DNA of 64,000 nucleotides from Planctomycetota bacterium (GTDB lineage: Bacteria > Planctomycetota > B15-G4 > SIAN01): assembly GCA_016795285.1 (NCBI GenBank), contig JAEUIC010000011.1, positions 124,001 through 188,000 on the forward strand. Direction: 5' to 3'. The position numbers were made by a program, and so were the translations under genes. The notes under the pieces are model-generated. The model did no database searches. It had not been told where the DNA came from and saw nothing but the letters and a program-made list of their open reading frames with translations. This document shows positions 1 through 64,000 of this stretch, one piece after another (position 1 is the stretch's first letter; each line of letters opens with the position of its first letter).

Positions 1-940
1 CGCCGCCCGTTCCCGCGGACCGCCGCGCGCCGCCGCAGAGCAGCCCCCGCGCCAGGTTGCGCAACTGCCGCGACCAGCGCAGCCGCGGCGCGACGCGGAT
101 CTTGCCGTCGCGATGGGCGACGAAGTAGCCGCTCGCATCGCGACCGACGCTGCCGGCCGGCCGCTCGGCGGTCGTGGAGGCGGGGCCCGGCTGCGCGGCG
201 CCGATCGTCCACTTCGCGCCGGCGTAGCGCCCCAGCGGCCAGCGCGCGCCGTCGAGCCAGTGCTGCGTGCCGCGCAGCGCGTGCCAGCAACGCTCGAGCG
301 ACCAGCCGTCGAAGTCGATCAACGGCTCGTCGCGGCGCACGGCGCGCGCGCGCGGCGTCGGGCGTGGCCCCTGCGCGCGCGGCTCCGCGCGACCGGCGGC
401 GAGCGCGTCGGCCACCGCCGCCATCAGCCGCGCGCCGATCGGCTCGACGCGCGCGGTCAGCTCGGCGAGCGGCAGGCCCGGCTCCACCGCGACGCGCTCC
501 TGCGCGAGGATCGGCCCGCTGTCCTCGCCTTCGTCGAGCGCGTGGACCGTCACGCCGATCTCGCGCTCGAAGGCGAGGTACTGCCAGAGCCACGGATAGG
601 GGCCGGGCCAGCGCGGCAGCAGCGACGGGTGGAGGTTGATCGCGCCGTGGCGCGCCAGCGCGATCACCGCGGCCGGCAGGAGCTGCGTCAACGAGGCGAT
701 CGCCAGCAGGTCGGGCGCCGCCGCGCGCACGAACGGCTCGAGCGCGCCGCGCGTCCCCTTGTCGAGCAGCAGGTAGGGCAATCCGCGGCCGCGCGCGAAC
801 TCGGCCAGCGCGCTGCCCTGGTCCGGTCGCGCGCCGCGCCCCCCCGACTCGACGATCGCGACGACCGCGTGGCGCTCCGCCAGCGCCGCGAGCGGCGCGA
901 GCGAGAAGCCGTGGCTGCGGCCCATGAAGAGGACGCGCAT
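1..940 (-). CDS. Formyltransferase of the GART/FMT fold, 3' end cut by window edge
   Basis: The leftward frame opens with ATG at 938-940 (MRVLFMGRSHGFSLAPL) and runs off the left edge with no stop, so the C-terminus is missing. Residues about 70-145 carry the family signature: LLAIASLTQLLP, then the catalytic Asn and His in AINLHPSLLPRWPG, then ALDEGEDSGPIL with the catalytic Asp. The family moves a formyl group from 10-formyl-tetrahydrofolate onto an amine. The start lies 18 bases after the stop of a DegT-type sugar aminotransferase, which argues for a sugar N-formyltransferase (ArnA N-domain or VioF-like) acting on a nucleotide amino sugar rather than methionyl-tRNA formyltransferase. The C-terminal part resembles an FMT C-domain, so a tRNA substrate is not fully excluded. 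Likely cytoplasmic and cotranscribed with the aminotransferase. Confidence 0.8.
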   Translation of the reverse strand, partial: MRVLFMGRSHGFSLAPLAALAERHAVVAIVESGGRGARPDQGSALAEFARGRGLPYLLLDKGTRGALEPFVRAAAPDLLAIASLTQLLPAAVIALARHGAINLHPSLLPRWPGPYPWLWQYLAFEREIGVTVHALDEGEDSGPILAQERVAVEPGLPLAELTARVEPIGARLMAAVADALAAGRAEPRAQGPRPTPRARAVRRDEPLIDFDGWSLERCWHALRGTQHWLDGARWPLGRYAGAKWTIGAAQPGPASTTAERPAGSVGRDASGYFVAHRDGKIRVAPRLRWSRQLRNLARGLLCGGARRSAGTGG

Positions 941-958
941 CGCGTCGCGCCGTCCCGC

Positions 959-2152
959 TCAGCCCGCGAGCGAGCGGCGCACCGCTTCGACCACGTCGGC
1001 GACGTCGGCATCGGTGAGCTTGGGCGTGAGCGGCAGGCTCACCGTCTCGCGGCCGAAGGCGAGCGCGTGCGGGCAGCTCTCCGGCTTCCAGCCGAGCTCG
1101 CGCTGGTAGTAGGGATGCTCGGCGAGGCTCAGGTAGTGGACGCCGACGCCGATGCCGTGCGCGGTCATGCGATCGAGGAACGCGTCGCGTTCCACGCCGC
1201 AGCGCTGCGGGTCGATGCGCACCTGGTAGAGGTGGTAGGCGTGCTTCTCGTGCGCGGCGGTCGGCGCCGGCAAGCCGATCGGCAGCCCGGCGAGCGCCGC
1301 GTCGTAGGCGCGCCAGATCTGCTGGCGGCGCCGCCAGCTCGCCTCGACGCGCGCCAGCTGATGGAGGCCGATCGACGCCTGCAGGTCGGTGAGGTTGTTC
1401 TTGAAGCCGCACTCGACCACGGAGTAGTGCTTGTAGCCCGAGTCGGAGAAGCGCTTCCAGGCGTCGCGGCTCATGCCGTGCAGCGCCAGGATGCGGATGC
1501 GGTCCAGGTCCTCCTGCCGGCGGGCGATCACCATGCCGCCTTCGCCGGTCACCACGTTCTTCGTCACGTAGAAGCTGAAGCAGCCGAAGTCGCCGAAGGT
1601 GCCGGCGTGCTGCCCGCGCCACTGCGTCTCGATCGCGTGGGCGCAGTCTTCGATCATCCAGAGGCCGTGGTCGCGCGCGATCGCCCCGAGCGCGTCCATG
1701 TCGCACGAGCGGCCGGCGAGGTGGACCGGCAGCAGCGCCTTGGTGCGCGGCGTGATCTTGCGGCGGACGTCGGCGGGATCGAGGTTGCCGGTCACCGGAT
1801 CGATGTCGGCGATCACCGGCGTGCCGCCCGCGTGCAGCACCGCGTTGGCCGTCGCGCAGAAGGTGAGCGCGGTGGTGATCACCTCGTCGCCCGGCTGCAG
1901 GTCGCGCGCCACCATGCAGAGGTGGAGCGCCGCGGTCGCCGAGCTGACCGCCGCCGCGGCCGGCACGCCCTTGTAGGCGGCGAAGTCGGACTGGAAGCGC
2001 GCCGTCTTCGGCCCGGTGCCGATCCAGCCGCTCTTCAGCGTGGCGACCACCTCGTCGATCTCGGCTTGCGTGATCTCGGGCGCGCCGAAGACGAGGAAGC
2101 GCTCGCGCGGACGGACCGGAGCGGGAACGGACGACGGCACGGCATCAGCCAC
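959..2152 (-). CDS. DegT/DnrJ/EryC1/StrS-family sugar aminotransferase
   Basis: PLP-dependent enzyme of the family that transaminates keto sugars bound to nucleotides (ArnB, VioA, RmlA-pathway enzymes). Seen in the sequence: the N-terminal GAPEITQAEIDEVVATLKSGWIGTGP start typical of the family, LWMIEDCAHA with the ring-binding Asp, and FSFYVTKNVVTGEGGM with the Schiff-base lysine (about residue 198). Length near 397 residues is normal. I place the start at GTG 2152 because GGGAGAGG lies 7 bases upstream of it; an in-frame GTG at 2173 has no clear ribosome site and would add 7 residues. The product is probably formylated by the downstream enzyme, giving an N-formyl amino sugar for surface glycan or lipopolysaccharide. 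Confidence 0.9.
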   Translation of the reverse strand: MADAVPSSVPAPVRPRERFLVFGAPEITQAEIDEVVATLKSGWIGTGPKTARFQSDFAAYKGVPAAAAVSSATAALHLCMVARDLQPGDEVITTALTFCATANAVLHAGGTPVIADIDPVTGNLDPADVRRKITPRTKALLPVHLAGRSCDMDALGAIARDHGLWMIEDCAHAIETQWRGQHAGTFGDFGCFSFYVTKNVVTGEGGMVIARRQEDLDRIRILALHGMSRDAWKRFSDSGYKHYSVVECGFKNNLTDLQASIGLHQLARVEASWRRRQQIWRAYDAALAGLPIGLPAPTAAHEKHAYHLYQVRIDPQRCGVERDAFLDRMTAHGIGVGVHYLSLAEHPYYQRELGWKPESCPHALAFGRETVSLPLTPKLTDADVADVVEAVRRSLAG

Positions 2153-2335
2153 GGGAACCCTCTCCCGAGTCACGGGAAGCGGTCAGCGAGACGAAGGGCG
2201 CGGAGTTTCGCACAACCGCGCCGCCAATTCACGAAGCGCGCCGCGTGCCGCGCGCACCGCGGCAGCGGCGCCGTCGACGCGATTGTGGCTGCGCGAGCCG
2301 GCGGGCAAGATCGCGCCCGTCATGAGCGAGCCGAC

Positions 2336-3184
2336 ATGAGCGAACCGATGCGCATCTACTGCGGGACCGACGAGTCGCAGGACGTCGCCACGCGCGTCCT
2401 CGAATGGAGCTTCCGCAAGCACGCGACCGGGCCGATCGAGTTCCACTCGATGAAGGGGCTCGCGATCCCGGCGCCGCGCGACCCGGCCAACCGCCCGCGC
2501 ACCGCGTTCAGCTTCTTCCGCTTCTGCATCCCGAAGCTCGCCGGCTACTCGGGACGCGCGCTCTACGTCGACGCCGACATGCAGGTCTTCGGCGACGTCG
2601 CGAAGCTCTGGCAGCTGCCGTTCGGGACGAAGCGCGTGCTCTGCACCGTGCAACCCGAGGCGCCGCCCCACTGGAAGGACCACGCCTTCTTCCGGCCGGG
2701 CCGGCAGTTCAGCGTGATGCTGCTCGACTGCGGTCGCCTCGACTGGGAGATCGGCGAGATCGTGCGCCGCCTCGACGAGGGGAAGCTCGACTACCACGGG
2801 CTGCTGCACGACTGCGGGCTCGTCGCGCGCGACGAGATCGGCGAGTCGCTGCCGGCGACCTGGAACCACCTCGACCACTTCGAGGCGGGCGAGACGCAGC
2901 TCGTCCACTACACGGTCGTCTCGACCCAGCCGTGGAAGAACGACAAGAACCACCTCGTGCCGCTCTGGATGCGCGGCTTCGCCGAGGCGGTGCGCGACGG
3001 CGCGCTCGAGCGCGATCTCGTCGAGCACGCGGTCGCCCGGGGGCACGTGAAGTCGCGTCTGCTGCGCGCGTTCGATCGCGCGAAGGGCGGCGAACTCGAG
3101 GACAGCGCGCTGGCCAAGGCGTACGTGAAGCTGCGCCAGCTGCTGCGCGGCGCGGGGCGCACCAAGTGGGCGGCGGGCAGCTGA
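2336..3184 (+). CDS. GT8-like family glycosyltransferase
   Basis: 282-residue protein starting MSEPMRIYCGTDESQD. Residues 71-85 hold ALYVDADMQVFGD, with the D-x-D (79-81) that binds metal and the nucleotide-sugar phosphate in GT-A glycosyltransferases. HYTVVSTQPW near residue 200 matches the conserved C-terminal His region of the GT8 group. No signal peptide or membrane segment, so it acts in the cytoplasm. A reading frame continues upstream to 113 but that part is antisense shadow of the two neighbouring genes. It is divergent from the amino-sugar pair across about 180 bases and probably adds sugars to the same glycan. Acceptor and donor are unknown. Confidence 0.75.
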   Translation: MSEPMRIYCGTDESQDVATRVLEWSFRKHATGPIEFHSMKGLAIPAPRDPANRPRTAFSFFRFCIPKLAGYSGRALYVDADMQVFGDVAKLWQLPFGTKRVLCTVQPEAPPHWKDHAFFRPGRQFSVMLLDCGRLDWEIGEIVRRLDEGKLDYHGLLHDCGLVARDEIGESLPATWNHLDHFEAGETQLVHYTVVSTQPWKNDKNHLVPLWMRGFAEAVRDGALERDLVEHAVARGHVKSRLLRAFDRAKGGELEDSALAKAYVKLRQLLRGAGRTKWAAGS

Positions 3185-3215
3185 GCGGGGCGACGTACCG
3201 GCCCCGCGCCGGCGC

Positions 3216-4004
3216 TCAGGAGCCGGTGCTCTCGTACTTGCGCACGCCGAGGCGCCAGCAGAGCGCGGCCAGCACGCCGAAGGCGAGCGTGACCAGCGGC
3301 GAGAGCGCCGCCATCCCCTTCAGCGAGCCGCGGCCGAGCAGCGCCGTGCTCGGGTAGTAGGCGACGAAGCCGAACGGGATCACCCAGCGCAGCAGCGTCC
3401 GGATCGGCCACGGGAAGATCTCCTGCGGCCAGCGCCCGAACGGGATCACGTTGAAGACCGGCGGCGCGACGCCGACGCGATCCTCGAAGTGGAACGAGAC
3501 CGAGGCGAGGATCGTGAAGACGAAGACGTAGAGCAGCGCGCCGCACGCCACCGTCACCGCGACGAAGAGCCACTCGAGCGCGCCGAAACCGATGCCGAGC
3601 CGGTGCATCGCCGTCGCCACGACCCCGGCGCCGATCACCGTCTCCGCCAGCACCGGGATGCGGAACTGGTCGCAGAGGATCTGCGCGAAGGTCGAGATCG
3701 GCCGCAGCAGCACGCGGTCGAAGCGCCCCTCGATGATGTAGCGATCGCCGAACTCGAAGAGGTTCCACGAGACGGTCGCGAACAGCCCGTAGCTCATGCT
3801 CGAGAGGCCGGCGATCAGCAGCACCTCGTCGCGCTTCCAGCCGGCGAGCGAATCGACCGGCACGAAGAAGAGCAGCACGAAGAAGAGGCTCGAGAGGCCG
3901 CCGAGCGCGGTCGCGAACAGGTCGGCGAGGAAGTCGCCGCGGTAGGCGAGGCGCACCTTCAGCATCTGGGCGAAGAGGGCGGCGTAGATCTTGAGCGCGC
4001 GCAT
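3216..4004 (-). CDS. ABC-2 type transporter permease, subunit 2
   Basis: 262 residues with about six hydrophobic segments (for example GGLSSLFFVLLFFVPVDSL and WLFVAVTVACGALLYVFVFTILASV). Size and the order ATPase-permease-permease match the COG4586/COG4587/COG3694 exporter group, of which this is the COG3694-like permease. It follows the first permease by 4 bases (stop at 4009, start ATG 4004), so translation is probably coupled. The substrate is unknown; the glycan genes nearby make a surface polymer or lipid conceivable but nothing in the protein shows this. Confidence 0.82.
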   Translation of the reverse strand: MRALKIYAALFAQMLKVRLAYRGDFLADLFATALGGLSSLFFVLLFFVPVDSLAGWKRDEVLLIAGLSSMSYGLFATVSWNLFEFGDRYIIEGRFDRVLLRPISTFAQILCDQFRIPVLAETVIGAGVVATAMHRLGIGFGALEWLFVAVTVACGALLYVFVFTILASVSFHFEDRVGVAPPVFNVIPFGRWPQEIFPWPIRTLLRWVIPFGFVAYYPSTALLGRGSLKGMAALSPLVTLAFGVLAALCWRLGVRKYESTGS

Positions 4005-4008
4005 CGCC

Positions 4009-4860
4009 TCACCCTCCCTGCACCGAGAGGCGGCGAGCGGCGAGTCCCCAGCAGAAGGCGCCGAGCGCCGCGAGCGCCGCCACCCACGCCGCCTGCACCA
4101 GGAGCACGCGGCCGATCAGCGTCGCGTCGCCGCCGAGCCACTCGGCGCCGGCGCGCGCATGGCCGAGCCAGAGCGAGCTCGGCAGGTAGCTGATCGCCTG
4201 GAACGGCAGCCACGCGGAGAGCGACTGGAGCCACCCCGGGAACATCGCCACCGGGATCAGCAGGCCGGAGAGGAGCTCGATCAGGTAGTGCTTCGCGCGC
4301 ATCACGCCGTCGATGTTCTTCAGCGGGAAGGCGCAGAGCCCCACCAGGAAGTTGAGCTGCGTCAGGATCGCGAGCGCGAGCACGTTCGAGAGCAGGAAGG
4401 CCGCGGCGTGCAGCGCCGAGGCGGGCGGCGCGACCGGGAAGAGCAGGAAGATGACCACGCTGATCGGCAGCGTGAAGAAGAGGAAGCGGAACAGCCCTTC
4501 GCCGAGCGTCGACGCGACGATGGTGCCCTGCAGCGAGACGGGGCGCGACAACGCGACCGCGATCGAGCCGTTCTGCACCTGCTCGGCGAGCTCGCGGTCG
4601 ACGTTGTTGAAGTAGAAGCTGCGCGCGATCCAGCCGATCGCCACGTAGGTCGCCATCTGGGCGCCCGAGAAGCCGGCGATGGCGTCGTCGGGCGCACGGC
4701 GCGAGAAGACCGCCTTCCAGAGGAAGTAGTAGGTCGTCACGTAGACGAGGTAGGAGATGATCCCCGTCACGTAGCGCGTCCGGTAGGCCAGCATCTTGTG
4801 GAACTGGCCGACGAAGAACCCCGCGTAGGCCGGCAGGTGGAGCGCGCGCACCGGGTTCAT
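4009..4860 (-). CDS. ABC-2 type transporter permease, subunit 1
   Basis: 283 residues starting MNPVRALHLPAYAGFFVGQFHKMLAYRTRY, with about six membrane segments including ALHAAAFLLSNVLALAIL and LIELLSGLLIPVAMFPGWL. It resembles the COG4587-type inner-membrane permease. The start ATG (4858-4860) overlaps the TGA of the ATPase gene (4857-4859) by the ATGA arrangement, showing a translationally coupled operon. It forms a heterodimeric channel with the next gene. A longer frame reaching 5562 is only shadow of the ATPase gene. Confidence 0.83.
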   Translation of the reverse strand: MNPVRALHLPAYAGFFVGQFHKMLAYRTRYVTGIISYLVYVTTYYFLWKAVFSRRAPDDAIAGFSGAQMATYVAIGWIARSFYFNNVDRELAEQVQNGSIAVALSRPVSLQGTIVASTLGEGLFRFLFFTLPISVVIFLLFPVAPPASALHAAAFLLSNVLALAILTQLNFLVGLCAFPLKNIDGVMRAKHYLIELLSGLLIPVAMFPGWLQSLSAWLPFQAISYLPSSLWLGHARAGAEWLGGDATLIGRVLLVQAAWVAALAALGAFCWGLAARRLSVQGG

Positions 4861-5891
4861 CGCGCGACGCCCTGCTTCTGCGCGGCGACCATCGCGCTCT
4901 TGCCCGCCTTCTCGTAGATGCGGCGGATCACCTCCTCGATCGAGGGCTCGGGCAGCGCGATGTCGGCGACCTGCAGCGCGCCGACCAGGCGCGACAGCAG
5001 CTCGGCCGCGGGGATCGCGCGCTTCGAGAAGCGGGCGCGCAGGTGGAGCGGGTTCTCCTGCTCGAAGCGCACCTGCGGCAGGAGGCGCTGCAGCTCGGGG
5101 AGCGCGGCGGGCTCGAGCAGCTCGATCTCGGCCGTCGCCTCTTCGCCCGCCTCGTCGCGCAGCGCCTCGAGGCGGCCGTCCCAGACGATCTTGCCGCCGT
5201 CGATCACCATCACCCGTTCGGCGAGCGCCTCGATGTCGCGCAGGTCGTGCGTGGTGAGCAGGATCGTGGTGCCGAACTCGTCGTTCACCCGCTTCAGCAG
5301 CGCGCGGATCGCGTCCTTGGCGACCAGGTCGAGGCCGATGGTCGGCTCGTCGAGGAAGAGCAGCTCCGGTCCGTGCAGCAGGCTCGCCGCGAGGTCGGCG
5401 CGCATCCGCTGGCCGAGCGAGAGCTTCCGCACCGGGATGTGGAGGAACTCGTCGAGCGCCAGCAGCTCGCGCAGCTTGGCGAGCCGCGCCTCCCCCGCGC
5501 GCTTCTCCACTTCGTAGATCTGCAGCAGCAGCTTGAACGACTCGACGACGGCGAGGTCCCACCAGAGCTGCGTGCGCTGGCCGAAGACGACGCCGATCCG
5601 CCGCACGTACTGCTTGCGCTGCTTGTGCGGCGAGAGGCCGAGCGACTCGATGCGGCCGCCGCTCGGCGTCAGGATGCCGGTCAGCATCTTGATGGTGGTC
5701 GACTTGCCGGCGCCGTTGGGGCCGATGTAGCCGATCCGCTCGCCGCGCTCGATCGAGAAGCTGACGCCGTCGACCGCGCGCAACACCTCGTAGTCGCGCT
5801 GGAAGAGGTCCTTGAAGGCGCCCGCGAGCCCTTCGCGGCGGCGGAAGCGGCGGAACTCCTTCTCGAGGTTCTCGACGATGACGGCGGGCAT
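4857..5891 (-). CDS. ABC transporter ATP-binding protein of the two-permease exporter
   Basis: 344-residue ATPase that powers the exporter encoded by the next two genes. Walker A is GPNGAGKST, the signature is KLSLGQRMR, Walker B is LLFLDEPTIGLD, and the switch His is in LLTTHDLRD. The sequence begins MPAVIVENLEKEFRRF, which is where family members start; an upstream in-frame ATG at 5951 would add 20 residues rich in Arg and Pro that have no counterpart in the family. The tail after residue 240 (LEALRDEAGEEATAEIELLEP onwards) is the C-terminal extension usual in COG4586. Peripheral to the inner membrane, cytoplasmic side. Confidence 0.88.
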   Translation of the reverse strand: MPAVIVENLEKEFRRFRRREGLAGAFKDLFQRDYEVLRAVDGVSFSIERGERIGYIGPNGAGKSTTIKMLTGILTPSGGRIESLGLSPHKQRKQYVRRIGVVFGQRTQLWWDLAVVESFKLLLQIYEVEKRAGEARLAKLRELLALDEFLHIPVRKLSLGQRMRADLAASLLHGPELLFLDEPTIGLDLVAKDAIRALLKRVNDEFGTTILLTTHDLRDIEALAERVMVIDGGKIVWDGRLEALRDEAGEEATAEIELLEPAALPELQRLLPQVRFEQENPLHLRARFSKRAIPAAELLSRLVGALQVADIALPEPSIEEVIRRIYEKAGKSAMVAAQKQGVAR

Positions 5892-6055
5892 GCGGCTCTT
5901 CGCGACGGCGGAAGGGGGCGGTGGCACGGGACGGCGGACGAGGCGGCGCAATCTAACCGCCGCCGCGCGCGACTCGCCGAGCGTCGCCGGGCGTGCGCGA
6001 CTTGCGCCGCACGGGGCTCGCCGCGAGACTCCCGCCCCTTCCGCGGGAGAGATCG

Positions 6056-6832
6056 ATGGACCTGATGCAGCTCTTCACCCCCGAGAACCTGGTCGCCCTC
6101 CTGACGCTGACCTGCCTCGAGGTGGTGCTCGGCATCGACAACGTGGTCTTCATCGCGATCCTCTGCGGCAAGCTCCCGCCCGAGCGGCGCGAGCAGGCTC
6201 GCAAGCTCGGCCTCACGCTGGCGATGGTGATGCGCATCGCGCTGCTGCTGGCGATCGGCTGGCTGGTGAAGCTCACCAACCCGCTCTTCACGGTCGGGCT
6301 GCCTGCGGTGCTCGGCGGCTGGGAGCACGGCTTCTCGGGGCGCGACCTCATCCTGCTGGTGGGCGGCCTCTTCCTGGTCGGCAAGGCGACGCTCGAGATC
6401 CACCACAAGCTCGAAGGCGTCGAGGGGCACGGCCCGAGCGGCGCCCCGAAAGCGACCTTCGGCGCCGTCATCGCGCAGATCCTCGCGCTCGACCTGGTCT
6501 TCTCGCTCGACTCGGTCATCACCGCAGTCGGCATGGCCAACTCGCGCGAGGTGATGATCGCCGCGGTCATCATCGCGGTCGGCGTGATGCTGATCTTCTC
6601 GGGCAAGATCTCGACCTACATCGAGCACCGCCCGACGCTGAAGATCCTCGCGCTCTCGTTCCTGCTGCTGATCGGCGTGACGCTGGTGGTCGACGGCTCG
6701 GGCGGCCACGTGCCGAAGGGCTACGTCTACTTCGCGATGGCCTTCTCGCTCGGCGTCGAGATGGTGAACCTCAAGGTGCGGGCGAAGAGCGAGCCGGTGC
6801 ACCTCAAGGACTCGAAGCTCCCGCCGACCTGA
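6056..6832 (+). CDS. TerC-family integral membrane protein
   Basis: 258 residues and about seven membrane spans. The two conserved Asp-bearing segments of the TerC family are present: LEVVLGIDNVVFIAIL near residue 20 and ALDLVFSLDSVITAVGM near residue 145. Family members export manganese or are linked to tellurite resistance, usually supporting metal loading of secreted proteins. The start is ATG 6056, with GGGAGAG just upstream; a longer frame from 5993 adds an implausible Arg-rich leader. The gene stands alone, divergent from the ABC exporter. I infer metal-ion export but see no direct evidence of the substrate. Confidence 0.88.
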   Translation: MDLMQLFTPENLVALLTLTCLEVVLGIDNVVFIAILCGKLPPERREQARKLGLTLAMVMRIALLLAIGWLVKLTNPLFTVGLPAVLGGWEHGFSGRDLILLVGGLFLVGKATLEIHHKLEGVEGHGPSGAPKATFGAVIAQILALDLVFSLDSVITAVGMANSREVMIAAVIIAVGVMLIFSGKISTYIEHRPTLKILALSFLLLIGVTLVVDGSGGHVPKGYVYFAMAFSLGVEMVNLKVRAKSEPVHLKDSKLPPT

Positions 6833-6898
6833 ACGCGCCGCCGCGCCCGCTTCGCTACGCTGCCGCTCCGCCGCGCCTCGCTTCGGAGCGCGCGTTCA
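6831..6898. other. 9-bp perfect inverted repeat between terC and the HEAT-repeat gene
   Basis: TGAACGCGC at 6831-6839 is mirrored by GCGCGTTCA at 6890-6898. The 50-base interior is almost all C and G. The right arm ends just before the GGAG ribosome site (6901-6904) of the next gene. It may be a terminator-like stem for terC or a leader structure controlling the next gene; there is no T-run, so neither is proven, and chance is possible in such GC-rich DNA. Confidence 0.3.
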
Positions 6899-6910
6899 AC
6901 GGAGCCTGCG

Positions 6911-9292
6911 ATGCCCGCGCTGCCTGCCGACGAACGTTCGACCGTGCCCGCCGCGCCGCTGCGAGCGACGGCGCTGATCGCCGTGCTGGCGGCCGCGCTG
7001 GCGCTGGCACCGGCGCGCGACGAGGTGGCGAACCAGATCAAGGCGCGCGAGCCCGAGGACCGCGTCGCCGCCGTCGACAAGATCCGCCGCGACGGCCACA
7101 AGGAGGCGGAGAAGCTCCTCCTCGACGCGCTCGACGATCGCGACTGGGAGGTGATGGAGCGCGCCGCACTTGCATTGGCCGAGCGCGGCAGCGCCGCCGG
7201 CAGCGGTCCCGCGCTGTCGAAGCTGGTGCTCGAGGGGCCGATCCGCCGCGTGCGCCTCGCCGCCGCATTGGCGCTGGCGAAGCTCGCGCCGGAGACGGCC
7301 GGCGAGCTGCTGACCAAGGCGGCGAAGGGGCCGGCGCTGCTGCGCGCCTGCGAAGGGCTCGCCGCCATCGCGGCGACGGTCGGCGAAGGGGCGCGCGCCG
7401 GCCTCGAGACCGGACTGCTCTCGAAGGAGAGCGCGACGCGCGCCACCGCCGCGGCCGGCCTCCACGCCTTCCCCGCCGCCGAGCGCGCCACCCACCTCGT
7501 CACCTGCCTGAAGGACGACGACCTCACCGTCGGCGCCGCCGCGCTCGACTCCGCGACGCGCCACCCCGACGCCGCGCTGCTGAAGACGCTGCTCGACGCC
7601 TTCGTCGGCAAGGAGCTGCCCGAGGTCTTCGAGCGGCGCCTCGTGAACGCCGTCGAGGCGTTGCTGCGCGCGACGCCGGCGGCGGAGCGGACCGCGCTGC
7701 AAGGGGCGCTCTTCGATGCGGCGCAGAAGATCACCAGCGATCCGCCGCTCGCGCGCTTCGCGCGGATGGTCGGCCGCCTCGCCGCCGCCCCGCCGGCCGG
7801 CAGCCCCGCCGACACGGTCCCGCTGCTGCCGGTCGACACCGCGATCAACTGGCTCGCGCCGATCGGCAAGCGCGGCAGCGCCCCGGCCGCCGCGGCCGCC
7901 GCGAAGGCGCTCGGCTTGATCGCCACCGCGAAAGCGCAGGACGCGCTCGTCCCGCTCGCCGAGCACGCCTCGCCGCGCGCCCGCGCCATCGCGCTGCGCG
8001 GCCTCGCCGAGACGGCGGGCAGCGACGTCTCGCGGCTGCGTCCCGTCGCGCAGAAGCTGCTGGCGGACGCGGACGCCGACGTGCGCGAGGACGCCGCGGT
8101 CGCGCTCGGTCGCCCCGGCATGAGCGACACGGTCGCGGCGCTGCTGCCGCTGCTGAAGGACGGCGACTGGCCGGTCGCGGTGGCCGCGGCGGTCTCGATC
8201 GGCAAGACGCAGGAGCCGGAGGCGCTGGCGCCGCTGCTCGAGCTGGCGAAGGCGAAGGAGTGGAAGCTCGCCGGGGCGGCGCTGGTGGGGCTTGGCCACC
8301 TGAAGCGCAAGGAGGCGGTGCCGGCGCTCATCGCCGCGTTGGGCGAGAAGGCGCCGACGCTGAAGCTGACCGCGTTCGAGATCCTGCGCCGCCTGACGAG
8401 CGACAAGCTGCCCGCCAAGGAGAGCAACTGGAAGAGCTGGTGGGCGAAGCAGGAGGCGAAGTTCGCCTTCCCCGACCCGGCGGAGAACGCGAAGCAGCAG
8501 CAGAAGTACGGCTACGCGCCGAGCGCGTACGGCGTCTACGAGGACCTGGACCTGCTGGTCTTCCAGAGCCGCGGCGACCACATCGAGAAGCTGCTCGAGA
8601 AGCTGAAGATCGCCCATCGCACGACCCACGGCGGCGGCGTCCCCGACAGCGGCGTCTCGCCGCTCGGCATCTACGTGGCGAACTGCACCGGCGAGTGCGG
8701 CGCCGACGATCTCGAGCAGGTGCAGTGGGCCGTGCACGCGGGCGGCTACCTCTTCAGCAGCTGCTGGGCGCTCACCCACCACGCCTCGCTGGTGCGCCCC
8801 GGCTATGCGCGCATGCTGCCGACGCCGAAGGGGCAGGTGCTCGACCTCGTCACCGCCGAGCCGTGCCGCGAGAGCCCCTACCTCGCCGGCGTCTTCGAGG
8901 GCGCGACGCGGCCGAAGTACGTGCTGGAGGGGGCGCACCTGATCGACGTGCTGGATCACGACCGCGTCGAGGTGCTGATCGACAGCCCCGAATGCGCGAC
9001 GCGCTGGGGCGGCGGCAACCTGGCCGCCTGGTGGAGCGTCGGCCACGGCCTGATCCTCGACTCGGTGAACCACTTCGACCTGCAGGGCTTCGATCGCGCC
9101 CCGCCGATGAAGGAGCCGGCCGAACGGATGGCCTACGCCGTCGACGTGCTCGGCCTCTCCTACGCCGACCTGCGCGACGTGCCGAAGGGCGCCTGGCAGA
9201 GCCAGCAGAAGGCCTCCGAGGAGGTCCGCGACCTCTCCGCCTTCCGCTTCATCACCAACTTCGTGCGACAGATGAGGAAGCGCAGCAGCTGA
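6911..9292 (+). CDS. Secreted HEAT-repeat protein with C-terminal amidotransferase-like domain
   Basis: 793 residues. The N-terminus (residues 18-37, LRATALIAVLAAALALAPA) is a signal peptide or anchor. Residues 40-500 are alpha-helical HEAT-like repeats about 30 residues apart (VNAVEALLRA, ALGLIATAKAQDALVPLAEHA, AAVALGRPGMSDTVAALLPLL). A link rich in Lys and Trp (NWKSWWAKQEAKF) follows, a form often seen in planctomycete HEAT proteins. Residues 530-793 look like a Rossmann-type glutamine amidotransferase fold (DLLVFQSRGD, GGYLFSSCWALTHHASLVRPGYARML, GNLAAWWSVGHGLILDSVNHF). No clear catalytic triad was identified, so it is probably a binding module. A ribosome site GGAG precedes ATG 6911. Function unknown; exported. 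Confidence 0.6.
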   Translation: MPALPADERSTVPAAPLRATALIAVLAAALALAPARDEVANQIKAREPEDRVAAVDKIRRDGHKEAEKLLLDALDDRDWEVMERAALALAERGSAAGSGPALSKLVLEGPIRRVRLAAALALAKLAPETAGELLTKAAKGPALLRACEGLAAIAATVGEGARAGLETGLLSKESATRATAAAGLHAFPAAERATHLVTCLKDDDLTVGAAALDSATRHPDAALLKTLLDAFVGKELPEVFERRLVNAVEALLRATPAAERTALQGALFDAAQKITSDPPLARFARMVGRLAAAPPAGSPADTVPLLPVDTAINWLAPIGKRGSAPAAAAAAKALGLIATAKAQDALVPLAEHASPRARAIALRGLAETAGSDVSRLRPVAQKLLADADADVREDAAVALGRPGMSDTVAALLPLLKDGDWPVAVAAAVSIGKTQEPEALAPLLELAKAKEWKLAGAALVGLGHLKRKEAVPALIAALGEKAPTLKLTAFEILRRLTSDKLPAKESNWKSWWAKQEAKFAFPDPAENAKQQQKYGYAPSAYGVYEDLDLLVFQSRGDHIEKLLEKLKIAHRTTHGGGVPDSGVSPLGIYVANCTGECGADDLEQVQWAVHAGGYLFSSCWALTHHASLVRPGYARMLPTPKGQVLDLVTAEPCRESPYLAGVFEGATRPKYVLEGAHLIDVLDHDRVEVLIDSPECATRWGGGNLAAWWSVGHGLILDSVNHFDLQGFDRAPPMKEPAERMAYAVDVLGLSYADLRDVPKGAWQSQQKASEEVRDLSAFRFITNFVRQMRKRSS

Positions 9293-9316
9293 TCGCAGCG
9301 CGCCGCGCGCCGCGGC

Positions 9317-10255
9317 TCACGGCAGCGGCTCGCCCTCGCTGCGGGTGAGCTCGCGGTGGAGCGCCTGCAACCGCGCCGTCACCGGCCCGCGCCGGCCGTC
9401 GCCGATCGTGCGGCCGTCGACTTGCGCGACGGGCGCCAACTCACCCAATGTCCCGGTGGTGAACATCTCGTCGGCGGTCCAGATCTCGGTGAGGCTCAGG
9501 TTCTTCTCGGCGCACGGGATCGCGTGCTTCGCGCAGAGCTCGAGCACGATCGCGCGCGTGATGCCGGGCAGGCAGGCGTCGGCGAACGGGGTCAGCACGA
9601 CGCCGCGCCGCACCACGAAGACGTTGGTCGAGTTGGTCTCCGAGACGAAGCCCTGCAGGTCGAGCATCAGCGCCTCGTCGACGCCCGCCACGTTCGCCTC
9701 GATCTTGGCGAGGATGTTGTTGATCAGGTTGTTGTGGTGGATCTTCGAGTCGACGCACTGCGGCGGGTTGCGGCGGATCGCCGCGGTGACGAGCCGCTGG
9801 CCGCGCGCGTCGTCGACCGGCACGCCGCGCGTGTCGGCGCGCCCCTTCCACTCGGGCAGCACGATCAGCGTGCAGCCCTGCTGGTTGTTGCGCGGGTCCA
9901 TGCCCGAGGTGACCTTCACGCCGCGCGTCAGCGTGAGGCGCACGTGCGCACCGTCGCGCATGCCGTTCTTCGCGAGGCACTCGACCACCGCGCGCTTCAC
10001 CTGCTCGCGCGTCGGCACGCCGGCGAACGCCATCGCGTGGGCCGAGGCGAGCAGGCGGTCCAAGTGGCGATCGAAGGCGAAGATGCGGCCGTCGTAGACG
10101 CGCAGCCCCTCCCACACCGCGTCGCCGCCCTGCACCACGCTGTCGAAGACCGAGACCTTCGCCTGCTCGCGCGGCAGCAGCTCGCCGCCGACGTGGGCGA
10201 AGATTGCGGCGTTGCGCGGGTCGGGGAGCTTTTGCGCGGGCGCGGCGGGATTCAC
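9317..10255 (-). CDS. Class IV PLP aminotransferase, branched-chain aminotransferase type
   Basis: 312 residues. The fold-type IV landmarks are in order: the active-site segment GGDAVWEGLRVYDGRIFAF, the PLP lysine in CVDSKIHHNNLIN (about residue 161), the glutamate in GFVSETNSTNVF (about residue 196), and GITRAIVLEL. This is the IlvE-like group, so a branched-chain amino acid or a D-amino acid/4-amino-4-deoxychorismate substrate are all possible. The GTG start (10253-10255) overlaps the TGA of the sulfotransferase-like gene, forming GTGA, so the two are translationally coupled. That fixed partner makes a specialised role more likely than routine isoleucine, leucine or valine synthesis. Confidence 0.83.
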   Translation of the reverse strand: MNPAAPAQKLPDPRNAAIFAHVGGELLPREQAKVSVFDSVVQGGDAVWEGLRVYDGRIFAFDRHLDRLLASAHAMAFAGVPTREQVKRAVVECLAKNGMRDGAHVRLTLTRGVKVTSGMDPRNNQQGCTLIVLPEWKGRADTRGVPVDDARGQRLVTAAIRRNPPQCVDSKIHHNNLINNILAKIEANVAGVDEALMLDLQGFVSETNSTNVFVVRRGVVLTPFADACLPGITRAIVLELCAKHAIPCAEKNLSLTEIWTADEMFTTGTLGELAPVAQVDGRTIGDGRRGPVTARLQALHRELTRSEGEPLP

Positions 10256-11091
10256 TTCGCGGCTCCAGTCGGCGAGCGGCGCGCGCGGATCGCGTGCTGC
10301 ATCAGCTGCTCGTACCAGGGGCGGCACTCGGCCGCGAGCGGCGCGAGCTCGGCCGGCATCGGCTCCGTCTTCGCGCGCCACGCGTCGAAGCCGGTCGACT
10401 TGCGGACGTTCTGGTACCAGTGCGGCGCCCAGACGCCGTCGAACGGACGCGGCCCGGCCGGCCAAGAGAGCATCGCGGCGTCGAAGGGGAGCGCGACGCG
10501 CCGGCAGAGCTCCGCCAGCACGCCCTCGGGATCGGAGAGGAGCTCCTTCGCGTCGAGCACCGGCGGCGCCTGCCCCGCCGCGTGCAACTCGTCGAGCAGC
10601 TCCGCCTGCGCCTTGATGCCGACGTCGCGCAGCGTCGGCGCGCGGACCTGGTGGCGCAGCGTCAGCACGACCTCGGCGGGATCGCGGATCAGCAGCACGT
10701 TCACCGTCTGGCGCAGGAAGGCGCGATCGAGCTCGACGAGGTGATGCGCCATGTGCTTCTGGAACCAGATCGGCCGGTCGCACGGCCCGAGCACGACGTC
10801 GCGCACCACCTTGGCGCCGTCGTTCTCCTGCGCGCGCAGCACGTCGTCGCGGCCGGGGTGGTCGGCGCCGCTCACGCGCAGGTAGTGGGCGTAGAGCGGC
10901 TCGTCGACGACGCGCGTGTCGGCGCGCTGCGCGAAGGCGTACATCAGCGCGGTCGAGACGTTGCGAGGTCCTGACCAGAGGCAGAGCGGACGCGACGACG
11001 GCGAGGATCGCGCCGGCGCGTCGGGCGCTCGGAAGAGGCCGGGCGGCGGCACGCTGCTGCCGGCACGGTTGGGCCAAGTCGGTCCGCTCAT
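10252..11091 (-). CDS. Sulfotransferase-like P-loop protein paired with an aminotransferase
   Basis: 279 residues. CLWSGPRNVSTALMYAF (about residues 37-53) is the sulfotransferase-type P-loop that binds the 5'-phosphosulfate of PAPS, and NVLLIRDPAEVVLTL is the 3'-phosphate-binding strand-loop. The first 35 residues are Pro- and Ser-rich and probably disordered. The stop codon overlaps the start of the class IV aminotransferase gene. From memory, plants have a branched-chain-aminotransferase-like protein with an N-terminal P-loop domain fused to a class IV aminotransferase, so this pair may be the unfused form. The true substrate is unknown and sulfonation itself is unproven. Confidence 0.65.
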   Translation of the reverse strand: MSGPTWPNRAGSSVPPPGLFRAPDAPARSSPSSRPLCLWSGPRNVSTALMYAFAQRADTRVVDEPLYAHYLRVSGADHPGRDDVLRAQENDGAKVVRDVVLGPCDRPIWFQKHMAHHLVELDRAFLRQTVNVLLIRDPAEVVLTLRHQVRAPTLRDVGIKAQAELLDELHAAGQAPPVLDAKELLSDPEGVLAELCRRVALPFDAAMLSWPAGPRPFDGVWAPHWYQNVRKSTGFDAWRAKTEPMPAELAPLAAECRPWYEQLMQHAIRARRSPTGAAK

Positions 11092-11158
11092 CGCTCGCGC
11101 TCTCCGCCGGACGCGCGGCGCCCCTCCGGCGACGCGGCGGCGCGATGCTAGCCCGCCG

Positions 11159-12007
11159 TCAGGCGCTGACGCTGGCGACCGTGCGCTCGAAGAGGCCCTT
11201 CGCGCGCGTGCCGCAGCGCGGGCAGCGGCGGCCGTCGGCGAGGTAGCTCTGCGGCTGGCCGACGAAGCGCTCGATCAGGACGACGTCGCGGCAGACGGAG
11301 CAGTAGGTGATCTCGCGATCGCCGCTCGGCGCCTCGGGCGCGTAGACGTGCTCGAGCCCGGCGCGCTCGCCCGCGGCCACCGCCTGCGCCACCTCGGCCG
11401 CGGCGCGTTCGGGCCGCTCGAGCAGGAGCTTCCGCTGCGCGCGCACGTGCCACGGTATCGCGCCGTCGATCGCCTTCAGCGAGAGCGCCGTCTCGAGCAG
11501 GTCGCGCGCGGCGACCTCCGCGGCGAGCGGGGTGACCACCTCGACCCAGACGCCCGCCTGCCGCAGCCGCGCCAGCCGATCACGCACGTCGTGCGCGCGC
11601 GCCGCGCCGCACGGGCGGCTCGACAGCGGAGCGACCTCGAGCGCGACCGCATCGAGTCGCGGCGCCAGCGCGACGCACGCCTCGGCGCTCGGCAGCTCGC
11701 GCGTGCGCAACGCCGTGGCGAACCCCTCGCCGCGCGCCAGCTCGGCCGCGGCCAGCAGCGCCGGCAGCGCGTGGAGCGGTTCCCCGTCGGCGAAGGCGAC
11801 GGTGGCGCACCGGCCGGCACGCGCCAAGCGCGGCAGCGCGGCGAGCGGCCACGCGGGATCGATCGAAGCGGCGCGGCGCCCGCTTGCAGCCGCCGGCTCG
11901 GCGAAGCCGACCACCAGCGCGCGCGAGCCCGGCAGGACGTGGTAGAGGTCGAGCGCCTCGATCGGCCGCGAGGCGACGCGGACGAGCGTCGGAACGGCGG
12001 ACAACAT
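11159..12007 (-). CDS. AmrS-like protein lacking the radical SAM cysteine motif
   Basis: 282 residues, start ATG 12007 after a GGAGG ribosome site. The order of segments follows the AmmeMemoRadiSam radical SAM enzyme: LDLYHVLPGSRALVVGF, then VAFADGEPLHALPALL where the family has YTYNEPTVF, then RLRQAGVWVEVVTPL, then IPWHVRAQRKLLLERP, then GLEHVYAPEAPSGDREITYCSVC. Where the family carries CxxxCxxC after the first segment, this protein has GFAEPAAASGRRAAS with no cysteine. The C-terminal zinc ribbon is intact: CSVC (about residue 238) and CPRC (about 264). I infer a TIM-barrel pseudoenzyme or a protein using another cofactor. Assignment to the family rests on these motifs, not on a search. Confidence 0.65.
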   Translation of the reverse strand: MLSAVPTLVRVASRPIEALDLYHVLPGSRALVVGFAEPAAASGRRAASIDPAWPLAALPRLARAGRCATVAFADGEPLHALPALLAAAELARGEGFATALRTRELPSAEACVALAPRLDAVALEVAPLSSRPCGAARAHDVRDRLARLRQAGVWVEVVTPLAAEVAARDLLETALSLKAIDGAIPWHVRAQRKLLLERPERAAAEVAQAVAAGERAGLEHVYAPEAPSGDREITYCSVCRDVVLIERFVGQPQSYLADGRRCPRCGTRAKGLFERTVASVSA

Positions 12008-12125
12008 GACGGCTCCTCCACCCCCGGCGCGACGACGCCTCCGGGTGGGGCCGCGGGTCGCCGCGCGTCCGCCTCTAGGGCGAGCCGCGCGGGCGGTAAC
12101 CCGCAAGAAGCCGTGCGTCAGCCGC

Positions 12126-13610
12126 TCAGAAGGTCTCGGTGCCGGCCGCGTTCAGCTTGTCGATCTCGGCCTGCGCGAACGGGAAGCCGGCCGCCTTCGA
12201 CGCGTCGATCGCCTTCTGCCCGGCCGCCTTCACTTCGGCGACCATGTCGGGGATGCCGGCGAGGTTGTTGGCCGCACGGATCGCCTTCGAGAGCGCGGTC
12301 GCGTAGTTGGTGCTGACCGTCGCGCGCTCCCCCTTCGCGAGCTTCTCGGCCGCGCCGTCGAGGCTGCGGTTGATCTCGCTCATGAACGCCTTCGCGTAGT
12401 TGGTCGCCTGGCGCAGCTCGTAGGCGACCTCCTCGTCGACGTCCTTCAGGTTCTTGTAGTTGGGGTTGTTGTCGCGGAACCGCTTGCGCAGCACGTAGGC
12501 GCGGCCGTAGTGCTCGAGCTTGCTCTCGAACGTTGCGATGATCTCGGTGTCCCACCAGACGTCGGGACGCGGGAAGGGATCGGCCGCGTTGTAGCGGCGC
12601 TTCAGCGACTCGGCCCACGCCTTCACCGTGCCGATGTTGGCGCCGGTCGGGAAGCGCGTGAGGTAGTACTCGAGGCGCTCCTCGACGAAGTAGCGCGCCG
12701 TCGCCGGGTCGTTCAGGTAGTCCTTGCCCTTGAAGGCCTTCGACTTGTCGTCAATGTACATGTCGTAGAAGGGCTTCAGGTTCGAGAAGAAGTAGGCGTC
12801 CTCCTGCCGCTCGTCGTGCACCTGCACGGTCTTGTTCTTCTGCTCGAGGATGCGGTCGCGCACGACCTTCGCCGAGACGTGGTCGGCGCTCCCCTCCTTG
12901 ACGCCCTTCAGCACTGCGTCGATCTCGGCGATGGCGAGGTCGACGTTGTTGTTGGCCGCGAGGCTCTCCGCCTTCGCGATGCGCTCGCGCACGTCGTCGC
13001 CGCTGCCGAGCGCCTTCACCATCACGAAGATGAGGATGCCGAGCGAGACGATCGAGATGCCGACCGTCATCATCGGGTTGCGGCCGCTGCCGCGCGTGAG
13101 GCGCCGCTCGGCGCGCGACGAGCCGGTCTCCTCGCCCTCCTCCTCTTCCTCGTCGCGCCCGCGTCGGCCGCCGCGCGCGGCGGTGGCGCGCGACGGGCGG
13201 CGCGCCGAGCTGCTGCTGGCCGCGGCACGGACCGGCGCCGCGGGGCGCGCGGCCGGAGCCGGGCGCGGGGCGGGCGCCGCCGCCGCAGGCGCCGCCGGAG
13301 CGGCCGCCGGCCGCGGGGCCGCCGTGCTGCCGCCCGCCTTGAAGGCGAGCTGCGTCGTGCCGACCTGCACCACGTCCCCGTCGAGCAGCACCTTGTCCTT
13401 CACCTTCTGGCCGTTCACCAGCGTCCCGTCGGGGCTGCCGAGATCGATCAGCTTCAGGTTGGCGCCGCTCTTCAGGATCTGGCAGTGCTTGGGCGCCCCG
13501 CCGGCGACGCGGATCTCGCAATCCTCGGCCGAGCCGACGAAGGTGACGTCGTCGAGGAGTTCATGGCCGCGCTCCTTGCCGCTCTGAAGCTTCACCATCA
13601 ACCAGGCCAT
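12126..13610 (-). CDS. FHA-domain single-pass membrane protein with helical extracytoplasmic tail
   Basis: 494 residues. Residues 1-92 are an FHA domain (DVTFVGSAEDCEIRV, APKHCQI, IDLGSPDGTLVNGQ). The Gly-Arg and Ser of the phosphothreonine pocket are replaced (VGS, APK), though one His is kept. Residues 95-175 are Ala/Pro-rich, then a run of Glu and Arg. Residues 180-199 (MMTVGISIVSLGILIFVMVKA) are a membrane span. The remaining 295 residues are charged and helical with no recognised domain. By topology the FHA side is cytoplasmic and the tail is outside. The start is ATG 13610; the gene lies 92 bases after the FHA-CAP gene and the two proteins share layout and the APKxC motif. Confidence 0.65.
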   Translation of the reverse strand: MAWLMVKLQSGKERGHELLDDVTFVGSAEDCEIRVAGGAPKHCQILKSGANLKLIDLGSPDGTLVNGQKVKDKVLLDGDVVQVGTTQLAFKAGGSTAAPRPAAAPAAPAAAAPAPRPAPAARPAAPVRAAASSSSARRPSRATAARGGRRGRDEEEEEGEETGSSRAERRLTRGSGRNPMMTVGISIVSLGILIFVMVKALGSGDDVRERIAKAESLAANNNVDLAIAEIDAVLKGVKEGSADHVSAKVVRDRILEQKNKTVQVHDERQEDAYFFSNLKPFYDMYIDDKSKAFKGKDYLNDPATARYFVEERLEYYLTRFPTGANIGTVKAWAESLKRRYNAADPFPRPDVWWDTEIIATFESKLEHYGRAYVLRKRFRDNNPNYKNLKDVDEEVAYELRQATNYAKAFMSEINRSLDGAAEKLAKGERATVSTNYATALSKAIRAANNLAGIPDMVAEVKAAGQKAIDASKAAGFPFAQAEIDKLNAAGTETF

Positions 13611-13701
13611 CGGAGATCTCCTTCGTCTCGGCGCGCGGCGCCGCGGTCAAGAGCCGGTCCAGTGCACGCTGCGACGCGACAGGGTAGCCCGCCGTCCGTC
13701 G

Positions 13702-16700
13702 TCAGTCGCGGATCAGGTTGCCTTTGTACTCGCGGCCGCCGCCGAAGTTCTGCGTCCAGTACGAGCCGCTCTGCCCGGCCCCCATCTCGGTGTGGCTGTC
13801 GTAGAGCAGGTTGCGATGGTGGCCCGACGAGTGGCACCACCCCTGCAGCACCTCGAGCGGCCCGCTCGAGCCGACCGCGCAGTTCTCGCCGGCGCCCTGC
13901 GCATAGCCGGCCAGCTTCATGCGCTGCTCGGGCGTGGTGCGCTCCGGATCGTCCTCCTCGAAGTGGGAGAGCGTCCCGTGGCGGGCCATCCACTCGCTGT
14001 GGCGATCGGCCGCCTCCCAGAGCTTCTCGTTCAGCGCCAGCACCCGCTTGCCGAGCATCGCCCGGTAGAGGTTGGTGACGCGCACCTGCTCGATCTCCTC
14101 GCGGCTCGGGCCCCCGTCGCGCGGCGCCGCGCTGCCGTTCAGCAGCCAGACCTTCGCGTCGAGGTCGAGGCGGTTGCGCTCGTACTCGTCGCGCGCGAGG
14201 TTGCGGAGATGGACGGTGCGCGTCGTCGTCGGCAGCGCGAAGGCGGGGCGCAGCGACTGGTCGACGTCGTCGTTGGCGGCGCCGAGATCGGCGAGGAGCG
14301 CGCGCACGAACTGGAGCTGCTCGAGGGTCTGCTGCAACGTCGCGCCGATCGAGACCTGCGGCTCGGGCGGCGGATCGGACTCGCGCCCCCAGATCGCGCG
14401 CACGGCGTCGACGCGCAGGTCGACCTCGCGCTGCACCTCGGGATAGAGCTGCGCCTTCTCCGGCGGGCAGCCCGGCGGGTGGTAGGGATAGAAGTAGGTC
14501 GTCTCGTCGAAGATCAGCGCCAGCGCGTGGCGGCGCGCGTCGTTCAGCAGCTCGAGGCGCTCGCGCAGCTTGGCCAGGCGCGGCTGCTCCGGCGCCGCCT
14601 CGAACTGCCCCTTCAGCACGAGCCGTCGCGCCTTCAGCTCGGCGATCGCGACGGCCGGCGCCGCGGCGGAGAGCTCGAGGATGCGGGCGCGCACCGCCGC
14701 CGGCGCCTCCTTGCCGGTCGCCGCCGCCGCCAGCGCGGCGCGCATCTCGTCGGCGAACGTCTCGCGCGCCTTCTCCTCCCAGGTGAGCCAGCGGTCGCCG
14801 TGGCGGACGAACCCGCGCGGCGGGACGCGGTCGAGTCCGCGCTGGAAGGCCAGTGCGGAGTCGATCGAGCCCTGCCATTCGGGATGGTCGCCGAGCTTCT
14901 CGAGCGCGCCGAAGAAGTCGTCGGCCGAACCGGCCGCGAGCGCGAGGAAGGCGCGATCGAGCAGCTCCTCGCCGGCCAGCGGCAGCCGCGCCGACAGCGA
15001 CAGGAGCGACGCGCCTTCGAGCTCGGTCGCCGGCAGCGCGAGCGTCTCGGCGCCGACCTGCAGCGAGAGGAGGCGGCCGTCGCTGCCGGCGATGCGCGCG
15101 CGCCGGCCGTCGCGCAGCTTCACGTCGGCGTTGCCCGGCAGCCGCGTCGCCAGCAGCTCGGTCACGCGACCGGCGAGGCGCTGCGGTCGGCGCGCCCGCT
15201 CGTGGTCGCGCGCGATCTCCCCCTTCGCGTCGCTCGGCGCCGCCGCGTCGAGCGCCTGCTCGAGCCGCTCGAGCGCGCCGGCGAAGTCGCCCGCCGCGAT
15301 CAGCGCGCGCGCCTGCTGCTGCAGCGGCGAGACGCCCGCGCCGGCGGCGTCGCTCGCGCGGCCGGCGTCGCCCGCGGCCGAGCCGCTCGGCGCGCGCTCG
15401 GCGGCGGCGACCGGCTTGCGGCCGACGATCGAGTCCTCGGTCAGCTCGAGCAGCGACGTCTTCTTCGGCTCCGTGCCGGGCTTGTCGCGGTGGTGCTTGC
15501 GGCGCGGGAAGGGGCGGTTGTTGCCGTACTTCGCGTCGAGGATGTCCTCGATCTCGTCGGCCTTGTCGAGCATCTCGTACCAGATGTCGGTGCCCTTGAA
15601 CGGGCGCATGTTGTCGTCGTCGAACTCGCCGATGGCGACGAGCGCCTGCCCGTGCTCGAGCTGGTCGGCGACGCGCGCGAGGATCTCCTCGCCCGCCTTG
15701 CGCGCCGCGCCGTTCACCCGCGCGAACGCCGCGGCGAGCTGCTTGGCCTCCGCATCGCCGCTGGCCTCGACGCGCGAGAGCACGAAGATCGCCTTGCCGT
15801 ACTCCTGCTTCGCGACCTGCTTGTCCGCCTCGGCGACGCAGTTGGCGACGGTCAGCTGCGCCGGCAGCGTGATCCCCTCGAGGTCGGAGGAGCTCGCCAC
15901 GGTCGGCTGCTTCGCGCGCGCGTCGAGGTCGTCGAGCAGCTTCTGCCCCTGGTCGGCGAGCGGCGCGAGGTCGGAGTTGCGGTCGATGAAGCGGACCAGG
16001 TCGCCGCGCGAATCGCCGCGCAGGTCGCTCGCCACGCGGCGGCGCAGCGCGTCGAGGTCGACCTTGCCCTCGTCGTAGCGCTTCTTGCGCAGCTTGATCG
16101 CCCGCTCCTGCTCGAGCGCCGCCAGCTTCTCCGCGCTGTCGTCGCCGCCGATCACGCTGGCGAGCTGCTGGATCGCCTCCTCGAAGCGGCACTCGCTGTT
16201 GAGCTCGATCGCCTTGGCGATCTGCGCCTGCTGGCGCTGGCGGGTCGAGTCGCTCGGGCCGTCGTCGCCGCCGCCGAAGATCATCACGGCCCCGGCGAGC
16301 AGGCCGAGCACCGCGATCGCGCCGACCAGCGCGGCCGCCGGCGAGCCGCGCTTCGCGCTGCTGCGGGCGCGCGGCGCCGGTCGCTCGTCGCGCGGGGCGG
16401 GACGGGCGGCGGCGCGCGGCGCGGCGGCGCGAGCGGCGGGCGCGGGCGCGCGAGCGGAGGGGGCGGGCGCGGCGGGCTCCGCCGGCGGAGGCGCGGCGGG
16501 CGCTGCGACGGCGGCCGGCAGCACGGTCAGCTGGTAGGCGCCGATCTTCAGGACGTCGCCGACGTTGAGCAGCGCGCGCCCCACTGGCTGCTCGTTCAGC
16601 AGCGTCTCGTGGTCGCTGCCGAGATCGACGACCCGCAGCGCGCCGTCGGCAAGCTCGATCCGGCACTGCTTCGGGGCGATGTCGCCGCCCGGCAGCACCA

Positions 16701-16800
16701 GATCGCAGTCGATGGCGCCGCCGATGATCAGCACCGAGTCGGAGAGGGGAACGGCGCGCCGGGCGCCGCTCTTCGTGTCGAAGAGCTGCAGTTGGAACAC
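13702..16800 (-). CDS. FHA-transmembrane protein with C-terminal CAP (SCP/TAPS) domain
   Basis: 1032 residues. Residues 1-95 form a degenerate FHA domain: LIIGGAIDCDLVL, APKQCRIEL and LLNEQPVG, lacking the Arg, Ser and His that read phosphothreonine. An Ala/Pro-rich linker precedes a membrane span at about 154-176 (AAALVGAIAVLGLLAGAVMIF). A long charged middle follows. The last 130 residues are a CAP domain: ALNEKLWEAADRHSEWMARHG, LSHFEEDD, GENCAVG and SGHHRNLL, with WTQNFGGG at the end. These His and Glu residues form the usual CAP tetrad. CAP domains are typically secreted, so this one should lie outside the cytoplasm. Function of bacterial CAP domains is unsettled; ligand binding or wall interaction is plausible. 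Confidence 0.7.
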   Translation of the reverse strand: MFQLQLFDTKSGARRAVPLSDSVLIIGGAIDCDLVLPGGDIAPKQCRIELADGALRVVDLGSDHETLLNEQPVGRALLNVGDVLKIGAYQLTVLPAAVAAPAAPPPAEPAAPAPSARAPAPAARAAAPRAAARPAPRDERPAPRARSSAKRGSPAAALVGAIAVLGLLAGAVMIFGGGDDGPSDSTRQRQQAQIAKAIELNSECRFEEAIQQLASVIGGDDSAEKLAALEQERAIKLRKKRYDEGKVDLDALRRRVASDLRGDSRGDLVRFIDRNSDLAPLADQGQKLLDDLDARAKQPTVASSSDLEGITLPAQLTVANCVAEADKQVAKQEYGKAIFVLSRVEASGDAEAKQLAAAFARVNGAARKAGEEILARVADQLEHGQALVAIGEFDDDNMRPFKGTDIWYEMLDKADEIEDILDAKYGNNRPFPRRKHHRDKPGTEPKKTSLLELTEDSIVGRKPVAAAERAPSGSAAGDAGRASDAAGAGVSPLQQQARALIAAGDFAGALERLEQALDAAAPSDAKGEIARDHERARRPQRLAGRVTELLATRLPGNADVKLRDGRRARIAGSDGRLLSLQVGAETLALPATELEGASLLSLSARLPLAGEELLDRAFLALAAGSADDFFGALEKLGDHPEWQGSIDSALAFQRGLDRVPPRGFVRHGDRWLTWEEKARETFADEMRAALAAAATGKEAPAAVRARILELSAAAPAVAIAELKARRLVLKGQFEAAPEQPRLAKLRERLELLNDARRHALALIFDETTYFYPYHPPGCPPEKAQLYPEVQREVDLRVDAVRAIWGRESDPPPEPQVSIGATLQQTLEQLQFVRALLADLGAANDDVDQSLRPAFALPTTTRTVHLRNLARDEYERNRLDLDAKVWLLNGSAAPRDGGPSREEIEQVRVTNLYRAMLGKRVLALNEKLWEAADRHSEWMARHGTLSHFEEDDPERTTPEQRMKLAGYAQGAGENCAVGSSGPLEVLQGWCHSSGHHRNLLYDSHTEMGAGQSGSYWTQNFGGGREYKGNLIRD

Positions 16801-16917
16801 GATCGCTCCGAGGAGGCGAGGCGCCGGCTCCGGGCGGTCGCGGCCCGGGGGAGTCCGGCGAGGAAAGGGGGCGGAGTGTAGCTCCGGGCCCCCATTACGG
16901 CAGGAGCGCGGAGCGGG

Positions 16918-18000
16918 TCACGCCCCGGCGCCGGCGCGCACCTCGCTCGAAAGGTCGCGCGGCTCGACCGGGCGGCCGGGATCGGCGAGCGCGACCATCC
17001 GCTGCACCTCGTTCTGCAGCTCGCGGACGTTGCCGGGCCAGCGGTAACGCCGCAGCAACGCGAGCGTCTCGGGCGCATAGGTGGGCGGCTGCGGGCGGCC
17101 CGACTTGCGGGCGGCCTCGATCGAGAGGTGGTCGAGGAGCAGGAGCAGGTCGTCGCCGCGCTCGCGCAGCGGCGGCAGCACGATCTTGATCGGGCTCAGG
17201 CGGAAGAAGAGGTCCTCGCGGAAGAGCCCCTTCTTCACCAGCTCGGCGAGGTCCTTGTTGCTGGCCGAGAGGAAGCGGACGTTGATCTTGATCGGGGCCG
17301 AGGCGCCGACCGGCCGGATCTCCCCCTCCTGCAGCGCGCGCAGCAGCTTCTTCTGCAGCGCGCTGCTCATGTCGCCGACCTCGTCGAGGAAGAGCGTGCC
17401 GCGATCGGCCATCTGGAAGCGCCCCTTGCGCATCCGATCGGCGCCGGTGAAGGCGCCCTTGCTGTGGCCGAAGAGCTCGCTCTCGAGCAGCGATTCGGGG
17501 AACGCGGCGCAGTTCTCGGCGACGTAGGGGCCGTGCTTGCGCGACGAGAGTTCGTGGATCGAGCGGGCGATCTGCTCCTTGCCGGTGCCGCTCTCGCCAT
17601 GGATCACGACGGTCGCGTCGGTCGGCGCCACCTTCAGGATCAGCCGGAAGACGGCCAGCATCTTCGGCGAGCGCGCGACGATCTTCGGGAAGTGGGCGCA
17701 GAGGGTGTCGACGTCGGCGGTCTCGGCGAGCGCCGCCGCGGCGGCGAGTTCGGCGGCGGTCGGCGCGACGAGCGGGAGCGCGGGCGCGCCGCTGCTGTCC
17801 GCTTCGGCCGCCGCGCGGGCAGCGGCCGTCGACGCCGCGGCCGCGGCGGTCGCGGCGCCCGCGGCGAGCAACTCGTCGAGGTCGTGGCGCAGCGCCGCCG
17901 GCCCGTCGGCGCCGAGCTCGTCCTTGTACTCGGAGAGGACGCCGGCGAGGCCGAGCTTCAAGGCGCGGCGCACCGGATCGCCCGCGCGGTCAGAACTCAT
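16918..18000 (-). CDS. Sigma-54 activator AAA+ ATPase without a DNA-binding domain
   Basis: 360 residues. Residues about 1-97 are Ala-rich with no response-regulator, GAF or PAS domain. The central AAA+ module is complete: Walker A GESGTGKE (135-142), the sigma-54 contact loop GAFTGA (182-187), Walker B GTLFLDEVGD (201-210), the arginine region REDLFFRLS (261-269), and WPGNVRELQNEV (321-332). It ends 28 residues later with no Fis-type helix-turn-helix, and the 117 bases before the next gene leave no room for one. Such proteins can activate sigma-54 polymerase from solution or depend on a partner. The gene overlaps the end of the helicase gene by 11 bases and lies upstream of the FHA-CAP gene. 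Confidence 0.85.
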   Translation of the reverse strand: MSSDRAGDPVRRALKLGLAGVLSEYKDELGADGPAALRHDLDELLAAGAATAAAAASTAAARAAAEADSSGAPALPLVAPTAAELAAAAALAETADVDTLCAHFPKIVARSPKMLAVFRLILKVAPTDATVVIHGESGTGKEQIARSIHELSSRKHGPYVAENCAAFPESLLESELFGHSKGAFTGADRMRKGRFQMADRGTLFLDEVGDMSSALQKKLLRALQEGEIRPVGASAPIKINVRFLSASNKDLAELVKKGLFREDLFFRLSPIKIVLPPLRERGDDLLLLLDHLSIEAARKSGRPQPPTYAPETLALLRRYRWPGNVRELQNEVQRMVALADPGRPVEPRDLSSEVRAGAGA

Positions 18001-20188
18001 GCGAGCGCACCTTCTTCAATCGCGCGTAGTTGAGGTCGAGCAGCTTCTCGCCGCTGCGGAACACCACGCGCACGCGGCTCGAGCGGCCGCGCCCCACCAC
18101 GTCGAGGATCTTGCCGACGCCGAACTTCTCGTGCTCGACGCGCTCGCCGGCGACGAACCCCTCGCTCTCGGCGACCTCGTCGTCCAGCACGACCTGCACC
18201 GCGCGCGGCGCCGCATCGAACGTCTCGTCGGCCGCGACGCCGCCGTCGATCAGGTGCGGCGGGAGGTCGTGGAGGAAGCGGCTCGGCGTGGCCGGCTCGG
18301 AGCGGCCGAAGACGAAGCGCTGCCCGGCGTGCGACAGGTAGAGCCGCTCGCGCGCGCGCGTGATGCCGACGTAGAAGAGGCGCCGCTCCTCCTCGATCTC
18401 GAGCGGCGAGTCGGCGCGCCGATGCGGGAGGCGCGTCTCCTCGAGCCCGGCCAGGAAGACCGCCGCGAACTCGAGCCCCTTCGCCGCGTGCAGCGTCATC
18501 AGCGACACCGCATCGGTCCGCTCGGCCCCGGCATCGTCGGCATCCTGCACCAGCGCGCGCTCCTCGAGGAATCGGGCCAGCCCGCCCTCGGGATTGGTCA
18601 CGTCGAAGTCGTTGGCATCCGCGATGAGTTCGCGCACGTTGTCGATCCGCTCGCCGCCGTCGATCTCGCCATACGCCTCGGTGAGGTGGCTCTCGTAGCC
18701 GACCACGCTGATCAGCTCTTGCAAGAGAGCGGCCACCGGACGGTCGGGTGCCGAACGCAGCCAGCGCAGCCACGCGGCGAGCGCGACCGCACCTTTCCCG
18801 GCGACCCCCTTCAGCCGCGGCCGGCGCGCCTCGTCCTCGACGAGGGTGCAGTAGTCGACGCCCGCCTCCCGCGCCGCCTGGAGGAGCTGCCCCTGCGCGA
18901 CCTCGCCGATCCCGCGCGGGGGCGTGTTCACCACCCGCAGGAAGGCCTCGGGGTCGCGCGGATTCGCCTTCAAGCGGAGCCACGCGAGCAGGTCCTTCAC
19001 CTCCTTGCGCGCGTAGAACTCGAGCGCCCCGACCACGCGATAAGCGATCCCGCGCGCGCGCAGCGCCGCCTCGAACGGCCGCGACAGCGCGTTCGTGCGG
19101 TAGAGCACGGCGATCTCCCGGCTGCGCACGCCGTGGTCGGCGATCAGCCGGAAGATCTCGCGCGCGACCAGCTCCGCCTCGTCGTTGTCGGTCCAGCCGA
19201 AGAGCAGCCGCGGCCGCTCGCCGTAGTCGAGCACCGGCACGAGGCCGCGCTCGACGCGGTGGACGTTCTTCTCGATCACCGCCGAGGCGACCGCGAGGAT
19301 CGCCCCCTTCGAGCGGTAGTTCTGCTCGAGGCGGACCATCGTGGCGGTCGGGTAGCGGCGCGTGAACTCGAGGATGTTCGAGAGGTCGGCGCCGCGCCAC
19401 GCGTAGATGCTCTGGTCGGGGTCGCCGCACGCCGCGAGGTTGCCGTGGCCCGACGCGAGCAGGTCGGCGAGCTCGCTCTGCACCTTGTTGGTGTCCTGGT
19501 ACTCGTCGACCAGCACGTGCTCGAAGCGGCTGCGCCACGGCGCGCCCGCGATCGGATCGGCGACAAGCCGGCGCGCCTCGAGCAGCAGGTCGTCGAAGTC
19601 GAGCAGCCGTCCCTCGCGCATCGTCGTCGCGAGCTCGGGCCACAGCTCCGAAGCCACCGTGCCGAGCGCGGCGGCGCCCGGTCGCCACGCCGGCTCGTGC
19701 GCCTCCTGCTTCGCCGACTCGGGCGAGAGGCCGTGGTTCTTCCAGAGCGAGATCTGCTCGACGACCCCCTCGGGACGCACCTCCTTCGGGTCGTGCCCAT
19801 GCGCCTTCAGCAGGCGGCGCACGATCGCCACGAGGTCGTCGCGGTCGCAGATCGTGAAGTCGCGCGACAGGCCGATCGCCTCGCCGCCGAGGCGCAGCAG
19901 CTTCGCCGCCGCCGCGTGGAAGGTGCTGACCCAGGCGTGCGAGCCGGGCAGCAGCTGCTCGACGCGCGCCGCCATCTCGCGCGCCGCCTTGTTGGTGAAG
20001 GTGATCGCCAGCAGCCGGTGCGGCGCGACGCCGCGCGCGACGAGCGCCGCGATGCGCCGCGTGATGACGCGCGTCTTGCCCGAGCCGGCGCCGGCGACGA
20101 TCAGCAGCGGGCCGTGCTGATGGGAGACGGCCGCGCGCTGCGCGTCGTTCAGGCCGTCGAGCAGGGCAGGAGGGAGGGGACGATCCAC
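17990..20188 (-). CDS. UvrD/PcrA-type superfamily 1 DNA helicase
   Basis: 732 residues with all SF1A helicase motifs in order: Q motif LNDAQRAAV, motif I AGAGSGKT (about 32-38), Ia TFTNKAAREMAARV, II VLVDEYQDTN, III GDPDQSIYAWRGA, IV VRLEQNYRS, V VSLMTLHAAKGLEF and VI VGITRARERL. It unwinds DNA in a 3' to 5' direction during repair and replication-conflict removal. The C-terminal RVEHEKFGVGKILDV region is the Tudor-like part of PcrA/UvrD that contacts RNA polymerase. The start is GTG 20188 (VDRPLPPALL), the position usual for the family; the frame extends further upstream over acpS antisense. Its stop lies inside the next gene. Confidence 0.9.
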   Translation of the reverse strand: MDRPLPPALLDGLNDAQRAAVSHQHGPLLIVAGAGSGKTRVITRRIAALVARGVAPHRLLAITFTNKAAREMAARVEQLLPGSHAWVSTFHAAAAKLLRLGGEAIGLSRDFTICDRDDLVAIVRRLLKAHGHDPKEVRPEGVVEQISLWKNHGLSPESAKQEAHEPAWRPGAAALGTVASELWPELATTMREGRLLDFDDLLLEARRLVADPIAGAPWRSRFEHVLVDEYQDTNKVQSELADLLASGHGNLAACGDPDQSIYAWRGADLSNILEFTRRYPTATMVRLEQNYRSKGAILAVASAVIEKNVHRVERGLVPVLDYGERPRLLFGWTDNDEAELVAREIFRLIADHGVRSREIAVLYRTNALSRPFEAALRARGIAYRVVGALEFYARKEVKDLLAWLRLKANPRDPEAFLRVVNTPPRGIGEVAQGQLLQAAREAGVDYCTLVEDEARRPRLKGVAGKGAVALAAWLRWLRSAPDRPVAALLQELISVVGYESHLTEAYGEIDGGERIDNVRELIADANDFDVTNPEGGLARFLEERALVQDADDAGAERTDAVSLMTLHAAKGLEFAAVFLAGLEETRLPHRRADSPLEIEEERRLFYVGITRARERLYLSHAGQRFVFGRSEPATPSRFLHDLPPHLIDGGVAADETFDAAPRAVQVVLDDEVAESEGFVAGERVEHEKFGVGKILDVVGRGRSSRVRVVFRSGEKLLDLNYARLKKVRSHEF

Positions 20189-20263
20189 GCGCGACGCGCT
20201 CCACGGTGAGGGACCGCGCAGGCTAGCGAGGGCGACCGCTAAGGTGGCGCGGAGGAGGCCGCC

Positions 20264-20641
20264 GTGATCGTCGGGATCGGGATCGACGCCGTCGAGATCG
20301 ACCGGATCGAGGAGCTGCTCGCCCGCTTCGGCGAGCGAGCGGAGGTGCGCCTCTTCACGCCGCGCGAACTCGAGCTGGCGGGGAGCGGCCTGCGGCGCCG
20401 CGAGACGCTCGCCGCGCGCTTCGCCGCCAAGGAGGCGGCGATGAAAGCGCTCGGCGCCGGACTCGGGCAAGGTGTCGCGTTCGCCGAGATCGAGGTCGAC
20501 CGCTTGCCGTCCGGCGCGCCGCTGCTGCGGCTCACGGGCGGAGCCGCAGCGCGCGCGCAGGCGGTCGGCGCGACCCGCTGCCACGTCTCGCTGACCCACA
20601 CCGCCACCACCGCCAGCGCGATCGTCCTCCTCGAATCGTGA
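20264..20641 (+). CDS. acpS: Holo-[acyl-carrier-protein] synthase
   Basis: 125 residues, the usual size. It moves 4'-phosphopantetheine from CoA to the serine of acyl carrier protein. Seen: IVGIGIDAVEIDRI with metal-binding Asp8, ARFAAKEAAMKALG with Glu57, and CHVSLTHTATTASAIVLLE at the C-terminus. The start is GTG 20264, behind GGAGG at 20253-20257. It is divergent from the helicase gene and stands alone. Cytoplasmic, trimeric in the family. Confidence 0.93.
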   Translation: MIVGIGIDAVEIDRIEELLARFGERAEVRLFTPRELELAGSGLRRRETLAARFAAKEAAMKALGAGLGQGVAFAEIEVDRLPSGAPLLRLTGGAAARAQAVGATRCHVSLTHTATTASAIVLLES

Positions 20642-20695
20642 GGGGACGAACGTGCGGTGCTGCTCGCTGCGCTCGGCTCGCGGACGGCCGGCGCG

Positions 20696-21499
20696 TCAGG
20701 GGATGCGGATCTCGACGTCGAAGCGCGGCTCGCTGTCGTCGGCATGGAACGAGGCCCACGCCTCCTCGACCCCGCGCGCCGTCGTCGTCGAGAGGACGAT
20801 GGCGATGTCGACGCCGCTTCCGGCATGGTCGACCAGCAGCGCCTCGCGCAGCGCGAGCAGGTCAATCGCGCCCGAAGGCAGTGCATCGGTGACCGTCGAG
20901 TCGACTTGGGTGAAGGACGGGCCGATGGCGCCGTTGCGCGTCGAACGGTGGCCGACCATCACGGTCAGCACGGCCGGCTTGCGCTCGCGACCGATCAGCT
21001 CGAGCCGTTCGGCGGAGCCGTCGGGCGAATCGTCGAGCACGGCCAGCTCGAAACGGCCGTTCAGGTTGAGGAGCGGCTCGCCGCCGAGCGCGTTCTTCGC
21101 CGGGACGAACTCGCCGTAGATCAGCTTGCGCGGCCCCTTGGTGAGCAGGTCGAGCGTGGTGACGGCGAACGGGTCGGGCTCGGAGCCGACGGTGCCGACG
21201 AAGAGGTCGGTGCGCGAGTGCGAATGGAGGAGGAGCCCGGTCTGGTCGGGGCGCCCATTGGCGTCGAGCTTCACGGTCTTGCCGTGGACCGCGATCCAGC
21301 CGATGGCCGGTCGCTCCGGAACGCCGAGGCCAGCAGCGCCATCGCTGCGGGAGCCCGAGGCATCGCCGCCGCCGCGGAACGGCAGGATGTCGATGCCCTC
21401 GTCACCACCGCCGCCGAAGAGCGACGGCGGCGTAGCGAGCGCAGCAGCGCCGATCAGCGCTGCACCGAACCATCCACCGAGAAGATTCCGGCACCCCAT
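20696..21499 (-). CDS. Hypothetical secreted protein of the sigma/anti-sigma operon
   Basis: 267 residues. The first 24 (MGCRNLLGGWFGAALIGAAALA) form a signal peptide. The mature protein is predicted beta-rich (GWIAVHGKTVKLDANGRPD, FELAVLDDSPDGSAERLELIG, VEIRIP) and I recognise no family. It starts 24 bases after the stop of the anti-sigma gene, so it is likely in the same operon. It may be an envelope target or stress sensor of that sigma factor. Confidence 0.6.
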   Translation of the reverse strand: MGCRNLLGGWFGAALIGAAALATPPSLFGGGGDEGIDILPFRGGGDASGSRSDGAAGLGVPERPAIGWIAVHGKTVKLDANGRPDQTGLLLHSHSRTDLFVGTVGSEPDPFAVTTLDLLTKGPRKLIYGEFVPAKNALGGEPLLNLNGRFELAVLDDSPDGSAERLELIGRERKPAVLTVMVGHRSTRNGAIGPSFTQVDSTVTDALPSGAIDLLALREALLVDHAGSGVDIAIVLSTTTARGVEEAWASFHADDSEPRFDVEIRIP

Positions 21500-21523
21500 G
21501 GTCTCTACCTCGCGTGCCTTGGG

Positions 21524-22567
21524 TTAGCTGGCGAAGAGCAACGGGTAACGACCACGCAGACGCGTCAAGAAGCTGCGATGACGCAGCAGGACTTGGCGGA
21601 AATCGCGCGCTCGTCGGAAGGCCGGTGCAGTGAGCGTTTCGAGGTGCTGCGGGAAGGAGGTCGCGAGTCGATCGATCGCCTGTTCGGCCTCCTCGAGGCG
21701 ACCGAGCTTCACGCTGTAGATCGAGATGTTGGTGAGCGCGGCGGCTTGATACACGTCGTTGTGATCGCGCTCCGCGCGCGCGAGCACTTCGCGCTCGAGC
21801 TCGACGGCGCGATCGAACTGCTGCGCCATCGAATAGACGCGCGAGAGCTGCTGCAGCGCGAAGAACTGGTTCGCCGCATCAGCGTTCGAGTGGAGCACCG
21901 TCCGCAGCAGCTGCCGAGCGCGGTCGTAGCGCCCGGTCATGCTGTGGTACTTGGCGAGGTAGATGCGCGCCGCGTGGTGGTCGTGCTGGAGCCGCAAGCA
22001 CTGCTCGAGGCACGCGCGCCCGGCCTCGAACGCCGCATCGGGCTCGACGTCGTCGGCGCTGGCGAAGAGCCCCTTCTTCTGCGCGAGCGTGTCGCGCCCG
22101 TCGGCGCCCGGCTGCTTGGCGAGGCCGTGGTGCTCGCGGAAGAGCGCCTGCCCCTTGTGGGCGAGCTTGCTGATCGAACCCGGCTTCTTGGCGAAGACGC
22201 GCACGCCGCGCAGATTCGGGCTGGCGGTGAGCCCCTTCGCGACGAGCGCCTTGCCGAGCTCGTAGAGCACGGTGGCGAGCTTGCCGCAGTTGTCGTCGAG
22301 GAGACGGCGCGTGAGGTCGCCCCACAGCTCGGTGCCGCTCGGAAGCGCGCCCTCGGTCTGGGCGGCGCCGAACAGGTGGAGGCGCGACATCCCGGCGAGC
22401 GCCTCGACGTAGGAGCGGCAGCCGTCGCAGCCGGCGAGGTGGAGCGCGATCTCGTCGCCATCGAGCGCGGTCTTCTCGCCGTCGACGAAGGCCGAGAGGT
22501 CGGCCTCGAAGCGTGCGCAAGCCGACTTCGCGCGTCGCGCGTGGTCGTGCAGCGTCTGCTCGCTCAT
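21524..22567 (-). CDS. Soluble zinc-finger anti-sigma factor with TPR repeats
   Basis: 347 residues. Residues 17-58 match a zinc anti-sigma (ZAS) finger: CARFEADLSAFVDG followed by ALHLAGCDGC, with His43, Cys47 and Cys50 as ligands. Residues 200-330 are helical TPR-like repeats (AARIYLAKYHSMTGRYDRARQLL, AAALTNISIYSVKLGRLEEAEQAI). There is no membrane span, unlike most anti-sigma factors of this family, so it should sense a cytoplasmic signal or partner. Its ATG (22565-22567) overlaps the stop of the sigma gene (22564-22566) as ATGA, fixing the pair stoichiometrically. Confidence 0.75.
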   Translation of the reverse strand: MSEQTLHDHARRAKSACARFEADLSAFVDGEKTALDGDEIALHLAGCDGCRSYVEALAGMSRLHLFGAAQTEGALPSGTELWGDLTRRLLDDNCGKLATVLYELGKALVAKGLTASPNLRGVRVFAKKPGSISKLAHKGQALFREHHGLAKQPGADGRDTLAQKKGLFASADDVEPDAAFEAGRACLEQCLRLQHDHHAARIYLAKYHSMTGRYDRARQLLRTVLHSNADAANQFFALQQLSRVYSMAQQFDRAVELEREVLARAERDHNDVYQAAALTNISIYSVKLGRLEEAEQAIDRLATSFPQHLETLTAPAFRRARDFRQVLLRHRSFLTRLRGRYPLLFAS

Positions 22568-23385
22568 GGCCGCGCCTCCGGCACTTCAGGCTTCAGGGCA
22601 TCCGACATCAGCGTGTCCGACATCGCCCGCAGCAGCTTCTTGCGCGCCCGGCAGACGATCATCTTGAGGTTCTCGAGACGAACCCCCATACGCTCGGCAG
22701 CGCGCCGATACTTGAGACCTTTCACTTCGATCAGTTGGAGCGCCTTCTTCTCGCGCTCTTTCAGCTCCGACTCGAAGACCGCGCGATAGGCGACCAGGCA
22801 GAGCGCGTACATCTGCGCCGCGCGGGTCGACTCCTCGACATCGGAGAGGAGTTCGTCGGGCGCGGCCATCCGCTCGTCCTCGACCACCTCGGCGAGCGGG
22901 TCGAGATCGACCTCGGCGCGCGGCACGTTGCGCAGGTGCTTCAAGAGCGTGTTGCGGACGATCGAGAACGACCAGTTCCGGAACGAGCAGTCCTTCTCGT
23001 TCCGGAAGCGGTGCGGATAGCGATAGATCGAGAGGAAGACGTCCTGCAGGACGTCCTTCGCATCGATGCCCGGATGGGCGAAGCGCAACCGCTTCAAGAT
23101 CACGAGCAGGATCTGCCGGTGGCAGAGCTCGTAGAGGAGCGAGAAGCAGTCGAGGTTCTGCGTTCTCGTGAAGGCCTCCATGAGGAGGCTCGCCAACGCT
23201 TCCGGGGAGAGCTGGCCTTGCTGCCGAAGAGCCGCGCTGCGATCGCGGAACTCCTCGCGCATGCCGACCGGCAGTGCTGCGAACGCCGCCGGAAGGCGAC
23301 TGTTCACGACCGCCGGGATCGCGCCGGGAACATCCGGCACGATCGCCACTGGCTCCTCGGATCGACTGGTTGTCGATCGACGCAT
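22564..23385 (-). CDS. ECF-like sigma-70 family RNA polymerase sigma factor
   Basis: 273 residues. Region 2 is visible as DAKDVLQDVFLSIYRYPHRF and SFRNWSFSIVRNTLLKHLR, region 4 as LQLIEVKGLKYRRAAERMGVRLENLKMIVCRARKKLLRAM. There is no region 1.1 or 3, as in ECF factors. The N-terminal 60 residues are Pro- and Ala-rich. The start is ATG 23385 (MRRSTTSRSEE). It directs RNA polymerase to its own regulon and is presumably held by the zinc-finger protein encoded next. ECF factors often control their own operon, so a promoter is expected in the 274 bases upstream. Confidence 0.85.
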   Translation of the reverse strand: MRRSTTSRSEEPVAIVPDVPGAIPAVVNSRLPAAFAALPVGMREEFRDRSAALRQQGQLSPEALASLLMEAFTRTQNLDCFSLLYELCHRQILLVILKRLRFAHPGIDAKDVLQDVFLSIYRYPHRFRNEKDCSFRNWSFSIVRNTLLKHLRNVPRAEVDLDPLAEVVEDERMAAPDELLSDVEESTRAAQMYALCLVAYRAVFESELKEREKKALQLIEVKGLKYRRAAERMGVRLENLKMIVCRARKKLLRAMSDTLMSDALKPEVPEARP

Positions 23386-23659
23386 CGCCACGTCCGATCC
23401 TGGAAAGGCTTCGGGGTCGTCCGCCTTCCGCTCGCCCGCGCGGAAGGGCCCATCGGATCGACACCTCGCATTCGCTCGGACCGATCGCGCCAACCGGCTG
23501 GACGAGGACGACGTGGATCGCTGCGGCGATTCTCGATCGAACTCGTTCGGGCGGTGGGCGCGATTCCCGCGACCCGGCAGAGCGTAGAGCGCGCTGCGCG
23601 GCTCGCGAGACGGGCACTGAAATAACGCCGAGTTCTTCTCCCTGCTAGTGGCGAAATCT
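23386..23659. promoter_or_regulatory. Upstream region of the sigma/anti-sigma operon
   Basis: No credible gene lies here. The distal part, near 23620-23680, holds short runs such as TGAAATAACG and GCGAAATCTT that are conspicuously AT-rich for this window. It is the only place for the promoter of the sigma operon. I could not fix -35 and -10 boxes with a proper spacing, so only the region is marked. Confidence 0.35.
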
Positions 23660-24793
23660 TCACGGACCTTTTGCGGAGTTCCCCTCGTCGCCGCTCGCAC
23701 GCTCTTCGTGCGGACTCCGTTCGCCCGGTTCGGAGCCTCGCCCGAAACCGTCGACGCGACCCAACCAAGCTGGGGGCAACTTCGCCCGCTCTCCGGCGTC
23801 GCGCAGCGCCTCGCCGGGGATGAACAGTGGAAGACCGGCGTCCACCTCTTCGCGGAGCACCGGCAGCGGATCGCCTGGCCGCGGTGGCGGCGCGCCCCAT
23901 GGATAGCCGCGCAACTCTTCCTCGAACGTGGCGCGACGCATCGGCAGCAACCGCTCGTAGTCAGCGAGCGAAGCGGGCTCGAGCAACGCGAAGAGGCGCA
24001 CGAAGCTCGCCGCATCGCCGAGCAGCGGCCGCTCCTCGCCCGTGTCGTCTTGCACGCGCACGCGCCCCAGCGCCTCTTCGAGCGCGCGTCCGACGAACGG
24101 CACCTTGCTCCACGCGATCTCGCGCCCGAAACGGGCCGCGACGCAATCGCACAGCTCGTCGAGCGCGAGCGGCGGCGCGCGGCCGATCTCGATCGAGCGC
24201 CCCGCCGCGCGATGGTCATCGAGCGCGCTCGCCAGCGCGATCGCCACGTCGCCGACCGCGCTCGGCTGCACGCGACCGCCGCGCAGCAACGGCAGCCGCA
24301 GCGTCCCGCCGACGCGTACCACCTGCGCGAGCGCCAGCAACCACGGCGCGTCGGCGGCGGTGACCACGCTCGCGCGCAGGATGACGAACGGCAGGCCGCT
24401 CGCGCGCAGCAGCGCCTCCGCCTCGCCCTTCGCGCGCAGCCACGGATGGCCCGAATCGGCCGCGGCGCCGCACGCCGAGAGGAAGACGAAGCGCTCGACG
24501 CGGCGCGCCCGGCCGAACTCGAGCAGCGCGCGCATCGCCGCCACTTCCGCGTCGGCGTGCGCCGGCGCCTGACCCGGCGCGACGCCGGCGAGATGGACGA
24601 TCGCGCGCGCTTCGGGCAGCGCCGCGAGCAGCGCCTCGGCGCGCGTCACGTCGAGCGAATGGAGCGCGGGCCCGCCCTCGATGCCCGGCCCGCGCGGTCG
24701 ACGCGACAGCTCGCTCCACGGCCGCCGACCGGCCGGCAGCAGCTCGACGAGCGCGCGGCCGACCAGTCCGGTCGCTCCCGCGACGACGATCAC
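23660..24793 (-). CDS. NAD(P)-binding SDR-type sugar epimerase/NDUFA9-like protein
   Basis: 377 residues. It opens with VIVVAGATGLVGRALVELL, the GxxGxxG Rossmann motif of extended or atypical SDR proteins. IVHLAGVAP and VFLSACGAAADSGHPWLRAKGEAEALLRASGLPFVILRAS are the expected substrate-site strands; the usual catalytic YxxxK is not evident. The atypical group includes NDUFA9-like proteins that bind NAD(P) without catalysis. The GTG start (24791-24793) overlaps the exonuclease stop (24790-24792). The last 110 residues carry no family signature I recognise. Exact substrate unknown. Confidence 0.7.
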   Translation of the reverse strand: MIVVAGATGLVGRALVELLPAGRRPWSELSRRPRGPGIEGGPALHSLDVTRAEALLAALPEARAIVHLAGVAPGQAPAHADAEVAAMRALLEFGRARRVERFVFLSACGAAADSGHPWLRAKGEAEALLRASGLPFVILRASVVTAADAPWLLALAQVVRVGGTLRLPLLRGGRVQPSAVGDVAIALASALDDHRAAGRSIEIGRAPPLALDELCDCVAARFGREIAWSKVPFVGRALEEALGRVRVQDDTGEERPLLGDAASFVRLFALLEPASLADYERLLPMRRATFEEELRGYPWGAPPPRPGDPLPVLREEVDAGLPLFIPGEALRDAGERAKLPPAWLGRVDGFGRGSEPGERSPHEERASGDEGNSAKGP

Positions 24794-25740
24794 GACGCCA
24801 CCACGCGCGCGGTCACCGGCGAGGCGAAGATGCCGCGCTCGCGCAGGTGATCGCGGAACTCGTCGAACCCATGCACGGTGTAGACCTCGCGGGGACGCGC
24901 GACGGTGACGTAGCGGAGCAGCTCGTCGAAGTCGGCGTGGTCGGAGAGAGCGTAGCTGCGGTCGGCGCGGTAGGGCGGCGCCCCGTCGCGCGCCCAACCG
25001 GTCGCGGCGATCAGCACCGGCCGCTGCGCCTGCAGCACGAGCTGCGAGGTCGACGCGTGCGGCGGCACCAGCACCACCTTGCCGCGCGTCTGGCCGGGCC
25101 GCGCCAGCTCGTACGGGCCGAAGCGCACGCCCTGCTCCTCGTAGATCTTCACCATCGCGTGCAGCGCCGGCGCCAGCGCCAGCTCGAAGCCGTGCGGCTC
25201 GAGCAGCTTCATCAGCTCCTGGCCGCGTCCGAGCGCGTAGGCGAGCAGGATCGGCGTGCCGCCGCCGGCCAGCACCGCGCGCAGGTCGGCGGCGATCAGC
25301 GGCACCACCTCGGAGCGCGGCGGGAAGCGGTAGTGCGGCCGCCCGAACGTGCACTCCATCACCAACACGTCGCACGGCACGATCGCGGCCGGCTCGCACG
25401 TCTCGCTGCGTTCGAGCCGGAAGTCGCCCGTGTAGACCAGCCGCTCGCTGCCGCGCACGATCTCGACCTGCGCCGCGCCGAGGATGTGGCCCGCGGGATG
25501 GAGGCGCAGGCGGCAACCGCCGCCCACGTCGCACCACTCGCCGAACGGCAGCTCGGTGATCTGCAGCGGCCCGAGCCGCGCCCGCATCAGCGCCGCGGTC
25601 GCCTTCGTCGCCCAGATCTGCTGGTGGCGGCCGATGTGATCGCCATGCGCGTGGCTCACGAACGCGCGCGCCTTGCGATGGCCCGGGTCGAGCCAGAGAT
25701 CCGCGGCCGGCACGTGGAGATCGTCGCGCCAGACGAACAT
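24790..25740 (-). CDS. MBL-fold exonuclease, mRNA-processing-factor/ligase-associated type
   Basis: 316 residues. The metallo-beta-lactamase motif SHAHGDHIG carries His30, His32, Asp34 and His35. LHPAGHILGAAQVEI, VYTGDFRLERSETCEP and YALSDHADFDELLRYV are the further beta-lactamase and beta-CASP landmarks. In bacteria these belong to ligase-associated exonucleases; archaeal homologues process RNA 3' ends. Neither a ligase nor the usual DEAD helicase partner is next to it here. The ATG (25738-25740) overlaps the upstream gene's stop by one base, so three genes are coupled. Confidence 0.75.
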   Translation of the reverse strand: MFVWRDDLHVPAADLWLDPGHRKARAFVSHAHGDHIGRHQQIWATKATAALMRARLGPLQITELPFGEWCDVGGGCRLRLHPAGHILGAAQVEIVRGSERLVYTGDFRLERSETCEPAAIVPCDVLVMECTFGRPHYRFPPRSEVVPLIAADLRAVLAGGGTPILLAYALGRGQELMKLLEPHGFELALAPALHAMVKIYEEQGVRFGPYELARPGQTRGKVVLVPPHASTSQLVLQAQRPVLIAATGWARDGAPPYRADRSYALSDHADFDELLRYVTVARPREVYTVHGFDEFRDHLRERGIFASPVTARVVAS

Positions 25741-27518
25741 CAGCGCTCCGCCGGCCAGACCGTCAGCTGGAGTCCGTCGGCATGGTCCTGCAGCGCGAGC
25801 CAGCGCGCGGGGCCGTCGACCGGCCAAGCGACGCGCGCGAGGCCGCAGGCGTGCTCCGCGACGTCGGACGGCAGCGCGTGCCAGTTCTCCTGCGGCTGCG
25901 TGAGCCGCGCCACCGCGCTGCGCACGATGCCGCTCGCGTTGGTGCCGAGCGCCTCGAGGCTGCCGCCGCTCGCGCGCTGCACCGAATAGACCGCCAACGC
26001 CGCCTTGCGCAGGTACTGCATGGTGCCTTCGTCGAAGACCCCTTCGAGCAGCGCCGCGAGCAGCCCCTGCTGCGCCCGCTCGTCGCGCAGCTCGCCGAAC
26101 GCGATGGCGCAGAGGCTGTCGAGCGCCGCCTCGTCCGCGCCGCCGACCGCCGGATCGCCCTGCGGCGCACGCGCCCCCATCAGCCGATCGAGCAGCGAGG
26201 GCGCCGCGGCGGCATCGGCCGGTGGCGGCCCCACCGCGATCCAGAAGCGTCCGCCGAACGAGTCGAGGAAGGGCGGCGCGTCGCTCTCGATCGTCGCGAG
26301 GTCGGGCGCCCCGTCGAAGCGCATCCCGCGCGGCCGACGGCCGCGTCGCATCGAGCTGCGACTCGCGCGCCACGTCTCGGGCAGCTGCTCCACCGCCGCC
26401 GGATCGAGCGAGCCCGCCAGCACCACCGGCGCATCGATCGGCGTGCCGGCCAGCAGCTCGGCCACCGGTCGCATCCGCAGCGCCGCGCTCGCTCGCGCGA
26501 GGAAGCGCCCCGCCTCCTTGCGCAAGTAGCAGTCGATGCGCGGCCCGCGTTGCAGCACGAAGAGGTGCTCGACCGTCATCGCCAGGTCGAGCGCGACGTT
26601 GGCGGCATTCCACGCCACCCGCTGCAGATCCCAGTAGATGTCCCAGCGCTGCTGCTCTGCCCCTTCGCCGACCAGCGACGACGTCAGCGAGTCGTCGAGC
26701 AGCACGCCCTGCAGCGCGCCGCCGAGCCAGGAGTGGAGATCCTGCTTCGCCTCCCCCACCGCCGCGCCGAGCTCGAAGCGCAGGCACGCATCGCGACCGG
26801 TCGCCGGATCGAGCAGCTGCGTCGCCTGCAGCGTGGCCAGCACGTGCGCCACGCCGTCGCGCGCCGGCAGCAGCAGCGAGAGCCCGTCGCGCTCGACGAG
26901 GTGGTAGCGGACGGTCGGAGCCTCGCGCGATGCGTCGTCGCTGCGCATCGCGCTCATCGTCGACATCATCACGCTCGAGAAGTCCTCGATGCGGCCGCGG
27001 CCGGGCAACGCGACCGCCTCGCCGTCGAGGGCGAGCCTCGCCGCCTGCGCCGCCGCGCGCAGCGGCTCTCCGCTGCCGCGCCACGCGAAACCGACGAAGG
27101 CGCCGTGGACGCTCGGGTCGAGGAAGAGGAGCGCGAGCGATTCGCCCTCGGCGACCAGTTGCCCGTCGCGCGCCGCCTCCAGCACGAAGAGCGTCGGCCC
27201 GGCGAGCGTCGCACGCAACGCCGCGGGCGCGCCGTCGAGTTCGCCGAGCAGCGCTCCGGCCGTCTCCGAGCGCGGGTCGAAGCGCAGGAACCCGAGCACG
27301 TCGCGGTAGGGCAGCGCGGTGGCGAGCGCACCGCCGAACGGCGCGACCGGGGCGCTCCGCTCGCGCGCGCAGCCGAGCGGCAGGAGCGCGAGCAGCGCGA
27401 CGAGCAGCGCCGCGACCCGCGTCGCGCCGCCCGCCCCGCGCCCGCTCGATCGCGCGCGCCGCCGCTCGCCCCCGAGCGGCCTATGATCCGCCGCCTTCGT
27501 CGCCGTTGCCGTTGGCAC
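25740..27518 (-). CDS. Putative lipoprotein of unknown function
   Basis: About 592 residues. The N-terminal part holds a hydrophobic stretch RVAALLVALLALLPLGCARE, whose LPLGC is a lipobox. The mature part shows repeating beta-strand/helix segments (LLGELDGAPAALRATLAGPTLFVLE, PVVLAGSLDPAAVEQLPETW) without a family I recognise. The start is uncertain: GTG 27518 has AGGG 6 bases upstream, GTG 27521 and ATG 27587 are alternatives, and all leave a long leader before the signal peptide. The divergent queG start lies only 29 bases away. The N-terminal coordinate should be treated as approximate. Confidence 0.55.
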   Translation of the reverse strand: MPTATATKAADHRPLGGERRRARSSGRGAGGATRVAALLVALLALLPLGCARERSAPVAPFGGALATALPYRDVLGFLRFDPRSETAGALLGELDGAPAALRATLAGPTLFVLEAARDGQLVAEGESLALLFLDPSVHGAFVGFAWRGSGEPLRAAAQAARLALDGEAVALPGRGRIEDFSSVMMSTMSAMRSDDASREAPTVRYHLVERDGLSLLLPARDGVAHVLATLQATQLLDPATGRDACLRFELGAAVGEAKQDLHSWLGGALQGVLLDDSLTSSLVGEGAEQQRWDIYWDLQRVAWNAANVALDLAMTVEHLFVLQRGPRIDCYLRKEAGRFLARASAALRMRPVAELLAGTPIDAPVVLAGSLDPAAVEQLPETWRASRSSMRRGRRPRGMRFDGAPDLATIESDAPPFLDSFGGRFWIAVGPPPADAAAAPSLLDRLMGARAPQGDPAVGGADEAALDSLCAIAFGELRDERAQQGLLAALLEGVFDEGTMQYLRKAALAVYSVQRASGGSLEALGTNASGIVRSAVARLTQPQENWHALPSDVAEHACGLARVAWPVDGPARWLALQDHADGLQLTVWPAER

Positions 27519-27547
27519 CACCGTCCCTCGTCGAGATTCCGCCGCAC

Positions 27548-28630
27548 GTGAGGCGCGCAGAAGACACGAACGCCCCCTACGGCGCAACCGACGACGCGGC
27601 TCAGCGCGAGCGCCTCAAGGTCGAGCTGAAGGAGGCGGCGCGCGCGCTCGGCCTCGCCGACCTCGGCGTCACCGGCAGCGAGCCGTTGCCGCGCGGCGAC
27701 TACTTCGAGCAGTGGCTCGCGCAGGGCCGCAACGCCGGCATGGATTGGCTCGAGCCCGGGACGCGCACCCGACCGACCGACCTCCTCCCGTCGGCGCGCA
27801 CCGTGCTGGTCGCCGCCCTGCGCTACGCGAAGCCGCAGCAGGAGCCGGCGCCGATCGCCGCCTACGCGCTGCGCGACGACTACCACCTCGTGCTGAAGCA
27901 GGCGCTGCGGCTGCTCGCGCGGCGGCTGCTCGCCTTCGCGCCGGGGAGCGAGGTGCGCATCGCCGTCGACAGCGCGCCGCTGCGCGAACGGGAAGCGGCG
28001 CAGCGCGCGGGCGTCGGCTGGATCGGCAAGAACACGATGCTGGTCCACCTCCAGCACGGCTGCTACACGCTGCTCGGCACGCTGCTCTGGAGCGAGGCGC
28101 TGCCACCCGACCCGCCCGCCGTCGACCACTGCGCCGACTGCCGCCGCTGCCTCGACGCCTGCCCGACCGCCGCCTTCCCGGCCCCTTACCAGCTCGACGC
28201 GAGCCGCTGCCTCTCCTACTGGACGATCGAGCAGCAGGGGCCGCTGCCGGAGGAGCTGCGCGAGCCGCTCGCCACGCGCGCCTTCGGTTGCGACGCCTGC
28301 CTCGCCGCCTGCCCCTTCGGCGGGCGGGCGCTCCACGCGGAGAGCCCGCTGCTGCCGACGCTCGAGCGCCATGCCGCCCTCTCGCTGCGCGAGCTGCTGG
28401 TCGAGGCGCGCGACCGCTTCTGGAAGTGGTTCCGCCACACGCCCGTCTCGCGCGGCCGGCGACGCGGCCTGCTGCGCAACCTGCTGGTCGCTGCGGGCAA
28501 TTCCGGGGAGCTCGCGCTGCGGGAAGTCGTCGCCCCGTTCTGCCAAGATGAGGACCCGCTGCTCGCCGACCACGCGCGCGCCGCGCTCGCCCGACTCGAC
28601 GCCCTCGCCCGCGACAAGGAGCCTCCGTGA
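27548..28630 (+). CDS. queG: Epoxyqueuosine reductase QueG
   Basis: 360 residues. QueG reduces epoxyqueuosine to queuosine in tRNA using cobalamin and two iron-sulfur clusters. Seen: LGLADLGVTG near the start, GVGWIGKNTMLV, then the ferredoxin-like cysteines HCADCRRCLDACPTAAF and FGCDACLAACPFGG, which supply both [4Fe-4S] clusters. The C-terminal 60 residues (GLLRNLLVAAGNSGELALREVV) are HEAT-like, as usual. The start is GTG 27548, with no strong ribosome site. The next gene's GTG overlaps its stop codon. Confidence 0.92.
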   Translation: MRRAEDTNAPYGATDDAAQRERLKVELKEAARALGLADLGVTGSEPLPRGDYFEQWLAQGRNAGMDWLEPGTRTRPTDLLPSARTVLVAALRYAKPQQEPAPIAAYALRDDYHLVLKQALRLLARRLLAFAPGSEVRIAVDSAPLREREAAQRAGVGWIGKNTMLVHLQHGCYTLLGTLLWSEALPPDPPAVDHCADCRRCLDACPTAAFPAPYQLDASRCLSYWTIEQQGPLPEELREPLATRAFGCDACLAACPFGGRALHAESPLLPTLERHAALSLRELLVEARDRFWKWFRHTPVSRGRRRGLLRNLLVAAGNSGELALREVVAPFCQDEDPLLADHARAALARLDALARDKEPP

Positions 28631-29520
28631 TCACCCACGGCCTCGACCTGCGCCATCTCGAGATCTTCGCCCGCGTCGTCCAGGAGGGCGGCATCACGCA
28701 GGCGGCGAAGAGCCTCGGCCTCACCCAGCCGACCGTGAGCGGCCACATCCGCAGCCTCGAGGGCGAGGCGGGCGCGGTGCTGCTCCATCGCGGCGGCGGC
28801 CGCGCCAAGCCGACCGCGGCCGGCGAGCTGCTGTGGCGCTACGCGCGCCAGATCTGCGAGCAGAAGGCGCAGGCGCAGCTCGAGCTCGACCGCTTCCTCG
28901 GCCTCCACCAGGGCGAGCTGCGGGTGGGCGCCTCGACCACGCCGGCGACCTACTACCTGCCCCCCTTCCTCGCCCGCTTCGCGCAGCAGCATCCGGCGAT
29001 CGCCATCGAGCTCACCGTCGGCGACACGCGCGAGATCCTCGACGCGCTCGACCTCGGCAAGGTCGAGTTCGCGCTGGTCGGCGACGAGGTCGATCCCGAC
29101 CGCTACCGCGCGAAGCGCGTCGCCACCGACGAGATCGTGCTGGTGGTCGGCCGCGACCATCCGTGGTTCGCGCGCGCCTCGATCGAGCTCGCCGACTTGA
29201 AGCAGAGCGCGCTGGTCCTGCGCGGCGAAGGGTCGGCGACGCTCTCCTCGATGGAGCACGCACTCACCGAGGCCGGCCTCAAGATCGGCCGCGACGTGAA
29301 GGTGGCGCTGCGGCTGCCGACCAACGAAGCGATCCGCGAGGCGGTCGCGCGCGGCGACTGCGCCGCCTTCCTGCCGCGCGCCTGCATCGCGGGGCGGACC
29401 GCCGACCTGAAGGCCGTGCCGATCACGGGCATCAAGATCGAGCGCCCCTTCTCCACCGTGCTGAGCCTGAGCCGCGAGCCGGGCCCCTCCGCCCACGCGC
29501 TGATCGCCATGCTGCAGTGA
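28627..29520 (+). CDS. LysR-family transcriptional regulator
   Basis: 297 residues. Residues 5-65 are the winged helix-turn-helix (LRHLEIFARVVQEGGITQAAKSLGLTQPTVSGHIRSLEGE). The rest is the periplasmic-binding-like effector domain (GELRVGASTTPATYYLPPFLARF, VGRDHPWFARASIELADLKQSALVLRGEGS). The layout resembles CysB/CysL-like or selenium-linked LysR proteins that sense sulfur or nitrogen intermediates; the ligand is unknown. The GTG start overlaps the queG stop (GTGA), so the regulator is cotranslated with queG rather than divergent from its target as is common for LysR genes. Confidence 0.88.
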   Translation: MITHGLDLRHLEIFARVVQEGGITQAAKSLGLTQPTVSGHIRSLEGEAGAVLLHRGGGRAKPTAAGELLWRYARQICEQKAQAQLELDRFLGLHQGELRVGASTTPATYYLPPFLARFAQQHPAIAIELTVGDTREILDALDLGKVEFALVGDEVDPDRYRAKRVATDEIVLVVGRDHPWFARASIELADLKQSALVLRGEGSATLSSMEHALTEAGLKIGRDVKVALRLPTNEAIREAVARGDCAAFLPRACIAGRTADLKAVPITGIKIERPFSTVLSLSREPGPSAHALIAMLQ

Positions 29521-29533
29521 CCGCCGCGGCTCG

Positions 29534-29575
29534 GCGCCGCTCCGTGCGCGCCGCTCCGTGCGCGCCGCTCGCTGC
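29534..29575. repeat. 14-bp direct repeat, about three copies
   Basis: GCGCCGCTCCGTGC is repeated exactly at 29534 and 29548, with a third degenerate copy to 29575. It fills most of the gap between the convergent LysR and hypothetical genes. It may reflect slippage. No hairpin with a T-run accompanies it. Confidence 0.5.
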
Positions 29576-29578
29576 CGC

Positions 29579-30085
29579 TCACCGCGCCGCCGCGCGCCCC
29601 TCCGGCTCCGCCGCGACCTGCGCGAGGTGGCGACCGATCGACTTCACGGCAGCGTGGAAGGCGACCCCGCGCACCGCGAGGCGCAACGGGGCGCGGCCGT
29701 CGCGCCAGAGGAAGAGCAGCTCGCGCGCCGCGTCGCGCGTGGTGAAGGCGCTGAACTCGTCCCAGGCGTGCAGCCGGTCGTCGACGATCAGCCCGGCGCG
29801 GCAGGTGGCCAAAAGCCGCAGCGTCCCCGCGGCCGCGAGCGGCGCCGTCAAGAGCGCCATCACGAAGGCGATCGCGAGCCCGCTCTTGCCGAGGAAGCTG
29901 ACGATCAGCGCCGCCGCGATCCAGACCACCAGCCGCGGCGCGCGCGGCGGCCGGACGAAGAAGCCGCCCTCGAGCTCCGCGCCGTTCGCGCGCGCGACCG
30001 CCGCCGCTTGGCGGGGACGCCTCACCAGCAGCGCCAGCAGCGCCGCCGGGAAGAGCAGCACGATTCCGAGCCGGACGATCCACAC
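29579..30085 (-). CDS. Hypothetical membrane protein, 168 residues
   Basis: Three hydrophobic segments: MWIVRLGIVLLFPAALLALLV at the start, RLVVWIAAALIVSFLG near residue 51, and GLAIAFVMALLTAPLAAAGTLRLL near 68. The C-terminal 75 residues look cytoplasmic and charged. No family recognised. The start ATG 30085 lies 22 bases from a strong inverted repeat in the divergent region toward the PilZ gene. Confidence 0.6.
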   Translation of the reverse strand: MWIVRLGIVLLFPAALLALLVRRPRQAAAVARANGAELEGGFFVRPPRAPRLVVWIAAALIVSFLGKSGLAIAFVMALLTAPLAAAGTLRLLATCRAGLIVDDRLHAWDEFSAFTTRDAARELLFLWRDGRAPLRLAVRGVAFHAAVKSIGRHLAQVAAEPEGRAAAR

Positions 30086-30105
30086 GGGAGATCTCCACGC
30101 ACGCG

Positions 30106-30136
30106 CCGCCGACCGGATTTCCCTTCCGGCCGGCGG
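30106..30136. promoter_or_regulatory. 12-bp imperfect inverted repeat in a divergent intergenic region
   Basis: Arms CCGCCGACCGGA (30106-30117) and TCCGGCCGGCGG (30125-30136) pair in 11 of 12 positions around a 7-base loop. It lies 21 bases upstream of the hypothetical membrane gene and about 90 bases upstream of the PilZ gene. The arms could form an operator or an RNA leader stem. No T-run follows on either strand, which argues against a simple terminator. Confidence 0.45.
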
Positions 30137-30190
30137 GAGAGCTTCAAGCGGAGGCAGGGCATAACCCGATGGCGAGCTGCACCGACGCCC

Positions 30191-30204
30191 CGAATCGCGA
30201 TTCG
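30191..30204. promoter_or_regulatory. Perfect 14-bp palindrome before the PilZ gene
   Basis: CGAATCGCGATTCG is fully symmetric and is flanked by CCC and by AGGG, which nearly extends the arms. It ends 23 bases before the TTG start and about 12 bases before the AGGAG ribosome site. A dimeric repressor or activator site is the natural reading; a leader hairpin near the ribosome site is the alternative. No regulator is assigned. Confidence 0.5.
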
Positions 30205-30227
30205 AGGGGGCGAGCCAGGAGCCACGC

Positions 30228-31013
30228 TTGGATCAAGGGCTGCTCAACACGCTCGGTCGACGCAGCGCGCAACGCATCTGCCTCCGCGCCGACGTCGGCA
30301 TCCTCGACGAAGCGACCGGCGAGCGGACGCTCGGGCGACTCCGCGACCTCTCGGCGACGGGCACTTGCCTCACCACGCCGACCGTGCTGCCGATGGGCAA
30401 GCCGCTGCGGCTCGCCTTCGAGTTCGCCGCGACCGAGCAGCCGATCCGCCTCCACGCGGAGGTCTCGTGGACCGGGCGCACCACCGCGGTGCGCGCGTCG
30501 GTGCTGAGCGGGATGCGGTTCCTCGACCTCGCCGGCCCCGACTTCGCGCGGATGCGCGAGTTCATCGACGCCAAGCTCTGGGAGGTGCAGCGCTTCGTCT
30601 GCGCGCTCGACCTCTTCGCCGACCTGAACGACCTCGAGAAGCTGCTCCTCTCCACCGTGCTGCTCGACCGCGAGCTCAAGCCGGGCGAGTCGCTCGAGGA
30701 CGAGCTCTCGGAAGGGACCCTGCTGATCGTCCGCTCCGGCACGCTCACCGGCCACGAGCAGCTCCCGGACGGCCGCGCGCTCCATCGCAAGGCGCTGCAT
30801 GCCGGCGACCTGCTCGGCGCGCTGCCGATCGACGCGAGCGGCCCGACCCGCGTCACCGTGCGCGCGACCACCGACGCGGCGCTGCTCGTGGTGCCGATCG
30901 ACGGCTTCGAGTACCTGCGCACCCGCCATCCCGAGACCGCGTTCAAGCTGCTCTCGGCGTGGACGCTCGCGCTGCGCGACCAGCTGATGACGGTCGAGCC
31001 GGCCGAGGAGTAG
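30228..31013 (+). CDS. PilZ domain fused to a cyclic-nucleotide-binding-like domain
   Basis: 261 residues. The start is TTG 30228, chosen because AGGAG lies 6 bases before it. Residues 8-115 look like PilZ, with RRSAQRI in place of the RxxxR motif and RDLSATGTCL for the DxSxxG motif, so c-di-GMP binding is likely but the Arg pair is weak. Residues 130-255 follow the cNMP-binding fold (ELKPGESLEDELSEGTLLIVRSGTL, ALHAGDLLGALPID, TVRATTDAALLVVP). The usual FGE glutamate is LGA here, which weakens cAMP or cGMP binding. I infer a dual second-messenger receptor or a partner adaptor. Confidence 0.6.
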   Translation: MDQGLLNTLGRRSAQRICLRADVGILDEATGERTLGRLRDLSATGTCLTTPTVLPMGKPLRLAFEFAATEQPIRLHAEVSWTGRTTAVRASVLSGMRFLDLAGPDFARMREFIDAKLWEVQRFVCALDLFADLNDLEKLLLSTVLLDRELKPGESLEDELSEGTLLIVRSGTLTGHEQLPDGRALHRKALHAGDLLGALPIDASGPTRVTVRATTDAALLVVPIDGFEYLRTRHPETAFKLLSAWTLALRDQLMTVEPAEE

Positions 31014-31039
31014 CGCCGAGGCGCAGCGACGCGGCTCGT

Positions 31040-31396
31040 TCAGGCGAGGACGTCGAGCAGCGTGCCGGTCCGTTCGTGGAGGGCGCGCAACCGCGCCAGG
31101 TCGATCGCGCCGCCCTCGCGCGCGGCGAGCAGCCCGCCGACCGCATCGACGAGATCGGCGCGCTCGACCTCCTCGGCTTGCGGCGCGCCGCGCATCCGGC
31201 CGCCCGCGGTGTAGAGCGGCAGCGGTTCCGCCTCGTCCACGGGAGTCGCGGGGAGCGCCGCGCCACGCTGCGGAGCGCGCGCCGCCTGCGCCGCGGCCAG
31301 CGCCTGCGCGTCGGCGCGAACGGCCACCGGTCGGACCTCGCCGAGCAGGCGGGTCGCGAGCGCGGAGTCGGTGATGGCGCCGAGCGGGGAAGGCAT
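31040..31396 (-). CDS. Hypothetical protein, 118 residues
   Basis: Opens [18 protein letters not shown] and ends [20 protein letters not shown], with helical Ala/Leu/Arg content and no membrane span or known motif. The start at ATG 31396 is the last usable one in the frame. It is divergent from the histidine kinase gene, with a small hairpin between. Support is limited to the open frame and position, so it may be a small accessory protein or spurious. Confidence 0.4.
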
Positions 31397-31438
31397 GGCG
31401 ACCCGATCGACGCGGCGACCCGCGCGCCTTGAGCCGCC

Positions 31439-31455
31439 GCGGAAGGCTTTTCCGC
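31439..31455. promoter_or_regulatory. 6-bp inverted repeat before the histidine kinase gene
   Basis: GCGGAA (31439-31444) and TTCCGC (31450-31455) flank a 5-base loop, and the surrounding bases partly extend the symmetry. It sits in the 151-base gap between the divergent small gene and the histidine kinase. Position suits an operator or leader stem; significance is uncertain. Confidence 0.3.
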
Positions 31456-31547
31456 TGCGGCACGGCTGCGGACCTGCCGCTCGTCCGCGTCGCTCGTGGC
31501 GGTCGATCAGGGCGGGACCGTGCGCCCCTGCCAGGGCGGATCGCGGG

Positions 31548-34316
<2,769 letters not shown>

Positions 34317-34341
34317 GCCGCGCCGCTCGCGCGCGCCGCGT

Positions 34342-35508
34342 TCACGGCTCGATCGGGACGGTGAAGGTGCGCGCGAAGCGGTCGCGCGTCGCGTCGGTCA
34401 CGACCACCTGGACGGTGCGCGCCGCGGCGTCCGGCGGCGCCGGCAACTGCAGCGCGAGCCGGTAGCGCAACGACTCGCCCTCGACGGCGGGCGGCGGCAT
34501 CGGCGCGCGCACCACTGCGCCCCCCGCCGCCACGCTCCACGCGTGCAGCCGATCGACGCCGTCGCGCGGCGAGAGCAGCACCTCGCCCGCCACCTCGAGC
34601 TGCCCCGCGTCGGTGCGCCGCGCACGGAACGCGACCTCCGGCTCGAGCCGGAACGGCGCGCGCGACGCCGGCGCCAGCAGCCGCTCGCGCTTCGCCACGA
34701 TCTCCTCGGCGAGGTCGTCGCAGAGCTGCGCGACGAGCGCCTCCGTCACCTCCTCGCGCACCTGCCCGGCGCGCTGGCAGAGCAGCCCGGCCGGCACCAG
34801 CAGCGACGCGAGGTAGAAGCTCGTCGAGGCGCCGGCCGTGCGATCGACGAAGTCGAGCGCGCACGGGCGCGGCTTCAAGCGCGGATCGAGCAGCGCGAGG
34901 CGGCGGTCGAGCGCCGGCGCGATCGGCGCCGCGCCGCGCGCGCCCGACAGCGCGGCGACGTCGAAGAACTCGCAGTCGAACTCGGCGCGCACGTCGTAGT
35001 CGCGGTCGTCGAGGAAGTAGCAGAACGGCCCGCCGAGCGCGAAGAGGACGAGGTTCGGCACGAACAGCCCGTTGGTCTCCGACTCGACCACCTCGTCGTA
35101 GCGCATCTCGCAGCGCAGCACGAGGTCGGCCTGCCGCGCGAGCGCCTGCTCGATCCACCACGCCTCCTGCTGGCGCGGCGTGCGCTCGGCGGCGAACTGC
35201 TCGGCGCTCACCCCTTCGGGGTAGTCGAGCGCGCTCACCTGCACGAAGCAGCGCTCCGCCAGCGCGGCGGCGCACGCGGCCGTCGCCAGCGGCCCGTCGA
35301 CGGTGAGCCGCAGCGGCTCCGGCGGCGGCTCGCGCGGCGGCGCCTCGGGATCGAGCGGCGGCCGCGGCGGCGCCGGCGGGCGCAGCGCGACGGCGGCGGT
35401 GCGCACCGGGATCAGCGCGACGTGGAACGGCAGCGGCGGCGTCTCCTGGCGCGCGAGCCCGGCGCAACCGGGCAGCAGCGCGCCGAGCGCGAGCAGGACC
35501 CACTTCAT
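34342..35508 (-). CDS. Lipoprotein of unknown function, end of kinase-FGE operon
   Basis: 388 residues. MKWVLLALGALLPGCAGLARQ is a signal peptide with the lipobox LPGC. Residues 35-65 are Pro-rich. The rest holds segments such as ADLVLRCEMRYDEVVESETNGLFVPN and DVRAEFDCEFFDVAAL, with no family I recognise. Its ATG (35506-35508) overlaps the kinase stop (35505-35507), so it is tied translationally to the kinase. An envelope partner of the kinase's outer domain is plausible. Confidence 0.6.
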   Translation of the reverse strand: MKWVLLALGALLPGCAGLARQETPPLPFHVALIPVRTAAVALRPPAPPRPPLDPEAPPREPPPEPLRLTVDGPLATAACAAALAERCFVQVSALDYPEGVSAEQFAAERTPRQQEAWWIEQALARQADLVLRCEMRYDEVVESETNGLFVPNLVLFALGGPFCYFLDDRDYDVRAEFDCEFFDVAALSGARGAAPIAPALDRRLALLDPRLKPRPCALDFVDRTAGASTSFYLASLLVPAGLLCQRAGQVREEVTEALVAQLCDDLAEEIVAKRERLLAPASRAPFRLEPEVAFRARRTDAGQLEVAGEVLLSPRDGVDRLHAWSVAAGGAVVRAPMPPPAVEGESLRYRLALQLPAPPDAAARTVQVVVTDATRDRFARTFTVPIEP

Positions 35509-38500
35509 CGCGACCCTCCCGTCGGCGCGCGGCGGAACCGTTCCGCGTCGTCGCGCTCCATCGAATCGAGCGCCACTCGCGCCGCCACCACGCAGCGGAA
35601 GCCGAGCGACGCGCGCCGCGCATCGATCCACGCCACCTCGACCTTCGCGAAGTCGAACGCCGTGGTGTCGAACGCGCCGCCGGCGGCGAACCGCTCGCGC
35701 GACGCGGGATCGGCCGGATCGGGCGAAGTCGCCGTCCACTCGGCGACGTTGCTGCAGAGATCGACGATCCCCTCCGGCGTCGCATCGAGCGCGCCGTCGC
35801 CGCCGACCGCGCCCGGCCCCTGGTCGCGCCGCCCGACGCGCAGCCGCTCGCGCTCGAGCGGCACGCCGCTTCGCGCCCCCGCCCACGGCCGGTAGCCGGG
35901 TCCGCGCACCGTCCACTCCCACTCGAGCAGCGTCGGCAGCCGCTTGCCGCACCAGCGCGCGAAGGCATCCGCCTCGTGCCAGTCGACGCCGGTCATCGGC
36001 AGCTCGGGCGGTTCCGCCAGCAGCCGCACGAGCAGTTCGTCGGCGCGCTGCGCATCGCCGCCGGCCCGCCCGTCGCTCCACGGCGCGGCACTGCGATAGC
36101 CGCGCTCGTCATCGGCGAGGAACGCGAGGAACTGCCCCTGCGTCACCTCGGTCGCGTCGACGTAGAGGTCCTCGATCGCGCCCGCTGCGACCTCCTGCTG
36201 CCAGCTGCGCGGCGGCGCGGCGTCGGCGGCGTAGAGCGGCAATCCGGCGGCGACGAAGAGGCGGTTCTCCTCGGCCTCGACCTGCCCGCCGAAGACGTAG
36301 CGGCCGAGGTCGTTGCCGCGCACGCGCACCATCGCCACCGCGTCGCGAAGCCCGTGGCCGCCGACGATGCGCTCGGGCGTGAAGCGGTGCAGCGTCGGCA
36401 GGCGGCGCCGCTCGAGCTGCGGCGGGCCGACCGTGCCGTCGCGATCGGTGGCGCGCACCTCGATCTCGATCTCGCGCCCCGACCAGGTGAACGGGAACGG
36501 CTCGGCGAGCCAGCCGCTCCAGTAGCTCTCCGCCCCGACGCTCTTCTGCGCCAGTTCGAAGGCGATCGCGCGCGCGCCGGCGCCGGCGCCGACCGGCCGC
36601 GCAAGCGCCGTCACCTGCGCCACGCCGTTGTCGTCGCGCGCGCGCACCTCGGCGAACCAGCTCTCGTTCGTGCCGTCCTCGCGCAGCGTCGCGTTGAAGT
36701 CGCGCAGCGGGCTCGGTTGCAGCAGCTCGACCGCGGGACCGGCGAGGCTCACGCGCCAACCGACCGAGCCGATCGTCGGCGGATTGCCCGCCGCATCGTG
36801 CGCCTCGACCACGAGCCGCCACTCGCCGTCGGCGTCGACGCCGCTCTCCTCCCACGGCCGCGGCACCGCGAACGAGCGCGCCTCGCCGGCGACCAGCGCC
36901 TCCGCCAGCGTGCCGCGCCGCACCACGGTCGCGCTCCCGGTCGCCGCGTCGGCAGCGCTCCGCTCGAGCCGCCAACTGACGCGCGCCGGCGTCTTCTGCC
37001 CGCCGATCGGCGGGTCGGCGAGCTCGACGACGAGCTCGGGCAGCGACTCCTCGGCGCGGCGCACCACCGGCGGCGACTCGAAGCCGCGCAGCGCCACGCT
37101 CGGCGCACTGCGATCGACGACCAGCAGCGCCCGCCAGTCGCGCTCCGGATCGGCGCTCGCCGGCCCGCCGCGCGCGCCGGCCTCGACGCGCCAGCCGCGC
37201 AGCTGCAGCGGAACGACCCCTTCGGCGGGCAGCGACAGCGTGCCGCTCGCCGCGTTCTCGACCTCGCGCTCGAGGCGCGCGTCGGCGACGACCGTCGCGC
37301 TCCCGTCGGGCGCGTGCATCGTCGCCTGCAGCTGCGCCGGCACCGCGTTGACGCGCCGCAACGCGAGGCTCGCCTCGCTCGCGCACGTGAAGACGACCGC
37401 ATCGGGCACGAGGCGGCGCGGCCCGTCGCCGACGTCGAGCGTCGCGGCGAAGTCGACCTCGTCGACGCTGAAGTCGAACGGCAGCTCGCCGGCGAGTTCG
37501 CCGTCGCGCGACCGCTCGGGGGCGCGCGCCACCGACTCGCTCTCGTCGAAGCGCCAGGCGAGCCGCCCCGCGTAGGGGGCGCCGCCGCGCAGCGCCTTCA
37601 CCTCGGCGAGGTCGAGGTCGAAGGCGAGCGCGCGCGGCTCCGACCACTCGCGCAGCACGTTCCCCTCGACGTCGCGGACCGCCAGCACAAGCGTCGCCGG
37701 TCGCTGCAGCGTCGCCTGGAAGCGCGGCGCCGCGCGCGGTCCGACGAACCAGCGCTCGCCGCTGCGCAGCGCGGTGAAGCGCGGCGCCGACTCGGCCGCG
37801 AGCGCGCTCGCCACCAGCGGCAGCGGCTCCGATTCGGGGAAGCGGCGCGTCGCGCGCCGGCCGCTGCGATCGCGCGCCTCGATCTCGAACTGCACGCTCG
37901 CGCGCGACGTCCCGGCCGCCGCCGCGTCCGCCTCGAACAGCGCGGCGAGCGGCGCCTCGAAGCGCGACCGCCCCGCCTCGAGCTGCGTCGCCGTCGCCGC
38001 CACCTCGCGGCCGTCGACGCGCACCGCGAGCCGCTCGAGGTCAGCTGCCGCCGCGCCGACCACCTCGATCGACAGCGACTGCCCGCGCGGATCGAGCGCG
38101 CGGCCGCGCCGCCCCGCCACCTCGATCGCGCCGAGCGACCACGCCGCGCCGCCGATCCAGACCAGCTCGAGGTCGACCGAGCGGCGGCCCGCATCGGGGC
38201 CGTCGACCACACGGAGGGTGGCGCGCCGCGAGAGCCGCTCGGTCGCTTCGGCGGTCGCCTCGACGACGATCTGCCCGCCGGCGTCGACCGTCGCGCGGAA
38301 GCCGTCGACGGCGCGCGCCTCGCTCGCGCCCGCCTCGCCGCTGCGCCCGCGCGCGTCGGCGAGCAGCAGCTCGGTGCCGGGTGCCAGCGCGAGGTCGCTC
38401 GCACGCAGCCGTTGCGTGGCGCGCTCCGGCCCGAACCAGAGCGGCGCCTCGGCGATCGGCCGGTCGCTCTCGAGCTCGAACAACGGGAAGCGCGCCTTCG

Positions 38501-40169
38501 CCAGCGCGTCGGCGACGTCGCGCTGCTTGATGCGCTGCACGATGAAGCCGGTCGCCGCCAGCAGCACCAGCAGCAGCGGGGCCGCCCAACGCAGCTGCTG
38601 CGCGAGCGGCGGATGGACGACGCGATCGAGCTCGGCGAAGGCGGCCGCGCTGGTGGCGAAGCGCTGCTCGCGATCGCGGCGCAGGCAGCGGTCGACGAAC
38701 TGCGCGAAGGCGCGCGGCACCTTGGCGCCCGCGTCGGCGAGGCGGCGCGCCTCCTGCGTGAGATGGACCTCGAGCCAGTCCATGCGGCGCTTCGGCGCCG
38801 TGAAGGGGAGCTCGCCGGTGACCATCTGGTAGGCCATCACGCCGAGCGAGTAGAGGTCGGAGCGACCGTCGAGCGCGACGATCGAGCGGCCCGGCAGCAG
38901 GTGGGCGCACTGCTCGGGCGATGCGTACTCGGGCGTGCAGGAGCTCGAGCGGTGGATCGCGCTCGCGGAGTCGTCGCTGCTCGCCGCGGCGGGCTGCAGC
39001 GCGCGCAACGTCGAGGTGGCGCTGCGCGGCGCGCTGCCCGCGGACGCGCCGCCCGCCGTCGCGCCGCCGGCCGCGCCGCTCGCGCCGCCGCTCGCCGCCG
39101 GCTTCTCGGCGCCGCCGACGTACTGGCCGATGCCGAAGTCGATCACCTTCACCCGCTCGACGCCGCCGGCGCCGCGCACGAGGAAGACGTTGCGCGGCTT
39201 CAGGTCGAGGTGGAGGATCGACTCGGTCGCGCTCAGGTGGTGCGCGGCGCGCAGCGCGTCGACGATCTGCAGCGTGAGCTCCATCGCCACCTTCGGCGGC
39301 AGGCGCTTCTCGCGCTTCAAGCGCGTCTCGAGGTCCTCGCCCTCGAGCAGCTCCATCACGAAGCAGCAGCTGCCGTCGGGCAGCTCGTCGAAGCTCTTCC
39401 AGTCGACGATGTTCGGATGGGAGAGGCGGGTGACGCGGCGCGCCTCGTCCTTGAACTCCTGCACTTCGGCGGCGGTGCAGGCGGCGCGCGCGTTCATCAC
39501 CTTGATGGCGACGCGCGAACCGAGCGTCTCGTCGCGCGCCTCGAAGACGGCACCGAAGCCGCCGCGGCCGATCTCGCGCACGATGCGGTACTTGCCGCTG
39601 ATCCAGTCGCCCGGCGCCAGCGCGACGCCCGCCTTCGGCGCCACCTGCGCCGCGACGGCGCGCGCCACCGGCGCCGGCAGCGGCGGCAGCGCCACGACCT
39701 GCGCCGCGCCGCTCGCCAGCGTCTCGCCGCCCGCCTGCTCGAGCGCCGCGCGCGCCTGCTCGCCGGCCAGCACCAGCGCCGGTCGCGGATCGCGCGAGAG
39801 CGTCGCGCCGAGCCCGTCGAGCGAGCCGGCGCGCCGCGTGTCGCCGCCCGCATCGTCGCGCAGCACCACGATGCGCGGCGGCAGCGAAGCGCCGCCGATC
39901 GTCGCGCCGCCGGCGGCCAGCGCCGCGGCGATCGCCCGCTCGAAGCGCAGCCCGAGCCGCGCATCGGAGGGCGACTCGCCCGGCAGCAGCTGCGCGACGC
40001 GCTTGCCGAAGTCGAGCGTCTCCTGCGCATCGGCCGCCTCGCGCGCGAGCTCGGCGCGCAGCGCGGCGACGCGCGCCGGCTCCCGCGCCGCGCTGCCAGC
40101 CGGCTGGCCGCGCGCCGCATCGACCTGGTCGAGCAGCAGTCGTTCGAGCGCGTCGAGCGGAGCGTTCAC
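35505..40169 (-). CDS. Transmembrane Ser/Thr kinase with extracytoplasmic FGE-sulfatase domain
   Basis: 1554 residues. The kinase domain lies at about 190-520: GRGGFGAV (201-208), Lys223 in AIKVM, LHLDLKPRN with Asp322, DFG at 344-346. The catalytic loop has HLD, not HRD. The activation segment carries an Ala/Gly/Ser-rich insert of about 55 residues before TPEYASPEQ. A membrane span sits at about 528-545. The next 790 residues are beta-rich, with repeated Ig-like strands. Residues about 1335-1535 are an FGE-sulfatase domain (VDATEVTQGQFLAFL, MTGVDWHEADAFARWCGKRLPTLLEWEWT, VDLCSNVAEW). The domain is outside the cytoplasm and probably binds a ligand. The start is GTG 40169, overlapping the upstream gene's stop. 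Confidence 0.85.
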   Translation of the reverse strand: MNAPLDALERLLLDQVDAARGQPAGSAAREPARVAALRAELAREAADAQETLDFGKRVAQLLPGESPSDARLGLRFERAIAAALAAGGATIGGASLPPRIVVLRDDAGGDTRRAGSLDGLGATLSRDPRPALVLAGEQARAALEQAGGETLASGAAQVVALPPLPAPVARAVAAQVAPKAGVALAPGDWISGKYRIVREIGRGGFGAVFEARDETLGSRVAIKVMNARAACTAAEVQEFKDEARRVTRLSHPNIVDWKSFDELPDGSCCFVMELLEGEDLETRLKREKRLPPKVAMELTLQIVDALRAAHHLSATESILHLDLKPRNVFLVRGAGGVERVKVIDFGIGQYVGGAEKPAASGGASGAAGGATAGGASAGSAPRSATSTLRALQPAAASSDDSASAIHRSSSCTPEYASPEQCAHLLPGRSIVALDGRSDLYSLGVMAYQMVTGELPFTAPKRRMDWLEVHLTQEARRLADAGAKVPRAFAQFVDRCLRRDREQRFATSAAAFAELDRVVHPPLAQQLRWAAPLLLVLLAATGFIVQRIKQRDVADALAKARFPLFELESDRPIAEAPLWFGPERATQRLRASDLALAPGTELLLADARGRSGEAGASEARAVDGFRATVDAGGQIVVEATAEATERLSRRATLRVVDGPDAGRRSVDLELVWIGGAAWSLGAIEVAGRRGRALDPRGQSLSIEVVGAAAADLERLAVRVDGREVAATATQLEAGRSRFEAPLAALFEADAAAAGTSRASVQFEIEARDRSGRRATRRFPESEPLPLVASALAAESAPRFTALRSGERWFVGPRAAPRFQATLQRPATLVLAVRDVEGNVLREWSEPRALAFDLDLAEVKALRGGAPYAGRLAWRFDESESVARAPERSRDGELAGELPFDFSVDEVDFAATLDVGDGPRRLVPDAVVFTCASEASLALRRVNAVPAQLQATMHAPDGSATVVADARLEREVENAASGTLSLPAEGVVPLQLRGWRVEAGARGGPASADPERDWRALLVVDRSAPSVALRGFESPPVVRRAEESLPELVVELADPPIGGQKTPARVSWRLERSAADAATGSATVVRRGTLAEALVAGEARSFAVPRPWEESGVDADGEWRLVVEAHDAAGNPPTIGSVGWRVSLAGPAVELLQPSPLRDFNATLREDGTNESWFAEVRARDDNGVAQVTALARPVGAGAGARAIAFELAQKSVGAESYWSGWLAEPFPFTWSGREIEIEVRATDRDGTVGPPQLERRRLPTLHRFTPERIVGGHGLRDAVAMVRVRGNDLGRYVFGGQVEAEENRLFVAAGLPLYAADAAPPRSWQQEVAAGAIEDLYVDATEVTQGQFLAFLADDERGYRSAAPWSDGRAGGDAQRADELLVRLLAEPPELPMTGVDWHEADAFARWCGKRLPTLLEWEWTVRGPGYRPWAGARSGVPLERERLRVGRRDQGPGAVGGDGALDATPEGIVDLCSNVAEWTATSPDPADPASRERFAAGGAFDTTAFDFAKVEVAWIDARRASLGFRCVVAARVALDSMERDDAERFRRAPTGGSR

Positions 40170-43100
40170 CGGCCACCTCCGAACCAGATCGAAAGGCCGA
40201 AGCCGGGCGTCGAGAAGCAGCCCACGGCGTCGAGCTCGCCGTCGCCATCGACGTCGGCCAGGGTCGCCGTCGCCGGCAGGCTCGGCGCGGTCGCCGAATC
40301 GCGCAGCAGCTGGTCGGGCGCGACGGCGAAGCTGCCGCCGCCGCGCTGCAGGAAGAGGGCGAGCGTCGGCTGCGACGGATCGCCGTTGGCGCACAGCAGG
40401 TCGAGATCGCCGTCGTCGTCGGCATCGCCGATCGCGATGGCGACCGGCTTCTTCAGCGACCCGTCGGTGCCGATCTCCTGGCGCGCCGCGAAGCCGCGCG
40501 GCGGCGCCGGCGCGCGATCCTGGCGCCAGACCACCAGCCGATCGCGGTTCTTGCTGGGCGCCGCGAGGTCCAAGCGGCCGTCGCCGTCGAGATCGGCGAG
40601 CGCCACCGCTTCGGGGCGCACCGAGCCGTTGGCGAGCGTCACGCTCGGCGCGCTCTCCGGACCGCCGACGGCGCCGAAGAAGAGGAGCAGCGACGCGTCG
40701 GCCAGCGCCAGGTCGACCCGCCCGTCGCCGTCGACATCGCCGGCGGCGAGGCCGCTCGGCTGGCTGATCCCGGCGGTGAGGAAGCTCGGCGGCGCGAACG
40801 CGGCCGGTCCGACCTGGCGGAACCACGCGATCCGCTTGTTCCCCGCATCGGCCACCGCGAGGTCCTGAGCGCCGTCGCCGTCGAGATCGGCGGCGACGAT
40901 CGCCAGCGGATCGGCGCCGACCACGCCGGGCGACTGCGCGACCCCGAGCGAGAGCTCGACGTCGGGCGCGGCGGCGAAGCGCGGCGGCGCGCCGCCGTCG
41001 TTGAAGAAGAGCGCGACGATCGCCTCGTCGACCGGCCCGCTGCCGTCGCGATCGACTTGCGCGGTGACGGCGAGGTCGAGGTCGCCGTCGTCGTCGAGGT
41101 CGGCAGCCGCCAGCGCCTTCGGCACGTCGGTGAGGCCGACGCCGCCGAGGATGAAGTCGGGCGCGTTCGGGAAGAGGCCGGGGCTCGACTGCAGCCAGAC
41201 GAAGAGATGCGGCACCAGCGCGTCGTTGGCGAGCAGCGCGGCCACGTCGCGATCGCCGTCGCCGTCGAGGTCGGCGATCAGCGGCGCCGCCGGGTTGCCG
41301 AAGATGCGCGGCGGCACGAGCGTGCGCTCCGGCGTCGCCGCGAACGGCACCGCGCGCTGCGTCGCGAACCAGGTGAGCGTGTCGCTGCCCGCCTCGGCCG
41401 CCAGCAGGTCGAGCGCGCCGTCGCCGTCGAGGTCGGCGGCGAGCAGCGCGGCCGGCTCGCTCGCGCCGCTGGAGAGCGCGAGGACGAGGTCGGGATCGCG
41501 ATCGCCGCCCTGCCCGAAGGTGCCGTCGGGTTTCTGCGCGAAGACGAGGAGCGTGCCGAACAGCTCGCTCGCCGCGACGAGGTCGTCGTCGCCGTCGCGG
41601 TCGACGTCGGCGGCGATCAGCGCGGTCGGTGCGCCCGAGGTGAAGAGGCGGCCGTGCGCTTGCGCGACGAACTGCAGCGGCGCGACCTGCCGGAAGAGGA
41701 CCACCTCGCTCGTGTCGCGCGAAGTGACCGCGAGGTCGGCGTCCCCATCGGCGTCGGCGTCGAGCGCGACCAGGTCGCGCGGCGCGTCGAGCGCGGCGAG
41801 CAGCTGCGCCGTCGGCGCCGTCGCGAAGCCGCCGCCCGCCGCCTGCACGAAGAGCGCGACGTCGTCGCCGCTGCCGTTCGCCACTGCGAGGTCGAGCCGG
41901 CCATCGCCATCGATGTCGGCTGCGGCCAGCGCGACCGGATCGTGCGTCGTGCCGCCGCCGCCGACCACGCGGTTCTTCGCCGACGCGAAGCCGCCCGCCT
42001 CGCCGTAGAGGAGCGCCACGTCGTCGCTGCCGCCGTTGGCCACCGCGAGGTCGAGCGCGCCGTCGCGATCGAGGTCGGCCACCAGCAGGTCGGCGGGATT
42101 CGCGATGGCGGCGGTCACCACGAGGCTCGGCACGGTCGGGAAGGTGCCGTTGCCGGCCTGGAAGAAGAGCGCCACCGAGCCGGAGCCGCCGTTGCCGCGG
42201 CTCGCGCACGCCACGTCGAGCCGCCCGTCGCCGTCGAAGTCGGCGAGCGCTACGGCGGACGGGCGCGGCGTGCCGGCCGGCCCGCCGAGCGGCAGCGCAT
42301 CGGCGACGAAGCTCGCCCCCGCCGCCTTCCGGAGCAGCCGCACCGAATCGGAGAGCTCGCTCGCGACCGCGAGGTCGAGGTCGCCGTCGCCGTCGAGGTC
42401 GCCGCGCGCCAGCGCCACCGGCCGATCGGCGAGCGCCGTCGAGGAGAACGAGCGCGCCGCCACCTCGACCGTCGCGCGCACCGTGCGCGGCGTGGTCACC
42501 TCCTGGCCGCTGCCGTACTCGTCGTCGAACGGCACGAGGCGCAGCAGCACGCCGCCCTCCTGCACCACCGCATCGCGCTCCCAACGGAAGAGGCCGGTGG
42601 TGCCCTCCTCGGCGGCGCGCAGCGGCGTCGCGCGCTCGACGAGACGCCACGGCGCGCATGGCGCGGGCGGCGGATCGAAGGGCGTCCCGTCGGTCGCGGT
42701 GGCGACGTAGGCGCGCTGCGCCGCCGGCTCGAAGGCGACGATCGTGCGCCGCTGCGCGATGCCGCCGACGGCGACCAGATCGCCGTGGCCCGGCAACGCG
42801 GCGAGCCGCAGCCCGGCATCCCCGAGCGCGAGCGACGCCGGCGCGACGGCCAGCCCGCTCGCCACCACGCGCGCCACGCCGACGTCGGGACCGCCGAGCG
42901 CCAGCGACTGCAGCTCGAAGGCGCCGTCGCCCTGCAGATCGGTGCAGCAGAGCAGCGTGCGCGAGCGCGGCTCGTAGGCCAACGCGCCCGGCCGTTCGAG
43001 CGAGCCGGACTGCAGCGCGAGCGGGCTCGTGATGCCGGTGGTGACGTCGACGCGCAGCAGCCGCCCGAGCCGGCCGCCCGCGCCGAGGAAGGTGCGCTCG

Positions 43101-44845
43101 CTCACGAGGAGCGAATCGGGGAGCGACGGATCGCGCGCGAGCCCGCTCGGCTCCGCGAGCCCCGCCTTCAGCACGACGAGCGGCGCCGCCGGATCGAGCA
43201 GCGACACGGCGTGGAGCGCGTCGCCCGCCACCAGCAGCGCGCGCCCCGCATCCCACGCCAGCAGCGCGCGCGCCGGCGTCGCCAGCGCGCTCGGGCCGTG
43301 GAGCCGCGTCGCGCTGCCGTCGGCGAAGTCGGCGCGCTCGAGCAGGAGCGCACCGCCGACGTCGCTCGCCACCAGCGCGTGGCGCTGACCGGCCTCGAGG
43401 GCGAACGCGGTCGGCACGCCGCTGCTGCCGGCGCTGCCGTGCGCCAGCGTGCGCAGCGCGCGGCCCGTCGCGAGGTCGAACTCCTCGATCGCCCAGCCGG
43501 TCGCGGCGTCGTGGCGCAGCAGCGCGGCGCGGTCGCCCTCGGCGAAGGTCGCCACCGCCACCGGATCGGCGAGCAGCGGCAGCAGCGCCGGCCAGCGCAC
43601 GCTCGCCAGCTCGAACGCGTCGCTGCGCCCGAGCAGCTCGAGCTCCCGGCCGACCGGCCCGCCGAGCGCCGTCAAAGCCGCGAACCCCTCGGCCGCCAGG
43701 TCGAGCTCGAGCGCGAACGCGTCGCTCGCCGCGCGCGCGAAGCCACGCAGCTCGCTTCGCCGCTCCTCGGCGATCTGCAGGAGGCGGCGCTGCGTCGGAT
43801 CGGCGAGCGCAGCGCGCAGCTCCGCCGGCGTGGCGGGCAGCGTCGGGAACGGACTGCCCGCCGCGGTCCACTGCACCACTACGTCGACGCGATCGCCCTC
43901 GCCATCGGCGACCTCGAAGCGCAGCGGCAGGCGGCCGCGCTGGTCGGGATCGGCGGCGAAGGCGGCGCCGTCGAGGAAGGCGATCGGCTCGCTGTTGTTG
44001 TCGACGCGGAAGTCGCCGCTCTCGACCGTCGCGCCGATCGCGACGCCATCGTCGGCGTGGAAGCGCAGCCGCACGTCGGCCTGCGCCGCGCCGAGGTCGC
44101 GCAGCGTGTCCCAGAAGAAGGTGACCGTCTTGCCGCCGCGCGGCGCGACGAGTCCGACCAGCGCGCCATCGCCCGAGCTGCCGTCGACCGCCGCCGCGTG
44201 GGCAGGCTGCCAGACGCCGGCCAGCGGGTCGCCGACCGGAAGGTCGACCCGCAGGAACTCGGCGACCACCGTCACCACGTCGTCGGAGCTGTCGGCCAAG
44301 TCGAAGTCGACTGGCACGTTGCCGGCCACCTCGCCGCTCGCGCCGAGCCGCACGCTGCTCACTTGCGGCGCGTCGTTGCCGAGGTCGAAGCGGCCGATCG
44401 TCGCCGCGCCGGCCCCCGTCCCGCCGAGCGCGCGCACCTCGAGCTCGATCCCCTCGACGTAGCCCGCGCCGAGCTGGCCCGCGACGTCCCACAGCTTCGA
44501 GTGGAGGGTGCCGCCCGCCTCGGCCGCGAGGCCGTTCAGCGCGGCGTCGATGCCCTGCGCCGGGTCGTCGAGCAGGAGCGCGTCGACGAGCGCCCCGCTC
44601 GTCGGATCGCGCCAGCGCAGCCGCACGTCGAGCGGATCGCCCTGCGCGTCCTGCGCGGTGAACTGCAGCAGCGCCGGCGAGCGGCGCGGCTCGACGATCG
44701 CGAGCCCGCCGAGCAGCGGCGGCGTGTCGGGCGTCCCCTCGCCGCCGCGCGACGCGCCGATGAAGGAGAGCGTCCCGCCGCCGCAGCCACCCGCCGCCGC
44801 GAGCAGCGCCAGCGCGCCGGCCCGAGTGAAACCACGGATCGCCAT
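40166..44845 (-). CDS. Large FG-GAP/VCBS-repeat lipoprotein
   Basis: 1559 residues. The start is ATG 44845 after GGGAG. GFTRAGALALLAAAGGC is a signal peptide with a lipobox, so it is likely anchored in the outer membrane or periplasm. Residues about 815-1545 hold 14 FG-GAP-type units, each with a calcium-binding-like D-x-D-x-D-G core such as DLDGDGDLDLAVA. This is the integrin-alpha-like beta-propeller form. The first 800 residues are beta-rich with a second propeller-like region. The stop TGA overlaps the kinase start, which suggests it works with that kinase, perhaps presenting or sensing an outside ligand. An in-frame ATG at 44929 would add a non-signal leader. Confidence 0.75.
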   Translation of the reverse strand: MAIRGFTRAGALALLAAAGGCGGGTLSFIGASRGGEGTPDTPPLLGGLAIVEPRRSPALLQFTAQDAQGDPLDVRLRWRDPTSGALVDALLLDDPAQGIDAALNGLAAEAGGTLHSKLWDVAGQLGAGYVEGIELEVRALGGTGAGAATIGRFDLGNDAPQVSSVRLGASGEVAGNVPVDFDLADSSDDVVTVVAEFLRVDLPVGDPLAGVWQPAHAAAVDGSSGDGALVGLVAPRGGKTVTFFWDTLRDLGAAQADVRLRFHADDGVAIGATVESGDFRVDNNSEPIAFLDGAAFAADPDQRGRLPLRFEVADGEGDRVDVVVQWTAAGSPFPTLPATPAELRAALADPTQRRLLQIAEERRSELRGFARAASDAFALELDLAAEGFAALTALGGPVGRELELLGRSDAFELASVRWPALLPLLADPVAVATFAEGDRAALLRHDAATGWAIEEFDLATGRALRTLAHGSAGSSGVPTAFALEAGQRHALVASDVGGALLLERADFADGSATRLHGPSALATPARALLAWDAGRALLVAGDALHAVSLLDPAAPLVVLKAGLAEPSGLARDPSLPDSLLVSERTFLGAGGRLGRLLRVDVTTGITSPLALQSGSLERPGALAYEPRSRTLLCCTDLQGDGAFELQSLALGGPDVGVARVVASGLAVAPASLALGDAGLRLAALPGHGDLVAVGGIAQRRTIVAFEPAAQRAYVATATDGTPFDPPPAPCAPWRLVERATPLRAAEEGTTGLFRWERDAVVQEGGVLLRLVPFDDEYGSGQEVTTPRTVRATVEVAARSFSSTALADRPVALARGDLDGDGDLDLAVASELSDSVRLLRKAAGASFVADALPLGGPAGTPRPSAVALADFDGDGRLDVACASRGNGGSGSVALFFQAGNGTFPTVPSLVVTAAIANPADLLVADLDRDGALDLAVANGGSDDVALLYGEAGGFASAKNRVVGGGGTTHDPVALAAADIDGDGRLDLAVANGSGDDVALFVQAAGGGFATAPTAQLLAALDAPRDLVALDADADGDADLAVTSRDTSEVVLFRQVAPLQFVAQAHGRLFTSGAPTALIAADVDRDGDDDLVAASELFGTLLVFAQKPDGTFGQGGDRDPDLVLALSSGASEPAALLAADLDGDGALDLLAAEAGSDTLTWFATQRAVPFAATPERTLVPPRIFGNPAAPLIADLDGDGDRDVAALLANDALVPHLFVWLQSSPGLFPNAPDFILGGVGLTDVPKALAAADLDDDGDLDLAVTAQVDRDGSGPVDEAIVALFFNDGGAPPRFAAAPDVELSLGVAQSPGVVGADPLAIVAADLDGDGAQDLAVADAGNKRIAWFRQVGPAAFAPPSFLTAGISQPSGLAAGDVDGDGRVDLALADASLLLFFGAVGGPESAPSVTLANGSVRPEAVALADLDGDGRLDLAAPSKNRDRLVVWRQDRAPAPPRGFAARQEIGTDGSLKKPVAIAIGDADDDGDLDLLCANGDPSQPTLALFLQRGGGSFAVAPDQLLRDSATAPSLPATATLADVDGDGELDAVGCFSTPGFGLSIWFGGGR

Positions 44846-45021
44846 CGACGTCGCTCCCGTCCGCTCCCCGCCGCGCCGCCCGACCGCGCAGGCAAGGCGA
44901 CGTGCTGCGACGAACGCGAACGGACGCACGCGCCCTTCGCGGCGCTAACTTGGCCGCGCCCCATCGGCCGAGGAGCCGTGGCGGACGGCCCGATCCGAGC
45001 GGTGCGCCGGAGACCCCCACC

Positions 45022-46569
45022 TTGCTTCGTTTGCGACTCACCCGGCCGGGGATGCCCCCCGAGATCGTCAACCTCGCGGGCGACAGCGCCACCCTCGGCC
45101 GCGCCCCCGAGTGCGAGGTGCGCATCGACGACCCCGAGGTGAGCCGCCGCCACACCCGCCTGCTGCAGGGCGTCATCGTCGTCGACCTCGGCTCGCGCAA
45201 CGGCACCTGGATCGAGCAGCAGCGGATCGGCGAGGCGACGCGGCTGCCGGGCACCCGCTTCTCGATCGGGCAGGGCGAACGGGCGATCCACGTCGAGCTC
45301 GAGCCGGCCGAGGCGGCCGCGGTCCCGGCCGACGAGTTCGCCGACGTGACGATCACCGCCGGGGCGCTGCGCAGCGCGCCGAGCCCGGCCGCTGCGGCCG
45401 CGACCCCGCCGCCGCCCGCCGCGCCGCCCGCCGCGCCCGCGAGCGGCGCCGCCGCGGCCGACCTCGCCGCCGTGCGCAGTGAACTCGAGCGGGAGCGCAA
45501 GCGCGCCTTCGAGGCGTGCCGCGAACTCGAGGAGCTGAAGCGGGCGCGCGATGCGAAGCAGGCGACGTCGGGCAGCGAGCTCGCCGAGGCGCGCCTCGAG
45601 ATCATGCGGCTGCAGCAGCGGCTCGGCAGCCTGAAGGCGGAACTCGACAGCAGCGCGAAGGCGGGAGCCGACGCGCTCGCCACGCGGTTGCTGCAGGAGA
45701 AGTACGACGCGATGGAGCAGCGCGCCACGCTCCACGAGCGGCGCGTGCGCGAGCTCGAGGCGCAGGTGGCCTCGGCCGCGCTCGCCGCGCCGCCCGCCGC
45801 CCCCGCGCCGGCGCCCGGCGTGCCGATGAGCGAGTTCGTCGCGCGCATGCAGCGCGAGCTGATGCGCCTGCAGACCGAGAACGCGCAGCTGAAGGCGCGT
45901 GGCGGCGCGCTGCCGCCGAGCGCACCTCCGATCGCGCCGGCGCCGAGCGCTCCAGCGGCGGCCCCTTTCGCCGCGAGCGCGGCGCGGCGCATCGACCTCG
46001 CGCCGCTCGCCGGCAAGGAGATCGACCGCGTCGAGGCGCCGGCCGACGCCGAGCTGCACGACTTCCTGCTGGTCGCGACCGTCCGCTTCCTGCGCGGCGC
46101 CGAGAAGGTGGTCGCCTATTCGGCGCGCGAGTTCGTCGAGCTGCTCGACATGCAGACGGTGCTGCCCGACCACGAGCGCAACTTCGCGCAGCGGCTGCAG
46201 GAGCTGCTGGCGCAACCGCGCGACGCCGCGCGCCGCGCCGACCTCGACCGCTACCTGCGCGAGCTCAGCCGCTGGATGGTGGCGAGCCTCGCGGCCTACA
46301 AGACGGCGGCGCGCGAGTTCGCGCTCGGCGTGAAGAGGTCGCTCTCGCCCGAGGCGCTCTCCGGCGGCGGCAGCGGCTCGTTCAGCTTGTTCGGCAGCGG
46401 CGAGGCGAAGCTCTGGCAGAAGGCGGCGCAGTGGCTCGCCGAGCTGTCGCCCGACACCATCGACGACCGCGTCGAGAAGCTCGCCCGCGAGGCGGCGCAG
46501 AAGATCCTCGCCGGCGGTGCCGCCAGCAGCGGTGGCACGCCGCCGCCCCCCGCCGCGAAGCCGAGCTGA
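45022..46569 (+). CDS. T6SS-associated FHA-domain protein, TagH-like
   Basis: 515 residues. An intact FHA domain is at residues 1-90: ATLGRAPECEVRIDDPEVSRRHTRL and LGSRNGTWIE contain the Gly-Arg, Ser, His and Asn that read phosphothreonine. A linker of Ala/Pro and long helices follows (ERERKRAFEACRELEELKRA, coiled coil). The C-terminal domain (DFLLVATVRFLRGAEKVVAYSAREF, AAQWLAELSPDTIDDRVEKL) resembles the helical tail of TagH-type T6SS proteins. The start is TTG 45022, chosen because no ATG or GTG in this frame fits the FHA start. It lies upstream of the T6SS core but is separated from it by the leftward operon B. It may bind a phosphorylated T6SS partner. Confidence 0.7.
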   Translation: MLRLRLTRPGMPPEIVNLAGDSATLGRAPECEVRIDDPEVSRRHTRLLQGVIVVDLGSRNGTWIEQQRIGEATRLPGTRFSIGQGERAIHVELEPAEAAAVPADEFADVTITAGALRSAPSPAAAAATPPPPAAPPAAPASGAAAADLAAVRSELERERKRAFEACRELEELKRARDAKQATSGSELAEARLEIMRLQQRLGSLKAELDSSAKAGADALATRLLQEKYDAMEQRATLHERRVRELEAQVASAALAAPPAAPAPAPGVPMSEFVARMQRELMRLQTENAQLKARGGALPPSAPPIAPAPSAPAAAPFAASAARRIDLAPLAGKEIDRVEAPADAELHDFLLVATVRFLRGAEKVVAYSAREFVELLDMQTVLPDHERNFAQRLQELLAQPRDAARRADLDRYLRELSRWMVASLAAYKTAAREFALGVKRSLSPEALSGGGSGSFSLFGSGEAKLWQKAAQWLAELSPDTIDDRVEKLAREAAQKILAGGAASSGGTPPPPAAKPS

Positions 46570-46648
46570 ACGACCGCGCCGCGGACCGCGTCGGGCCGAC
46601 TCCGGAGGCCCGCGCCACCGACTGCGTCGGGCAGGCCTGCTGCGACGG

Positions 46649-46718
46649 AGTGCGGTTCTGACCGCCGTTTTCCCCCCGCCACCAGTGCGGAATTGACCGC
46701 CGTTTTCTCCCCGCCACC
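46649..46718. repeat. Two tandem 35-bp repeats at the left edge of operon B
   Basis: Units at 46649-46683 and 46684-46718 are directly adjacent and differ at 4 of 35 positions (three at 8-10, one at 25). Both contain TGACCGCCGTTTTC followed by a C-run and CGCCACC. The second unit ends exactly before the stop codon of the kinase gene at 46719. The form recalls the multiple end repeats of IS21-type elements, but no transposase is present, so transposon origin is inference. Confidence 0.6.
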
Positions 46719-48944
46719 TCAGCGGGCGAGGGAGAGCGCGTGGACGCAGAGGCCGCCGCCGCTCTTCCAGAGCACGGCGCGCCACGGGGCGAGCGGCAGG
46801 CCGTTCACGACGCCGAGCGAGTCGGCGCGCGACAGGGTCCGCGTGAAGCGAGCCGCAGGCGCCTCCTCCTCGCGCCAGCCGACGTCGCGGCGATGGAGCG
46901 CGGCGACGCGCCCGACCGCGACCGCCAGCTCGCCGCTCGCCGCGCGCCACTCGACGGTGCAGTCGAGCACGTCCTGCGACTCGGTCACGCCGTCGGCCGC
47001 CAGCGCGTCGTCCTCGTGCGCGCGGTTCGGCGCCAGCGTGAAGTCGGCGAGGTGGCGCTCGCCGGCGTGCGGCAGCTCGATCGCATCGGCCGCCGTGCGA
47101 CCGCGGCAGCCGCCGACCACGACGCTCCACTCCGCCGGCGCGCCGCCCTCCTGCTGCCGCCGCGTCGCCACGACCTCGACCGCGAGGCCGTCGTCGAACT
47201 CGAGGCGCAGCCCGCCCGTCGTCGCGTCGGGGCGCAGCTGCAGCAGGTGGAGGCGCGTCGCGAGGCGCCAGTCGCCGCGCGGCAGGAGCCAGCTCGCGAA
47301 GTCGCCGCCGCGCCCGCCGCAGAGGCGATGGCGCGCCGGGTCGTCGCTGCCGTCGTCGAAGTTCTTCGGCGGCTCGCGGCGCAGCAGGTCGACCGGCGCG
47401 ACGGCAAGTTCGCGCGCGAGGCTCGCCAGCTGCGGGTCGGGCGCGATCGCGAGCAGCCGCTCGAGCGCCTCGACGTCGTGCCGATCGGGTGCATCGAGCG
47501 TGATCGGGAAGCTCTCCGCCAGCAGTCCGCGCGGAAGCACGACGCTCGCGCGCTGCGGCGCCGCGTCGTCGACCACGACCGGCCAGCCCGACGGCGAGCC
47601 GGCCGCGAAGGTGAAGCGCGGCAGCTCGGCCGCCGCCGGCTCGAGCGCAGCGCGCAGCAGGACGCGCGTCCCCTCGACCAGCGCGCTCGCCGCGTCGATC
47701 TCGCGCTCGCCGGCGAACATCGAGAGCGCGAGGCGCGGCGCGACGGCGGCGACGGGCGCCTCGCTCGGAGCCTCCTTCGCCGGCCCGCGTGACGCTTCGC
47801 CCGCGCTCCCCTCCGCCCCCGCGACCGGCGCCACCGCTCCACCGTCCTCGGGCGCCGCCGGCCGCTCGCGCAGCAGGAAGAAGGCGGCGCCGGCGACCGC
47901 CACGACGCCGAGCGCCGCGGCGACGAGGAGGCCGCGCTTGCCGCCACCGGCCGGCGCCGCACCGCGCGCCAGCAGCTGCTCGCAGGTGGCGATGATCGCC
48001 GCGTAGGAGGCGGGGCGCTCCTCGGGCGATTTGGCCAGCAGCTGCATCACGAAGCGGGCGATCGCCGGATCGAGCTGCTCGTCGAGGAGGCGCGGATCGG
48101 GCGGCTTCGGGGCGAGCTTCGCGCTGAAGGTCGAGGCGAGCGTCGGCTGCGGCGGGAACGCCTGCCGGCCGGTGAGGCAGTGGAAGAGGATGCAGCCGAG
48201 CCCGTAGATGTCGGCGCGGAAGTCGACGGAGTCGGGGTCCTCGAACTGCTCGGGCGCCATGGTCGACGGCGTGCCGAGCACCGCGCCCGGCGCGGTCAGC
48301 TCGACCTGCGAGCGACCGTCGCTGGTGCTGCGCGCGAGGCCGAGGTCGGCGAGCTTCACGTCGTAGGGGAAGGGGTCGCCGGCCGCCGCCCCCTTCTTCG
48401 GCGCGAGCAGCACGTTCTCCGGCTTCACGTCGCGATGGATCACCTGCGCCTGATGCGCATGGTCGAGCGCGCCGGCGAGGTCGCGGCAGACGGCGAGCGC
48501 CTCGCGCGGCGCGAGCGGCCCCTTCTCGCGCAGGTGTTGGGCGAGCGACGGCCCGCCGATCCGCTCCATCACGAGGTAGCAGACGCCCGACTCGGTGCTG
48601 CCGGCGCTGTAGCAGGTGACGACGTGCGGATGGGTGAAGCCGGCGAGCAGCTTCGCCTCGCGCTGGAAGCGGCTGGTGAACTGCGCGTCGACGAGGTGGG
48701 TCGCGAGCACCTTGACCGCGACGTCGCGCGCGAGCCACTCCTGGCGGCCGGCGTAGACGACCCCCATGCCGCCCTTGCCGAGCACGCCGGTCAGCGTCAC
48801 CTCGGGGATGACGGGCGCAGCGCCGATCGGCGGCGGCGGCCGGCTCTCCGCCGGGCGCTGCGGAGTCGAGGGCGGCCGCGTCGCATCGAGCGGCGCGCCG
48901 GCGCCGAGCGTGAGGTCGTCGTCGCCGCTCGCTCCCGCGGTCAC
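46719..48944 (-). CDS. Transmembrane Ser/Thr protein kinase of operon B
   Basis: 741 residues. The kinase domain spans about 50-320: GKGGMG (56-61), Lys78 in VAVKVL, Glu96, IHRDVKPEN with Asp172, and LADLGLA where DFG is DLG. GTPSTMAPEQ is the activation-segment end. A membrane span is at about 338-357 (LLVAAALGVVAVAGAAFFLL). The 380-residue tail is extracytoplasmic with no family I recognise; it includes beta-rich segments such as LRLEFDDGLAVEVVATRRQQ. The start is GTG 48944, overlapping the redoxin gene's stop (48941-48943). It is the cytoplasmic output of operon B and a candidate phosphoregulator of the neighbouring FHA/T6SS genes. Confidence 0.88.
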   Translation of the reverse strand: MTAGASGDDDLTLGAGAPLDATRPPSTPQRPAESRPPPPIGAAPVIPEVTLTGVLGKGGMGVVYAGRQEWLARDVAVKVLATHLVDAQFTSRFQREAKLLAGFTHPHVVTCYSAGSTESGVCYLVMERIGGPSLAQHLREKGPLAPREALAVCRDLAGALDHAHQAQVIHRDVKPENVLLAPKKGAAAGDPFPYDVKLADLGLARSTSDGRSQVELTAPGAVLGTPSTMAPEQFEDPDSVDFRADIYGLGCILFHCLTGRQAFPPQPTLASTFSAKLAPKPPDPRLLDEQLDPAIARFVMQLLAKSPEERPASYAAIIATCEQLLARGAAPAGGGKRGLLVAAALGVVAVAGAAFFLLRERPAAPEDGGAVAPVAGAEGSAGEASRGPAKEAPSEAPVAAVAPRLALSMFAGEREIDAASALVEGTRVLLRAALEPAAAELPRFTFAAGSPSGWPVVVDDAAPQRASVVLPRGLLAESFPITLDAPDRHDVEALERLLAIAPDPQLASLARELAVAPVDLLRREPPKNFDDGSDDPARHRLCGGRGGDFASWLLPRGDWRLATRLHLLQLRPDATTGGLRLEFDDGLAVEVVATRRQQEGGAPAEWSVVVGGCRGRTAADAIELPHAGERHLADFTLAPNRAHEDDALAADGVTESQDVLDCTVEWRAASGELAVAVGRVAALHRRDVGWREEEAPAARFTRTLSRADSLGVVNGLPLAPWRAVLWKSGGGLCVHALSLAR

Positions 48945-50647
48945 AGTTTCCGGATCTCCTCGACCAGCCGCTTCGCCGACGGCCGGTCATCGACCGTCGT
49001 GCCGACGTAGGCGTAGCGCACCACGCCGCTCGCATCGAGCAGCAGGCTCGACGGGATCGCCTGCGTCCCCTCGATGCCGAGGCTGCGCACGAGTCGCAGC
49101 TCCGGATCGAAGAGGCAAGGGTACGGCGGAGCGTCGTCGCCCGCGCGCTGGTACTTCTCGAGGAACGCCTCCCAGCCGTTCTCGGGACCGGGATAGACCA
49201 GCACCACCTGGCAGCCGAGCGCGGCGATCGCCTGCGCCGTCTCCGGTGCCGAGAGGGCGCGCGTCTGCGCATCGCAGTAGACGCAGATGCCGCTGCCGTA
49301 GCCGCGCAGCACCACCATCAGCAGCTGCTTGCCGCGGAAGTCCTCGATGCGCAGCTGCCGGCCATCGGCGCAGCGGAAGGCGTCGACCGCGAGCGGCTGG
49401 CCGACCAGCTTCGCCGCGCGCTCCTCGTCGCCGTTCGCCACGCTGCCGGCGGCGCGCGGACGGCCGTAGCGGCCCCCCGTCGACGAGTTCGAACGCGGCG
49501 CCAAGCCGTAGTTCTCGACGTAGCGGTCGTACTCCTCCTCCTCGCGCTGCGTGTAGGGCTGCGCCTTCACCGGCACGGCGAGCGGCGTGGCCGCCTCCTG
49601 CTCGAGCGCGGGCGGCGGCGCGGCAGCGAGCGGCGGCGCCGGCGCGGCGGGCTCCGCGGCGGGCGCGACCGGTCGCTCGATCTCGGCAGCCGCTTCGGCG
49701 AGCCAGAGGGTCGCCACCACTTCGGGCGGCTCGCGCTGCGGCAGGAGGTCGTCGCTCCACTCGGCGAGCGCGGGCGGCGGCGGCGTCACTGCGTCGAAGC
49801 GGACGGTCGCCGGCTGGCCATTGCGCCAGACGGTCCACTCGCCGCTCGGGCGGCCGTGGTCGACCGTTCCGAGCGCGAGCCGCTCGCCCGCGGCGTCCCA
49901 CGCCATCCACGGCCCGTGCGCGCTGCCGTCGACGAACTCGCCGCTCGCACGACGGCGACCGTTGTGGTGGTAGGTCGTGAAGCGGCCGACCGGCAGCGTG
50001 TCGCGCAGGAAGCCGTCGCGGCGCGGCTTGCCGTCCGCGAAGGTCTCGCGCACCACGATGGTGGCGGCCGGCAGCGCGAAGCTCTTCACGAAGGGCTGTC
50101 CCGCGTCATCCCAGAAGCGCCACTCGCCGACGCGGTGACCGTCGAGCCACGCCCCTTCGGCGCGCTTCTGACCGTTCGCGCCGAAGCTGACCCACCGTCC
50201 GGCCGGCCGCCCGTCGGAGTAGTCGCCCTGCTCGACGAGCTGCCCGTCGCTGTTCCAGAAGCTCCACGGCCCCTCCTCGCGGCCGCGCCAGAACGAGCCG
50301 AGCGCGCGCGGGTTCCCGTTGCGATGGTGGTAGCGCCAGAGCCCCTCGCGCCGATCGTCGCGGACCTGCCCCTCCATCTCCTGGTTGCCGTTGTCGTGGA
50401 ACCAGGTCCAGAGCCCCTCCTGGCGATCGGCGACGTAGCCGCCGCGCGCCTTCACCTGGCCGTTCTCGTGCAGGTAGGTCCATTCGCCGACCTGGTCCTT
50501 GCCAGCGACGGCGCCGCTGCCGCGGACGGCGACGCGCCGCGGCGTGCCGGTCGCCGTCGAGCGGCCGTCGCGCGTGCCGACGCAGGCCGCGAGCGCCAGC
50601 AGCGCGAGCAAGCCGTGCACGCAACGGCGGTTCGTGGTTCGTTCCAT
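48941..50647 (-). CDS. Lipoprotein with MORN-variant repeats and C-terminal redoxin domain
   Basis: 568 residues. The start ATG 50647 is preceded by GGAG at 7 bases; an ATG at 50659 has no such site. HGLLALLALAACVGT is a signal peptide with a lipobox. Residues 45-290 hold at least six MORN-variant (toxin-repeat-like) units of about 23 residues, such as GEWTYLHENGQVKARGGYV and GLWTWFHDNGNQEMEG. After a Pro-rich linker, the last 140 residues are an AhpC/TSA-like redoxin: RGKQLLMVVLRGYGSGICVYCDAQTRAL with a Cys-x-x-Cys pair, and TQAIPSSLLLDASGVVRY. The domain would act in the periplasm as a thiol-disulfide or peroxide enzyme or sensor. Confidence 0.78.
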   Translation of the reverse strand: MERTTNRRCVHGLLALLALAACVGTRDGRSTATGTPRRVAVRGSGAVAGKDQVGEWTYLHENGQVKARGGYVADRQEGLWTWFHDNGNQEMEGQVRDDRREGLWRYHHRNGNPRALGSFWRGREEGPWSFWNSDGQLVEQGDYSDGRPAGRWVSFGANGQKRAEGAWLDGHRVGEWRFWDDAGQPFVKSFALPAATIVVRETFADGKPRRDGFLRDTLPVGRFTTYHHNGRRRASGEFVDGSAHGPWMAWDAAGERLALGTVDHGRPSGEWTVWRNGQPATVRFDAVTPPPPALAEWSDDLLPQREPPEVVATLWLAEAAAEIERPVAPAAEPAAPAPPLAAAPPPALEQEAATPLAVPVKAQPYTQREEEEYDRYVENYGLAPRSNSSTGGRYGRPRAAGSVANGDEERAAKLVGQPLAVDAFRCADGRQLRIEDFRGKQLLMVVLRGYGSGICVYCDAQTRALSAPETAQAIAALGCQVVLVYPGPENGWEAFLEKYQRAGDDAPPYPCLFDPELRLVRSLGIEGTQAIPSSLLLDASGVVRYAYVGTTVDDRPSAKRLVEEIRKL

Positions 50648-50662
50648 CGCAAGCTCCATCGT

Positions 50663-53600
50663 TCAGCGGCGCGCGCGGTAGACGTCGGCGACGCCGTTCC
50701 CATCGACGCTCGGCGCGAGCAGGTTGTCGGCCGCGGTCACGAAGACGATCAGCCCGTCGTTCGAGCCGAGCCGCGGCGCGCTGGCCGGCGCGCGGGTCGG
50801 CGCGCCCGACAGCGTCGTCGGCAGTCGTTCGGTCGCCTGCGCGTTGATGTCGCGCACGAAGAGGTCGGCGACGGCGAGGTTGCCGTCGCTCGCCACGAGG
50901 TCGGTCGCCTCCGACTCGAACGCGACGTCGCTGCCGGCCGCGGTGAGGCTCGCGCTGCGCGAGGCGCCGTTGCCGCCGTTGGTCGCGCTGCCGAGCGCGG
51001 CGCTGGCGAGGAACGGCGCAGGGCTGTTGTTGAAGTTGACCGCGAAGAGGTCGGGAGCGGTCGAGCCGTTGCCGTCGACGAAGCCGGCCACCAAGTCGCT
51101 GGCCAACGACTCGAACGCGACGACCGTGCCGTCCTCGTTCACGGCCGGCGCGGCGCAGTCGCCGTCGGCGCCATCGGTCGCGGCGCTGATCGCCGCCGAG
51201 ACCAGCTCCGACGAGAAGCCGCCGACCTGCGCGCGGTAGATGTCGGCGCCGCTGCCGTTGCGATCGACGAAGCCGACCGCCACGTCGCTCGCCTCCGAGG
51301 CGTAGACGACGAAGAGCGCGTCGTCGGAGAGCGCCGGCGCGCGCGAGCTGCCGTCGCCGCCGAAGGAGAGCCCCGCGAGCGGCGCGAAGCTCGCCAGGCC
51401 GAGCGGTGCGCCGACCGGGCTCGCGACGAAGACGTCGCTGCCGGCGCCGTTGCCGTCGGTGAAGCCGAAGAGCAGGTCGGTGGCGACGCTCTCGAAGGCG
51501 ACGTGCGCGAGCCCGCCGGCCACCGCCAGCGACGGACGGCTCGAGGCGGCGTCTCCGCCTTGCGTCGCCGCCGCCAAGCTGGCGCTGACCAACGTGGTCG
51601 AGAGGGTGGCGGGATCGCTGCCGTCGAACGCGGCGAAGTCGACCACGTAGATGTCGCTGCCGCCCGCGTCGCCGTCGACGAATCCGGCGACGAGGTCGGT
51701 CGCGACCGACTCGAAGGCGACCTGCAGCACGCCGTCGGCGCCGACGGCCGCGCTCGGACGCGTCGAAGCGCCATCGCCGGCCAGTCCGGTGCCCGCCGCG
51801 ACGCTCGCCAGCGTGGTGGTGCCGAGCAGCAGGTCGCGCACGTAGACGTCCTCGACGCCGTTGCCGTCGCGCACGCGATCGAGCGGCTCGGCGGTCACGA
51901 AGGCGACGAAGCGGTCGTCGCGGGTGATCGACGGCGAGTGGGCGGCGAGGCGCGCCTCGCGGCCGCCCGCCGGCGCGAAGCCGCTGCCCTTGCTGAGCCG
52001 CTCGTTCACGGCGCTGTCGAGGAAGCCGACCACCTGGCCGCCGGTCGCGGCGGAGGCGAGGTTGGTGGCGGCGGTCGTGAAGAGGACGTAGTCGGAGTTG
52101 CCGGCGCCGAACGGCTGGCACTGGAAGCCGCCGTCGATCCAGGCGTCGACGAACGCGTCCCAATCGCCGCGGGTGATGCCGAACTCGTCGAGCACCGTCG
52201 TCCGCGGCCCGCCCGGCGTGTTGCCGTCGGTGAGCCCCCAGACGATGCGGCCATCCTCCTTCAGGTGGGTGCGCACGTCGCCGGCGAGGCTCGGGTTGTC
52301 GCGCACCTGCGCGCACAGCTCGTCGAGCGACTTGTTGCGGAAGTCGAAGGCGGCCGGCGCGGCGAGCCAGGTGGCGAGGTGGCCGGGGTCGCCGACGTCG
52401 GAGTGGCAGTTGTCGCAGTTGGGGCTGTTGGTGTGGCCCGGCAGCCCGCCGTCGGCGTTGAAGCGGTGGCAGTTGATGCAGCGGTCGGACTGCATGAAGA
52501 GGCCGAGCGCGCGGCCGAAGTAGGGCGTCACCCCCGCCGTCTCCTCGACCGCGCCGGTCGAGCCGAAGAGCGCGTCGCTCGACGCGCCGTTGGCGTCGCC
52601 GCCCGCCTCGGTGACGGAGAGGCGCCAGTGGCGCAGCAAGCCGCTCGCGGGCAACAGGCGCAGGTCGGCGTAGACGACGTCGAGCGCGCCGTTCGCGTCG
52701 ACCGGCCGCAGCACGTCGAGGTTGTCGGCGAGCGTCTCGAAGACGACGCCGTTGCCGTCGGGGCGCAGCCGCGGCCGGAACGAGTCGCAGGCCGCCGCGC
52801 CGCCCTGCGCCGAGCCGAGCGTCGCGCCGCCGGGACCGACCCGCTGGTTCAGCAGCAGCGTGGTGCGCGAGCTGTCGGAGAGCAGGTGGAGGTAGGCGTT
52901 GCTGGTCGATGGCGTCGGCAGCGCCGCGACGAGGTTGGTCGCCTCCGACTCGAAGGCGATGCGGATCACGTCGAAGCGGCCGTCGCCGTCGCCATCGGGG
53001 CCGTTGCTGCCGTCGACGTCGACGGCGGTCACGTGCACCGAGGGGCGCCGCGAGTCGCCGCCCTGCGCCTCGGCGTCGCCGCTGGTCACGTTGGCGCGCG
53101 CCCACGGGTCGCGGACGAACGGCGCGACGGCGGGATCGAGCGCCGCGAAGAAGAGGTCGCGCACGCCGTTGGTGTCGCCCGCGACGAGGTCGGTGGCGTC
53201 CGACGCGAAGGCGAGTACCGGGAGCGCCTGCTCGGTCAGCACGACGTCGGAGCAGTCGCCGTCGCCGGCCGTCATCCGCTGCGTCGTCGAGCTCGAGAGC
53301 TGGCGCAGGAAGACGTCGACCGCGCCGTTCGCGTCGCCGGCATCGAGGTCGCCATCGCCCGCCAGGAAGGCGAGCAGGTCGCCGCTGCCGGTGAGGCGCG
53401 GCGAGGTCGCGACGTTGGTCCCGCCGTTGCCCGTCCCCGCCTGACCGTCCTGCACGCTCAACCGCTGCGGCGCGCGCAGCCCCGCCTCCTCGCGCACCAG
53501 CTCGAGCGTCGCCTGCCCGTTGCCGCCGGTGACGACGTTCGCCGCCAGCGAGACGCGGAAGAGGTCGCTGCCGCCGCCGTTGCGATCGGTGCCGGGCAGG

Positions 53601-54184
53601 TCGGTCGCGGTCGAGGCGAAGGCGACGTGGAGCCAGCCGGCGGGGTTGGTGAGCGACGGCTGGGTCGGGTCGAACGCGCCGTTCTCCTCCCACGCCAGCG
53701 ACGGCTCGTTCGAGGCGCCGCTCGCCGCCGCGCCGCCGAAGTTGGCACCGCTCGCCAGCGCGATGTCGCGCCGGGTGCCCTGCGCGAAGACGGCGACGAA
53801 GCAGTCGTCGGCGTCGTTGTCGTCGGTCGGAGCGCTGTCGTCGAGCGGCGTGCCGCTGCCGTCGGCGTCATCGGCCGCCGCTTCGGTGACGAAGGCGACG
53901 AAGACCACCGCGCCGAGCCCGCCGATCGCGGTGCCGCGCGTGGTCGCCTCGCGCAGCGTCGCCGCGCCGCCGAGCGGCGAGCGCAGCGTCACACCGAGGT
54001 CGAACGGGAAGCGGGCGAGCGACTCGGGCGCCGTCTCCACCGCCGCGGCCGCCCCGCCGCGGCCGCCCCGCGGGTCGTTGCCGAGCCCGCTGTCGCAGGC
54101 GGCGACGACGAGCAGGGCGAGGGCGGCGGCGGCGCCCGCGAGGGCGACGCGCGGGACGAGGCGGGCGGCGATCGGGAGGCGCAT
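50663..54184 (-). CDS. Di-heme cytochrome lipoprotein embedded in a TolB-like propeller
   Basis: 1173 residues. MRLPIAARLVPRVALAGAAAALALLVVAACDSG is a signal peptide with the lipobox VAAC; start ATG 54184. Most of the protein is a repeated pattern of VxAFES/VxAFAS strands about every 60-70 residues (for example VAFESVATDLVAGFVDGDAGGSDIYVV), a TolB/PD40-type propeller. In the middle, residues about 565-600 hold two heme c motifs, CINCH and CDNCH, 19 residues apart. The following 80 residues (SLDELCAQVRDNPSLAGDVRTHL) belong to the cytochrome module. It is therefore a propeller split by a di-heme insert. Electron acceptor and role are unknown; sensing of redox state is inferred from its operon partners. 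Confidence 0.75.
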   Translation of the reverse strand: MRLPIAARLVPRVALAGAAAALALLVVAACDSGLGNDPRGGRGGAAAAVETAPESLARFPFDLGVTLRSPLGGAATLREATTRGTAIGGLGAVVFVAFVTEAAADDADGSGTPLDDSAPTDDNDADDCFVAVFAQGTRRDIALASGANFGGAAASGASNEPSLAWEENGAFDPTQPSLTNPAGWLHVAFASTATDLPGTDRNGGGSDLFRVSLAANVVTGGNGQATLELVREEAGLRAPQRLSVQDGQAGTGNGGTNVATSPRLTGSGDLLAFLAGDGDLDAGDANGAVDVFLRQLSSSTTQRMTAGDGDCSDVVLTEQALPVLAFASDATDLVAGDTNGVRDLFFAALDPAVAPFVRDPWARANVTSGDAEAQGGDSRRPSVHVTAVDVDGSNGPDGDGDGRFDVIRIAFESEATNLVAALPTPSTSNAYLHLLSDSSRTTLLLNQRVGPGGATLGSAQGGAAACDSFRPRLRPDGNGVVFETLADNLDVLRPVDANGALDVVYADLRLLPASGLLRHWRLSVTEAGGDANGASSDALFGSTGAVEETAGVTPYFGRALGLFMQSDRCINCHRFNADGGLPGHTNSPNCDNCHSDVGDPGHLATWLAAPAAFDFRNKSLDELCAQVRDNPSLAGDVRTHLKEDGRIVWGLTDGNTPGGPRTTVLDEFGITRGDWDAFVDAWIDGGFQCQPFGAGNSDYVLFTTAATNLASAATGGQVVGFLDSAVNERLSKGSGFAPAGGREARLAAHSPSITRDDRFVAFVTAEPLDRVRDGNGVEDVYVRDLLLGTTTLASVAAGTGLAGDGASTRPSAAVGADGVLQVAFESVATDLVAGFVDGDAGGSDIYVVDFAAFDGSDPATLSTTLVSASLAAATQGGDAASSRPSLAVAGGLAHVAFESVATDLLFGFTDGNGAGSDVFVASPVGAPLGLASFAPLAGLSFGGDGSSRAPALSDDALFVVYASEASDVAVGFVDRNGSGADIYRAQVGGFSSELVSAAISAATDGADGDCAAPAVNEDGTVVAFESLASDLVAGFVDGNGSTAPDLFAVNFNNSPAPFLASAALGSATNGGNGASRSASLTAAGSDVAFESEATDLVASDGNLAVADLFVRDINAQATERLPTTLSGAPTRAPASAPRLGSNDGLIVFVTAADNLLAPSVDGNGVADVYRARR

Positions 54185-54284
54185 GGGGAACTCGCGAGGG
54201 AGGGGCCGGAGAGCGGAAGGGGGCGCGCGGCGAGCGGCGGCGGCGCGCACGATCGCGACGCGGACGGCGCTCTCCGGCGGCGGC

Positions 54285-55094
54285 TCAGTAGCGGAAGGTC
54301 ATGCCGGCGGTGAGCCAGAGCAGGTCGTCGTCGATGCCGAGCGCCCGCGACCAGCGCGCGAGGTCGGCGTCGATCAGCTTCGAGCCGGCCAGCGCGACGT
54401 GGAACGTCGTGTGGTCGTCCCAGTCGAAGAAGAGCGTCGCCTGGCCGACGAGGTCGGCGAGCCCCGACTCCTCGAGGCCGTAGTTCCATTCCGACTCGTC
54501 GCGCTCGGAGTAGCCCTGGCCCACCAGCAGCTGCGCGCGCAGCCGCGGCTCGAACTCGAAGGCGAAGTCGCGCGCGACGCTGACGTGGGCGTACCAGCCG
54601 TCCGCCTCGTCCCAATCGAGGCGCAGCTCGAGCTGCGGGTAGAGGCCGAGGAAGCTCTCCTTGCCGACCCGGCCGAAGAACTCGGTCGTGTTGCCCCGCT
54701 CCCCGTTCGGGAACTCGAGGCCGTTCGGCAGCACGTAGCTCTGCACGCCGGCGGTCAGGTCGAAGCCGGCAAGACGCTGGCCGTACTGCGCGGTGAGGTC
54801 GACCTCGGTGAACTTCCCGCCGTGGTCGGAGGGGAACCAGGCGTTGCCGGTCTGATCGGAGAGGTCGAGGTTGCCCCACGCCTTCAAGCCGATCGTGCCG
54901 TCCGAGGTGGTGGCGAGGTCGACGTTCAGGTCGGCCTGCGCGACGCCGCGCTCGTTCTGGACCATGCCGCGGTGGACGTAGTGGGTGGCGGCGACCACGT
55001 TCGACTCGAAGACGGGCGCGATCCCGGCGTCGATGAGGCAGCCCGGCGTCGCCAGCAGCAGCGCGAGGGAGGCGAGGAGGAAGGGGCGACGCAT
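54285..55094 (-). CDS. Outer-membrane beta-barrel, TorF-family putative porin type
   Basis: 269 residues. MRRPFLLASLALLLATPGCLID is a signal peptide that also carries a lipobox-like TPGC, so lipidation is possible. FESNVVAATHYVHRGMVQNERG and VDLATTSDGTIGLKAWGNLDLSD match the opening of TorF-type putative porins. Alternating hydrophobic strands continue to the terminal aromatic TAGMTFRY, a C-terminal beta-signal. The start is ATG 55094 after GGAG. It is the first gene of operon B and could supply an outer-membrane passage or platform for the two lipoproteins encoded next. Confidence 0.65.
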   Translation of the reverse strand: MRRPFLLASLALLLATPGCLIDAGIAPVFESNVVAATHYVHRGMVQNERGVAQADLNVDLATTSDGTIGLKAWGNLDLSDQTGNAWFPSDHGGKFTEVDLTAQYGQRLAGFDLTAGVQSYVLPNGLEFPNGERGNTTEFFGRVGKESFLGLYPQLELRLDWDEADGWYAHVSVARDFAFEFEPRLRAQLLVGQGYSERDESEWNYGLEESGLADLVGQATLFFDWDDHTTFHVALAGSKLIDADLARWSRALGIDDDLLWLTAGMTFRY

Positions 55095-55125
55095 GGAGCA
55101 GGCTCCGGGCTGAGGGGCGCGACGC

Positions 55126-55140
55126 TCGAACCGCGTTCGA
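55126..55140. promoter_or_regulatory. Dyad between operon B and the T6SS genes
   Basis: TCGAACCGCGTTCGA has 6-base arms TCGAAC and GTTCGA around CGC. It lies 31 bases before the outer-membrane barrel gene and 97 bases before the TssJ-position gene. A shared operator for the divergent transcription units is plausible. No binding protein is assigned. Confidence 0.4.
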
Positions 55141-55236
55141 AGGCGGGAACGGCTCGACGAACGCAAATGGGAGCCGCTCCCCCTCCCGGCGCCGCCGATC
55201 GGGCGCGACGCGAGGCGGAGCCCCTGGAGGTCGACG

Positions 55237-55851
55237 ATGGTGGACGCGCATCCGATCGTGGCTCGCCGCCACGCCCCCTGGGCGGCGCCGCGCTTCGCCG
55301 CGCTGCTCCTCGTCGCGCTGTGCGCGGCCGGCTGCTCGAGCCCGCAGGCGGTCGTCGGCAGCTCGAACCCCGACCAGGTCGGCAGCGACGTGCGCGCGCT
55401 CTACGTCGTCGTCGCGCCCGACGCCAAGCTCGACCCCGAGAAGGTGCGCCCCGCCGACCGCGACGCCATCGCGCTGCTGCGCGACCTCGACCTCGACGCG
55501 CTGTCTGCCTACGTGCAGCTGCGGCCGGCCCTCGACGCGAAGCGCCGCCTGCTCTGGGAAGTGGTCGACCAGCGCTTCGTCCCGGCGCAGGAGCCGCTGG
55601 TCGACCTCGGCATCGACGGCGCGACCGGGCCCGATGGCCGGACGTTCCAGGCCGTCGAGTCGCCGCTCGAGGTGACCATCGACGGCGACCTGCTCGAGCG
55701 CGAGCCGGCCACCGCGCTGCTGCTGGTGGTGCAGTGGAAGAACGGCGCCGCCAAGGCGAGCGACTGGCACCTGGTCGGCACGGCGGCGATCGCCACCGGC
55801 GCCACCTTCGCCTTCGACGTGCGCGACGGCGCGCTCCACCAGACGCGATGA
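55237..55851 (+). CDS. tssJ: T6SS lipoprotein at the TssJ position
   Basis: 204 residues. RFAALLLVALCAAGCSSP is a signal peptide; the lipobox Cys is residue 33. The mature domain (DVRALYVVVAPDAKLDPEKV, LEVTIDGDLLEREPATALLLVV) is beta-rich, as in TssJ, but lacks a motif I can call decisive. TssJ anchors the membrane complex to the outer membrane and binds TssM. The position directly before tssK-tssL-tssM is the main support. GGAGG precedes ATG 55237. Its stop is coupled through two tiny frames to tssK. Confidence 0.6.
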   Translation: MVDAHPIVARRHAPWAAPRFAALLLVALCAAGCSSPQAVVGSSNPDQVGSDVRALYVVVAPDAKLDPEKVRPADRDAIALLRDLDLDALSAYVQLRPALDAKRRLLWEVVDQRFVPAQEPLVDLGIDGATGPDGRTFQAVESPLEVTIDGDLLEREPATALLLVVQWKNGAAKASDWHLVGTAAIATGATFAFDVRDGALHQTR

Positions 55852-55889
55852 GCGAGCGAACGCGATGAGCGAGTCCAACCGATGAGCGC
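55847..55889. repeat. 17-bp repeats forming two coupled mini-frames before tssK
   Basis: CGATGAGCG occurs three times in a 17-base register (ATG at 55848, 55865 and 55882). Each ATG overlaps the stop codon of the frame before it as ATGA. The result is tssJ, then a 6-residue frame (MSERTR, 55848-55868), then a 6-residue frame (MSESNR, 55865-55885), then tssK. This may have arisen by duplication of the original junction. Whether the mini-frames are translated is unknown. Confidence 0.75.
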
Positions 55890-57249
55890 CCGCCCCGAAC
55901 CCTCCGTCCTCTGGCGCGAAGGGATGCTGCTCTGCCCGCAGCACCTCCAGGCCTTCTCGCGCGAGCTGCGCGCGCGCATCGTGCGCGCCGAATCGCTCGG
56001 GCTGCCGGGCAGCTACGGGCTGATCGCCCTCGAGATCGACGCCGCGGCGCTCGAGCGCGACGTCTTCCAGGTGGTCGCGTGCGATGCGCTGCTGCGCGAC
56101 GGCACGTGGCTGCGCCTGCCCGAGAACGCGCACCTCGAGCCGCGCGAGTTCGGCGACCACTGGAAGCAGGAGACGCTCGACGTCTGGATCGGCATCGCGG
56201 CCGAGCAGCCGGGCGTCCCGCAGATCGGCGACGACCCCGAGCGCGCCTGGCGCTACCGCGCGCAGGTGCAGTCGGTCGCCGACGAGAACGAGCGCGACGG
56301 CGAGCGGGAACTCGAGTTCCGCCAGCTCGAGGCGCGCCTCTTCTTCGGCGGCGAGGATCGCACCGGCTTCGAGTGCCTGCGCCTCGCCCGCCTCGAGCGG
56401 CGCGGCCGGCCGGTGCCGAAGTCGGCGCTGCTCGAGCACGACGTGCCGCCGCTGCTGGCGTGCGGCGCCTCGCAGGCGCTGATGCGGCAGCTGAAGGCGA
56501 TCGCGGTGGCGACCCGCGCGCAGGCGCGCGACCTCGCGCGCAGCCTGCCGCTCGCCACGCGCGCCTCGGACGACCGCTCGGTCGACGTGCTGGCGTTCGC
56601 GAAGCTGCAGGCGATCGGGCGCGCGACCGCGCTGCTCGAGCAGCTCGCCGGCGGGCCGCAGCTCCATCCGTTCGAGGCGTGGCGGACGCTCGTCGACCTG
56701 ATCGGCACGCTCGCCATCTTCGGCCCCGACCGGGTGCCGCCGGCCGACCTGCCAGCCTACGACCACGAGAAGCTCGGCGACGGCTTCCGCGTCGCCTTCA
56801 AGGCGCTCCGCTCGCTGCTGGCCACCGAGGTGACGCTCCCCTACGACACGGTCGACTTCGCCGCCGATCCGCTGCGCGAGGGGTTCTTCCAGGTCGAGCT
56901 GCCGGCCGACTGGCTCGACGGCGATCACGCGCTCTACCTCGCCGTCGAGTCGACCGCGACGCCCGAGGCGACCGTCGAGTACGTCGCCAACTGCGTGAAG
57001 CTGATCGGCGCCGGCGACGTCGAGTCGTTCCTCACCGGCGTGGTCCCGGGCATCGAGCTGGTCCACGAGAAGGTCGCGCCGGTCGCCTTCCCGGCCAGCG
57101 CCGAACGCCACTGGTTCCGCATCGAGCGCGAAGGGGCGTCGCGCGAGGCGTTCCTGCGTGCGCTGGGGCAGAAGCGGCTGGCGCTGCTGACCTTCCTCCA
57201 GTCGATCGGCGGCGCCCGCTTCCGCCTCTTCGTCGAACTGCAGGGCTAG
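55882..57249 (+). CDS. tssK: T6SS baseplate subunit TssK
   Basis: 455 residues. VLWREGMLLCPQHLQAFSRELR is the conserved TssK opening (usually W-x-E-G-M-x-L-x-P-Q-H). LRALGQKRLALLTFLQS and FRLFVELQ match the C-terminal head that binds TssL/TssM. TssK links the phage-like baseplate to the membrane complex in the cytoplasm. The start is ATG 55882, overlapping the preceding mini-frame. It ends 6 bases before tssL. Confidence 0.9.
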   Translation: MSARPEPSVLWREGMLLCPQHLQAFSRELRARIVRAESLGLPGSYGLIALEIDAAALERDVFQVVACDALLRDGTWLRLPENAHLEPREFGDHWKQETLDVWIGIAAEQPGVPQIGDDPERAWRYRAQVQSVADENERDGERELEFRQLEARLFFGGEDRTGFECLRLARLERRGRPVPKSALLEHDVPPLLACGASQALMRQLKAIAVATRAQARDLARSLPLATRASDDRSVDVLAFAKLQAIGRATALLEQLAGGPQLHPFEAWRTLVDLIGTLAIFGPDRVPPADLPAYDHEKLGDGFRVAFKALRSLLATEVTLPYDTVDFAADPLREGFFQVELPADWLDGDHALYLAVESTATPEATVEYVANCVKLIGAGDVESFLTGVVPGIELVHEKVAPVAFPASAERHWFRIEREGASREAFLRALGQKRLALLTFLQSIGGARFRLFVELQG

Positions 57250-57255
57250 CCGACC

Positions 57256-57942
57256 ATGGCCGACGCGAAGCTCACCGTGACCGCGGCGTGCGCCAACGTC
57301 TTCCTCTTCCTCACCACGTTCCGGCGCAACTCGGCGACCTCGAAGCTCCCCGTGAAGGAGCTGCACGCGGCGCTCGACGCCGAGCTGCAGGCGGCGCGGC
57401 AGCGCGCCGAAGCGGCGCCCGGCGGCCGCGCGCTGTTCGAGCAGGCGCTCTACCCGCTGGCGGCGACCGCCGACCAGGTGGTCCTCACCTCGCAGTGGTC
57501 GCACAAGTCGACTTGGTCGGTGAACCTGCTCGAGACGCGCCTCTTCAAGTCGGCCGAAGGGGGCAAGCGCTTCTATCGCATCGTCGAGGAGGTGCTCTCC
57601 GACCCGCGCGAAGAGGCGCGCGAACTCGCCGAGCTGCTCTTCACCTGCATGGCGCTCGGCTTCCAGGGGCAGTGGAAGAACGAGCGCAAGGAGTACGAGC
57701 GCCACCGCCAGCTGCTCTTCGACAAGGCGCGCCTGCCCGCGCTCGGCGCCGCGCCGCTCGCGCCCGAGTGCTACGGCCAGAACCTGGTGCGACCGGTCGC
57801 GAAGCTCCCCACCGCCGGCGTGCTGCGCATGGCGCTGGTCGCGGTCGGCGTGCTGCTGCTCGCGCTGCTCGCGGTCTGGTTCGTGACGAGCCAGCGCCAG
57901 GAGTTCGTCGACGACCTCGATCGCGCCGTCGAGACGCGTTGA
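57256..57942 (+). CDS. tssL: T6SS membrane subunit TssL (DotU/IcmH)
   Basis: 228 residues. The cytoplasmic DotU/IcmH domain shows LTVTAACANVFLFLTTFRRN, then WSVNLLETRLFKSAEGGKRFYRIVEEVL and AELLFTCMALGFQGQW, which are family landmarks. A single C-terminal membrane span lies at about 193-216 (LRMALVAVGVLLLALLAVWFVT). It joins TssM in the inner-membrane complex and contacts TssK. The start is ATG 57256; no strong ribosome site, consistent with coupling to tssK. Confidence 0.9.
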   Translation: MADAKLTVTAACANVFLFLTTFRRNSATSKLPVKELHAALDAELQAARQRAEAAPGGRALFEQALYPLAATADQVVLTSQWSHKSTWSVNLLETRLFKSAEGGKRFYRIVEEVLSDPREEARELAELLFTCMALGFQGQWKNERKEYERHRQLLFDKARLPALGAAPLAPECYGQNLVRPVAKLPTAGVLRMALVAVGVLLLALLAVWFVTSQRQEFVDDLDRAVETR

Positions 57943-58030
57943 GCGCGCCCGCCGCCGTACCCGCCCGCCGCCCTGTCCTTCCGCGCTGTCCTTCCGCCAA
58001 GCCCCTCGCCCCGCCCGTGAGGCCCCGCCC

Positions 58031-61000
58031 ATGCCCTTGCTCCCAGCCACCCGCCGCGGCCGCCTCCTCGCGCTGATCGCCGCCGTGCTGATCGTCGTCG
58101 TGACGGTCGTGCTGGCCGTCTGGTTCCGCGCGCTGCTGGTGGCGTGGCTGATCGCGCTGGTCGCGACCGCCGCGCTCTGGTTCCTCGGCGACCTCTGGCT
58201 GCGCGCACGCGCGCGCCGCAAGCAGGCCGCCTTCGACGCCGCCATCGCCGCGAAGGAGGGGATCGAGGATCGCCGCCGCGAGTGGGCGACGTGGACGGCG
58301 GAGCTCGCGCGCCAGGGGATCGATCGCGACGCGCTCCCCTTCTACGTGCTGGTCGGCGAGCCGCAGTCGGGCAAGAGCGTCCTGCTGCAGAACTCCGACC
58401 TCCACTTCCCGTTCGGCCAGAACCGCCTCTCCGGCGTCGGCGGCACCAAGGGGTGCGACTGGTGGTTCACCGACCAGGCGGTGATCCTCGACCTCGCCGG
58501 CCGCCTCTTCACCCATGAAGGCGGCGCGAGCGACGAGGCGGAGTGGGCGGCGTTCCTCGAGCTGCTCGCGTCGTATCGCCCGATGTGCCCGGCGAACGGG
58601 ATCCTGCTGGTGCTGCCCTGCGACGGCCTGCTGAAGGACGCGCCCGAGGTGGCGCGCCAGAAGGCGTCGCGCATGCAGGCGGCGCTCGGCACGCTGGTCC
58701 GCAAGCTCGAGGTGCAGCTGCCGGTCTACGTGCTGCTCACCAAGGGCGACAAGGTGTTCGGCTTCGCCGAGTCGGTCCACCGCCTCGAGGCGGAGAAGCG
58801 CCACGAGATGTTCGGCTGGTCGCGCTCGGCGGAGAAGCTCGACGCGCCGTTCGACCTCGCCGAGGCGCGCGCCGGCTTCGCGACGCTGCTCGAGCGCGCC
58901 CGCGGCCTGCGCGCGGCGATGCTCGCCACCGAGCGCGTCCCCGAGGCGCTGCCCGCCATCGATCGCCTCTACGCCTTCCCCGAAGAGCTCGCCCAGCTGC
59001 AGGGCAACCTCGAGCTCTACCTGCGCCAGCTCTTCACCGACTCGGAGCACGTCGCGAAGCTCTTCTTCCGCGGCTTCTACTTGACCAGCGGACTGCAGAG
59101 CGGCGCCCCGATCGTGAAGGCGTGCGCGACGCTGCTCGGCGGCGACCCCGGCGCGCGCGAGGCCGACGCGCGCGTGCTCGAGTCGCTGATCGCCAAGCAG
59201 AAGGCCTACTTCATCAAGGACGTGGTGCGCCGCCGCGTCTTCGAGGAGCGCGGCATCGTGCGGCCGACCGCGAAGCGCGCCGCCGCGGCGCGCCGCAGCG
59301 CGCTGATCGGCTACGGCGCGGGCGGCACCATCGCCGCCGCGGCCATCGCCGGCATCGCCCACTACGCCCCCGCCTCGAAGGCCGACCTCGCCGTCTACGA
59401 GGGCGCCGCGCGGCGCACCGCCGAGTTCCTGCGCCCCGATGGCGCAGCGCTGGCGCCGGCCGACGGCGAGCTCGCCGAGGTGATGACGGTGCTGCGCGAC
59501 CTGCGCGACTGCGCCACGCGCGAGCGCCACCCGCTCGAGACGGCGCTCCCGTTCGGGCTGGCCGGCAGCAAGGACGACTTCGAGCGCGCCTACGTCGCCG
59601 TCTTCGATCGCGCGCTGCCGAAGGCGCTGCGGCGCTCCGCCGAGCGCGGCCTCGTCGCCCGCCTCGCCGCGTGGCGCGCGCAACCGGGCGACCACGCCGG
59701 CCTGCGCGAGCTGCTGGCGCAAGCGCGCCTGCTGCAGGGCGCCGGCGACTGGAGCGCCGCCGGCATCGCCGCGTGCGCGAAGCTCGCCGCCGCCGATCCG
59801 CGCGGGCAACCGCTGCTGCTCTCGCTCGCCGACGCGGTGCAGGGCTACGTGGTCGCGGGCGGCGACGGGCTGCCCGAGCTGCCGCCGCAGCTCACCGGCG
59901 GCAGCGGCCGCTCGGCCGAACTCGCCGCCGCCGAGAAGGAGACGCTCGCCGAACTCGAGCGCGCCTTCGACTTCGACGCGCCGTGCGCGCTCGACGGCGA
60001 GGCGGGCCGCTTCGCCGCTTGGGTGCAGGCGACGCAGCTCCACGACCAGTTCACGCGCGATCCGCTGCGCAGCGGCTGGCCGGCGCGCGATCGCGCCCGC
60101 TACTTCCGCGTCCTGATCGAGCGGATCGGCGGCGCGCCGCTCACCGACCCCGCGAGCGAGCAGCCGCTGCGCGCGACGTCGGCGCTGACCGATTCGTTGC
60201 GCGACCTCGTGGTCGGGCGCGAGGCGCTGGCGCGCGCGGCGGGACTGCCGCCCGAGCCGTGGGCCGCCGCGGCGCCCGTCGTGGCCGAGGCGAAGCAGCG
60301 GTTCGACATCGACTGCAGCAAGGAGAAGGGGCTGCTCGGTGCGCTCGAGGGGGTCGCCAAAGCCGACGCGCGCGTCGAGCTGCCGCTGCCGCACCTCGCC
60401 GCCGCGAAGGGCGACCTCGCCACCGCGCGCGAGTTCCTCGCCGCTTGCGAGCCGCCGCTGCTGCCCGCGCCCGGCGAGCCGCGCACCGCGCTCGCGGCGC
60501 CGCTGCTCGCCGCCGCGACCCGCTTCGCGGCGCCGCTCGCCGCGGCCGCGCCCGCCGGTGCCGTCGTGCTGGCGCGCGTGAACGAGTTGATGGCCGACGA
60601 CCTCGCGCGCTTCCCCGCCGCCGATCCCGCCGCCGCGCTGCGCGCCGTCGCGCCGCTGCTGGCGCAGGAGACGACCGCGCTGCCGACCGTGATCCACCTC
60701 GTGCAGCTCGCCGTGGCCATCCAGCGCTACCCGGCCGGTCGCTTCGAGCCGTGGCGCGCCGCGCTCGAGGCGCAGCTGGTCGCCGCGCTGCAAGCGGCGC
60801 AGGGCGAGATCGACGGCGCGCTCGCGCAGCAGCCGTGGCTCGATGGCGCAAGCCTCGCCGCGCTCGACGAGCTGCGGCAGCGGCCGGCCGACGAGCCGGG
60901 CCTCGCCGTCGGCGCCGCGCTGCAGGAGAGCGCGGCGACGACGCGCGCCACCTACCTCGACCGGTCGCTCGCGCGGATGGCGACGCGGTTGCGCGACGCG

Positions 61001-62470
61001 CCGATCGAGCGGCGGCGCGCCGAGCTGCCGCGCCTGCTCGCTGCCGTCGACGCGTTGGCGCGCTCGCCCGGCCGCATCGAGGCCGCCGCGCTCGCCGCCT
61101 TCGATGGCGCCGCGGCCGACGCACTGGCTGCGCTGCGCGCCGACGCGCAGGCCGCGTGGGACGTCGACCCGGCCCTCCTCGATCGGCGCACCACGCTCTC
61201 CGAGCTGCCGCTGCGCCTCGAACTCCTGCTCGGCGTGCCGGCGCTGAAGGAGCGGCGCGATCGGCTGCTCGCGTCGCCGCTCGCCCGCGACGGCGCCGCC
61301 CCGCTGCGCGCGCTCGCGGCGAAGCCGGCGGTGGGCGAGCGCTTCACTCGGCTGCCGCTGCAGGCGAAGGCGCTCGCCGACGTGCTGGCGCCCGACGGCG
61401 CCGATGCGCTGGCCAACCGCGCGCCGATCGCGGCGCTGCGCCGCTTCGCCACCGCGCTCGGCGAGTTCTCGAGCCGCGGCAGCGCCGGTCGCGACGCCTT
61501 CGTCGCCGCGTGGCGCGACCTCGAGCCGCCCGCCTCCGCGCCCGACGCGCTCGACCTCGACCCGGCGCTCCACTTCGCGCGCAGCATGGTCGCGGCGCTC
61601 GACCTGCGCCTGCTGCCCGAGCTGCGCCAGTGGTTCGTCGACGAGTTCACCCGCCGCTTCCTCGAGGAGCCGGGGCTGCTCGGCGTCCGCAAGCGGCTCC
61701 TGCTCGGCGGCGGTTCGGCCACCGTGTCGAGCGAGGACGTCGCCGAGCTCGCGCGCTGGTTCGATCGCGACGGGGAACTCGACCAGTTGCGCCGCCGCTT
61801 CCCGCTCGCCCCCCCGCCGGGTCGCACGCTCTGGCCGCCCGTCGCCGCGTCGAGCGACGACGAGCCGGGGGCGTTGGCGTGGGCCACGTGGCAGTTCTGC
61901 ACGCAGTTGCAGGAGTTCCTGCTGGCGGGCGGCAAGAAGCGGCTCGCCGAGGCGAGCTTCGCGGTCGGACTCGAACTCGCCGACTTCGCCTCCGACAGCG
62001 GCTGGACGCTCGCCGGCGCGAGCGGCGCCGAGGCGTCCGAGGTGATCTCGTTCGCGATCTGGATCGACGCGACCGACGCCACCTCGGCGGAGCTGTTCAC
62101 CATCGATTCGCAGCTCGAGCGCAGCCCGGCGGCGCGCGCGCGCAAGTTCGAGTGGGCGTGCGCTCCGGCGCGCCAGCCCGGCCTCGCGCTGCTCTGGAGC
62201 GCCGCCGCACGGCCGCAGCGCAGCGAGCTCGCCAACGCGGGCGGGCAGGAGAGCTACGCGAAGCAGTTCCACGGCCCGCTCGGCCTGCTGCAGGCGTGCT
62301 GGGAACTCGGCCAGCCGATCGCGCCCGGCCGCTGGCGGCTCGCGCCGCAGTTCCCGCGCGCCGCGCCGAAGGTGCTGCCGCTGCGCTTCCCGTTCGAGAT
62401 CGCATTCGACGCCGCCGCGCCGCCGTTGCCGCCGCTGCCGGCCGCGCTGCGCGCCCACGACGCGAGGTGA
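58031..62470 (+). CDS. tssM: T6SS inner-membrane protein TssM (IcmF)
   Basis: 1479 residues, somewhat above the common 1100-1300. Two N-terminal membrane spans (LIAAVLIVVVTVVLAVWF and LLVAWLIALVATAALWFL) precede a GTPase-like domain with Walker A GEPQSGKS (109-116), FTDQAVILDLAGRLF and VYVLLTKGDKV. A third span follows near residue 430 (GAGGTIAAAAIAGIAHYA). The rest is the periplasmic region that binds TssJ. The Walker A is canonical, so nucleotide hydrolysis is possible. An 88-base gap separates it from tssL; TssM stops 3 bases before the next gene. Confidence 0.92.
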   Translation: MPLLPATRRGRLLALIAAVLIVVVTVVLAVWFRALLVAWLIALVATAALWFLGDLWLRARARRKQAAFDAAIAAKEGIEDRRREWATWTAELARQGIDRDALPFYVLVGEPQSGKSVLLQNSDLHFPFGQNRLSGVGGTKGCDWWFTDQAVILDLAGRLFTHEGGASDEAEWAAFLELLASYRPMCPANGILLVLPCDGLLKDAPEVARQKASRMQAALGTLVRKLEVQLPVYVLLTKGDKVFGFAESVHRLEAEKRHEMFGWSRSAEKLDAPFDLAEARAGFATLLERARGLRAAMLATERVPEALPAIDRLYAFPEELAQLQGNLELYLRQLFTDSEHVAKLFFRGFYLTSGLQSGAPIVKACATLLGGDPGAREADARVLESLIAKQKAYFIKDVVRRRVFEERGIVRPTAKRAAAARRSALIGYGAGGTIAAAAIAGIAHYAPASKADLAVYEGAARRTAEFLRPDGAALAPADGELAEVMTVLRDLRDCATRERHPLETALPFGLAGSKDDFERAYVAVFDRALPKALRRSAERGLVARLAAWRAQPGDHAGLRELLAQARLLQGAGDWSAAGIAACAKLAAADPRGQPLLLSLADAVQGYVVAGGDGLPELPPQLTGGSGRSAELAAAEKETLAELERAFDFDAPCALDGEAGRFAAWVQATQLHDQFTRDPLRSGWPARDRARYFRVLIERIGGAPLTDPASEQPLRATSALTDSLRDLVVGREALARAAGLPPEPWAAAAPVVAEAKQRFDIDCSKEKGLLGALEGVAKADARVELPLPHLAAAKGDLATAREFLAACEPPLLPAPGEPRTALAAPLLAAATRFAAPLAAAAPAGAVVLARVNELMADDLARFPAADPAAALRAVAPLLAQETTALPTVIHLVQLAVAIQRYPAGRFEPWRAALEAQLVAALQAAQGEIDGALAQQPWLDGASLAALDELRQRPADEPGLAVGAALQESAATTRATYLDRSLARMATRLRDAPIERRRAELPRLLAAVDALARSPGRIEAAALAAFDGAAADALAALRADAQAAWDVDPALLDRRTTLSELPLRLELLLGVPALKERRDRLLASPLARDGAAPLRALAAKPAVGERFTRLPLQAKALADVLAPDGADALANRAPIAALRRFATALGEFSSRGSAGRDAFVAAWRDLEPPASAPDALDLDPALHFARSMVAALDLRLLPELRQWFVDEFTRRFLEEPGLLGVRKRLLLGGGSATVSSEDVAELARWFDRDGELDQLRRRFPLAPPPGRTLWPPVAASSDDEPGALAWATWQFCTQLQEFLLAGGKKRLAEASFAVGLELADFASDSGWTLAGASGAEASEVISFAIWIDATDATSAELFTIDSQLERSPAARARKFEWACAPARQPGLALLWSAAARPQRSELANAGGQESYAKQFHGPLGLLQACWELGQPIAPGRWRLAPQFPRAAPKVLPLRFPFEIAFDAAAPPLPPLPAALRAHDAR

Positions 62471-62473
62471 GCG

Positions 62474-63478
62474 ATGCGCTGGCCCTGGTCGCGCGACGAG
62501 GCTCCGCTGCTGCAGGCGTACGGCAAGCTGCCGCTCGCCAAGGACTACCTGCGGATCGGCGCCGCGGAGGGGAGCGGTCGCGAGCTGCGCGACTGGCTCG
62601 ACACGACCTTCTCCGGCAGCGCGCTGGCCGGCACGCTCGAGCTGCCGTGGCCCGCCCGTTTCCTGCTGGCGCCGCGCAGCGGAGCGCCGCTCCAGGGCTG
62701 CCTCTGGCCGAGCCACGACGACGGCGGCTTGCGCCGCTTCCCGTTCGCGCTCTTCGTCGAGCGGCGCCGCGCCGTGCTGCGCGACGCGCTGCCGTCCGGC
62801 GGCGCGGGCGAGGCGGGCTTCTGGGAGGCGCTCGAGGAGCGGTTCGCGGGACGCGATCGATTCGTCGACGGGCGTGCGCTGCTCGAGGCGTGGCGCGGGC
62901 AGGAAGTGGCCGCGATCGGCGCGCCGCCGTCGCGCGAGCCGGCCGCCGACGCGTGGCTCGCGGCGCTCTGGCCCGGCGAGGGGGTCGCGGGGCTGCGACG
63001 ACAGCTCGCCGACCTCGCGACCAGCGACGACGGCCGCGCGCCGCTGCGCCTGCCGCTGACGGCGGCGGCCCCCTTCCTGCCGCAGGCGCGCGCCTGGGGC
63101 GAGCTGCTCGCGCGGCGCGGCCGACTCGCGGCGCCCGAGCGGACCAGCATCGTGCTGCCGCTCGAGCTCGCGCCGGGGGCGGCGCCGCCGAGCACCCCCG
63201 CGCTGCTCCTCCTGCGCGACTTCCCGTCGAGCCACGCCACCGCGGCTTGGCTCGCGCCGCCCGCCGCGAGGCCCGCCGCGCCCCCGCCGCCGCCGGCGCC
63301 GGCGCCGGCGCCGCAGTCCTCGTCGCGCAAGCGCAAGGGCGGACTGCCGCCGCCGCCGCCGCCCCCACCACCGGCCGATCCGCGCCTCTTCCCGACCGCG
63401 GAGGCGCCGCTCGCCACCGCCCTCGAGGCGCGCCTCGTCGCCGTCGCACCCGGGGCGGCGAGCGCGGGTCAAGGGTAG
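62474..63478 (+). CDS. tagF: T6SS-associated TagF-domain protein with poly-proline tail
   Basis: 334 residues. LLQAYGKLPLAKDYLRIG fits the opening of TagF (GKLPxxxD), and GGLRRFPFALFVERRR matches the next conserved part. In Pseudomonas TagF represses T6SS assembly unless threonine phosphorylation relieves it. The C-terminal 60 residues are unusual: Ala/Pro runs, a basic SSRKRK, then nine prolines in a row. This tail could bind partners. The start is ATG 62474, with GAGG just upstream. Assignment rests on the N-terminal motif and location. Confidence 0.75.
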   Translation: MRWPWSRDEAPLLQAYGKLPLAKDYLRIGAAEGSGRELRDWLDTTFSGSALAGTLELPWPARFLLAPRSGAPLQGCLWPSHDDGGLRRFPFALFVERRRAVLRDALPSGGAGEAGFWEALEERFAGRDRFVDGRALLEAWRGQEVAAIGAPPSREPAADAWLAALWPGEGVAGLRRQLADLATSDDGRAPLRLPLTAAAPFLPQARAWGELLARRGRLAAPERTSIVLPLELAPGAAPPSTPALLLLRDFPSSHATAAWLAPPAARPAAPPPPPAPAPAPQSSSRKRKGGLPPPPPPPPPADPRLFPTAEAPLATALEARLVAVAPGAASAGQG

Positions 63479-63557
63479 TCGGCAGGGTTTGCGTTCGTCG
63501 TCGCGTGGCCGCTCCACAGGGGGGTGGCCGGAGGCTTCGCCGCGAGACGCGCCGCCG

Positions 63558-64000
63558 ATGGCTACTCCCGACACCCTCGACTTCGCGAAGCTGACCGCAC
63601 CGATCGCGGGCGAGGCGCCGACCGGTGCCGACTTGCGCACGGCGCTCGGCACGCCGGCGGCCGCGAAGTACCAGCAGCTCGCGCTGTTGCGCAAGCAGGC
63701 GACCTCCTTCGAGCGCGACGGCGGCGCGGACGCGCTGCAGAACGCCGCCACCGCCTGGCGCACGATCCGCGGCCTCGCCGAGGAGCTGCTGGCCACCGCG
63801 ACCAAGGACCTGCAGGTGTGCGCCTGGTTCATCGAGAGCCTGCTGCGCGAGCGCGGCTTCGCCGGACTGCGCGACGGCCTGCGGCTGGCGCGCGAGCTGG
63901 TGGCGAAGTACTGGGAGCAGCTCCACCCCGCGCCCGAGCCGGGCGAGCCGGCGTCGGCGCGCGTCGAGCCGCTCTGCGGCCTGAACGGCATCGACGCCGC
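63558..64000 (+). CDS. tssA: T6SS baseplate cap protein TssA, 3' part outside window
   Basis: The first 147 residues are in the window. IAGEAPTGADLRTALGTPAAAKYQQLALLRKQA, then WRTIRGLAEELLATATKDLQVCAWFIESLLRERGFAGLRDGL, and YWEQLHPAP match the ImpA_N domain of TssA. TssA directs assembly of the baseplate and sheath. The start is ATG 63558. It follows tagF by 79 bases of no recognised content. The C-terminal cap domain, and hence the TssA subtype, cannot be judged here. Confidence 0.88.
   Translation, partial: MATPDTLDFAKLTAPIAGEAPTGADLRTALGTPAAAKYQQLALLRKQATSFERDGGADALQNAATAWRTIRGLAEELLATATKDLQVCAWFIESLLRERGFAGLRDGLRLARELVAKYWEQLHPAPEPGEPASARVEPLCGLNGIDA

Follow-up and report, generated by a model that had tools for sequence, protein, structure and literature searches.

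The gene at positions 11159-12007 of the window (the whole 64,000-nucleotide stretch of Planctomycetota DNA analysed here) encodes a protein that is predicted to keep the barrel and the C-terminal Cys4 ribbon of the radical SAM protein AmrS, although the residues of the iron-sulfur cluster and SAM sites that are fixed in AmrS have gone from it. That it is a pseudoenzyme which kept both of these parts appears well supported by the sequence comparisons, and it is very likely, judging from the residues lost, that no radical chemistry is left in the protein. With modest confidence, the gene is read here as a maintained pseudoenzyme derived from AmrS that works by binding.

The gene and its product

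The source genome comprises 5.77 Mb in 47 contigs and is 91% complete. An earlier preliminary description, made from the window alone, had given the coordinates correctly; the gene lies on the minus strand, and all motifs quoted there were located in the protein.

11159-12007, minus strand: triad-less AmrS-like gene, 282 aa plus stop (stop codon 11159-11161, ATG 12005-12007)
12013-12019, minus strand: GGAGGAG Shine-Dalgarno-like site, 5 bases ahead of the ATG

GC content at the three codon positions is 0.80, 0.57 and 0.95, the last value (GC3) resembling that of neighbour genes. The full set of cysteines in the protein is 67, 111, 133, 236, 239, 262 and 265.

Relationship to AmrS

Searches with NCBIfam profiles matched residues 52-277 of the window protein to TIGR04337, the profile for AmrS, which is the radical SAM enzyme of the AmmeMemoRadiSam system (E = 2.9e-13); the score of 49.4 bits falls far below the curated cut-off of 220 bits. 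A homologue from a second genus (G003) scored 73 bits (E = 1.4e-20) and a canonical relative 274 bits in the same profile search. The link of the window protein to AmrS is not a chance one. No significant match was returned by a Pfam search or by a PDB sequence search with the window protein alone, and a profile search over PDB sequences returned no AmrS entry.

An AlphaFold model based on 82 sequences (pLDDT 88, pTM 0.88) contains six alternating strands and helices. Because this alignment consisted mostly of canonical AmrS rows, the prediction was rerun with the three triad-less sequences only (pLDDT 68.5, pTM 0.70), and the barrel again showed the same succession of strands and helices. A six-strand radical SAM barrel is therefore predicted both with and without the canonical rows. 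When the two models were compared with the PDB in Foldseek, QueE came top for both (3.4e-5 and 1.3e-6), and pyruvate formate-lyase (PFL) activase was found within the top ten with TM-scores of ~0.5 to 0.6; the resemblance is at the level of the barrel (rmsd about 6 angstrom), and the scores of other barrels are close behind. The preliminary description had proposed a profile search and a structure prediction as checks on its AmrS assignment, and the profile and fold link was found in both. The kept order of AmrS segments that it claimed was also borne out, the barrel segments standing in family order.

Loss of the cluster and SAM site

The CxxxCxxC triad binds the [4Fe-4S] cluster that is needed for SAM cleavage. 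All 79 canonical relatives in the alignment carry it; they were selected on that basis, yet every full-length relative outside the triad-less group had it as well. The window protein is altered at the following sites.

11843-11899, minus strand: place of the canonical GCNxxCxxCQN cluster loop, residues 37-55 (EPAAASGRRAASIDPAWPL), shortened and cysteine-free
11774-11794, minus strand: degraded YTYxEP motif (FADGEPL region), residues 72-78, with E76 and P77 alone kept
11624-11638, minus strand: degraded DLKxF motif (EVAPL), residues 124-128, lysine lost

Model confidence is low near residues 41-50 in the cluster-loop region. CxxxCxxC was absent from all three frames of the coding strand, in the window gene and in G003, and a frameshift is therefore excluded as the cause of the loss. 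The missing triad and the degraded YTYNEP-like motif reported in the preliminary description were thus both confirmed, with no triad elsewhere in the protein and the tyrosine of the motif gone; the loss of the DLK motif comes in addition.

Columns at least 98.5% invariant in the 79 canonical relatives were taken as family-fixed, which gave 28, of which 5 sit in an N-terminal segment absent from the window protein, so that 23 could be compared. Seven of these (G37, C38, C42, the third cysteine, the N of CQN, Y74 and K126) are assigned to the cluster loop or SAM site from what is known of the superfamily in general rather than from an AmrS structure, and all seven are lost in both the window protein and G003. 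Fifteen of the 16 non-SAM fixed positions are kept in the window protein (E17, H23, P26, P77, E156, P185, H187, G217, L218, Y222, C236, C239, R247, C262 and C265), with P163 as the sole loss, and the pattern of losses and retentions in G003 is the same. For the window protein, 7 of 7 lost against 1 of 16 elsewhere gives a Fisher p of 3e-5, which is descriptive, the split having been chosen after the alignment was viewed.

Retained features and the N-terminal segment

11447-11458, minus strand: IPWH, residues 184-187, kept; H187 is aligned to His202 of PFL activase
11189-11302, minus strand: C-terminal Cys4 ribbon, residues 236-273 (C236, C239, C262, C265), the most conserved part of the triad-less group

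His202 of PFL activase sits at the SAM site, so the retention of H187 without SAM is not simply explained; it may reflect a ligand or structural role. E17, H23, E156 and H187 probably face the barrel pocket. The Cys4 ribbon, GLxxVY and PWH are kept in all three triad-less sequences, and the ribbon, from its sequence, probably holds zinc.

An N-terminal CxxCxxxC...C segment, whose four cysteines are invariant in AmrS, is kept in G003 (CHDCHEHC...C) and missing from the window protein, a further loss beyond those in the preliminary description. The stop codon that ends the gene upstream lies only ~118 bases before the ATG of the window gene. Because G003 keeps the four N-terminal cysteines and the window protein starts after them, loss of the triad probably preceded that of the N-terminal segment, as far as two sequences can indicate.

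Homologues and their distribution

The G003 homologue (Planctomycetota MAG IP29b_bin.26, JANQQL010000015.1) is 36% identical to the window protein; identity reaches 60% in residues 231-282 and is 23-38% in the rest, and neither C111 nor C133 is conserved in it. It bears out the suggestion that a homologue in a related genome would share the loss of the triad. In the congener G001, a 62%-identical 3' end lies on a contig that ends before the triad region, and the upstream half of the gene was sought but not found. The triad-less group consists of these two full-length sequences and one C-terminal fragment. Neither the AmrS-like gene nor the neighbouring sulfotransferase gene was found in the congener G002 (84% complete genome), and because the sulfotransferase gene is missing too, loss there is indistinguishable from a gap.

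A contig scan of the genomes with the single window sequence gave no match. An alignment-based scan gave 39 loci. The close relatives among them are limited to those of G003 and G001, and the rest carry the triad. Locus L014 was rejected as a further triad-less case: it is triad-free, but begins past the triad position at a contig end. A search of 84,980 species genomes for the signature C[RQ]DVVLIE or ID[GAP][AS]IPWH likewise returned G003 and G001 as the only close relatives, the window's own genome possibly lying outside this collection. With a triad-less profile, 3 matches at E below 1e-50 were obtained from 392 genomes of the phylum, followed by a gap to ~1e-35. Within the genomes searched, the group is confined to one family, and the weaker matches in the phylum may hide others. 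In the tree, the two full-length triad-less proteins group together with a support of 99 on very long branches, because of which their place among AmrS is not resolved.

Gene neighbourhood and AmmeMemoRadiSam partners

10252-11091, minus strand: Sulfotransfer_5 protein, immediate downstream neighbour, in the same order in all three triad-less genomes
9317-10327, minus strand: class IV aminotransferase (branched-chain type), next downstream in the gene order
12126-13610, minus strand: FHA protein of 494 aa, upstream neighbour, part of which has a counterpart at the same place in the second genus
16918-18000, minus strand: sigma-54 activator AAA+ protein, upstream in the second genus too

In both the window and G003, a sigma-54 activator, an FHA/TPR-like gene, the AmrS-like gene, the Sulfotransfer_5 gene and the class IV aminotransferase gene follow one another on one strand; the visible part in G001 comprises the last three in the same order. 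This gene order may have been kept by descent, not function. In the window, the row has one more gene, next to that of the 494-aa FHA protein (13702-16800, minus strand): its 1032-aa product has an FHA domain at the N-terminus and a CAP domain at the C-terminus, and no counterpart was found at the second-genus locus. The sulfotransferase and aminotransferase pair (9317-11091, minus strand) recurs across the taxonomic order without an AmrS-like gene. Genomes of family f3 in this order contain the sulfotransferase gene, mostly with the aminotransferase gene, and no AmrS-like gene was found in them. Elsewhere in the window, very long open reading frames of 3503 and 2116 aa (35505-46016 and 57641-63991, both minus strand) may in part be chance frames, given the high G+C content of the genome.

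Of the AmmeMemoRadiSam genes AMMECR1 and Memo, only Memo was found in the window genome, and no canonical AmrS was found there at 91% completeness. Across the four genomes of its family, f1, neither AMMECR1 nor canonical AmrS was found, and Memo is present in all four. AMMECR1, Memo and canonical AmrS are all present in two genomes of family f2 (G004 and G008). Each of these two genomes carries three AmrS-like genes, with G008 giving four matches; the genes lie at separate loci (L067-L073), two of them near AMMECR1 genes. The Memo gene (AmmeMemoRadiSam protein B) of the window genome is unlinked (contig C30, locus L133, 7213-8499, minus strand) and encodes an N-terminal extension of ~115 residues.

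Selection

For the AmrS-like gene, the comparison with G001, which covers 97 codons in the 3' part, gives a dN/dS of 0.44; the values for the two genes downstream are 0.31 and 0.27. The comparison with G003, in which dS is near saturation, also gives 0.44, against 0.17 and 0.20. The AmrS-like gene is therefore constrained, but less than its neighbours.

Proposed function and alternatives

Radical SAM chemistry needs residues that are lost here, and the protein is thus predicted to be unable to cleave SAM reductively. Binding would replace catalysis as its working mode: E17, H23, E156 and H187, together with the Cys4 ribbon, would bind the former substrate or another protein as partner, and the protein would act as an adaptor, sensor or scaffold. 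Candidate partners are the proteins encoded alongside it (sulfotransferase-like, aminotransferase and FHA) or the unlinked Memo protein. The selective retention of invariant residues outside the SAM site argues, at the level of sequence, for a kept binding function, and we infer that the gene probably encodes a binding or adaptor protein. More specifically, a role as adaptor or sensor, as distinct from a relic or a new catalyst, is put forward tentatively and may well prove wrong. A regulatory partner of an active AmrS copy in the same genome was also considered and rejected, no canonical AmrS having been found there.

A homologous fold, the loss of catalytic residues and maintenance of the gene across lineages are all found, in a small sample, and the intact frames in two genera and the dN/dS of 0.44 lend further support to the pseudoenzyme reading of the preliminary description. 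The gene order shared between the genera and the lack of any canonical AmrS or AMMECR1 match in these genomes count in its favour as well. Counting against a maintained binding protein are the tiny size of the group, its faster evolution than the neighbours, the failure to find it in one congener, and the identity of merely 23-38% between the two genera outside the ribbon.

Some of the same observations would fit a decaying relic, in which AmrS lost its AMMECR1 partner and its function in the family ancestor and the gene now drifts toward loss within a conserved row. Such decay would agree with the fast evolution (dN/dS 0.44), the missing N-terminal segment of the window protein and the lack of any copy found in the congener or in neighbouring family f3, despite the sulfotransferase gene there. 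It is nevertheless unlikely, if deserving of serious weight: both genera have an intact frame and retain an identical set of 15 of the 16 invariant residues outside the SAM site, the Cys4 region is 60% identical between them, and drift is not expected to remove only cluster and SAM residues.

(Beta/alpha) barrels often change chemistry, and a barrel mouth with E17, H23, E156 and H187 could bind another metal or cofactor for non-radical chemistry, these four invariant acidic and histidine residues of AmrS being kept in both genera and the neighbours being enzymes of amino-transfer and sulfo-transfer type. The same residues are invariant in canonical AmrS, however, so that their retention is no sign of a new site, and no new conserved polar cluster was shown; such repurposing is considered improbable. 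It is highly improbable that the protein is still a radical SAM enzyme, with its cluster bound at some other, non-standard site. Families with other cysteine spacings do exist (ThiC, HmdB and some QueE), but the cysteines available here are limited to C67, C111, C133 and those of the ribbon, G003 lacks C111 and C133, and neither the lysine of the SAM site nor the YTYxEP tyrosine remains. A spurious reading frame, frameshift or misassembly is barely conceivable even though the high G+C content yields many long chance frames here, given the profile match, the GC3 of 0.95, the Shine-Dalgarno site, the absence of a triad in any frame and the occurrence of homologues, amid the same order of genes, in independent MAGs.

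As a maintained pseudoenzyme, the protein would represent a natural separation of function in which the SAM and cluster residues alone are lost, and E17, H23, E156, H187 and the Cys4 ribbon would form a short candidate list for binding of the AmrS substrate or partner. A broader proposal is that the AmrS barrel was converted into a non-radical protein that either still recognises what AmrS binds, substrate or partner, or carries out new metal chemistry on it. This is unlikely; if true, it would separate the substrate-side residues of AmrS from SAM chemistry. A literature search returned no paper on an AmrS pseudoenzyme or on relevant triad-less radical SAM proteins, a weak negative, as the search covered few subscription papers.

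Comparison with known systems

The window protein shares with AmrS (TIGR04337) the segment order, the barrel, the invariant glutamate, histidine and proline residues, IPWH, GLxxVY and the Cys4 ribbon, whereas CxxxCxxC, the YTYxEP tyrosine, the DLK lysine and the N-terminal four-cysteine segment are missing. The AmmeMemoRadiSam system also has AMMECR1, for which no gene was found in the window genome. PFL activase (PDB 3C8F, 3CB8 and 8FO0) has the predicted barrel fold in common (TM 0.49-0.60), with H187 corresponding to His202 in the alignment, but is an active enzyme with cluster and SAM lysine, has no Cys4 ribbon and is only ~10-12% identical. QueE from Bacillus subtilis (PDB 5TH5 and 5TGS), the best Foldseek match, likewise shares the radical SAM barrel and differs as an active radical SAM enzyme in which the cysteine triad is present. 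The G003 homologue has lost the same triad and SAM residues and lies in the same gene order; it differs in its retained N-terminal CxxCxxxC...C segment and in being 36% identical to the window protein.
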